Source: a virus. Taken from it: a DNA stretch of 34,839 nucleotides. The stretch is taken from positions 1 through 34,839 of the IMG/VR virus record IMGVR_UViG_3300027896_002498; one strand, 5' to 3'. The notes beneath the pieces were generated by a model. It was not told the DNA's origin and made no database searches. It saw nothing but the letters and a program-made list of their open reading frames with translations. Shown here one piece after another: positions 1-34,839 of this stretch (its first letter is position 1; every line of letters starts with the position of its first letter). A program made the translations under genes and the position numbers.

Positions 1-934
1 TAAATCCTCCCAGAATGGAGGCAGAACCAGTTGGTAATGAATAACTACTTCCTGTTGGTGATACTACCCACCCGGCATTTTCTCTTGAATAAGGATTTCC
101 GTTTATCGGAGCCTCTGGAATTCCTCCGCCAGAAGAACCAGAAACGACAGACCATCCCGCGTTCTTTCTACCGTAAATATTCCCATCTATCGGAGCTTCC
201 GATATTCCTCCCGAACTGCCGGAAACGGTCGAAATTCCTACAAAAAACGGTCTGACATCATATATATTGCCCCATCCCCATGAAGTAGTCCCCGAAGGAA
301 CTCGTATCATGGCAAGGGGAATGCCCAGAGTAGAACTAAAGGACGGCAAATAGGGCAGTAACAGGTTCTTGTCCGAGTAAAGCGGTGCTTCCGTACCGTT
401 CAACCAAGTTGGATTTCCGGTTGCGCCATCAAGATAAAGCAATAGGACACTTTGTTTAGCAGGATTGGATGGAAGGGTTATGGTTGTAGTCCCCGTATTT
501 CCCCCGAACACCCAGTTTCCATTCCATGTATAGGCATACGGAGCAATCAACAATGACGATCCAGACGGAGAGACTACCAAGGGATAGAACTGCTCTTGCA
601 TTATCCAAGTCGTATCTCCGCCCTGCCATTCATGGGTTTCTCCATGTTGAGGTAGATAGGCTGAATAATTCCATTGTGCGTACCGCTTTAAGTCTCTGCC
701 GGTAACAACATACTTATTTCCATCCCATTGAATAAAGACTGGTACGTCATATTGTGGATAGACGGTAGTGTTATAGGCTTGAATTGCCTCTGAGGTATTC
801 CCTAAAATCCTGACGTAAGAGAATCCGGGACGATTCGGAACATTAACCACATCTGAAGTCAATCCCAGAGAGCCAGGAATGAACTGATTGTTGATGACCT
901 TCAAGCTTCGGATGGACTTGTGTAAATCAGCCAT
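1..934 (-). CDS. Tail fibre / receptor-binding-type protein, partial (C-terminus off the left edge)
   Basis: Open minus-strand frame of 311 codons from an ATG at 934 with no stop before the window edge, so the protein is truncated. The start overlaps the upstream stop (TAATG). The first ~210 residues are rich in Tyr, Trp, Gly and Asn, as in beta-structured tail proteins. The last ~70 visible residues hold two copies of a motif of the type EAPIDGNIYGRKNAGW / EAPINGNPYSRENAGW separated by Gly/Ser linkers. Motifs of this EAP.DG..Y.R.N..W type recur in phage tail fibres and sit before the distal receptor-binding region. As the most promoter-distal gene of the tail operon it fits a fibre or spike. 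The exact class is an inference, because the receptor-binding end is not in the window. Confidence 0.75.
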   Translation of the reverse strand, partial: MADLHKSIRSLKVINNQFIPGSLGLTSDVVNVPNRPGFSYVRILGNTSEAIQAYNTTVYPQYDVPVFIQWDGNKYVVTGRDLKRYAQWNYSAYLPQHGETHEWQGGDTTWIMQEQFYPLVVSPSGSSLLIAPYAYTWNGNWVFGGNTGTTTITLPSNPAKQSVLLLYLDGATGNPTWLNGTEAPLYSDKNLLLPYLPSFSSTLGIPLAMIRVPSGTTSWGWGNIYDVRPFFVGISTVSGSSGGISEAPIDGNIYGRKNAGWSVVSGSSGGGIPEAPINGNPYSRENAGWVVSPTGSSYSLPTGSASILGGF

Positions 935-1623
935 TAATTCATCTCACAAATCATTTCGAGATTACCAGCGGCAATTTGAGTAGAAAAGTCGGCACAGAAA
1001 ATTGACATGCCGGTGGTGTAATCAAAATAATCACCAATTGGTAAACTGACATAGCTATTGCTATAGTTACCATACAAGCGATATAATGTATTAGGGGACA
1101 GCGCCATTGATGCAGCAGCTAAATGACAGTATCCATAATAGTCGCTATAGGGGTTATATTGAGACCATGACCACGCCATTTTGTATCCTGGCGAAATCTG
1201 ATTTTTCCAGACGCCACCGCTCCGGTAATCCATTTCTATTGTGCAACAGAAAACCGGGGTGGTATATCCGCTCCCGCCTGGGCCACAGGTAGGACAATTC
1301 CAAGGGTACGGCGGAGTTGGTCCGGTAACTGTTAGCACCATGCCTACATCATAATGATGGTTTATACCATCATTGGGGGTTGTGAACTGAATAGTGTATA
1401 TCTTAGCCGAAGGATAATAATAGAAGCTGGGATAACCACTGTTATGCAGTTGCTTTATCTCATCAGAGTCCGAGATGGACAAGGTGGTGGCAGTTTGGAT
1501 TCCTATCCCAACCGTTGTTGGCTCATCAGGATCACCAGAATGCCACCCACTCCCATTGGGGGGATCATGAAGATACCATTTGTCCGTAAATACTGTACTA
1601 GAAACGTTTTGATATGTGCTCAT
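934..1623 (-). CDS. Hypothetical tail-associated protein
   Basis: 229 residues from ATG 1623, which overlaps the stop of the hub gene (ATGA). An in-frame extension to 1734 exists but would lie inside the hub gene and has no ribosome site, so it was rejected. The protein begins MSTYQNVSSTVFTDKWYL and is dominated by Tyr, Ser, Gly and Pro. A mid-protein CPTCGPGG segment followed by a CC pair could bind metal or form disulfides. There is no signal peptide or membrane segment. Its place between the tail hub and the fibre suggests a baseplate or fibre-attachment part. I do not recognise the family. Confidence 0.7.
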   Translation of the reverse strand: MSTYQNVSSTVFTDKWYLHDPPNGSGWHSGDPDEPTTVGIGIQTATTLSISDSDEIKQLHNSGYPSFYYYPSAKIYTIQFTTPNDGINHHYDVGMVLTVTGPTPPYPWNCPTCGPGGSGYTTPVFCCTIEMDYRSGGVWKNQISPGYKMAWSWSQYNPYSDYYGYCHLAAASMALSPNTLYRLYGNYSNSYVSLPIGDYFDYTTGMSIFCADFSTQIAAGNLEMICEMN

Positions 1624-3884
1624 AGTGTCGTTTCCAAAGTGCATACGAATTGATAACTTGTTCCAGTACCGGAAGAACCGGTACCAGAAGAGCCGCTGAC
1701 GTTGGATACGGCAGAAATATCCAACCACAACCAAGCATTTGCCAATAAGATTGGTGTAGCAAAAGATGTGACTTCCTCTGCGTTTGAATCTGCGGTAAGG
1801 TCGGAGGTCATTATGTCTGTCCCCGGAGATGCTACAACGGTTCTTTGTTCGATGTTGAAAGCTATAGAGGTATTGAAGGCGGCGGCGTCAATCTGTTTGA
1901 CTGCCATTGTTCCTGGAATATGAGGGCCGGGATAGCCTCCCACGGCTGGATTCCCGATAATCCATGTGTAAGTTTTTCCACTTGGGAAATAAGGATAGGG
2001 CGGTAAGGGCGGCAGGATTATCGGAGGAATAACTGGAGGAATGGGAACGGTCTGCGCTGCGGCAATTGCCTCTGTCTGCCCCTGCATTCCATTCGGTATT
2101 TGTGCAAATTTGACCAGAGGATACAAAGACCCTTTTTCTGCGTCGAATGTCCAATCCATCTGAACTGGATGGAAGGGTGCATCAAGGAAAGTTATTCCTC
2201 TGTTGGTATCCGATCCAGAGATATTCAAGAGACATTGAGAGACGGGGGCTATATCAATATTATTGTAGTTCCCCGCCATCTTCAAGGTAACGCCATATCT
2301 AGCGGTCAAATAAGCCCAGTAGTCTCCAGTAACGTTATTTAACTGACTTTGGGAAGTCGCGATAAACCCTTCGATCTGGTTTATTTTCCCTCTCACTCCG
2401 GGGGCCAAACCGGGGGCAATGGATAGGATTGCGGTACTTGTCCCTGTCCCACTCGAACTTGCTCCCCCAAAAACTACCCCTCCCAGTTCCAGAGAGGAAA
2501 ATTGTTTAGTGATGTTCTCTTCGATGCTTGGTTCTCCCATCCAGTCCTGTTTGTTGATTGACATGGTAGTGGGTAAATTGGAAGCGGCTTGATGAACTGC
2601 GCCCGGATTTATTTCTGCCCAAATTCTTCCTACCCTATCACTTACCACCTCTCCGATGATTCCGTTCTGCAAAAAAGTCCCGATGGCATTGTAGACAGAA
2701 TCCCGATTGGTGTCAAAATACTGAACGAGTCTGTCGTCCCCTGTATAAACAAAGTCCGTACAATTCAAAACAGTTGTATGCCACCTCAAATAGTGATAGA
2801 TTGCTTTTGCGATGGTCATGTTCTGAATTTCATACCAATGGCTCGGAGCGTAGACGCTGTTGCAGGAAATGGAAAATGCCTCGATGTTTTTCATCATCTC
2901 TGTAACAGAAATGGCAGTAAATTCCACCGAGGAGGTTTCGTAGTCGTATACTATCGTACCCTTTTCAACATAACCGACGAATTTTATGTTTCCATTGACA
3001 GTTGCTTTAGTATTCCCATAACTCGTCTGGTCTGCAAAGATAACAACCAGCGCGCCATCGTAGATTTTATCAATCTGGTCGTAGACTTTGACTGCAATCG
3101 AGTACCCTCCCTCCGACCTGCTCCCATTCAGAGACGAGAAAGACCATCTTTGGATGGGAGGAATGGCGTCTCCACCAGAAGCCCTTGAGTATATGGATAC
3201 GAATCTATAGGTGATGTCTGTTGAACCTCCGCTGCCCGTTACCGTTAATTTTGTCTTGTAATAGCCCGGAGTTGAATAATTCACCCATCCTGGAGTTTGT
3301 CCTGAGTAAGTGGATGGTGTGCCACCCTCGAATACCCATGCGTAAGTAAGGGAATCACCTTTGACATGATTTGTTCCTGAGGCTGTCCAATACAAAGAAG
3401 CGGAACTTCCTGAGATAAAGGCGGCTCTATGGCTTCCTGCACACGGAAATGCTCCCAAAACAGTATTCTGGTTGGAATAAAGAATGTCGTAGTCCTTCCA
3501 CATGGTTATATTGGCTATGTTAGACCCCGAAATGACCGGATAGATTGGATTAAGATCTACATAGTTTATTGCCGTGACGTAAAGTCCATATTGCCATGGG
3601 ATGTCATAATTTTCTGCTAAAGTGAACTGCGAGGCATCTACAGACCGGATTCTTACTCTACCTACGTCTGAAGCCCCCGGAGTAGTCCCTACCAGTAAGA
3701 CAGAGTTGTAAAACACATCCGAATATGTTCCTGAAGGACTGTGATAGGGGATTATTCTTGACCCCTGCGACGTACCAGAATTTGTTTGTGCAGAAAACAA
3801 TACCGAAGGGGTGTATACCGATAGGTAGAGTTGTTCAAAGTGGGGTTGCGTCCGTAAAAGGACGAGATCGGAAGCAGATGTCAT
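1620..3884 (-). CDS. Tail hub / tail-tip protein with internal PKD domain
   Basis: 754 residues; ATG 3884 overlaps the stop of the preceding gene (ATGA). Residues ~1-148 form a virion-type N-terminal region. Residues ~150-232 form a PKD-like Ig fold with the diagnostic W.F.GG.P pattern (YAWVFEGGTP) and a YSTPGYYKTKLTVT strand pair. Residues ~240-560 (VKVYDQIDKIYDGALVVIF onward) resemble the beta-rich hub (gp27/Tal-like) proteins that close the tail tube. Residues ~610-640 are a Pro-rich linker and the end is a small beta domain. PKD domains generally mediate protein or carbohydrate contact. Its position after the tape measure and a small distal-tail-like gene supports a tail-tip role; the hub assignment rests on order and fold pattern. 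Confidence 0.72.
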   Translation of the reverse strand: MTSASDLVLLRTQPHFEQLYLSVYTPSVLFSAQTNSGTSQGSRIIPYHSPSGTYSDVFYNSVLLVGTTPGASDVGRVRIRSVDASQFTLAENYDIPWQYGLYVTAINYVDLNPIYPVISGSNIANITMWKDYDILYSNQNTVLGAFPCAGSHRAAFISGSSASLYWTASGTNHVKGDSLTYAWVFEGGTPSTYSGQTPGWVNYSTPGYYKTKLTVTGSGGSTDITYRFVSIYSRASGGDAIPPIQRWSFSSLNGSRSEGGYSIAVKVYDQIDKIYDGALVVIFADQTSYGNTKATVNGNIKFVGYVEKGTIVYDYETSSVEFTAISVTEMMKNIEAFSISCNSVYAPSHWYEIQNMTIAKAIYHYLRWHTTVLNCTDFVYTGDDRLVQYFDTNRDSVYNAIGTFLQNGIIGEVVSDRVGRIWAEINPGAVHQAASNLPTTMSINKQDWMGEPSIEENITKQFSSLELGGVVFGGASSSGTGTSTAILSIAPGLAPGVRGKINQIEGFIATSQSQLNNVTGDYWAYLTARYGVTLKMAGNYNNIDIAPVSQCLLNISGSDTNRGITFLDAPFHPVQMDWTFDAEKGSLYPLVKFAQIPNGMQGQTEAIAAAQTVPIPPVIPPIILPPLPPYPYFPSGKTYTWIIGNPAVGGYPGPHIPGTMAVKQIDAAAFNTSIAFNIEQRTVVASPGTDIMTSDLTADSNAEEVTSFATPILLANAWLWLDISAVSNVSGSSGTGSSGTGTSYQFVCTLETTL

Positions 3885-4219
3885 TTTATGTTAAGTATCA
3901 AGAAATTTACCGATCCGTAAAATCCCTCGAAGGATTTTGTATAAGTTGGTTCTTCCAAAGTCGCGGTATAAGAAGCGAAGCCGCCGGTAGCAGAGTTCCA
4001 CATTGGTAGAGTAACTGGAATTGTTCCGCTACAAGATTGATAAAAGTTAATCAATTGAGCGAAACTATCCGAACTAATCCAGTCGTAAGAAAGCTGGTAT
4101 TGCCTAGGCGTAACATAAATTGGATGCCCGTTTCCGTCGAACCCCAAAACGGTCTTTGCAACCCAATAATGATCGGTCGGTTCTGTGAGTAAATCTGTGC
4201 CGTTTATCTGGAAGCTCAT
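3881..4219 (-). CDS. Small tail protein, distal-tail-like
   Basis: 112 residues from ATG 4219, starting 2 nt after the tape-measure stop and overlapping the hub gene by 4 nt. It has a small beta-rich pattern with conserved-looking W (YDWISSDSF), a PVTLPMW strand and an EEPTYTKSFEGFYGSVNF end. Genes directly after the tape measure in siphoviruses commonly encode the distal tail protein that joins tube to tip. This one is shorter than typical Dit proteins (about 200 or more residues), so it may be only the core domain or a tail-completion protein. Confidence 0.6.
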   Translation of the reverse strand: MSFQINGTDLLTEPTDHYWVAKTVLGFDGNGHPIYVTPRQYQLSYDWISSDSFAQLINFYQSCSGTIPVTLPMWNSATGGFASYTATLEEPTYTKSFEGFYGSVNFLILNIK

Positions 4220-4221
4220 AA

Positions 4222-6435
4222 TTACACCTGTCTCTGCACACGATCTATTACCAAAGCCACATTATTTAATGATGTTTGAATTATTTGTGCCTGAAGATTT
4301 TTGTCTAATGTGACCTGTAATTGGATAGACCCGCCTACGCCCCCGCCAAATGAAGCGGAAGGTGTACCGAAATTAGATCCAAGAGGAATAAACATGGCAA
4401 GTTCTGGCCCCGCCTCCCCGAAAGTAATGTCGGTGGGTTTGCTTGCAAATATAGAACCTCCCGCCGCCATTCCTCCGTGCGGTTCTTGATGTACACCCGT
4501 TGTCATTCCTGACCCAAGGGCGGCATATACCTGCATCATTCTATTGATGATGTATGTATAAACTTGGTCTACGAATCCGCCCTTTCCAAGATAGAGGTTT
4601 ATGTCATTGTAGATGTTCTTCATCTGGTCGTCGGTGATTTTATATTGTGCCAGCAGCCCATCTTCCCATTGTTTCAGGTTATTATCAATGTTAACTTTCT
4701 CGGCATCTGCCTGTCTCTGCGCCGCCAGTTTAGCATCATCCTGTTCCTGTTTATATTGAAGGGCAAGGGCGGCTTTTCTTTCGGCCACCTGAACGGCCAG
4801 TTCTTGTAACTGGAATTGCTCCTGCCTCTTGGCATCATTGATTTCCTGTTGATAATTCTCATCACGGAATTTTTGATCTTCCTTGAACTGACGCGCCTTT
4901 TCTGCTTTCTGATTGTCATATTCTTCTATCAGGTGGATAATCGCCTTGGCATCGCGCGAGCGAAGAGCATCCTCAAGATTCGCCTGGAACGAATAGAGCA
5001 GATTTTCCATCTCATCTTGATACTTCTGTTGCGCCTCAATATCGGCAAGTCTTTTGTGCTCTGCGTCGGTTTGTAGGGTTTCGGCAGTCTGCGCGTAAAT
5101 CTGCTCGCGCTTGTTGGCTGCATCTATCTCAATGTTTTCCAAATCCCTATTGTATTTTGTGGTAATATCCTCCAGTTTATTACCCAAGTCCGTTTGAATC
5201 TTTTCAAGTTCAGCGGCCTCCTGGTCGTGGAGGTCTATAATCTTTTTTTCTGCCTCCGCTTCTATTTTGGCTTGATCTTCGGGAGACAAAACTCCGGTAG
5301 GGGGAAGTTGCCCAAGAGGAGTTGTAGATGGGGTGGTTGGCGCGCCAGTAACTTGAGAAGAAGTAGGATTGGTATATAAGTCATAAACCGTATTTATGTT
5401 TTTCTCAAGGTCTGCCGCGAAGTTTTTCCAAGACCCCTGCGAAATCATGTCAAATAGTGTTTTTAGTCCACCACTGGCAACTGCGATTGCGCCAATAATA
5501 AAATCGAGTATTGAGGTAAGCGCGGGCATTACATTGGTAATTGCCATCCCGAAACCAGTCCAAAGGTTCTGCCAAGCTGCGCCAAGGTCTTTTACTTTAC
5601 CAATAGAAGCTTTTTGATATTCGGCTTCCCATTTTTGCCATTCTCCGCGTTGCTGTTCGATGAGGGCAATCCCAGCCTGCATCTTGGCTTCTTCGCTAAG
5701 ATTTTGATATGTTTTTGCACCATTATCTATTCCCTCTTTTACGGCCTCATTGTAAACTTCCTGGGCGGTTATTTCTGCGCCCGTTAAAACAAGTAGTCGC
5801 CTGCTCATTTGAGTCGTCAGGTTTTCTATTGCAGCGGTAATGGTCTGGGCATTTGTTGCAATATCCCCACCCATTCTCTCCGAGGCTACTGCCGCGAATT
5901 CTGTTAAAGTAGATACTTGGTCAGCGGTCATACCAAATTGACCACCCAAGGCAGCCACCTGTCCTACCGCCTTACTTAAGTCTAGGTTGGAAAACGCTTG
6001 CAACTTAGGGCCAAGAGTCGTAACTATATCAGACAAATTTTTGAATTGAACATCTATTCCAGCCCCGCGCATCTCATCTACGGCGGAGTTAATCAAGAAC
6101 ATGGATTGTGCAAAATCAAGACCATCCTGTACTCCGCCCTTGATTATATTAATAACGCTATTGACAATCTGGTAAACACCAAAGCCAAAGGCCATTTGAA
6201 GGGCCATGCCAGCTTTTTCCATTGCACCGGCAAAAACATCCGCTTCGTCAGCCCCCTCTACCTCGGCAGAAGCCACTTCTTTCAGTCCTCCCGCTGTATT
6301 TCCTAATGTTCCAAGAAGCATGATGAACTTGTCATTTAACGCCGTAACTCCAGTTACCAAGTCGGTAAGAGATGCCATAGCTTGGCTATCATCAATTACT
6401 ATTTGCTCTGAAAGGACATCGCCTTCTTCAGCCAT
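4222..6435 (-). CDS. Tail tape measure protein
   Basis: 737 residues; ATG 6435 overlaps the chaperone gene by 8 nt. It sets tail length by threading the tube during assembly. The N-terminal ~360 residues are Ala/Leu-rich with hydrophobic segments (FGFGVYQIVNSVINII; LTSILDFIIGAIAVASGGL). A Pro/Thr linker lies near residue 370. A long charged coiled coil of Gln, Glu, Lys and Ala (about 385-600) follows, then a Gly-rich C-terminal domain. At the usual ~0.15 nm per residue this corresponds to a tail of about 110 nm. Position after two overlapping chaperone-like genes and before the tip genes is the canonical order. Confidence 0.9.
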   Translation of the reverse strand: MAEEGDVLSEQIVIDDSQAMASLTDLVTGVTALNDKFIMLLGTLGNTAGGLKEVASAEVEGADEADVFAGAMEKAGMALQMAFGFGVYQIVNSVINIIKGGVQDGLDFAQSMFLINSAVDEMRGAGIDVQFKNLSDIVTTLGPKLQAFSNLDLSKAVGQVAALGGQFGMTADQVSTLTEFAAVASERMGGDIATNAQTITAAIENLTTQMSRRLLVLTGAEITAQEVYNEAVKEGIDNGAKTYQNLSEEAKMQAGIALIEQQRGEWQKWEAEYQKASIGKVKDLGAAWQNLWTGFGMAITNVMPALTSILDFIIGAIAVASGGLKTLFDMISQGSWKNFAADLEKNINTVYDLYTNPTSSQVTGAPTTPSTTPLGQLPPTGVLSPEDQAKIEAEAEKKIIDLHDQEAAELEKIQTDLGNKLEDITTKYNRDLENIEIDAANKREQIYAQTAETLQTDAEHKRLADIEAQQKYQDEMENLLYSFQANLEDALRSRDAKAIIHLIEEYDNQKAEKARQFKEDQKFRDENYQQEINDAKRQEQFQLQELAVQVAERKAALALQYKQEQDDAKLAAQRQADAEKVNIDNNLKQWEDGLLAQYKITDDQMKNIYNDINLYLGKGGFVDQVYTYIINRMMQVYAALGSGMTTGVHQEPHGGMAAGGSIFASKPTDITFGEAGPELAMFIPLGSNFGTPSASFGGGVGGSIQLQVTLDKNLQAQIIQTSLNNVALVIDRVQRQV

Positions 6436-6697
6436 GTAAACCGTCCACTTTCAAGCGGGGCAATAAGTCTAACCTGTTTGAGGTAAATCCCTCTGCAAGA
6501 ACCATTAATCTGTTTTGAGAGGTGGCACCAAGAATAGCTTCCTTAGTCTCTCCAGTAAGTAACTCTAAACACTTGATGTAATTCTTTCCGCCAACGATTG
6601 CGGGGAATTGGGATATATCCTTTGGATCGTCCACGAATTTACTAATCAACTCGTACATTTGAAGTGCTTCTTCAAGGTTTAATAGTTTAGCTTTCAT
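6428..6697 (-). CDS. Tail assembly chaperone-like protein (second of pair)
   Basis: 89 residues. ATG 6697 is chosen because GGTGAGG lies just upstream; an in-frame TTG at 6709 is further inside the previous gene. It overlaps the first chaperone by 11 nt and the tape measure by 8 nt. The sequence is helical (LNLEEALQMYELISKFV). In siphoviruses the two ORFs before the tape measure encode chaperones, the second often expressed by ribosomal frameshift. Here the second ORF has its own start and site, and I saw no clear slippery heptamer in the overlap, so reinitiation is more likely. Function is inferred from position. Confidence 0.65.
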   Translation of the reverse strand: MKAKLLNLEEALQMYELISKFVDDPKDISQFPAIVGGKNYIKCLELLTGETKEAILGATSQNRLMVLAEGFTSNRLDLLPRLKVDGLHG

Positions 6698-7286
6698 AGC
6701 CCTCACCAATAATCCTTCCGGTTGGCAATAAATCTTTTCTTATTTTCATTTTCTCTGGTTTTGGTACTATCTTCTTCATCCAATCCGGTCTGGGCAGTTC
6801 TTTGAACTCCGCCTTCTTTGTATGTTCGTTGTAAGGATAGGCTATTTCCGTCAAACTCCATTGCCATTCGTGTTCTACCTGCTCCGTGATAAGAGTTTCC
6901 TGAAGAAGTCCTATCGCTGTATCTATATCCAAGCGTCCTATCTGTTCCTCCGACCAGCCATACTCTTTAGAAAATATGTGCAACCAGTAATACCAAGTTC
7001 GGCCTTCATACTCCCATGGCATTACTTTCCCCTTCTCTTTTGACTTCAAGAGAGGAAATGGTTTGGTCGGGGAGTTTGCGCTAAGAGCGTTTTCAAAGTT
7101 CTGAACTGTCTCGAACCAGACCGTATCTTTATATTCAGAACCGCAAGCGGCAGAAATGTAGTCTCGGACGGCGGCGGAAACCTCCGCATAGTCCTTGCCA
7201 CTTTCTGCCGCTCCTATTATTTTCGCTCTTATCTCCTCAAGGGCGAGCCATTCCTTGAGGAGTTTACGCTCAAATTTTACATCCAC
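6687..7286 (-). CDS. Tail assembly chaperone-like protein (first of pair)
   Basis: 199 residues from ATG 7286, 6 nt after the major tail protein stop. The N-terminal half is helical and charged. Residues ~108-130 carry KEYGWSEEQIGRLDIDTAIG, resembling the short W...I..L....A..L helix pair found in many small tail-chaperone proteins. The C-terminus is basic and Pro-rich. Such proteins coat the tape measure before tube polymerisation and are absent from the virion. Order (major tail protein, chaperone pair, tape measure) is the main evidence. Confidence 0.65.
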   Translation of the reverse strand: MDVKFERKLLKEWLALEEIRAKIIGAAESGKDYAEVSAAVRDYISAACGSEYKDTVWFETVQNFENALSANSPTKPFPLLKSKEKGKVMPWEYEGRTWYYWLHIFSKEYGWSEEQIGRLDIDTAIGLLQETLITEQVEHEWQWSLTEIAYPYNEHTKKAEFKELPRPDWMKKIVPKPEKMKIRKDLLPTGRIIGEGYES

Positions 7287-7292
7287 TCTGCC

Positions 7293-7919
7293 TTATGGGA
7301 GGGCTAGTGGGTCAAACCGCGCAAGAGTTCCAAACATCTGATTTGCGGGTTTGGTTTCATCGATGAGCGCCGTAACCTTGATTCCGGTCAACTTATGACC
7401 TGCGAGGTTAAAGTCCCAAGTGAAGTTTCCGGTAATCTGACAACGATGGAAGTGCGCCATGATCCAGTAACCGGCCACCTCATCATAGACCTTCGGGGCG
7501 TAGAGCATATAATAAACGTTGTTGTTGATCTTAGAGATACCAACAAACTCTTTGCCCGAAACGGTGGTCGAGTTGAACATATTCATCAAAACCGCCGTAA
7601 CGCTCAACGGCAAGACGCTGTTCAACTGGAATTCCATATTCAGGTAATTCCTACGCTGGATGGCCGCCTTATCACCCACGGTATCGCAACGAATGTAGTT
7701 CAGGGTGACATCTTCTGTCAATTTTACGTCCTGAATACAACCGAGGCTATAAATGGGGTAGGTGGTAGTACCGGATAGGTTCCAGTAATATCCATTGGCG
7801 TCGGGGTGATTCAGGGGGGTGGCCCGATAGTCCTGGATATACAGGTAGGGAGAACCTTCAAGGTACTTTTCTTCCTGAGAGATGATGTTTCCTACGGGTG
7901 TTCCTGTTACGAGTGGCAT
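7293..7919 (-). CDS. Major tail (tube) protein
   Basis: 208 residues; ATG 7919 follows directly on the upstream stop (TAAATG) with a strong GGAGGA site, as expected for a highly translated gene. The product is beta-rich with a C-terminal ITGNFTWDFNLAGHKLTG.KVTALIDE segment, the strand pattern typical of HK97/lambda-type tube proteins. Length suits a tube monomer (about 200 residues). Neighbours are the connector/terminator genes upstream and chaperones downstream. Confidence 0.82.
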   Translation of the reverse strand: MPLVTGTPVGNIISQEEKYLEGSPYLYIQDYRATPLNHPDANGYYWNLSGTTTYPIYSLGCIQDVKLTEDVTLNYIRCDTVGDKAAIQRRNYLNMEFQLNSVLPLSVTAVLMNMFNSTTVSGKEFVGISKINNNVYYMLYAPKVYDEVAGYWIMAHFHRCQITGNFTWDFNLAGHKLTGIKVTALIDETKPANQMFGTLARFDPLALP

Positions 7920-8225
7920 TTAGTCCTCCAATACTTGAAATATAGAATTGGCGTCTCCACCTGCACAACAGGGGCGTCCGCCTAACTTCAAATTCCGTAA
8001 CTCGTCTGTATCTTCGGACAGTACGTTGATCGTTTGTCCCGGCTGCCACTCATATCTTGTCCCAGACACTTTTCCATAACGAATTACCCGTGAAGGGATA
8101 AGATTGGTAACTTTATTGTACGTTACTGACGGTTTAGGGTCAATATCCAACTTGGGCGTAAAAATTGGGTCTGGTGGTTCTATGGAAGGTTTATTGTCGA
8201 GTGTGCTATAACTTCGCTTCGCCAT
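7920..8225 (-). CDS. Small protein with SED...CCxGG motif
   Basis: 101 residues from ATG 8225, inside the end of the tail-terminator gene (46-nt overlap); GGATGAG upstream serves as the ribosome site. The N-terminus is Pro-rich and probably disordered. The C-terminus is compact, with VLSEDTDEL, LKLGGRPCCAGG and a short hydrophobic end (IFQVLED). A similar C-terminal module occurs in the 78-residue gene at 23079-23315. The Cys pair may bind metal. Family and role are unknown; it sits between connector and tube genes. Confidence 0.65.
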   Translation of the reverse strand: MAKRSYSTLDNKPSIEPPDPIFTPKLDIDPKPSVTYNKVTNLIPSRVIRYGKVSGTRYEWQPGQTINVLSEDTDELRNLKLGGRPCCAGGDANSIFQVLED

Positions 8226-8602
8226 GTTAACTCATCCTGTCTGATTGGAGGAACTATCTGGTCTACATAAAGTCGTACAAAGTCCACTCCATTCAATTGT
8301 CCGGGTTGAAAACCGTGCATTGTTGCTACGATACTTGCTATCTGCGAACACTGTTTACTGGATTTCTGTTCCGAAAAACACATTACAAAGAACGGTAGAA
8401 GCCACTTTCCACAACTGGGTTCTCCCTGTGCTTTTTCATTTCCCATTTGAAGTCTTACTCCGGGATAAACAAAGTCGGAGCCTTGCCAGAAATACTCTTT
8501 TATTCTGGTAGCATCTCCAAGAATAGTAACGAGAGCCGTTATAGACTTCAAGTAAGTAATTAATCCTGCTTGCGCCTGTTCAATCGGTACAACGTTAGCC
8601 AT
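8180..8602 (-). CDS. Tail terminator-like protein
   Basis: 140 residues; ATG 8602 overlaps the gp10-like gene by 8 nt. The fold pattern (N-terminal helix QAGLITYLKSITALVTIL, a strand-rich middle ending VRLQMG, then FFVMCFSEQKSSKQCSQIASIV, and a final VDQIVPPI...EVIAHSTI strand pair) matches small tail-terminator/completion proteins that cap the tube and bind the head completion ring. Its position directly before the tube protein in HK97-type order supports this. Recognition is by pattern and synteny, not a diagnostic motif. Confidence 0.68.
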   Translation of the reverse strand: MANVVPIEQAQAGLITYLKSITALVTILGDATRIKEYFWQGSDFVYPGVRLQMGNEKAQGEPSCGKWLLPFFVMCFSEQKSSKQCSQIASIVATMHGFQPGQLNGVDFVRLYVDQIVPPIRQDELTWRSEVIAHSTINLP

Positions 8603-9059
8603 GGGTATGCCAAGCCTCTTTTATAGCCATCCTTACGGAATCTCCGAATGCCGCTTTTAGCATTGCCATTGCTTGTGGCTGAATTGCCATATTTGCCAGA
8701 TGTAAGAACGGACGAGCGGCTACGCCCGGATGACTGACGTGTTTAGTGATGATAGTTTGTCCCGCCCATTCGTGCGTACCGGGAAATACTAATGCGCCTG
8801 CATTTTTTGGTTCAATGGGATATTTTTCTCCTTGAGGACCATGAATACCGGAACCAACCTCGAAAGCGTGCGCCTCGGGAGCAGAGTTGCTTATGGTAAT
8901 TGTTGCTCCAGTTGCCGTTTCTGTGGCCGAGCCAATATGGAATGAACTGGATATGTTCTTAGACCAGGAAGCAAAAGACTTGGCAGATTCCACTATCATA
9001 CTGGCAATCTGCGTAATGATTGATATTTCCTGCGCCCGAAGATAATCACTGGATGCCAT
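8595..9059 (-). CDS. HK97 gp10-like head-tail joining protein
   Basis: 154 residues from ATG 9059, overlapping the previous gene by 14 nt. It has the gp10 signature order: an N-terminal helix, NSAPEAHAFEVGSGIHG (the AxxxExGt-like turn), an ALVFPG strand, then HVSHPGVAARPFLHLA, the hallmark hxG..ArPFl motif, and a terminal helix. Members of this family sit between head and tail in lambda/HK97-like phages. The gene lies between the head-closure and tail-terminator candidates, as expected. Confidence 0.82.
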   Translation of the reverse strand: MASSDYLRAQEISIITQIASMIVESAKSFASWSKNISSSFHIGSATETATGATITISNSAPEAHAFEVGSGIHGPQGEKYPIEPKNAGALVFPGTHEWAGQTIITKHVSHPGVAARPFLHLANMAIQPQAMAMLKAAFGDSVRMAIKEAWHTHG

Positions 9060-9438
9060 GGGCTTGTACGCTCCGCCTGCAAGAACACAGTAAGATACCT
9101 CGTCTATCGGAAGGACTGTATCCCTCGCGCATTACCGATATGACTCGGAAGTAATTCAGATAATCCCAGTTATTAGGAGGATTTATGATTCTAATCTCAT
9201 CATTTTCTCTCACATCCATAGTCGCTGGTTGTAATTCAAATAGATTGAACCGACCTGATTCGAGACCTTGCTGCTGTGCTTCTAGTTGAGGAATTCTCCG
9301 AATATGAACTAGGTGGTCGATTCTTCTGCCTTGCGCGTTGTGATATACCATTGTTCCAGAGGGAGACGCACCGCCAACGTCATCATCCTGATCGACAAAA
9401 CGGAGGACGTCTACCCTGAAGTTCAATCCGGCGACCAT
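9046..9438 (-). CDS. Head closure-like protein
   Basis: 130 residues; ATG 9438 overlaps the adaptor stop (TAATG). A small beta-barrel-like sequence (VDVLRFVDQDDDVGGA; LFELQPATMDVRENDEIRI; YFRVISVMREG) resembles head-tail joining proteins of the gpFII/gp16 class that plug the connector after DNA packaging. An ENDEIRI strand followed by YFRVISV is typical of these barrels. Assigned from order (adaptor, closure, gp10-like, terminator) plus this pattern. Confidence 0.65.
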   Translation of the reverse strand: MVAGLNFRVDVLRFVDQDDDVGGASPSGTMVYHNAQGRRIDHLVHIRRIPQLEAQQQGLESGRFNLFELQPATMDVRENDEIRIINPPNNWDYLNYFRVISVMREGYSPSDRRGILLCSCRRSVQAHGIQ

Positions 9439-10136
9439 TACCGCCTCATCCTTGCTATGCTTCTAGCTCTCAGATTAGCAACGAGCCTGGTAATATTTTG
9501 AGAAATCGGAGATGCCCCAAAGATTGATTTTCCAAGGGCTGTTCTCTTTTCGGAATAAAGTTCGTTTGAAAACTGCACAATCCCTATTCCTCCAGGAGCC
9601 TCATTTGCCATTGACCCATCCACGCTCATATCATTTATGACCATCTGTGCCGCCATGCTAAGACACCATAACATATCAGGTTGCATAGAAGTCCCAGAGG
9701 GTAGTCCGGCATTGTAAGTAACCATCGCGCTGTAGGGTTGTAAAGAGGCTACCGGATAAGCCGTAGAGGTGATTTGGTACATCATCGGCCACGATTGAAT
9801 GTCTACAATACCGTATTTGGCATCTCGAATAAACACGGCTCTCTGCATGTCATTGGAACTGTAAACATAAGTTGTGTTCAGATTGGATTGAATTGTCACG
9901 CCGTAAATAGTGTTGATATAACCCCAATCCATCTCAAATGGATTGCCTGCGTTCCAGTTATATGACCCGCTTACGTCTGTGGGCTGTAACAAGGTATGTA
10001 AGTGGGAGGACATCTCTTTTTCTGCAATATAATAGGCGGCGGCGCGAGCGAAGGCAGTAGAAGTGCCCGTTAGCCCACCATAGTTCACAAAAATCGTATC
10101 ATTCAGGTAAAGCGGGGAATTAAACGGATATATCAT
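9438..10136 (-). CDS. Head-tail adaptor-like protein
   Basis: 232 residues from ATG 10136, with AAGGAAAT about 10 nt upstream. It is the first structural gene after the glycan island. The sequence mixes helices (FARAAAYYIAEKEMSSHLHTLL; LWCLSMAAQMVINDM) and strands, ending in a basic helix (RLVANLRARSIARMRR). In HK97-type order the gene after capsid encodes the connector adaptor that docks on the portal. Here it is separated from the capsid gene by 13.7 kb, so it needs its own promoter or read-through; a TACAAT sits at 10167-10162 on this strand. No diagnostic motif was recognised. Confidence 0.6.
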   Translation of the reverse strand: MIYPFNSPLYLNDTIFVNYGGLTGTSTAFARAAAYYIAEKEMSSHLHTLLQPTDVSGSYNWNAGNPFEMDWGYINTIYGVTIQSNLNTTYVYSSNDMQRAVFIRDAKYGIVDIQSWPMMYQITSTAYPVASLQPYSAMVTYNAGLPSGTSMQPDMLWCLSMAAQMVINDMSVDGSMANEAPGGIGIVQFSNELYSEKRTALGKSIFGASPISQNITRLVANLRARSIARMRR

Positions 10137-10176
10137 TGGATTGATTTCCTTACTATAAATTGTAGCAGAAAGAAGG

Positions 10177-10182
10177 TATAAT
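10177..10182 (+). promoter_or_regulatory. -10 element of the plus-strand glycan operon
   Basis: A consensus TATAAT lies in the 80-nt gap between divergent genes (10136 on minus, 10217 on plus), placing a transcription start near 10189, about 28 nt before the first ATG. No good -35 is seen at 16-18 nt. The context GGTATAATAGG resembles GATATAATAGG at 23059-23067 and GGTATAATATG at 34583-34591. Confidence 0.5.
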
Positions 10183-10216
10183 AGGCTAGGTCGAAAAAAG
10201 GATGATGGAGCATAAA

Positions 10217-10747
10217 ATGCGTGTGGCGGATTATTTGGCGAAAGAACTGATAAAGATTGGCGTTAGTCGGGTGTATTGCCTCCCAGGGGGATTTGTGCAA
10301 ATAGCAGATGATGCTTTCGGGAATTCTGGATTACAAATGATATGGTGCTTGGATGAGCGGGCGGCTGCATTCGCGGCTTGTGGAGAGGCGCAGTATACAG
10401 GCAAATTGTCCGTAACCTTGACTACCGCCGGACCGGGTTCTACTAATCTTCTAACCGGAATTGCCTCTGCGTGGGACGATAGTTTACCCATACTTTGTAT
10501 TTGTGGGGAGATAAACACACCAGAACTTTTCATAAAGCGTAAATATGGACTAAGAGTTGGGAGCGCGCAAGATGTGGATATGACCAGAGTAGCGCGCCCG
10601 ATTGTAAAATATGTGGAATGTGCTGAAAATGCAGTAGGGGCTAAGTGGATATTTGAACAAGCGGTCAGATATGCTTTGGAAGATCGTAGAGGGCCAGTTG
10701 CTATGGTAATACCATTGGACGTGCAGGGAATGGAGATGGTTGAATGA
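10217..10747 (+). CDS. ThDP-dependent enzyme, PYR (N-terminal) half
   Basis: 176 residues. ATG 10217 is preferred over ATGs at 10202 and 10205 because ATGGAG lies 6 nt upstream and family members begin at MRVADYLAK. This is the pyrimidine-binding domain of acetolactate-synthase-type enzymes: GVSRVYCLPGG at 15-25, the cofactor-activating Glu47 in LDERAAAFAA, and the TAGPGSTN loop at 70-77. It ends with GPVAMVIPLDVQ, the normal end of this domain, and stops before the central domain, which is in a separate gene downstream. The closest family I recognise is the YerE-like ThDP proteins of LPS/capsule loci, which transfer a two-carbon unit from pyruvate to keto-sugars. Activity would require assembly with the 10920-12014 product. 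Confidence 0.85.
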   Translation: MRVADYLAKELIKIGVSRVYCLPGGFVQIADDAFGNSGLQMIWCLDERAAAFAACGEAQYTGKLSVTLTTAGPGSTNLLTGIASAWDDSLPILCICGEINTPELFIKRKYGLRVGSAQDVDMTRVARPIVKYVECAENAVGAKWIFEQAVRYALEDRRGPVAMVIPLDVQGMEMVE

Positions 10748-10923
10748 CCTTGCTCACACAATATTTGAATGCTCCGTGGAAAAACAAAATTGCCGTTATA
10801 GTTATTGTTGCTGAACTTCCCGTTGTTGAACTTGCGGATTTGCTTTCGTGGATTTCCGATAAATTATATTCTTTTGTAAATTTTATGCAACGATGGATGG
10901 AATTTTGGACGGGGTTAAGATGA
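10744..10923 (+). CDS. 59-residue protein between the two ThDP halves
   Basis: ATG 10744 overlaps the stop of the PYR gene (ATGA) and its own TGA at 10921-10923 overlaps ATG 10920 of the next gene (ATGA). Both 4-nt couplings fit this frame exactly, which is the main reason to call it. The product begins MTLLTQYLNAPWKNK, then has a hydrophobic stretch (IAVIVIVAELPVVELADLL) and an aromatic amphipathic tail (SWISDKLYSFVNF..RW). It does not resemble the short linker that normally joins PYR and central domains. It could be a membrane-associated or subunit-bridging peptide. No family recognised. Confidence 0.55.
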   Translation: MTLLTQYLNAPWKNKIAVIVIVAELPVVELADLLSWISDKLYSFVNFMQRWMEFWTGLR

Positions 10924-12014
10924 GTGGGATTCCAGAACTTCTTGAAGTATGGCTTGGGTCAACACGTCCCGTGATTTTGATAGGAGCGGGGGCAAGAAAG
11001 GCGTCTTCTGAAATTATCTCTTTCGCTGAGAAATGGGACATCCCTATCCTTACGACGTGGAATGCAATTGACTTGATTGAGTGGGAGCATCCTTTATTTA
11101 TAGGTAGGCCCGGAATTGTAGCAACAAGGGCGGCGAATAACGCTTTACAGGGTTGTGACCTATTATTGTCAATTGGGGCTAGGCTAGACCCCAACACGAT
11201 TGCTTTCAAGTATGAAAATCTTGCTCCGAGAGCAAAAAAAGTCTTAGTGGACATAGATTTGAACGAGGCATTAAAAATACCCAATCTTGATTTATATGTT
11301 CACATGGACTCTTTGAAGTTCATTCAGGAATTGAATAAACATGAATTTATCTCGTATGGAGAATGGCCAAAAAGGTGTCAGGATTGGAAGTCTAAATACG
11401 GTCCAGAAATACACACTATTACCGTTCAACTATGCGAGGAATTGGGAAAGTCTTTAACTTCAGACGATGTACTTGTCTTAGATACTGCCGGTGGAGCAGG
11501 GGGGACCATCTTCCCCGCCTTTTTCAAGCAACCAAAGGGAATGAGAGTCATTTTATCATCTTGTGGTTTGGGTTCAATGGGAGGAGGAATACCGTCTGCC
11601 ATTGGCGTATCTCTTGCTTCTCAAAAGAGAGTGATTCTTATTGAGGGCGATGGGTCTTTCTGTCAGTGTATGCAGGAATTAGAGGTAATACATCGTCTGA
11701 ATTTGAATATTATTATATTCATCATTGAAAACGGGGGTTATGCCTCTACTCGTAGTTCTGAGATGAGGGCGTTTGGCAGAGAGGGGCAAGGAAGGTCGTT
11801 CCCAAATATCTTAGATATTGCAACAGCATTCAAAATAAACTCGGACGAGATATATAGTTTTATCCCCAATTATATTTATATGGCTTTGTTTACTGGCATT
11901 CATGGACCGCACTTATTTGTTGTCCATGCACCGTCAGAAGAGTTGGCGTTGCCAAGAGTTCTTTTCGATGGAAAGGGACGATTGGATTTGATGGCACCCT
12001 ACGAGGCAAAATGA
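10920..12014 (+). CDS. ThDP-dependent enzyme, central and PP (C-terminal) half
   Basis: 364 residues from ATG 10920 (ATGA overlap); an in-frame ATG at 10893 lies inside the small upstream gene. Residues 1-135 are the central Rossmann-like domain (STRPVILIGAGA, TTWNAIDLI, FIGRPGIVATRAANN, LLLSIGARLD), which match LPS-locus ThDP proteins closely. Residues ~165-330 are the PP domain with CGLGSMGGGIPSAIG, the GDG motif at 243-245, and ENGGY (Asn271 as Mg ligand), spaced as in active enzymes. Together with the 10217 gene all cofactor-binding residues are present, so a split but potentially working carboligase or decarboxylase is inferred. Confidence 0.87.
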   Translation: MSGIPELLEVWLGSTRPVILIGAGARKASSEIISFAEKWDIPILTTWNAIDLIEWEHPLFIGRPGIVATRAANNALQGCDLLLSIGARLDPNTIAFKYENLAPRAKKVLVDIDLNEALKIPNLDLYVHMDSLKFIQELNKHEFISYGEWPKRCQDWKSKYGPEIHTITVQLCEELGKSLTSDDVLVLDTAGGAGGTIFPAFFKQPKGMRVILSSCGLGSMGGGIPSAIGVSLASQKRVILIEGDGSFCQCMQELEVIHRLNLNIIIFIIENGGYASTRSSEMRAFGREGQGRSFPNILDIATAFKINSDEIYSFIPNYIYMALFTGIHGPHLFVVHAPSEELALPRVLFDGKGRLDLMAPYEAK

Positions 12015-12985
12015 GAGTATTACTGACCGGACACGATGGTTATATAGGCAGTGTTATGAGGTCTATGCTGACGGGGGCTGGACATACAGTTGTCGGACTG
12101 GACACGTTCTATTTCTCTGACAACAAACACGGTGCGCTAGATTTAGACGTTCGCGAAGTAAGAGGAATTGAGGGGGGTGACGCCATAATCCATCTAGCCG
12201 CTCTTTCAAATGACCCAATGGGAGAAATGAATCCAGAACTCACTTACAATATCAATCGTTGGGCTGCTGGCAATCTCGCGTGGTTTGCAAGAGATTCTGG
12301 AATAAAACGATTTTTGTTCTCTTCTTCTTGTAGCGTTTATGGAATATCAGATGGATTTGCTGATGAGCAATCGCCTATTGATCCATTGTCTGCTTATGCA
12401 ATCTCAAAGGCTAAGGCTGAAGAAGATTTGATGAAACTAGCCAATGATGATTTTAGCCCAGTCATTCTTCGTAACGCTACTGCCTTCGGTTGGTCGCCAA
12501 ACTTTCGCTCAGACTTGGTTCTTAATACCATGACATGCGCTGCTTATTCTCAAAATTACATAAACATTGTTGGAGATGGGACACAGTGGAGGCCGCTGGT
12601 TCACGTGCAGGATATTTGTAAAGCCTTCTTGCTTGCCCTGGAAGCACCTAAAGAAAAAGTCCATAACCAGATATTCAACATTGGAACGAGGAATTATCAA
12701 GTAAAAGCCGTTGCATCAGCGGTTGCAGAATTGTTTCCGAGTTGTATCGTAACTAATTCAGAGAACAAAGACATTGACCCACGGAGTTATCAAGTTGATT
12801 TTAGTAAAGCAAAGAGAGAACTTGGGTTTACCCCAAAATGGAGTCCGTATGATGGAGTAGTGGAACTGAAAAATATGTTCGATACTCTCGATCTGCACGA
12901 TTTCTCTGGCTATGTAAGACTTGCCAAACTAAAATCATTGATGGAAGATGGGAAGATAGATAAAGATTTGAGGTGGATAAAATGA
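12011..12985 (+). CDS. NAD-dependent epimerase/dehydratase (extended SDR)
   Basis: 324 residues, ATGA-coupled to the ThDP gene. The N-terminal Rossmann motif is G7-H-D-G10-Y-I-G13, followed by HLAALS at 61-66, the catalytic Ser in SSSCSVYG (104-111) and Y129-A-I-S-K133. GDGTQWRPLVHVQDI and FNIGT are typical sugar-nucleotide binding segments of GalE/RmlB-like enzymes. Length is normal. It probably epimerises, dehydrates or reduces a nucleotide sugar; the exact substrate cannot be read from sequence. In comparable LPS loci such an SDR follows the ThDP protein. Confidence 0.88.
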   Translation: MRVLLTGHDGYIGSVMRSMLTGAGHTVVGLDTFYFSDNKHGALDLDVREVRGIEGGDAIIHLAALSNDPMGEMNPELTYNINRWAAGNLAWFARDSGIKRFLFSSSCSVYGISDGFADEQSPIDPLSAYAISKAKAEEDLMKLANDDFSPVILRNATAFGWSPNFRSDLVLNTMTCAAYSQNYINIVGDGTQWRPLVHVQDICKAFLLALEAPKEKVHNQIFNIGTRNYQVKAVASAVAELFPSCIVTNSENKDIDPRSYQVDFSKAKRELGFTPKWSPYDGVVELKNMFDTLDLHDFSGYVRLAKLKSLMEDGKIDKDLRWIK

Positions 12986-13686
12986 ATGTGTTATGTACCG
13001 GAGGGACGGGGTTTTGTGGGACATGGATGGATAAAACCAAGCCCGAAAATGTCTTTTTTGTTATGCAAGACCATGACGCATACAAGACAGATTGGGAGAC
13101 GGCAAAGTGGGACTATATCGTTCATCTTGCTCCAATATCTCCCAAACGGATATTGGATTATGCCCAAGAGCATAAAACCCGCGTCCTCTTTGCCTCTTCT
13201 GGTGCTATCTATGAAGGACAAGGCAAATACGCCGACGATAAGCGCACCTGGGAAAAGGAATGTCTTGATAGTGGAGTAGATTGTGTAACCGCCCGTCTAT
13301 TTGCCACATCTGGATTGCCTTTTCAAAAAAATAAAGCTCTTTCAGCGTTTGTTGAAAATGCCTTAAAGGGTGAAAAACTACAAGTGTGGGGAAATGGATT
13401 AACGGTGCGTTCTTATTTATACGGGGAAGAAGTTGGTAAGGCGTTTTGGAGAATATTATTAGACGGTGAGGGTGCCTACAATGTCGGTTCAATGACTCCG
13501 TATTCTATGGGGGAGGTTGCCGAAATGGTTGCGTCCATTGTCCCCGCCAAAATAGAATATGTAGAACATGAAGAAATGCCGACTCCTATTTATTATGTTC
13601 CAAGAAACATAGAGCCTATGTTAGCGTTGGGATGCAAAGAAATTGTTCCTCTAAAAGAAGCAATAAAAAGGATGGTAAAAGGATGA
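12982..13686 (+). CDS. Short SDR, nucleotide-sugar reductase/epimerase-like
   Basis: 234 residues from ATG 12982 (ATGA overlap; an in-frame GTG at 12973 was rejected). TGGTGFCG gives the nucleotide-binding loop, ASSGAIYEG the Ser region, and Y83-A-D-D-K87 the catalytic pair. It is about 70-90 residues shorter than usual extended SDRs: the strands after the first loop are compressed (PENVFFVMQDHDAYKTDWET directly precedes YIVHLAP). The C-terminus (YNVGSMTPYSMGEVAEMV) keeps the family pattern. It likely acts after the preceding SDR in the same sugar pathway; specificity is unknown. Confidence 0.8.
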   Translation: MNVLCTGGTGFCGTWMDKTKPENVFFVMQDHDAYKTDWETAKWDYIVHLAPISPKRILDYAQEHKTRVLFASSGAIYEGQGKYADDKRTWEKECLDSGVDCVTARLFATSGLPFQKNKALSAFVENALKGEKLQVWGNGLTVRSYLYGEEVGKAFWRILLDGEGAYNVGSMTPYSMGEVAEMVASIVPAKIEYVEHEEMPTPIYYVPRNIEPMLALGCKEIVPLKEAIKRMVKG

Positions 13687-13961
13687 AGGAAATACCATTA
13701 ACACAAGGAAAGGTTGCAATAGTTGACGATGAAGATTACAAATGGCTGAACCAGTGGAAATGGTGCATGGATTCTGGAGGATACGCTAAAAGGTCTGAGA
13801 AAAGATCTGAAACAAAAAAACAATATCGCAGAGAAATACTTATGCACCGTTTTATAATGGATTCTCCCGAAGGAAGGGAAGATGCAGCCAGCGCCTATGA
13901 CGAAATGGCAAAAAAATTACACGGAAAATATGCAAGCCTAAATTTCACAGAAGGAGTATAA
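13683..13961 (+). CDS. Remnant of an HNH-AP2 homing endonuclease (internal deletion)
   Basis: 92 residues, ATG 13683 coupled to the SDR stop (ATGA). The start (KEIPLTQGKVAIVDDEDYKWL.QWKW, then ILMHR) is the hallmark beginning of phage HNH-AP2 endonucleases. The end (EDAASAYDEMAKKLHGKYA.LNF) is the final helix and strand of an AP2 DNA-binding domain. The part that should lie between residues ~63 and 65, namely the HNH catalytic core (DH.N...DNR..NLR) and most of AP2, is missing. The frame stays open across the junction, so a short protein may still be made, but it cannot be a nuclease. It points to past invasion of the operon by a mobile endonuclease. Confidence 0.72.
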   Translation: MKEIPLTQGKVAIVDDEDYKWLNQWKWCMDSGGYAKRSEKRSETKKQYRREILMHRFIMDSPEGREDAASAYDEMAKKLHGKYASLNFTEGV

Positions 13962-13964
13962 AAA

Positions 13965-14981
13965 ATGCGCGCATGTCCTGTTTGTGGCAGTATGAATCGA
14001 GTAGAGGGTTGGACAATGGAATTTGTTGTTCCCGATGGATGGGAATTGCCGACAAAAAATACAATATGTTTATGCGATGATTGTCAAATGATTTATTATT
14101 CCAGCGACAAAACGCAAAAAGACTACGATGCGTATTATCAATTCCGATACGATTCGGAACTTACTCTCTCTGGAGAGGAAACCCATCATAGACTTGACGA
14201 CCTGATTGATTTTGTCATGGATGCCGAGGAAAGAAAAGATGCTCGTATTGTAGATTTCGGAGGGACGGAGGGATATGTCGAAAGACAATTACGGAAATTT
14301 GGATATAAAGACGTAACTACTGTGAACGTGGGCGATGAATTGCCCGAAGGAATAGACTTGCTTATCGCCTCCCATGTCCTGGAGCATGTCTATGATTTGA
14401 AACCGGTGATGGATAAACTGACCTCCCATCTCAATGCCGGGGCTAAATTTGTGATAGACATACCCGATTCTGCTCAAATGGTCAGGATTAACACCTTGCC
14501 CATCATGGATTATTCCCAAAAGCATGTTAATCACTTTACTACTCGTACTATCAATGCCTTGTTAAAACAATACGATTTTTATCCTACAACTATTCATAAT
14601 TACGTTGTCCTGAGCCACAATTATCCTGCTTTTCGTATCCTGTACGAAAAACCGAACGAGGTGGGAACTTACTACCGCGCTAAAGAGTGGTGCGAGTCCA
14701 ATATTGAAGCCAAGATAAAGAAGATGAAAGGAGTTTCCGGACCCGTAGTGGTGTGGGGGGTTGGGGATATTTGCCTTTTGCTTTTAGAGCAAGTGCCTCT
14801 GGATGTTATTCACTACGTAGATATTGACCCCACTTTCAAAAATCAGACCATTAAAGGTATTCCAGTTTACGACCATTGTGAATCAGATGCCCCAATTGTG
14901 GTAATTGCCCAGATGCAAAAGCAATTAGTAATTGATAGTATCGCCAAAGCCGGACTATCTAATAAAGTTATCGTGATATGA
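13965..14981 (+). CDS. Sugar C-methyltransferase-like SAM methyltransferase
   Basis: 338 residues with a good AGGAG site. Three parts are visible: an N-terminal zinc-binding segment (C4-P-V-C7 and C37-D-D-C40), a class I SAM domain with IVDFGGTEG (95-103) and the HVLEH motif near 137-141, and a C-terminal Rossmann-like lobe (VVVWGVGDIC; VIHYVDIDP; VVVIAQM). This layout matches the TylC3/NovU-type C-methyltransferases that add a branch methyl to nucleotide-activated keto-deoxysugars. Such genes neighbour YerE-like ThDP proteins and SDRs in O-antigen loci, consistent with its position. Confidence 0.85.
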   Translation: MRACPVCGSMNRVEGWTMEFVVPDGWELPTKNTICLCDDCQMIYYSSDKTQKDYDAYYQFRYDSELTLSGEETHHRLDDLIDFVMDAEERKDARIVDFGGTEGYVERQLRKFGYKDVTTVNVGDELPEGIDLLIASHVLEHVYDLKPVMDKLTSHLNAGAKFVIDIPDSAQMVRINTLPIMDYSQKHVNHFTTRTINALLKQYDFYPTTIHNYVVLSHNYPAFRILYEKPNEVGTYYRAKEWCESNIEAKIKKMKGVSGPVVVWGVGDICLLLLEQVPLDVIHYVDIDPTFKNQTIKGIPVYDHCESDAPIVVIAQMQKQLVIDSIAKAGLSNKVIVI

Positions 14982-15805
14982 AAGTCGCTCTTTGTCTTTA
15001 CGGCCAACCGAGAACCTATTCGTTCTGCGCCCCATCCGTCTATCGCCATTTAATAGAACCGTACAAACCGGACATTTTTCTTTGTACAGACGATTCCGGG
15101 CCAGACATGCAGGAAACCTATAAACCTACCAGGATGGAAATATATTCTCCCGAAGAACAAATGGCAAAGATCGGCGATAGGATAAATTGGTACGGGGATG
15201 AAGTACCAAATCCCGGCCCGTATAAAGACTACCCCATCCATCCCAAGGGCGATCTAATGCTTCTTTTCAAAATGTGGCGCTGTAGGGAGATGATGCGAGA
15301 ATATGAAACCAAACACGGGGAATACAATGTTGTTATTGGTACAAGATTCGACGCCAAGTTTTTATCCATTCAGCCTATTACCAAACCTAAAAAGAACACG
15401 ATTTATATCCCGAAAGTAGATGCTTTTGGAAAAGAAGCGGTAAATGGTATCCATTGGGGAATGGGCTATTGTATGCACATCTGGTGGTGCGATTCAGTTA
15501 CCGGAGCTACTACGCTTAATTCTTATAGTTGGTCAGATGAATGTTACCGAGAAACAGGACAATGGTGCGGGGAATCAATGACAAAGCACTTCTTCGACAA
15601 GATGAAAATAAACGTGGCATATACAGATGTCAAGTTCATGCTTATTCGAGGAACAAGCGACAATCCTTTAGAGGGATTGCCGCCATGGAATCCTCTGTCA
15701 AAGACATGTCATCCCGAATACTTGGCAAAACCGTGGGAAAAAGATATTATTAAACATACTCCCCATAAAGAAGAACCTCTTCACGCCGAGGGATTTTTTT
15801 GGTAG
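14978..15805 (+). CDS. Glycosyltransferase-like protein (MKVALCLYGQPRTY family)
   Basis: 275 residues, ATGA-coupled to the methyltransferase. The start MKVALCLYGQPRTY and PDIFLCTDDSG match a family of surface-polysaccharide proteins beginning K.ALC.SGQ.R.Y. that occurs among glycosyltransferases. VVIGTRFDAKF provides an R.D pair as a possible donor-binding acid. Residues 150-200 are Trp/Cys-rich (MGYCMHIWWCD). There is no membrane segment. It is the last gene of the plus-strand operon, and its stop abuts the stop of the convergent gene. Transferase activity is inferred from family resemblance and context. Confidence 0.65.
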   Translation: MKVALCLYGQPRTYSFCAPSVYRHLIEPYKPDIFLCTDDSGPDMQETYKPTRMEIYSPEEQMAKIGDRINWYGDEVPNPGPYKDYPIHPKGDLMLLFKMWRCREMMREYETKHGEYNVVIGTRFDAKFLSIQPITKPKKNTIYIPKVDAFGKEAVNGIHWGMGYCMHIWWCDSVTGATTLNSYSWSDECYRETGQWCGESMTKHFFDKMKINVAYTDVKFMLIRGTSDNPLEGLPPWNPLSKTCHPEYLAKPWEKDIIKHTPHKEEPLHAEGFFW

Positions 15806-16630
15806 TTAAAATATTTCAAATTCTGACCATCTAAAGTCATTTGGATGCCTTACGTGCAGGAGCATCTCGTTATACTGTAATGGGGGACGTTCTACTTGAC
15901 GCATTGAACTGCCTACATAGTGATATGCCTGTGCGTCAGTATCAATGAAAACTTTATGCCCATTCTTTGCAATGGTCATGCAAAGGTCTACATCCTCAAA
16001 GTAACCAGTTCCATAGCCTTCAAAGAACCCACCGGCTTGCTCAAAGACCTTGCGCCTGACTATAAAAAACCCGCCACAAATAGATGCAACCTCTCTGGAA
16101 ACACGGCACTTGGGATTATCCGCTGACCAACCCAAGAATGGATGGGTTATTGCCCCACGTATAGTTATCCCATGCCCGACGTGTTGTACAGTACCAGCGG
16201 GACCGGATTCGTTTGAGTCTAACGGGAATAGCGTTTTTATGCCACATATCCCGATGGTCTGGTCATTCATCCGCTTTATAAGCGTACTAAGACAACCCGG
16301 CTTCAAAATCACATCATCGTGGAGGAAAAAAGCTAAGGGTGCGTGTCCAGAACGAATAACGCGATTTGCTCCCATCGGAAAACCAAGCCTCTGCGGAGAG
16401 GAGGTTCTACGGGTCATCGGGGGCAAATCTGTCAGGATTCTCTCCTGTTCTACAATACTTTGTGGAGGAACTGGGCCATTCTGAAAGACAATTAACCGAG
16501 ATGGGACGGTCTTTATCTCCTCTTTAATGGCATTAACACACTTCTCGAATATCTCCATCTTGACCATTCCACAGGTCAAGAGACAGACATCAACTAGGTT
16601 TTGGGGTGCTTGGCTGTTTGTGCGCGACAT
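15806..16630 (-). CDS. Family 2 glycosyltransferase (rhamnosyltransferase-like)
   Basis: 274 residues. LVDVCLLTCG opens the GT-A fold, LGFPMGANRVI is the G...G.N...nucleotide-binding turn, HDDVIL is the DXD-type metal site, and GYFEDVDLCMTIAKNGHKV is the acceptor/catalytic ED motif followed by a Y.H end. Start ATG 16630 overlaps the upstream GT4 gene by 41 nt; no shorter plausible start is present. It transfers a sugar to a glycan acceptor, probably in the host cytoplasm; no transmembrane helix is seen. Confidence 0.87.
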   Translation of the reverse strand: MSRTNSQAPQNLVDVCLLTCGMVKMEIFEKCVNAIKEEIKTVPSRLIVFQNGPVPPQSIVEQERILTDLPPMTRRTSSPQRLGFPMGANRVIRSGHAPLAFFLHDDVILKPGCLSTLIKRMNDQTIGICGIKTLFPLDSNESGPAGTVQHVGHGITIRGAITHPFLGWSADNPKCRVSREVASICGGFFIVRRKVFEQAGGFFEGYGTGYFEDVDLCMTIAKNGHKVFIDTDAQAYHYVGSSMRQVERPPLQYNEMLLHVRHPNDFRWSEFEIF

Positions 16631-17735
16631 CTTTTATTCCTTTGAGTAATTGTTTTACCGACTTATCCCAAGTCCGATTCAATACGTACTTTCGGGCCTC
16701 TTCTGCGCGAGGGAGTTTCCCCTCTGCTATGTCTGATAAGGCAGAAGCACATTTAACTCTATCCACCATGTCCCTGCGAGAATTCCCCCACGTATCAATA
16801 AAGGTATATTCTGGATGAACCAAAAAACCTCTATGTTCTTTCAGGTGCTCCAATAATGCTCCAGTTTTTGTAGCAATCACCGGAATTCCTACCGACATAG
16901 CCTCCAGAACGGGCATACCTAGTCCTTCGGCCTTACTGGTCAATAAAAATACATCTGCCGCCGCAAACAACCCCCAGAGCATCTTGAATGGCATTCCCCG
17001 CTCGAATATGGTCAGTTCCTTCAGCACATTGTGCTGCGAGGCTAAGTCTCTTAATCTATATCCGACAAATTGATTTTCTCTAGTAACAAGCCAGTATTTG
17101 AAAGGTTTGTCATAATGCTGTTTGAATATCTCCAGAGAGGCCAACGCCCCCCATAGATTCTTGCGTTCCTGATTGTCCGCTACGGTCAGAATGACAAATT
17201 CATCCTTTATCCCGTAACTCTCGCGTAATTTCAGTCTTTCTTCTGGAGTGGGGGGCTTCCACGCCTCTGTGTCTACTCCAATGGTAAGATGTTCAGCCTT
17301 TATTCCCATCTTTTCACATTCTTTGACCGCAAACTCGGACATGACATAGCATTTATCCGCTTGAGACAGATAGGTTGCCCAAGTTGCACAAAGAGGCCCA
17401 TTTTCCATAGGCGTGATACAAATATAGGGAATAGATAGCCTTTTTGCCGTGTTGATTACAGGGTCTTGATTTGGAATGTCGGCAAGCCCTATCACAACGT
17501 CTGGATTGAATAGGATTTTCATGTTCTGAAGCATGGCAAAAGCATCGTTCATTGCCAGACAAGGATAGAGGGAAAACTTGTAAGGATGCTCTGATCCATT
17601 ATAGGAAAGTCCAATAATCTTGACCTCATGCCCCAAGTCTGCCAACCTGCTTCCAAGGGCGGTGGTGATGGATGCGTAACCAGAGCCGGTTGCGTCCATG
17701 TCTGAAATCATTACGATGCGAAAACTTTGTCCCAT
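16590..17735 (-). CDS. Family 4 glycosyltransferase
   Basis: 381 residues with an AAAGGA site upstream of ATG 17735. It has a GT-B fold: DMDATGSGYAS in the N-terminal domain, TVADNQERKN (~184-193) as the donor-phosphate region, and E270-GLGMPVL-E278 (EX7E) with the following PVIATKTGA. All GT4 hallmarks are intact and length is normal. The basic, Pro-rich tail (AHKQPSTPKPS) is probably disordered. It overlaps the next gene upstream by 25 nt. Confidence 0.9.
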   Translation of the reverse strand: MGQSFRIVMISDMDATGSGYASITTALGSRLADLGHEVKIIGLSYNGSEHPYKFSLYPCLAMNDAFAMLQNMKILFNPDVVIGLADIPNQDPVINTAKRLSIPYICITPMENGPLCATWATYLSQADKCYVMSEFAVKECEKMGIKAEHLTIGVDTEAWKPPTPEERLKLRESYGIKDEFVILTVADNQERKNLWGALASLEIFKQHYDKPFKYWLVTRENQFVGYRLRDLASQHNVLKELTIFERGMPFKMLWGLFAAADVFLLTSKAEGLGMPVLEAMSVGIPVIATKTGALLEHLKEHRGFLVHPEYTFIDTWGNSRRDMVDRVKCASALSDIAEGKLPRAEEARKYVLNRTWDKSVKQLLKGIKDVAHKQPSTPKPS

Positions 17736-18718
17736 TCTTTTAGTATCCTTTCGGGGCCGAAACGAGATAACGACAGTTTTGTAAACACATCTCTTGAAAC
17801 AGATACATTTTCTGGAGAAGTATTTAATGCTTTAATAACTATATCTGCAAATTCATCTTTTCCAGAAAACCATCCGAAATTTGTTGTATCAAGCGCACCT
17901 ATTTTAGGAGTAACAGGGAGAACTCCCGCGCATTCCGCCTCTGCCACGGTATAACAAAAAAGTTCGTCATAGTTGCATGGATATGGCAATACTTCTGCCT
18001 TCAATTGTTCTTGTACCAATTCTGCCCTTCGTATCGCCCCCCTCATGGTAACATTTTTAAGTCCGGGGATTTTGGCACAAAATTCATTGTTCATCGGCGC
18101 ACCAATGCCCCACAGTCTGTAATCTGAGGTAATTACAAGGCTTGCATCTGGAACCGCGTTAACTATCCTCCTCCACATAGTCAACAACTCACCCAACCCT
18201 CTTCCCGGAACAGAAGTGAAGATACAACGATGGGGAATCTTGACAATATCCTGTTCATACTCCCACGTTCTTACCGGCAAATCTATGACGGTTGTGTTCT
18301 CAATCCCGTATTCTTTTTTGAAGTAATCAGCGTGAAATTGTGAAATTGTCACAATTTTATCGACATGGGGGGCAAAATCCTTGAACGAACCAATAGTATA
18401 CTGGTCACAACTCCACCAAATTTTCAGTCCTTTGGCACCATCAACTTTGTAGTTGGGGCTGCGAAAAACAATAAGAGCGTCTCTATTTTGGCTCCCATCA
18501 AAGTCGCCTATGTTGGATTGATGAAAGGGGGATTTGTCAAAGCCCCTGGGATTGTTATATAGATTTACTTCGTGCCCCGCTCTTTCCCATAATTCACACA
18601 TGGTAAGAAGAGCACTTTCGGCTCCGCCCACGCCAATTTGGTGCGGATCGTCTCCCGTAAGGGTTGCCATCGTACAACCAAGCGGAGAGCCATCCGAGGT
18701 AAGTATGTCAATCTTCAT
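17711..18718 (-). CDS. GT-B glycosyltransferase (GT4-like)
   Basis: 335 residues; ATG 18718 is chosen for its ATGA overlap with the upstream stop. GGAESALLTMCELWERAGHEV is the acceptor-domain glycine turn typical of GT4 enzymes, followed by KIWWSCDQ and the SQFHADYF helix. The C-terminal domain carries FTSVPGRGLGELL and E-LFCYTVA-E (EX7E) in YDELFCYTVAEAECAG. Likely a second retaining transferase extending the same glycan as its downstream neighbour. Confidence 0.85.
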   Translation of the reverse strand: MKIDILTSDGSPLGCTMATLTGDDPHQIGVGGAESALLTMCELWERAGHEVNLYNNPRGFDKSPFHQSNIGDFDGSQNRDALIVFRSPNYKVDGAKGLKIWWSCDQYTIGSFKDFAPHVDKIVTISQFHADYFKKEYGIENTTVIDLPVRTWEYEQDIVKIPHRCIFTSVPGRGLGELLTMWRRIVNAVPDASLVITSDYRLWGIGAPMNNEFCAKIPGLKNVTMRGAIRRAELVQEQLKAEVLPYPCNYDELFCYTVAEAECAGVLPVTPKIGALDTTNFGWFSGKDEFADIVIKALNTSPENVSVSRDVFTKLSLSRFGPERILKEWDKVFAS

Positions 18719-19626
18719 TGTTTGCATCCCTTCTTTATCGTATCCACTGTGTATTCTCTCAATTCTGGTGTTATCGTTTTCCCTATATCAATCCAGAAAG
18801 ACTTGTTTTTTACGATACTAACATTCTTTGGCGTTCCGACTAATTTATACCCTCCATAGTCCTGAATGGGTAATTGATGGGTTGGAACACCCTTTTTCTT
18901 TAAGTATTGTAACAGCAATTCTCTCTCCCCATGATAAATGACATTGAATCCCTGCCAGTTTGGACTTGCCATGTGGTGAGGCTCCGGGAGATAAAAATAG
19001 TTACTTAGTTCTTCCTTAAAGGTTTTGTGATAGTATTCCCAATTCTCTCGATGGACTTTTATATTATTAGGAATAGATTCAGGCACATACTCACACCGAC
19101 AAAGGCTTCTAATTATCTCGGATTGACAAGGACTGTCTGTTAAAATGATTGCGTTGTTTCTAAAAGAAAAGATGGACAAATCCCCAAAATTACCTATCGG
19201 CTGCCCCTCGTAAGTCCCCGTACACGTACCTCCAATGGCTGCCCCACAATCAAAAATCCCCACAATGTAACTACCCTCCAAAACTCTATCTGAGATGTAT
19301 TGAATAGCGATGGGATTACCCAGCGTATGTTGGAGCAAAATCACCCCCGTGTTCTTGTTTACTGCCTCTTCCACCAGACAGGGATTGGCGTTGTAGGTCG
19401 GTAAATCCACATCCACGAAAACCGGCACTAACCCAAGTTGTAAGATATAGGGGAGCGTATTCCCAATCACAGAAACGATAACCTCTTGTCCGGGTTTCAA
19501 CCGCCTCTTGTTCTTTTCCGACATAGCCGATAAAAGAGCCGTGTAATCCGGTCTTGCACATATAACACCGTACATCCTTCTGCTTTGTTTGGCAATCAAA
19601 CACTCAAATTCATCTTTATTGTTCAT
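18715..19626 (-). CDS. RfbH/E1-like (DegT family) protein lacking the PLP-site residue
   Basis: 303 residues, ATGA-coupled on both sides. RRLKPGQEVIV, PVFVDVDLPTYNAN and H100-TLGNP are signatures of the RfbH/E1 subgroup (CDP-4-keto-6-deoxyglucose 3-dehydrase), and D126 is the Asp that contacts the PLP ring nitrogen. Where aminotransferases have SF..K and E1 enzymes SF...H, this protein has S154-FRNN-A159. The N-terminal Gly-Ser-Ser phosphate loop is replaced by ARPDYTAL. It is also 70-130 residues shorter than RfbH. It is therefore probably not a normal PLP enzyme: either a pseudo-enzyme partner or an altered activity. The frame is intact and codons look normal. Confidence 0.82.
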   Translation of the reverse strand: MNNKDEFECLIAKQSRRMYGVICARPDYTALLSAMSEKNKRRLKPGQEVIVSVIGNTLPYILQLGLVPVFVDVDLPTYNANPCLVEEAVNKNTGVILLQHTLGNPIAIQYISDRVLEGSYIVGIFDCGAAIGGTCTGTYEGQPIGNFGDLSIFSFRNNAIILTDSPCQSEIIRSLCRCEYVPESIPNNIKVHRENWEYYHKTFKEELSNYFYLPEPHHMASPNWQGFNVIYHGERELLLQYLKKKGVPTHQLPIQDYGGYKLVGTPKNVSIVKNKSFWIDIGKTITPELREYTVDTIKKGCKQ

Positions 19627-19823
19627 TGTTTCTTTTGTACCAATTTTCCGTCAATAACCTCATAAAAATCTTTATTTATTTCCCACCCATTCCAAATAAA
19701 AGATTGTTTTTTCCACTTATGTTCACCAATGCGGAATTTAATTTCATCTCTTATTTTAATATAGAGAATCGGAAGAACCAACAAAAAACAAAAAAATAAT
19801 ATTTTGGCGACGAAGACAATCAT
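19623..19823 (-). CDS. Small membrane-anchored protein
   Basis: 66 residues with a strong AAAGGAG site ahead of ATG 19823 and an ATGA overlap with the RfbH-like gene. One hydrophobic N-terminal helix (FVAKILFFCFLLVLPILYI) is followed by a basic cytosolic-type tail (KIRDEIKFR..EHKWKKQ). The gene is visibly AT-rich compared with its neighbours. Function unknown; it may hold partners of the glycan pathway at the inner membrane. Confidence 0.65.
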   Translation of the reverse strand: MIVFVAKILFFCFLLVLPILYIKIRDEIKFRIGEHKWKKQSFIWNGWEINKDFYEVIDGKLVQKKQ

Positions 19824-19835
19824 TTTTATTCTCCT

Positions 19836-20240
19836 TTAATCGTGCGAACCGTCTGCGTGAGAACCATAAGTAGCATCGTGCCAACAAACAAGCATTTGTC
19901 CGGCGGTGGTGCTTTCCTCTTTGTTGGTTGCAATTCTATCTGTACTATATGGAGTTGCCCCTGTAATTACTGCAAAACTCCCACAGGAACAAAGCGGAGT
20001 AAATCTACCAACAAATTTCTCTCCCTTCGGCCACTGTCCAGTTTGAGGATTGAAATCCGGGTCATGGTAGATAAAATGGCTTGAATATTCAGCACAATGC
20101 ACAATCCCGTACTCTTTTCCCATATAAAGTGCATTCTGGCGATAGACCAATTTCCCCGTATCCGTCATTCCCGATTTTCTATCACCTGTAAACTTTAGAA
20201 CTTTTACGGGATGTAAATTTTTTAGATAATCTACGCTCAC
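19836..20240 (-). CDS. Hypothetical protein, 134 residues
   Basis: A GTG at 20240 overlaps the upstream stop (GTGA), mirroring the 4-nt couplings of this operon; in-frame ATGs at 20315 and 20354 lie deep inside the upstream gene. The product begins with a basic strand region (SVDYLKNLHPVKVLKF), then HCAEYSSHFIYHDPDF, a CSCGSFAVITGA turn and a His/Ser/Gly end (YGSHADGSHD). The Cys and His could form a metal site. No membrane segment and no family recognised. Confidence 0.65.
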   Translation of the reverse strand: MSVDYLKNLHPVKVLKFTGDRKSGMTDTGKLVYRQNALYMGKEYGIVHCAEYSSHFIYHDPDFNPQTGQWPKGEKFVGRFTPLCSCGSFAVITGATPYSTDRIATNKEESTTAGQMLVCWHDATYGSHADGSHD

Positions 20241-20995
20241 GATATGTCTCTTTCTGACTCCTCTAGGAGTCTTGCCTGTCTTTCGTTTATAGGATGATAA
20301 CCGGGGGCTATCCATGCTGGGTCTATCGTTGACAAATGAAACTGATGATAGCACGAAATTCCCTCTACGGTCTCAGATTTTATCCCCAAAACCCTACTTC
20401 TAATGACTATATCCTGATCCAGCCATAAATGACCCTTATCGTTGTCCCTGAACCAGCCGAACCACTCCCATCTCTCTCTTGTCCAGCCAATTACATGAGA
20501 CAAGAGGCTGGCATCTTTTTGATTCATGTTTATAGTCCCCTTGTTCTCGTATTCTCCAAAGCCGGGAAGGGATTCAATCAATTTAGGATTATCCAGCCAT
20601 CCTTCGGGTAAATTATTACTCATGTCCTGGCTTAGAAAATAAGTATTTACCGAACAGCGTTTATCTCTGTATGCGACCATCTTGTCAAGAATGTCTGGAG
20701 TAACTATTTCATCTGCCATGGCAAAAACGACATACTCCCCATCTGAAATCTCTTTCGCCGCTCTATTCCATACCCTGTTGACATGGACATAGTTTTCGTT
20801 GCGCGAGAAAGTTACCGGAAGATTTGTGCTTCTCTGGAAATCCATGACAGGCCCAATGGTTTCATTGATGTTTTTTCCGCCATTGTCCACCAATATAAAC
20901 TCACAATCTGGATAAGTGACTTTAGACCATGAAGCCAAAGTATTCTTCAGGTTTCTTGTTCTGTCCGTGAAGGACATAATGACAGAGACTTTCAT
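20237..20995 (-). CDS. Family 2 glycosyltransferase
   Basis: 252 residues, ATGA-coupled upstream. MKVSVIMSFTDR, CEFILVDNGGKN and a donor-site turn (FAMADEIVTPDIL) give the GT-A fold. The usual DDD metal site reads ADE, keeping only the middle acid. HVIGWTRERWEWFG and LWLDQDIVIRSRVLG follow, where a D-Q-D replaces the common ED. These changes leave the catalytic details uncertain, but overall order and length fit GT2. Confidence 0.82.
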   Translation of the reverse strand: MKVSVIMSFTDRTRNLKNTLASWSKVTYPDCEFILVDNGGKNINETIGPVMDFQRSTNLPVTFSRNENYVHVNRVWNRAAKEISDGEYVVFAMADEIVTPDILDKMVAYRDKRCSVNTYFLSQDMSNNLPEGWLDNPKLIESLPGFGEYENKGTINMNQKDASLLSHVIGWTRERWEWFGWFRDNDKGHLWLDQDIVIRSRVLGIKSETVEGISCYHQFHLSTIDPAWIAPGYHPINERQARLLEESERDIS

Positions 20996-21318
20996 TTTAC
21001 TAAACCCTCGTCACAAAAATATGAATTTATAGTATCTACTACCAACCTTTTCTCTCCATCAATATCATGTATACATATAATGTAATCATCCCCTCGAATT
21101 CCGCCCCTTTCCTCAATTGTTTTGCACACATTCAAAAGAGTATATAACCCAGAAAAAGTTAGGGGAAATGCACCGAGAATAATATGAACGCAATCCTTCC
21201 CGGTCACCAATTGTTTCTCTTGCTCCGAAGTTAATGGATAATCAACTGGCATAATACAGTCATCAACATCTTTTCTTATGCCATCCATCTTATCTATAAG
21301 TTCTGATAGTTTGCTCAT
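20992..21318 (-). CDS. Hypothetical protein, 108 residues
   Basis: ATG 21318 overlaps the stop of the upstream transferase (ATGA), and the stop overlaps the next ATG (ATGA). It begins MSKLSELIDKMDGIRKDVDD, a charged helix, and continues as an alpha/beta protein (CVHIILGAFPLTFSGLYTLL; YIICIHDIDGEKRLVVDTI). No catalytic motif or membrane helix. Its place between two glycosyltransferases suggests an accessory role, but nothing in the sequence shows one. Confidence 0.65.
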   Translation of the reverse strand: MSKLSELIDKMDGIRKDVDDCIMPVDYPLTSEQEKQLVTGKDCVHIILGAFPLTFSGLYTLLNVCKTIEERGGIRGDDYIICIHDIDGEKRLVVDTINSYFCDEGLVK

Positions 21319-22226
21319 ATTATCCCACACTCCTTTAGTATTTGTTCTACCCGAATATCCCAAGTGTCATATTTGGCGACTTTTTCTCTGGCGTTCTGTG
21401 CTATCTCTACTGCCTCTTTGGGATTATTCAGGGCTATTTCTACTTTCTGTATCGCTTCATCCATCGTAGAAAAACCATAATAGTGAACGTTCTCTTTGAA
21501 ACCAAGAGCCTCGAGGTCGGGAACCCTGTTTATAATAGGCACTCGCTCCATGCCCATTATTTCAAATACTCTGGCACAAACATCGTTAAGACTTGACCAA
21601 TTTAATCCTATTGCTGCTCGACAATTCAACTGCCTATACTCATCGAAGATTGGACCGAGTTCATAGATAACCGAATGTCCTCTAGCTCTTAATTGTCTTA
21701 TCAATTCATTTCTGTTTTCATAATGAAGTCCAATAAGACAAGCATCTGTATCTATTGTTGTAAGAGGGTCTGGATAGCAAACAGTCGGGTCGAATGCATA
21801 GCCCATTACAATATCACCAGGCCGTGAATAGAAACGCTGTAAGTTGAAAAACCTGTCTGAGTAGGACCGAGGAAGCGAGTAATCCAATACGTGCGGGTCT
21901 GTGGCAACTGTAACAGTCAAACAATCCGGTTTGTCTGCAAAATGGAACCCGGCATCCACCTGTAATACAAGGTCTGGTTTCCACGGAAGTTGCGCTTTTA
22001 CGATTGACCACGGAGGAGTAGTAAATTGCGGAGGAAGAGCGAAATCTACCGAGTTGGGGTATTTTTGACTTATGGTAAGACCTCCGGCCCATGGTATCCA
22101 TTGTCCGGTAAATGGGCCAATAGTCCATAATTCAACATCTGAACGTCGTTCCAGAGCGCGCCTGAACCATAATGCCATTGCCATTGGATAGGCTAGATAG
22201 GCGAAACAAATCTTTATTTTATTCAT
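21315..22226 (-). CDS. Glycosyltransferase, CgeB / Glyco_trans_1_2 type
   Basis: 303 residues, ATGA-coupled. KICFAYLAYPMAMALWFRRAL and PDLVLQVDAGFHF resemble the N-terminal domain of spore-maturation CgeB-like transferases. The C-terminal domain has AAIGLNWSSLNDVCARVFEIMG and PIINRVPDLEALGF, then a helical end (EVALNNPKEA-like), as in the Glyco_trans_1_2 family. Soluble; donor unknown. Confidence 0.8.
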   Translation of the reverse strand: MNKIKICFAYLAYPMAMALWFRRALERRSDVELWTIGPFTGQWIPWAGGLTISQKYPNSVDFALPPQFTTPPWSIVKAQLPWKPDLVLQVDAGFHFADKPDCLTVTVATDPHVLDYSLPRSYSDRFFNLQRFYSRPGDIVMGYAFDPTVCYPDPLTTIDTDACLIGLHYENRNELIRQLRARGHSVIYELGPIFDEYRQLNCRAAIGLNWSSLNDVCARVFEIMGMERVPIINRVPDLEALGFKENVHYYGFSTMDEAIQKVEIALNNPKEAVEIAQNAREKVAKYDTWDIRVEQILKECGII

Positions 22227-22432
22227 TTGTCGCCTTCAATAACAAAATAAAACCGACTGAAATTTGTTATTCCGGCAAGCATTCTACTTGCTTCGCGTCC
22301 ACGTCCAGTATAGTGTTTGTGAATTTCTTGTTCAAAAACAACTCTACACGTTCTTGTAAATGAATCAAATCCGAATTGTTTTGCTAATTCAATCCCAACC
22401 TCGGCAGGAATCTCTATTCTTTTTTCGTCCAT
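22223..22432 (-). CDS. Hypothetical protein, 69 residues
   Basis: ATG 22432 has GAGGAA upstream and lies 19 nt inside the end of the GT2 gene; the stop overlaps the CgeB-like gene (ATGA). The sequence begins with an acidic helix (EIPAEVGIELAKQFGFDSF) and has a basic middle (HKHYTGRGREASRML) and a strand end (FYFVIEG). No recognised domain. Both couplings support translation. Confidence 0.6.
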   Translation of the reverse strand: MDEKRIEIPAEVGIELAKQFGFDSFTRTCRVVFEQEIHKHYTGRGREASRMLAGITNFSRFYFVIEGDK

Positions 22433-23040
22433 TTTTCCTCGAATTTCTTCTGGTTTATACGAGTTAATTTCTCCCGTTGTGGATTATATCCAATTGTCCC
22501 CGCTCCTAAATGCCTTATAAATGGCGTATTCAAGGGTACTACGGGATAACCCAATCTGTATGCCTGTGTTGATAAATCAACATCTTCATAGTCGTTGGGA
22601 GCAAATCGGGTGTCAAAACTTATATCATTCCAAATTTGTTTGGAGGCTGCAAGGAAATAACCTTCAAGATAGGAAAAGACCTTGCCGTTGAATGTATTCC
22701 AGCCAGAGTCAAAATTAATAAGCGTATTCCCCACCAAAGATAGCGGAGAGCGTTTTATCTGCTTTTCTACCAAAGGAATAAAGTCTCCGGTTACTACAAC
22801 GTCGTTGTTCATAAGAATTTTGATGTCGCCCGAGGCAAGTTGAAGCCCAAGTCTGGAGGCATACAAAAAGCCAATATTGTCATCAACTCGCCCAATTCGA
22901 ATCCCTTCTCGTTTATAGGGGATTTCCGACCCATCGTCAATAACAAAAATCTCTAATTTGCCACAATATTTCTGTAGCGAATCTACGAGTTGATTAGTAA
23001 GTTCGGCTTTGTTGAAATGGGGGATGATTATGCTTATCAT
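22414..23040 (-). CDS. Family 2 glycosyltransferase
   Basis: 208 residues with an AAGGA site and its own promoter upstream. ISIIIPHFNKAEL, IFVIDDGSE, NIGFLYASRLGL and LMNNDVVV (DXD-type site) define GT2, and APNDYEDVDLSTQAYRLGY carries the ED motif. It is near the minimum size of the family but complete in motifs. It starts the main transferase run of the minus-strand half of the island. Confidence 0.88.
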   Translation of the reverse strand: MISIIIPHFNKAELTNQLVDSLQKYCGKLEIFVIDDGSEIPYKREGIRIGRVDDNIGFLYASRLGLQLASGDIKILMNNDVVVTGDFIPLVEKQIKRSPLSLVGNTLINFDSGWNTFNGKVFSYLEGYFLAASKQIWNDISFDTRFAPNDYEDVDLSTQAYRLGYPVVPLNTPFIRHLGAGTIGYNPQREKLTRINQKKFEEKWTKKE

Positions 23041-23058
23041 ATTTATCCTTTCCGCCCT

Positions 23059-23067
23059 ATTATATCA
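23059..23067 (-). promoter_or_regulatory. Extended -10 promoter before the GT2 gene
   Basis: Reading on the minus strand, TGATATAAT is a perfect extended -10 (TG-N-TATAAT), placing the start near 23052, about 12 nt before ATG 23040, with AAGGA between. No clear -35, as is common for extended -10 promoters. It would give the transferase genes expression independent of the capsid. Confidence 0.55.
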
Positions 23068-23078
23068 TCAAAACGGGT

Positions 23079-23315
23079 CTAATAATGACCTGTCTCGAAT
23101 ACTTTTATCTCTACATCATTTGCTATATGGAATAGTTGTCTATGCCCTCCACAACACCCCCCTTTTAGAGATAACATAATATTTACATCTTCCGACTCCA
23201 CCCATACTAACGGAACGTTCCACTTTGGATCGACGTAATAGGCATGTCCATTAACATTTTCTATCAGTTTTTGAATAGGCTGATAGTAAACTAACGCGAC
23301 TTTATTCGCTTCCAT
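23079..23315 (-). CDS. Small protein with SED...GGCCGG motif
   Basis: 78 residues; ATG 23315 overlaps the upstream gene by 14 nt and has no ribosome site of its own, so coupling is likely. A two-strand start (VALVYYQPIQKLIENV), WVESEDVNIMLSLKGG, then CCGGHRQLFHIAND. This second half resembles the C-terminus of the 101-residue protein at 7920-8225. Probably a small phage accessory domain; function unknown. Confidence 0.65.
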   Translation of the reverse strand: MEANKVALVYYQPIQKLIENVNGHAYYVDPKWNVPLVWVESEDVNIMLSLKGGCCGGHRQLFHIANDVEIKVFETGHY

Positions 23316-23541
23316 GTAATATCGACTTTAGATTTCTGAGACAATCCGAATATCGTGAGGCGTTAATCATTAAAGTGCCGTTGGCAAAGTCTTTCTTCGT
23401 CTGGAGGAAGTCTATTTCTCCAGAGAAGTGAAACGTCTTTCTCCCCGGACTATTAGAATCATCACAAGTCATCTTTTCGTACTTTGCCCCCAATGCCATA
23501 TAACAAGCCGCTAAGTAAAAATTTCTGGTTTCTGCATCCAT
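23302..23541 (-). CDS. DUF5659-like small protein
   Basis: 79 residues with AGGAG ahead of ATG 23541. RNFYLAACYMALGAKYEK, a KTFHFSGEIDFLQTKKDF strand-helix, and NASRYSDCLRNLKSIL follow the pattern of DUF5659 domains, short phage proteins of unknown role that often sit beside structural or packaging genes. First gene of the glycan-side minus operon; its ribosome site is paired in a hairpin (see 23551-23580). Confidence 0.65.
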   Translation of the reverse strand: MDAETRNFYLAACYMALGAKYEKMTCDDSNSPGRKTFHFSGEIDFLQTKKDFANGTLMINASRYSDCLRNLKSILHGSE

Positions 23542-23550
23542 ATCATTAAT

Positions 23551-23580
23551 CTCCTGCTCTAATTATAAAGGGCAGGAGAA
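23551..23580 (-). promoter_or_regulatory. Hairpin hiding the ribosome site, with TATAAT in the loop
   Basis: On the minus strand TCTCCTGCCC pairs with GAGCAGGAGA (10 bp with one T-G), and the second arm contains the AGGAG site of the gene starting at 23541. The loop contains TATAAT (23567-23562). Transcripts coming from the capsid gene would carry the whole hairpin and could be repressed, whereas a start from the internal -10 would lack the first arm. Confidence 0.45.
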
Positions 23581-23602
23581 TTGGATGGATAGGGGGAAGT
23601 TA

Positions 23603-23767
23603 CTAAGATAATATTTGAACAATCGTGAGTACCAATATTCCCCAAAGCCACGGACGAAATTTTATAATAGTCGGACTGGTAATATTCCATTTATTACAAA
23701 ATTCACGGTCTCCAATTTTGTATAAGTCATCTATCATTTCTTGGGTAAATATCTTCTTTTCTGGCAT
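23603..23767 (-). CDS. 54-residue HTH-like small protein
   Basis: ATG 23767 has a G-rich GGGGGT immediately upstream and the frame runs to TAG at 23603-23605. The N-terminal 40 residues (QEMIDDLYKIGDREFCNKW, then ITSPTIIKFRPWLWG) look like a small helix-turn-helix of the kind phages use, and the C-terminus is hydrophobic (ILVLTIVQIL). It lies just downstream of the capsid gene. The unusual hydrophobic end and weak ribosome site keep confidence moderate. Confidence 0.45.
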   Translation of the reverse strand: MPEKKIFTQEMIDDLYKIGDREFCNKWNITSPTIIKFRPWLWGILVLTIVQILS

Positions 23768-23785
23768 ACCCCCAGTATGTCATTC

Positions 23786-23816
23786 ATGGCGTGCAGATAC
23801 AAGACCTGCACGCCAT
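23786..23816 (-). terminator. 11-bp perfect hairpin after the capsid gene
   Basis: ATGGCGTGCAG and CTGCACGCCAT pair perfectly around a 9-nt loop, 40 nt past the capsid stop. On the minus strand no U-run follows; on the plus strand TTTTC follows. It could be a weak terminator, an mRNA-end stabiliser that raises capsid over island expression, or a block to plus-strand transcription. Confidence 0.5.
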
Positions 23817-23855
23817 TTTCTAATCAATCTCTCATATTTCTAATTCGGACAAAAA

Positions 23856-25037
23856 CTATCCGAGTTCAGTACAACCCGCATACGACCTGCCCGAGAAGAC
23901 ACTACGATAAGCAGACTGGGCGCAATACTGCTTGATAATTAAGGCCGTCTTGGTCCATACTTCAAACTGTATCGCTGTGCACAGGGGCACGAGGTCAATC
24001 AGGCTCAATGGAATCTGCGTCGCTCGATACACCAGCGGGACACCATTGTGCTGCATCCGTAGAGCGTATAGAGTGGAGGCAAATGAGCCGTTGCCCATAT
24101 CTGTGCGGGCGAAGTTCACATCCGAAACAACGGTCAGGCGTCCGATGGACGTATTGACGAATCCGGCGAAGTTGAAGCCCGGAATCAGTCGATTGCCGTC
24201 GTTCTGGAAGACGACCTGTGAACCCTGGAAGCCCAACTGGAAGTAGGCGGCCAGCATCTCTTGAATAGCCTGAGGATGGCCGAATACATGGGTGGGCTTG
24301 GCGCAAGTTTCTGCACAGAAGCGATCAAAGCCGATAGCGGAGAAGGAACCTGAAACGGTCATACCGGATACGGAAGTACCTGTATTGGTATGTGCGCCAT
24401 TGGCGGGGACTACGAGGGCTTCGATACCGTCGAACTCCAAGACACGCGAAGTAGCGTTTCCTTCAGCCAGGAGACGGTCCCAAGCATTCATAACTAAAGC
24501 CATGCTTAGGCGAATCTCTTTGACTTTCAGGGAAGCGATTTCAGCGCGGGTGAAAGTAGTGGCATCAGAAGCACCGGGAAGTCCTTCACCGGCTGCGTAT
24601 CCGCCCATCAGGGCGTTGATACCCCAGCCAGCCGCAATGGAGGCCATGGAGTGCAGAATATCGGAGATGGTCAAGCTCTTTTTCGCGCCGATGTTCTTTA
24701 GAACTACGGTGGAGTTAGAACCATCATGGGCGTACTCTTCCGGGCAAGTTCCATCCGCAAAGGCGATATAGTTTGAGCCACTTACGAAGGCAAGTGAGGT
24801 CATTTCACGCCAATGCTCTTCCTTCAGGGAAGTGCGGATTTCCGGGATGTTCTGGAAAAGACTAATATCCTCACACAGGTCGAGAATTTCGGTATGGTCG
24901 AGCGGGGTGGGGAATTGCGCGGCGAAATCGGTAGGAGTAACTACGTTAACTCCAATAGGATCGGTAGCGCGCTGTACAAGTGCTTCGGCAACCGGGGCGG
25001 GTTGGCCGTTGGTAACATCTAAGCCAATGTCAGGCAT
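23856..25037 (-). CDS. Major capsid protein, HK97 fold
   Basis: 393 residues; ATG 25037 has a perfect AAGGAG site. It follows the protease/scaffold gene directly, as HK97-type capsids do. The N-terminal arm (VTNGQPAPVAEALVQRATDP) is followed by a helix-rich middle (LTISDILHSMASIAAGWGINALMGG; IASLKVKEIRLSMALVMNAWDRLL) resembling the spine helix, and a beta-rich P/A-domain region (PGFNFAGFVNTSIGRLTVVSDVNFA). The C-terminus (TALIIKQYCAQSAYRSVFSGRS) is typical of capsid ends. Length fits a mature subunit of about 390 residues without a long delta domain, consistent with scaffold supplied by the upstream protein. Confidence 0.85.
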   Translation of the reverse strand: MPDIGLDVTNGQPAPVAEALVQRATDPIGVNVVTPTDFAAQFPTPLDHTEILDLCEDISLFQNIPEIRTSLKEEHWREMTSLAFVSGSNYIAFADGTCPEEYAHDGSNSTVVLKNIGAKKSLTISDILHSMASIAAGWGINALMGGYAAGEGLPGASDATTFTRAEIASLKVKEIRLSMALVMNAWDRLLAEGNATSRVLEFDGIEALVVPANGAHTNTGTSVSGMTVSGSFSAIGFDRFCAETCAKPTHVFGHPQAIQEMLAAYFQLGFQGSQVVFQNDGNRLIPGFNFAGFVNTSIGRLTVVSDVNFARTDMGNGSFASTLYALRMQHNGVPLVYRATQIPLSLIDLVPLCTAIQFEVWTKTALIIKQYCAQSAYRSVFSGRSYAGCTELG

Positions 25038-25068
25038 GGCAAAATCTCCTTAATAGAATAGGTTTGTG

Positions 25069-25125
25069 CCGACGCTCGCTTGACCGGACGACGCTTGCGC
25101 TTTACCGCCCGACGCTCGCTTTACC
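25069..25125 (-). repeat. Three tandem 17-20-nt repeats in the capsid leader
   Basis: On the minus strand three imperfect copies of GGTAAAGCGAGCGTCG (25125-25109, 25106-25089, 25085-25069; the middle copy reads GCGCAAGCGTCG) lie between the scaffold stop and the capsid ribosome site. They are GC-richer than the surroundings. Possible role: protein or RNA binding that controls capsid translation, or recombination junction. They are not coding in the used frame. Confidence 0.7.
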
Positions 25126-25131
25126 AGCGAA

Positions 25132-27108
25132 TTACTTAACTAGGGCGGGGTCTATCCCAGCCCTTCGTGCAACTAAATCAGTCAGACTTGATTTCTTTGT
25201 CTGAGGCTGAACCTGCGCCCTCTGAACAAGGTCTTTAACCTGTAATGGCGTCAGAGAACGAGGCTTCGGGACATTTACGACAGTTGCGGACTTCTGAACT
25301 GGATTGGCAACCTGCGCCCGCATAACCGCCATATCTGTTTCATACTTGTCAAGTTTTTGAAGAGCGGTGTCAAGTTTCTGCGATAGTTGTGCAATCGCTT
25401 CGCTGGGGTCAAGAGGCTTGACAGGGGCTACTTCTGCTTTGATGACACCACCAAGGGCGTCGAGGGCAGGTTGGATGGAGGTTAGTTTCTCTTCGTCCGT
25501 GCCGGTCATGGATTTAGCCGATAGAACTGCGTTAACCAATGACGCTATTGGGTCTGCAAGCGCCTGTGACCTGACTGCGACGAAAGACTTGAGTTGATCG
25601 GTAACTTTGTGGGCAGCGTCCATCTTGGCGGCGCTTTCCATTTCTGGACGATTGTAGATAGTATCCAGAAGTCCGTTCAATTGTGCGAACATAGCATCCA
25701 AAGTCTCTTGGGCTGACCCACGTTGCCATAACTTAGGATTTAACTCCAATGGAGGCATATCGTGGGTATGGGAGGGGTCGTCATCGCGAACCTGCGGAGC
25801 AATATCCAATACGGTTGATTTGTTTTCCACTTCTTTACCTTCTTTCTGTTTGGCTTCTACGCCTGCGGATTTCTCTCCGCGCTCAATACGTTTTCCGACC
25901 ACGCCCTTGCCACGATAAGAACCTTTCTCCTGTCCAAAACGCGAGGCTGCGTTAGCGGCATGGGCTTTATCTGGCATCGGATAACGATAATTCACGGGGT
26001 CGCCCCATTTACTATCCGGGACGCTTGACCACTTACCGGGTTTTGTAACATGCCCTTGCGCGAGAATGGCAATACCATACTTGGCCGCTCTTGCTTTCTG
26101 TGCAGCGCGTCCTTTCTCAAGGTCGGCCTTCTCTTCAACCGGTCCTTCGGGATAATCCTGAATTTCGGCAGCCTCGATGAAGTTTTCAGGCTGTTCAGGA
26201 GATTCCGATACGTCTAGTACATCTTCCTCGGTATCGGAAAACTCAACCAGAACGTCCGCTTTCCCAACCAACATAGCCTTTTTCTCCAACTCTTCGGCCA
26301 ATTCCGGGTCGATGATCGAGGCGGCATCCTGCTTTCTAGTAATTTTAGCCATAGATTTATCTACCTCCACTGTTGCCCGTTGATTGACCGGCACTCTTGT
26401 TAGGGCAAAATGAACCAAATATCCATCCAAATACTTTTTGTCTCCGATTCCTTCCTCACATCGAGGGCAAGTATCGGCTAATGACTGTCTTTTGAACACG
26501 GGCCCGTCTCCGTGTTGATGGGCGAGGTCTAAAAATGCGATAGAAACTCTAATTTTCTTATTTTCAGGTGTGCTTAGGTCATCGGCTATAGATTTATAGC
26601 AGTTTTGACCCAATTTTGTGTTGAAGAACTTGCCTTTAGCTTTTAGAGTATCTCCGTCGGTATAAACTGCCTCTGGAATACCGGGAACGGCCTCTCCGTT
26701 GAGGTCTGGATAGTGAGAAATGGAGACATAGGGCATTCCGCCCTTCCAATAATCTGACTCAACCAGTCCTTTGAAGGCTTCAGGAACGGGTTTTTTGCTG
26801 TTAATGTTCTCAATGAAGGACTTATAGAGAGGTAAAGTCATCCTCTCATCGTATAAATCCTTCTTAGTATCACTGGCTGTCATCTTCCAGCGCATAGAAG
26901 CGCCGGGAGTGATCGCCATGGAGAACTCGACAAGTGCGCTTTTCTTCACCCACTTGCCGTCTACCTTCTTGAAGCCAGCGTTCTGGATAGCTCCCCAGGC
27001 TTTCTTGGCGGCAGTTTCATCATCGTCGCCAGCCTTTTTGGATGCGTCATGCACCTTTTCCCAAATCTTGAAGGCAGGTGAGTCCTGAGGCATTGTACTA
27101 AAAGGCAT
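25132..27108 (-). CDS. ChaB - prohead protease - scaffold fusion protein
   Basis: 658 residues; ATG 27108 overlaps the upstream stop (TAATG). Residues 1-56 are ChaB-like (FKIWEKVHDASKK, DETAAKKAWGAIQNAGF, GKWVKK). Residues ~57-255 resemble an S78/U35-type prohead protease, with H132 in SISHYP, S189 in IRVSIAFLD and the closing YLVHFALTRVPVNQRA. CPRCEEG (214-220) is an extra zinc-like knuckle. Residues ~330-415 form a module seen in other phage head proteins (AAKYGIAI..GHVTKPGKW, PMPD..HAANAASRFG), DUF6582-like. Residues ~485-600 are coiled coil, fitting an internal scaffold. It would cleave itself and the capsid shell during maturation. Domain limits and catalytic residues are estimates. Confidence 0.78.
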   Translation of the reverse strand: MPFSTMPQDSPAFKIWEKVHDASKKAGDDDETAAKKAWGAIQNAGFKKVDGKWVKKSALVEFSMAITPGASMRWKMTASDTKKDLYDERMTLPLYKSFIENINSKKPVPEAFKGLVESDYWKGGMPYVSISHYPDLNGEAVPGIPEAVYTDGDTLKAKGKFFNTKLGQNCYKSIADDLSTPENKKIRVSIAFLDLAHQHGDGPVFKRQSLADTCPRCEEGIGDKKYLDGYLVHFALTRVPVNQRATVEVDKSMAKITRKQDAASIIDPELAEELEKKAMLVGKADVLVEFSDTEEDVLDVSESPEQPENFIEAAEIQDYPEGPVEEKADLEKGRAAQKARAAKYGIAILAQGHVTKPGKWSSVPDSKWGDPVNYRYPMPDKAHAANAASRFGQEKGSYRGKGVVGKRIERGEKSAGVEAKQKEGKEVENKSTVLDIAPQVRDDDPSHTHDMPPLELNPKLWQRGSAQETLDAMFAQLNGLLDTIYNRPEMESAAKMDAAHKVTDQLKSFVAVRSQALADPIASLVNAVLSAKSMTGTDEEKLTSIQPALDALGGVIKAEVAPVKPLDPSEAIAQLSQKLDTALQKLDKYETDMAVMRAQVANPVQKSATVVNVPKPRSLTPLQVKDLVQRAQVQPQTKKSSLTDLVARRAGIDPALVK

Positions 27109-27416
27109 TATCTATCTCCGATTACTAATGTTCCAAAAAACTCATTCCAGCCGATGCTAAACAGATGCACTACCAGACTTACTATCGCTCCAGTCGCTAA
27201 TTCGCTCACTACTGGAAAGTAGAAAACCGAGCGAAATAAAGCAACATGGAAAAGTGCGGCTAGAATGAAGTAAACCCAAACTCCCAAACAGAAGTTACAA
27301 TTAAAAAGCTGGTTCAGAAAGTCAATCTTTATCTTCTGAACCAGCGGAAACTTCTGGATTGTGTAGATGCAGACTTTTCCAATCAGCATCAGTAAGACGA
27401 GTTGTACATCACTCAT
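27108..27416 (-). CDS. DUF1360-like membrane protein
   Basis: 102 residues; ATG 27416 (MSDVQLVLLML) is preferred over upstream in-frame starts inside the previous gene. Three hydrophobic segments are visible (VQLVLLMLIGKVCIYTI; VWVYFILAALFHVALF; ATGAIVSLVVHLFSIGW). The CNFCLGVWV motif is characteristic of DUF1360 proteins, small membrane proteins common in phages and Gram-positive bacteria. Role in the virion operon is unknown. Confidence 0.72.
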   Translation of the reverse strand: MSDVQLVLLMLIGKVCIYTIQKFPLVQKIKIDFLNQLFNCNFCLGVWVYFILAALFHVALFRSVFYFPVVSELATGAIVSLVVHLFSIGWNEFFGTLVIGDR

Positions 27417-27612
27417 TCTTAGGCGGGCGTCCGGGCTTGGGCTTTTCTGGAACAAGCACGTACAAGACCTTGAAGAACCCTGCCGCCCTCTCCTGGTCAT
27501 TGGTTGGGCCTAGATAAACTACGTGTCCAACTTCCCAACCTTCCGGCAATACTACTTCTGGATCAGAACCGGGAGCGCCAAGAGTACGAACCATGTTATG
27601 AATCTTTGACAT
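27409..27612 (-). CDS. Small basic-tailed protein
   Basis: 67 residues; ATG 27612 has AAGGAG 8 nt upstream, overlaps the portal end by 17 nt and the next gene by 8 nt. The body (VVLPEGWEVGHVVYLGPTNDQERAAGFFKVLYVLV) is a small beta domain. The C-terminal PKPGRPPKNE contains a GRP core like an AT-hook, suggesting contact with DNA. Found between portal and protease; no family recognised. Confidence 0.6.
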   Translation of the reverse strand: MSKIHNMVRTLGAPGSDPEVVLPEGWEVGHVVYLGPTNDQERAAGFFKVLYVLVPEKPKPGRPPKNE

Positions 27613-29596
27613 TTTCAATCTCCTTATCAAGTATCTTCTCTAAGATTTGTTGACCGGCTGTTTCGGCTGCGGTCATTAGTTGTGGATAAGCCTCCATGAA
27701 CTTTTGCGAGACTTTTTTCACAATCTGTACTTTATTATCACTTTTTTCAACCGTAGGGTCAATAGTGAGTTCGTCTATCATATCTGACATAATAGTGGTA
27801 GCCATAATAGATTGCGCGATGTCTGTGGCTTCTGTAGAGGCTTGTGACATATATTTTTGAATATCAATAGTGCGAATTTGTTCTTCAAGGTCTACAAAGT
27901 CTGCATCCTGATATACAAGATAGGCTTTTTCCCTGAGAGCGTCCAAGACACCAGACGTATCTTCCGAGTTGAATCGTATTTCTCCAAGTCCGTTATTCTT
28001 TAGCGAACCTTGAATAGTCCGGCGACGCTTTTCAACGTCCTCAATCATACGGGCTTCTGGATCGCGCCACCAAAGAGCGTCTGCGATGTGTTTCTTCCAC
28101 GCCTCTACTTCTTCAGGCTTCATGTTCTTAATGGTGGTTATAAAGTCGTGGATAGGATAATAAGCCTGTTTGACGGTTTTATCGACCTGTTTCTTCAGGT
28201 CAATAATCGCCTGAGAAGCCTGCACAGAACTGACTTCGCCGCGTCCGCCATTTTCCGCCGATACCTTCTCACCTAAAAGACCGGGAGAAGTGGTATTTCC
28301 AGAGGCGGGCCAATCTACTTTACTTTCGTCTAGCGTTTCGGGAACAGAAACGGTAACTAAGCCGTCTACAAGAGCCTGTGCGCGAAATTCTTGGGGCGAA
28401 AATTCATGGTTTCTAATAAATATTTCACTGGCCTGTGCATTGGCTAATCTAGCGCGTCCCTGAGCAACATTCTGGTCAGAATCGAAGTCAATCCACGTAA
28501 ATTCAAGTTCTTCGGGTAAAATCTTATCAAAGAAGGACTTGAACTTCTTTTTGAGAACAGAATTGATATTCTTTTTAGTGTTTCTCTCAGACCTGATTGT
28601 ACCGGAAAGGGTTTCCCCGCCATTAGAGCTACCGCCCATCCCAATATCAGAAGGACTCATTCCATATCCAGCACAAATTATTTCAACATATCTGGCAGTA
28701 ACACGATCAAACATCAATTCATTTGGATTCATGTTGAACGGAATCCACTCAGCCTTGGTAGTGTGTTCATAAAGAACAGGAATTTTCATCGGGTCGGTAC
28801 CGGCAAATAAGTCCTGTGCTTCTTTCATCCACTCCAAAGCGGTATCTTTCTCAGTATCTCCTAAGTCTAAAATACCAACCTGAGGGGTATTAGTAAGAAG
28901 TTCAGCATAATACTTATCGCCGCGCTTCATCAATTCCAAAGCTAGGTAAATCTGTTCAGGAGGAGCCATTCCCCATCCCTCGAACCAAATATCGGGACGA
29001 GGACTCATATATTGACGAACTATGGAATAAGAAGGAAATGCGATTGGCTCAATCGGCATATTGGGAACGCGCTGAATTACCGGAAAGTCTGCGTTCAAGG
29101 AAGGTAATAGCGTTCCACCATCCAAACAACGAAGCCATATTATCTTTCCGTTGGGATCATCGTTCTCACGGCCAACCTCTGCCGCCATCCCAAATGGCAG
29201 GTCTAAGATGTCCTTGCCAAGCCATTCCAAGCGACCAGTAAAATCAAGCCCATCATAAAGCCCCTCGTTATCCAATAGACGAGTATTGTATTTTATTTTA
29301 GCTTTCAACTCATCGGTTTTATTGGAATCTCTGGCTACAATTTTCCAATCCAGGGCTGTCAATTGATTTATGGCGGTATTTCTACAAACTGTGGCAACCG
29401 GAACAGAAGCAACAAAGCCACGCCAAATGGCCGCGGATTGCCAATTCGGAGCCATCCAAGACGGTACGCTTCTGAATAGGAAGTTAAGTAACGGGCCGCC
29501 GGGACTCGATCTTTGTCCCGGAAGAACCGTCTGAACTAGCATATCTGTAGGTTGGAGTTGTATAGCCTTTGTTTTGGTTTTCTGTTTAGTAGCCAT
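27596..29596 (-). CDS. Portal protein
   Basis: 666 residues. Typical portal segments occur in order: PNWQSAAIWRGFVASVPVATVCRNTAINQLTALDW-type N-terminal region (here residues ~50-85), a clip/stem region with FAGTDPMKIPVLYEHTTKAEW, and GGSSNGGETLSGTIRSERNTKKN, the portal crown-side loop. Long C-terminal helices (~440-666) are longer than in most portals. It forms the dodecameric ring for packaging. The start has no Shine-Dalgarno site; TATAAT sits exactly 7 nt before ATG, suggesting a leaderless transcript. Confidence 0.88.
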   Translation of the reverse strand: MATKQKTKTKAIQLQPTDMLVQTVLPGQRSSPGGPLLNFLFRSVPSWMAPNWQSAAIWRGFVASVPVATVCRNTAINQLTALDWKIVARDSNKTDELKAKIKYNTRLLDNEGLYDGLDFTGRLEWLGKDILDLPFGMAAEVGRENDDPNGKIIWLRCLDGGTLLPSLNADFPVIQRVPNMPIEPIAFPSYSIVRQYMSPRPDIWFEGWGMAPPEQIYLALELMKRGDKYYAELLTNTPQVGILDLGDTEKDTALEWMKEAQDLFAGTDPMKIPVLYEHTTKAEWIPFNMNPNELMFDRVTARYVEIICAGYGMSPSDIGMGGSSNGGETLSGTIRSERNTKKNINSVLKKKFKSFFDKILPEELEFTWIDFDSDQNVAQGRARLANAQASEIFIRNHEFSPQEFRAQALVDGLVTVSVPETLDESKVDWPASGNTTSPGLLGEKVSAENGGRGEVSSVQASQAIIDLKKQVDKTVKQAYYPIHDFITTIKNMKPEEVEAWKKHIADALWWRDPEARMIEDVEKRRRTIQGSLKNNGLGEIRFNSEDTSGVLDALREKAYLVYQDADFVDLEEQIRTIDIQKYMSQASTEATDIAQSIMATTIMSDMIDELTIDPTVEKSDNKVQIVKKVSQKFMEAYPQLMTAAETAGQQILEKILDKEIENVKDS

Positions 29597-29603
29597 TTTA
29601 GTA

Positions 29604-29633
29604 ATTATATGCTTTTAGGGAGATTGCGTACAA
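29604..29633 (-). promoter_or_regulatory. Promoter of the portal/capsid operon (leaderless type)
   Basis: Minus strand: -35 TTGTAC (29633-29628), 18-nt spacer, -10 TATAAT (29609-29604), then 7 nt and ATG 29596. The predicted start coincides with the ATG and no ribosome site exists. The -35 overlaps the -35 of a divergent plus-strand promoter. Confidence 0.6.
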
Positions 29634-29653
29634 GTATGAGTTTATGATAAAAT
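29624..29653 (+). promoter_or_regulatory. Divergent promoter of the 87-residue membrane gene
   Basis: -35 TTGCGT (29624-29629), 18-nt spacer, extended -10 TGATAAAAT (hexamer 29648-29653). It places the start near 29660, about 28 nt before GTG 29688, with GGGAGG between. Shares bases with the portal promoter, so the two may compete. Confidence 0.5.
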
Positions 29654-29687
29654 TATAGCATGAATACTAATTTCGGGAGGCCGCCCG

Positions 29688-29951
29688 GTGGTTGCCCCCA
29701 AGAAACTGATTTGGAGATCAATATCCGGCGTTGTTGATATAACAATATGGCTGTTGATCTTCCATTCGCTCGATTTCCGGTCTTTAGACACCTACTTCGC
29801 TCTTGGAGGTATGCTGGTCTGGTCTATTGTCTCCGAGATAGGCGTTCACTTATTTGCCAGTGATAAAGACGATAATAAGATGCTTGTCTCCACTACCGAA
29901 TACAAAAAGATTAGAAAATTATTGGAACGCGTTGACAAGCTAGATTTGTAG
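29688..29951 (+). CDS. Small two-helix membrane protein, stand-alone (moron-like)
   Basis: 87 residues from GTG 29688, with GGGAGG at 29675-29680 and 7-nt spacing. Two hydrophobic helices (SGVVDITIWLLIFHSLD; YFALGGMLVWSIVSEIGVHLF) are followed by a charged cytosolic tail (YKKIRKLLERVDKL). It is the only plus-strand gene in the packaging region and has its own promoter and a downstream hairpin. That layout is typical of phage morons, which are often expressed from prophage to change the host envelope or exclude other phages. Function not established. Confidence 0.68.
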   Translation: MVAPKKLIWRSISGVVDITIWLLIFHSLDFRSLDTYFALGGMLVWSIVSEIGVHLFASDKDDNKMLVSTTEYKKIRKLLERVDKLDL

Positions 29952-29969
29952 TATAATCGATTCGTTCAT
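29940..29969 (-). other. Possible 9-codon minigene with strong ribosome site
   Basis: On the minus strand AAAGGAGGAG stands 10 nt before ATG 29969, which opens a frame of only nine codons ending TAG at 29940. Such minigenes exist in phages, but the signal may instead be a chance product of a pyrimidine-rich plus-strand tract (29973-29989). Confidence 0.25.
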
Positions 29970-30010
29970 GCTCGTTTCTCCTCCTTTCTGGCGGTATGCC
30001 GCCACAACTT

Positions 30011-30038
30011 AATCCCCCCGTAGGGCCACGGGGGGATT
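30011..30038 (+). terminator. GC-rich hairpin, terminator of the moron-like gene
   Basis: AATCCCCCCGT and ACGGGGGGATT form an 11-bp perfect stem around a 6-nt loop, followed on the plus strand by TCGATTT. A smaller GGCGG/CCGCC hairpin lies just before (29990-30003). The U-run is poor. It sits between the converging ends of the moron-like gene and the large terminase and may act on both. Confidence 0.6.
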
Positions 30039-30050
30039 TCGATTTACTAC

Positions 30051-31619
30051 TCAACTAGTAGATTTCCTCAAACTTCCAATCCCCATCTGTTTCTTTTCTG
30101 GCTCAATCTTCTGCCCGATGTGGATAAAAGTCATCTTGCTCCATTTCCGTATGGGGGCGATAGACAAGCGCGCTCCGGTTACTGACGTTATGCGGTCATC
30201 ATGGGCGTTCTTTTGAGGGAACATATCCAATTCACTAAAGAAGCCATCATTCCACGGGCCTCTGACAATATACCAAAGCCCCTGAGCGGCTTCTGCGAAC
30301 CATGTATTCGCCGCCATTACTCTATCCCCATCCTTCTTGGGGTCATGTGGTCTTACGGTAAATCCTAAAGGCTTGACCAATAAGCCGAGTTCGGCAACTT
30401 GGTTTTTGCCACCAGAACCAGGTTCCTGCTCAACATAGATAGGAATTTGAGTACCGTCTTGAATAGCTGTGTTTCTAAAGTTCTCTTTTATCTTTTCCCA
30501 CTCCCACTTGCCATATACCTGATTTTCGATACAGAAATGCTCTTTCTTGTCATCATACGATACTAAAGAGCCTACGGTTTCATCGGGGTCAGTTCCTACT
30601 TTCTTCTCGGAAGCCGCCAAGTCCCAATACCTATACCTACCTCTCCACTCCATAGGCTTATCAAGTACATGAGATACGCCAGTAGCGGGATTACGGGTGA
30701 ACCAAATTCTGTCTCCTAAGGCCCCTTCTTCGTTGGCGGCATAGCCTTCTACTTCTCGTTTTCTCAAATAACCAGACGGGAAAGAAGATATTAGCGTAGC
30801 ATAAAATATTGGGTCAAGGTTCTTCTGATTCTCTTCCAGACTGACATGGAAGGACTCTACCAACTCCCGTCCTATCATATCTGGAACATCTTTCAATAGC
30901 TTATAAACCTCATCCGGTATCTCTTTCCTGTCAAATAATGCGGCAATCCACGAAAGAGTGTCTGCTGGAGTCGTTGTAGTGAATCTCTGTGTCATAGAGC
31001 CAATACGGACACCAGCGATAGCATTCTTCCAAGCAATTCCGGTCTTATCTCTACGAGATTCATCGTACCAGAGCCAGTTTACATTATGCCCACGCCCGGA
31101 TTCCGGGTCCCTAAGTCCACGGCAATATAAAACTGCGCCATTTTGAAACACAATGGAAAACGGGCGGGTTACATCCCAAGACTCCGACCTACGAACTCTA
31201 TGCTTGGGAATGACCATTTCCCACGGAATCCAACTACGGAGTTCCGGCCATGTAGATGTTTTGAAGTTCTCCAAGTCTGGATTTACGACTATCCCTGTTC
31301 TGCCTTCGCGTATCTTCCTTAGTGCCTTCTGCGCCCCCGCTGCCGTCTTACCAGAACCACGACCACCCTGTAATGCGACAAAGACCGCCTCAGAATTAAT
31401 AAAGGCTAGTTGTTCTCCGGCTGGATCATAGGCTTTACCAGCCCCGTTCCTGCGAAAGAAGCCGTTCTCGTCTATATTCCATTTGTCAGACCAGGCAATA
31501 TTGGATTTATCTACTTTAGGTATATCCAGCCCCCTTGCCTTCATCTCGGTTAGAAGGGCAAGTAGTTCTTTCTTATCCTTATCACTCAGGTCTTTCCGTA
31601 TCGTCTTGGTTTGTTGCAT
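30051..31619 (-). CDS. terL: Terminase large subunit
   Basis: 522 residues; it cuts DNA and pumps it into the prohead. The ATPase domain has Walker A GGRGSGKT (85-92), Walker B LWYDE (D186, E187) and coupling motif TTTTP (~215). The RNase-H-like nuclease domain has D333 in YWDLAA, E397 in IYVEQEPG, and the D474-D475 pair in HDDRI. All catalytic positions are present. ATG 31619 overlaps the small subunit by 38 nt. The C-terminal end is basic, as usual for portal docking. Confidence 0.94.
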   Translation of the reverse strand: MQQTKTIRKDLSDKDKKELLALLTEMKARGLDIPKVDKSNIAWSDKWNIDENGFFRRNGAGKAYDPAGEQLAFINSEAVFVALQGGRGSGKTAAGAQKALRKIREGRTGIVVNPDLENFKTSTWPELRSWIPWEMVIPKHRVRRSESWDVTRPFSIVFQNGAVLYCRGLRDPESGRGHNVNWLWYDESRRDKTGIAWKNAIAGVRIGSMTQRFTTTTPADTLSWIAALFDRKEIPDEVYKLLKDVPDMIGRELVESFHVSLEENQKNLDPIFYATLISSFPSGYLRKREVEGYAANEEGALGDRIWFTRNPATGVSHVLDKPMEWRGRYRYWDLAASEKKVGTDPDETVGSLVSYDDKKEHFCIENQVYGKWEWEKIKENFRNTAIQDGTQIPIYVEQEPGSGGKNQVAELGLLVKPLGFTVRPHDPKKDGDRVMAANTWFAEAAQGLWYIVRGPWNDGFFSELDMFPQKNAHDDRITSVTGARLSIAPIRKWSKMTFIHIGQKIEPEKKQMGIGSLRKSTS

Positions 31620-32136
31620 CGACTGCTGTAGCCTCTATGGGTTCTTCGCCCATGAATTTCTTCAGTTTCTTTTCCAATTCATCATTAGATGCCGTACTTA
31701 ACTCTGCGAAGTAAGCTGCCCAACCGAGCAACTTATCCTGTAACTCAGCACCCTTGCCTATAGCTCTAATAGCGTCTGCCGAGTTATCAATATTGTGTTC
31801 GTGCAGATAAGACATCCCCATATCTACCAACTCTTCCCCCACTTTAGCCATCTTCTGAATAATTCCCTGCCGCTGTTTTATTATTTCAATATCGCCAGCC
31901 TGTTCAACCTGACCATCTAGAGCATCGGCATGTCCCGCCCAATCGTCAGTCGAGTGCCATTCCTGGATAGTGCGAAGACTGGGAGAGCGGACGCCCTCCG
32001 GCAATTCTTCTTTCATAATATCGGCTATCTGTTTATATTCAGGCTTACCCAGTTTATACCATAAAGCAAATGCCTGATCGTGCATCTCCTGGGGATAGGC
32101 AATACTTTTTGTTACTGCTCTGCGCTTATCGGCCAT
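31582..32136 (-). CDS. terS: Terminase small subunit-like DNA-binding protein
   Basis: 184 residues; ATG 32136 overlaps the ferritin stop (TAATG). The N-terminal HTH region (HDQAFALWYKLGKPEYKQIADIM, SLRTIQEWHSTDDW) is the usual DNA-recognition layout of small terminases. A long coiled helix (IEIIKQRQGIIQKMAKVGEEL) follows for oligomerisation, and the C-terminus (DELEKKLKKFMGEE) is acidic to mediate large-subunit contact. Position directly before the large subunit supports it. Confidence 0.8.
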   Translation of the reverse strand: MADKRRAVTKSIAYPQEMHDQAFALWYKLGKPEYKQIADIMKEELPEGVRSPSLRTIQEWHSTDDWAGHADALDGQVEQAGDIEIIKQRQGIIQKMAKVGEELVDMGMSYLHEHNIDNSADAIRAIGKGAELQDKLLGWAAYFAELSTASNDELEKKLKKFMGEEPIEATAVDATNQDDTERPE

Positions 32137-32603
32137 TACTCCCCTAACTTTTCGTCAATCAGCCGCCACTCGTCCGAAGCCTCAAGCATTTGGATAATAT
32201 CCCAAACCTCGCGCTCGGAAAGTCTTTGCTCTTCCAAAAAGAACATAAGGAACTGAATTACCAGATATTCATTTTCTGCTTGCGCTTGATTATAAAGTGC
32301 TTCAATGGCTTCGGTAGTCTTTTGTTCGGCAGCATAGGCATTCTTGAAATAATCGGGTAATTCTCCAACTATTCCATCAATTTTCCGAATTGAATCGTAA
32401 ATTGGAGTGATATTGCGGTCTACCAGGAACGAGGCAACCTTATCGGCATGGGAAGTCTCGTCATTTGAAGACTTACGCATGAACTTAGCCGAGCCACCCC
32501 AGCCTTCATTTTCCAGTTCATCCGCCATTGACCGATAGACGGCGGAATTGGTTCTTTCCAAAGTCAACTGCTGTTGTAACAAAGTTTCAACTAATGCGAA
32601 CAT
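32136..32603 (-). CDS. Ferritin (non-haem, FtnA-like)
   Basis: 155 residues. ATG 32603 follows the upstream stop at once (TAATATG) and has GGAGGT; an in-frame ATG at 32624 lies inside that gene. The four-helix bundle aligns with E. coli FtnA nearly without gaps. Ferroxidase ligands are at E16, E49, H52, E93 and Q126, each one position before FtnA E17, E50, H53, E94 and Q127. Tyr23 is also kept. The third iron site is partly lost: FtnA E129 and E130 correspond to Leu128 and Ser129. The product should oxidise Fe(II) and may form a 24-mer cage, though cage formation cannot be judged here. It sits in the packaging operon, directly before the small terminase, which is unusual for a phage. Confidence 0.87.
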   Translation of the reverse strand: MFALVETLLQQQLTLERTNSAVYRSMADELENEGWGGSAKFMRKSSNDETSHADKVASFLVDRNITPIYDSIRKIDGIVGELPDYFKNAYAAEQKTTEAIEALYNQAQAENEYLVIQFLMFFLEEQRLSEREVWDIIQMLEASDEWRLIDEKLGE

Positions 32604-32604
32604 A

Positions 32605-33156
32605 TTACCTCCACTTACTGACATTTTGAGTTCTTACTTCGTCGGGAAATTCAACAACCCATCCCAAACTTTCAAGAGCCTTGACTATATCGCCATCGTG
32701 CCTTGCAATGAATTCGGCTGGATTAGCGGTATAACTGTGTGCGTCATCATAAATTTTTTCAATGTGCCTGTTTGCCATTTTCCTATCCTCGACTGTTTCA
32801 TGGATAAGATTAAAGGCGGCTTCGTCCAAATGCAAGTCACTCAACCAGTAGTTATTATAATCCAATAAGGGCCATGGATAACGGCTGTGATTAGCTCCCT
32901 CTGTCAAGTCTTGCCACACATTTGTCCTCATGGAGGCAAAGTCTACGATATAGGCAATTATGGGGTCGCCATCCGGGTCTGTTCCTTGCATATAAACACA
33001 AATTCGAGGATCGTGGTCTTTCAGCCACATCCAGTTAGCTTTATTGGGGTCTGGGTTTATTTGAGGTGGCATGGGTTCAAACTCAGCCACCTTACGATGG
33101 ATTATATTCTTAGACCTTAGTGCGCTGGATGGAGTAATTAATACAGGGACTTTCAT
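32605..33156 (-). CDS. Hypothetical protein, 183 residues
   Basis: ATG 33156 has no ribosome site (CTCCTCC precedes it), but TATAAT stands exactly 7 nt upstream, as for the portal gene. The protein is alpha/beta with many Trp and Asp (NKANWMWLKDHDPRICVYM; IAYIVDFASMRTNVW), and the C-terminal part (YDDAHSYTANPAEFIARHDGDIVKALESLGW) is helical. No catalytic motif recognised. It leads the ferritin-terminase run and probably shares its transcript. Confidence 0.68.
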   Translation of the reverse strand: MKVPVLITPSSALRSKNIIHRKVAEFEPMPPQINPDPNKANWMWLKDHDPRICVYMQGTDPDGDPIIAYIVDFASMRTNVWQDLTEGANHSRYPWPLLDYNNYWLSDLHLDEAAFNLIHETVEDRKMANRHIEKIYDDAHSYTANPAEFIARHDGDIVKALESLGWVVEFPDEVRTQNVSKWR

Positions 33157-33163
33157 GGAGGAG

Positions 33164-33169
33164 ATTATA
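33164..33169 (-). promoter_or_regulatory. -10 element of a leaderless-type promoter
   Basis: Minus-strand TATAAT at 33169-33164 is followed by 7 nt (CTCCTCC) and ATG 33156, the same spacing as at the portal gene. The -35 is weak (TATCAA at 17 nt). Would start the ferritin-terminase transcript at the initiator codon. Confidence 0.5.
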
Positions 33170-33174
33170 CACTC

Positions 33175-33543
33175 TTATGCACCTTTTTGATATGCTGGAA
33201 TTACGCCGCCGCCCCGTTTATTAAACGCGTAATTTTTGTGTAGCATATTGTGATGTTCTGGACAAACATACACCACTTCGCCCCATCTTTCGTCCCCCAA
33301 GTGCTTATAGGTCAAGTGGTGGCAGTTTAGGTTGTGTCCATTATGGGCACACCCATTTACTTCACAAGTCCAATTAGCCTGACTACCAATATAATTTCTG
33401 ACTTCCTGCCAATGATCTGATTTCAAATACCCATGATATTCAGACTTACTTTCACGGGGACGAAACACCCAATCAGTTACCAGGAGAGCGACAATGGCAG
33501 AGAACGTATTCTGCCATCCAAAACCACCTCTGTATCTTCTCAT
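33175..33543 (-). CDS. HNH endonuclease
   Basis: 122 residues; ATG 33543 overlaps the upstream stop (ATGA). The HNH zinc-finger core is intact: C60-EVNG-C65, H75-H76 in LNCHHLTYKHLG, C94 and H97-H98 in VCPEHHNMLH. In many HK97-type cos phages an HNH protein works with terminase in DNA cleavage; here it is upstream of the terminases, separated by two genes. It could equally be a free-standing homing nuclease. The N-terminus is basic. Confidence 0.8.
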   Translation of the reverse strand: MRRYRGGFGWQNTFSAIVALLVTDWVFRPRESKSEYHGYLKSDHWQEVRNYIGSQANWTCEVNGCAHNGHNLNCHHLTYKHLGDERWGEVVYVCPEHHNMLHKNYAFNKRGGGVIPAYQKGA

Positions 33544-33950
33544 TTCAACTCCTCTATAGAACAATAAACAGGTATGCCATTTTTGTTCGCATATTCAACT
33601 TCTGCATCGGCTCCACTACTCTTTCCAGGTAATCTCAATAATCCATCACACTTACTGAGCCAGTTCAGGTCATAGTTCAACCAGAACTCATACTCATGCG
33701 GAGCGATCAGGTGCCAGAACAAAGTAAGATGCGGGATGTAGGGAATTAATTCCAATTTTACCAATTCTTCCGCCGCCAGAACTGAATTCCTGACATTAAT
33801 TACCGTATCGCCATTGGAATAGGGACCAGCAATATAGATATATCGTTTATCCTTAGCAAATGCATCGGGGAATTTCTCAAGAAGAAGCCTTTTCTTGAAT
33901 TCATCAAATGTTTCTAATTTCTCTGTAGCCAAAAAATCCGGTAATGTCAT
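33540..33950 (-). CDS. DUF4406 / nucleoside 2-deoxyribosyltransferase-like protein
   Basis: 136 residues. IYIAGPYSNGD (~38-48), a helix of VRNSVLAAEELVKL, IPHLTLFWH, and CDGLLRLPGKSSGADAEVEYA make the full signature of this family, whose relatives cleave or transfer the base of (deoxy)nucleosides. The catalytic-type Glu in the GADAEVE segment is present. In phages these proteins likely act in nucleotide salvage. The N-terminal ~30 residues are an extra charged helix. Confidence 0.8.
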   Translation of the reverse strand: MTLPDFLATEKLETFDEFKKRLLLEKFPDAFAKDKRYIYIAGPYSNGDTVINVRNSVLAAEELVKLELIPYIPHLTLFWHLIAPHEYEFWLNYDLNWLSKCDGLLRLPGKSSGADAEVEYANKNGIPVYCSIEELK

Positions 33951-33951
33951 C

Positions 33952-34122
33952 TCACCACCATCCTAATACATGCCCAGCTAATAATATATACAGAGTAGTC
34001 CCCACCAATGTCTCTATATTCTTCGGCCTCTTCGTCGTAATTACCGAGAATATCAAATAAATAAGATTAATTACCCCAAGAGCTATAGCCAACCACGCTG
34101 CGACTAGTAATACGATGTTCAT
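33952..34122 (-). CDS. Small two-helix membrane protein
   Basis: 56 residues from ATG 34122, with GAGGAG upstream and an ATGA overlap with the previous gene. Two hydrophobic helices (IVLLVAAWLAIALGVINLIYLIF-type, then GTTLYILLAGHVLGWW) are joined by a short basic loop (TTKRPKN). No family recognised; holin-like size but no lysis gene is nearby. Confidence 0.62.
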   Translation of the reverse strand: MNIVLLVAAWLAIALGVINLIYLIFSVITTKRPKNIETLVGTTLYILLAGHVLGWW

Positions 34123-34424
34123 TTTTTCTCCTCTTCTCCCAGAAGACCGTCCAGTTTCATCATTTTTATATGGAATAAGTTAATTGGTTGACAATTTTCC
34201 CCATGAGAACTATATCCAGCGGCAACTGCCATAGCATTTGCAATAAACGGGATAACATCTTGTAATTGCTCAACGTCTAAATCAAGTCCAAACCTGTCAT
34301 CAAGCACAATATCCCACTTGGTAGACTGCGGATTAGTGGGATGGGCAGTCAAATAGGGCACTTTATACCCATCCACCTCAAGTCTATACTCTTCTAAAAA
34401 TGGCCCAACACAAGTCGTCGTCAT
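34119..34424 (-). CDS. Hypothetical early protein, 101 residues
   Basis: ATG 34424 has a perfect AAAGGAG site; an open extension to 34565 lies in the structured leader and lacks a site, so it was rejected. The protein begins MTTTCVGPFLEEYRLEVDGY, with WDIVLDDRFGLDL and a helix IPFIANAMAVAAGYSSHG, and ends acidic (GLLGEEEKK). First gene after the promoter at 34580-34606. Function unknown. Confidence 0.68.
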   Translation of the reverse strand: MTTTCVGPFLEEYRLEVDGYKVPYLTAHPTNPQSTKWDIVLDDRFGLDLDVEQLQDVIPFIANAMAVAAGYSSHGENCQPINLFHIKMMKLDGLLGEEEKK

Positions 34425-34576
34425 ATTCTTCTCCTTTCGTGTCCTATGATGTGGTCGATAGGGTTCGGCACCTACTAGCTGATCTGTATTGGGAAGATAG
34501 TCAGACCACCATCTTCCGCTAATGTACTCGGTTTCGCTACTCCGAGGGTTTGCGTGTCCTTCCACGCCGCAACCAC
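34425..34576 (-). ncRNA. Structured 5' leader of the early/packaging operon
   Basis: Between the predicted start (~34576) and ATG 34424 the minus-strand RNA can form successive hairpins: GCGTG/CACGC, CTCGG/CCGAG, GGAAGAT/ATCTTCC (7 bp) and GGT..CGA/TCG..ACC. No tRNA, tmRNA or known riboswitch is recognised. It may regulate transcription or translation of the operon. Confidence 0.4.
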
Positions 34577-34577
34577 A

Positions 34578-34606
34578 AGCATATTATACCACACTTGTTA
34601 TGTCAA
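34578..34606 (-). promoter_or_regulatory. Strong sigma70-type promoter of the minus-strand operon
   Basis: Minus strand: TTGACA (34606-34601), then either TATGCT at 17-nt spacing (34583-34578) or a perfect extended -10 TGGTATAAT (hexamer 34588-34583) at 12 nt. Either way transcription would begin near 34571-34576. The strongest promoter signal in the window. Confidence 0.62.
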
Positions 34607-34837
34607 ATTGATGGAATTTGGGAACTGTAATTTTTCGGATTGGTGCTTTACCCATTTTTGCTTAATCCGTTCCCTAATTTTGGCCAGTGTGCTTAATGGC
34701 ACGGGGTGGTATGTATCCATAAGCATATATGCATGGGCACAAACAAACAAACCATGGCGGGGATCGCCGGGTATAAGCATACCAGTATATGACCTATGGC
34801 CTGCCCCACTAGTATATGCGAGCCGGCTTAATGGCGG
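34598..34837 (-). CDS. Possible C-terminal part of a protein cut by the right edge
   Basis: An open minus-strand frame of 79 codons runs from the window edge to TAA at 34598. An internal ATG at 34780 has no ribosome site. The region also holds several short direct repeats (see findings), and its 3' end overlaps the -35 of the operon promoter. It may be coding or a repeat-rich control region; the sequence alone does not decide. Confidence 0.3.
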   Translation of the reverse strand, partial: PPLSRLAYTSGAGHRSYTGMLIPGDPRHGLFVCAHAYMLMDTYHPVPLSTLAKIRERIKQKWVKHQSEKLQFPNSINLT

Positions 34838-34839
34838 GG

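Follow-up and report, generated by a model that had tools for sequence, protein, structure and literature searches.

A non-heme ferritin gene beside the terminase genes of a small phage clade

Gene order at the ferritin locus

We analyzed a 34,839-nucleotide stretch of viral DNA (the window), in which a ferritin gene lies on the minus strand directly ahead of genes for DNA packaging and head proteins. The features of this region are as follows.

23856..25037, minus strand: probable major capsid protein, assigned from position and conservation, with no family match
27596..29596, minus strand: portal protein (phrog_11117, 3.8e-6)
30051..31619, minus strand: terminase large subunit, terL (phrog_979, 1.1e-30; PF03237, PF17289)
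31582..32136, minus strand: terminase small subunit, terS (phrog_6299, 1.4e-5; homologues at the equivalent position in relatives)
32136..32603, minus strand: ferritin, 155 amino acids, non-heme type (PF00210, alignments, AlphaFold2 model, dN/dS)
32605..33156, minus strand: ORF183, between the HNH and ferritin genes in the window and relative G004 only, with no Pfam or PHROG match
33164..33170, minus strand: promoter-like GTATAAT box ahead of ORF183
33175..33564, minus strand: HNH endonuclease-like gene (phrog_119, 3.1e-8; phrog_5200, 2e-7), at the border of a cargo slot described below

We placed the ferritin start codon at 32603, based on the arrangement GGAGG-TAAT-ATG and the conservation of this start in all relatives; the program-made open reading frame opens upstream, at 32624. 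A good ribosome-binding site precedes the gene (GGAGGTAATATG). At its other end, the TAA stop codon overlaps the ATG of terS (TAATG), and terL and the portal gene follow on the same strand.

Close relatives in IMG/VR comprise five contigs representing four distinct phages, as G002 and G003 are one phage assembled twice. G002 has identical ends of 141 bp that G003 spans, which yields a complete genome of ~64.0 kb; the remaining contigs measure 14.7 kb (G001), 65.5 kb (G004), and 6.7 kb (G005). All five carry ferritin, terS, terL, and portal in this order on one strand. The first-pass annotation had reported the TAATG coupling and proposed seeking the same gene pair in viral metagenomes: the pair is present in all four phages, and the overlap was read correctly in the window and recurs in G001 only, while in the three other relatives ferritin and terS are separated by 140 nt (G005), 300 nt (G004), or 442 nt (G002) holding one or two small ORFs. 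The recurrence of these junctions in independent contigs rules out an assembly join. The homologue of ORF183 in G004 is 49% identical, and none was found in G001, G002, or G005.

A conserved peptide of ~45 amino acids containing two likely membrane segments (e.g., MKIKVVNTIVTLFFLVPGFGLLFWKGGPWVALGMALIVIGASVRFTK) is encoded between ferritin and terS in G002, G004, and G005 and is absent from this position in the window and G001. Directly ahead of ferritin, at a conserved distance, G001, G002, and G005 have a GTATAAT-like box. We set aside a phage-wide promoter motif, because GTATAAT does not occur clearly more often in these genomes than chance predicts (4 occurrences in the window versus 5 expected); the conserved position of the box is suggestive of a promoter. 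No terminator-like site was found between ferritin and terS. If active, a promoter directly ahead of ferritin could give this gene a timing different from that of the late operon.

Several other features of these genomes deserve mention. Upstream of the HNH gene is a nucleoside 2-deoxyribosyltransferase-like gene (33540-33950, minus strand; phrog_355, 2.1e-19; DUF7768/DUF4406). The structural region of the window contains a sugar/glycan cluster (10202-19626), kept in the same gene order in G002 and G004, that encodes a TPP enzyme, two epimerases, a methyltransferase, glycosyltransferases, and a DegT aminotransferase. The TPP-dependent enzyme is split on the plus strand into an N-domain gene (10202-10747) and a gene for the central and C domains (10893-12014), and the same split occurs in G002 and G004. 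Another close relative, L001/L024 (IMGVR_UViG_3300047586_000076), carries 28 tRNA genes that together serve all 20 amino acids and are interspersed with HNH-like ORFs, at 2745-6097 on its minus strand; this array lies between terL and portal on the strand opposite to them. The window has no tRNA gene, and a single one is present in each of G002 and G004.

Family assignment and predicted fold

The protein matches the Pfam Ferritin family (PF00210) with E = 2.6e-22, and its score of 79.7 bits exceeds the family cut-off of 24.5 bits, which places it within the family. Among PDB sequences, phmmer returned T. maritima ferritin as the top match (2.9e-13) and E. coli FtnA at 2.7e-11, and the PHROG match was phrog_16594 (3.9e-12). 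The score against the FtnA equivalog model of NCBIfam (NF007638) was 49.4 bits, short of the 178-bit cut-off. Sequence comparison thus identifies the window protein as a ferritin, yet not as an FtnA orthologue by the NCBI cut-off. A chance ORF is ruled out by the Pfam match together with the purifying selection described below. The protein is net acidic (15 K+R versus 30 D+E), a composition unlike that of a DNA binder.

Residues E16, E49, H52, E93, Q126, and Y23 are invariant across the five distinct sequences of the family, the window included. The A- and B-site ligands and Tyr23 align with those of E. coli FtnA, giving the intra-subunit ligand set; as the first-pass annotation had claimed for the five ligands, the alignment indicates that the ferroxidase centre is complete. 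That annotation was also right that E129/E130 of FtnA site C are replaced, by Leu128 and Ser129 in the window. Across the family position 128 is L, T, N, K, or Q, and position 129 is always Ser. The loss of site C counts against the explanation we favor, a ferroxidase iron-storage cage.

Other subfamilies fit less well. In bacterioferritin, Glu127 and His130 (E. coli Bfr numbering) are di-iron ligands; the window protein has Gln126 and Ser129 there, as read through the FtnA alignment rather than from a Bfr sequence. Dps proteins are a different subfamily that forms 12-mers with an inter-subunit site, a helix in the B-C loop, and no E helix, whereas the window protein has the intra-subunit ligand set and a predicted E helix, and its model lacks the B-C helix. 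Nor does it resemble encapsulated ferritin-like proteins of the targeting-peptide class: the chain stops at IDEKLGE, straight after helix E, without a C-terminal targeting extension.

We ran AlphaFold2 on the shallow five-sequence alignment. One of five models was confident (mean pLDDT 78, pTM 0.74); the other four, with pLDDT 41-60, were poor, as expected from an alignment of this depth, and the dependence on a single confident model likewise counts against the favored explanation. The predicted helices (2-32, 36-62, 82-109, 113-142, and 146-154) form a four-helix bundle followed by an E helix. Foldseek returned E. coli FtnA and T. maritima ferritin as first matches (TM 0.93), and VIA-align superposed all 155 residues on these two structures with Z ~23 and rmsd 1.2-1.4 A, so that the comparison with FtnA suggested in the first-pass annotation gave a full-length ferritin match. 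The window protein shares with both the full-length fold, five helices, A/B-site ligands, and Tyr23, but is only 24-28% identical to them; relative to FtnA, its D-E loop is four residues shorter and its C terminus five shorter, in addition to the replacement of E129/E130, and these shortenings too count against the favored explanation. The model points to a 24-mer-type non-heme ferritin, which would be expected to assemble into a cage.

Clade restriction, inheritance, and selection

Identity to the window is 65-80% for ferritin, 70-90% for terL, and 55-72% for terS. For each gene, G001 is the most similar relative and G005 the least similar or tied for that rank; this parallel ranking fits vertical inheritance within the clade. 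Every close relative covering the region, including the complete G002/G003 phage, has one ferritin. The clade is small, comprising five distinct ferritins with that of the window counted.

Wider relatives were gathered using capsid and terL alignments; capsid protein identity is 86-89% in close relatives and 54-66% in outgroups. PF00210 was absent, even at E = 1, from 13 further records (four of 61-69 kb), several of which are short and four of which (L012, L030, L034, and L045) belong to the close clade and lack coverage of the ferritin site; absence is accordingly judged from outgroups that cover the region upstream of terS. Among these, terS immediately follows an HNH gene or an HNH-like ORF in L035, L037, and L047/L048, and L033 has one unrelated 177-aa ORF between HNH and terS. 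In the window clade, the HNH gene is followed by ORF183 in some phages, then by ferritin, by small ORFs in some phages, and by terS. Because outgroups have HNH adjoining terS or another ORF at this site, ferritin behaves as clade-restricted cargo in a variable slot, present in some phages and absent from the same site in their relatives. The first-pass annotation had set the gene's location among head genes against one in a moron region, a contrast that is not supported: the position ahead of terS is conserved within the clade, but the slot is a cargo slot, and outgroups lack the ferritin. Most likely, the gene was inserted between HNH and terS in the clade ancestor; the alternative, that every outgroup lost it, is less simple.

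Where computable, pairwise ferritin dN/dS is 0.07-0.14, with synonymous sites near or past saturation, and these values indicate that the gene is kept by purifying selection. Clade restriction and a variable slot are what one would see if the gene were a functionless passenger of recent transfer, or an artifact of an assembly join. Given the strong selection, the retention of every ligand, and the same junctions in independent contigs, we find this scarcely credible.

Conservation is uneven along the protein: residues 129-155 are 98% identical between relatives, versus 63-71% elsewhere. The share of identical codons is 0.49 in this segment versus 0.51 in the whole gene, so the C-terminal codons vary as they do elsewhere and the constraint acts at the protein level rather than on the nucleic acid, which rules out an overlapping RNA/DNA element as the cause of the invariant C terminus. 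These 27 residues comprise the latter half of helix D together with helix E, a region that lines the fourfold axis in known 24-mer ferritins. Such unusual conservation could instead mark a partner surface, and, with site C lost, the protein might be a diiron oxidase acting on a different substrate, or might have a ferritin fold yet serve as a partner for terminase or portal, rather than being an iron store. Its fold and ligands are nevertheless those of storage ferritins, its best matches being FtnA and T. maritima ferritin, and such a role would surprise us considerably.

The complete ~64.0-kb relative has no recognisable family match for an integrase, resolvase, or ribonucleotide reductase (RNR). 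Given the lack of an integrase or resolvase match in that genome, we rejected lysogenic conversion as an explanation. Scans of genome contigs with the ferritin and capsid protein sequences recovered no relative that would point to a host, and a tblastn search of plasmids for a donor found remote cellular ferritins only (27-32%).

Possible roles and known viral ferritins

We consider it probable that the gene encodes a 24-mer-type ferroxidase ferritin, taken up as ancestral cargo and made late, that lowers Fe(II) and Fenton damage in the infected cell. Having entered the clade ancestor between HNH and terS, the gene would have been kept by purifying selection, and its product would probably be made with the packaging and head proteins late in infection. 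At the E16/E49/H52/E93/Q126 centre, bound Fe(II) would be oxidised, with O2 or H2O2 serving as oxidant, and the iron would be stored as ferric mineral in the cage. Lower free Fe(II) would mean less Fenton chemistry, which may shield DNA during replication and packaging and allow the host to stay productive up to the point of lysis. The shared strand and direct coupling to terS count in favor of this proposal, as do the lack of RNR and integrase matches in the complete relative and the precedents of a viral bacterioferritin (PMC10904782) and of phage Dps (PMC8008677).

The nearest rival holds that the ferritin withdraws host iron or stores iron for the burst, serving supply or host control, not DNA protection. 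Its biochemistry would be the same as for protection, and sequence alone does not separate the two. Giant-virus ferritins have been read as controlling iron during virion production (PMC7136201), and phage infection alters the host's iron genes and its expression of bacterioferritin (PMC10986025), both of which speak for this reading. Against it, the complete relative yielded no iron-dependent RNR; supply of iron to a phage RNR was set aside, none having been found in the relatives. Overall we regard supply or withholding as unlikely, if worth keeping in mind.

Could the ferritin instead belong to the virion, as a structural component or a packaged protein, and load the capsid with iron or shield DNA inside the particle? 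The gene sits in the packaging/head operon and is coupled directly to terS in two phages, and BFVD contains phage proteins annotated as prohead proteases with ferritin/Dps-like folds, although these matches are weak (E 0.02-0.2). The ferritin is nonetheless missing from sister phages whose terS, terL, portal, and capsid genes are homologous, and it has no C-terminal targeting extension; a virion role is unlikely for these reasons, and the acidic composition also speaks against it. We judge it quite improbable, and virion iron loading as raised in the first-pass annotation finds no support in the sequence. A bolder version, in which terminase or portal cooperates with the cage or with the conserved surface at its C terminus, or the virion takes it up, so that the phage would carry or manage iron during packaging, is a distinctly long shot.

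The first-pass annotation described ferritins as uncommon in phages, and our searches agree. Against 50,697 phage records, tblastn gave one significant match for the window ferritin and six for a cellular-type ferritin, all to unannotated records resembling bacterial DNA. We discounted MT838721, MT836766, MT839617, MT838998, OR845001, and OR850087 as phage ferritins, since they are unannotated. The first of these (L007; MT838721.1, 4944 bases), a fecal scaffold named Bacteriophage sp., encodes two ferritins and resembles bacterial DNA. Full storage-type ferritins are thus almost absent from these records, and the window clade keeps one intact beside its packaging genes. The phrase "phage ferritin" was not met in the literature searched.

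Viral ferritin, bacterioferritin, and Dps genes have nevertheless been reported, and the window gene adds to them. Databases already contain phage non-heme ferritins (phrog_16594; BFVD A0A8D9C9X5 and A0A8S5Q7U4). The phrog_16594 family is, like the window gene, a phage-borne non-heme ferritin, and A0A8D9C9X5, a putative bacterial non-heme ferritin from an uncultured marine phage, has a similar fold (TM 0.91) but is only 22% identical. Separately, three BFVD entries from uncultured Caudovirales labeled "prohead protease" (A0A6J7XDU5, A0A6J7WPK9, and A0A6J7WIS1) are possibly Dps domains fused to head proteins. A Bathyarchaeia virus from Vrana Lake sediment carries a bacterioferritin under purifying selection (dN/dS 0.114), likewise a ferritin-family iron oxidase in an uncultivated virus, but of the bacterioferritin type and with a predicted archaeal host; placement in a terminase operon is not described in the accessible part of that report (PMC10904782). 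Gratiaviridae carry Dps and Mn-catalase genes and Lactobacillus phages carry Dps (PMC8008677); these too are ferritin-superfamily oxidative-stress genes, with Dps in another subfamily. The giant-virus ferritins belong to viruses of eukaryotes, unlike the window phage. Beside the viral Dps, bacterioferritin, and tail-iron cases, this clade offers a testable case of a phage that may manage cell iron and Fenton chemistry.
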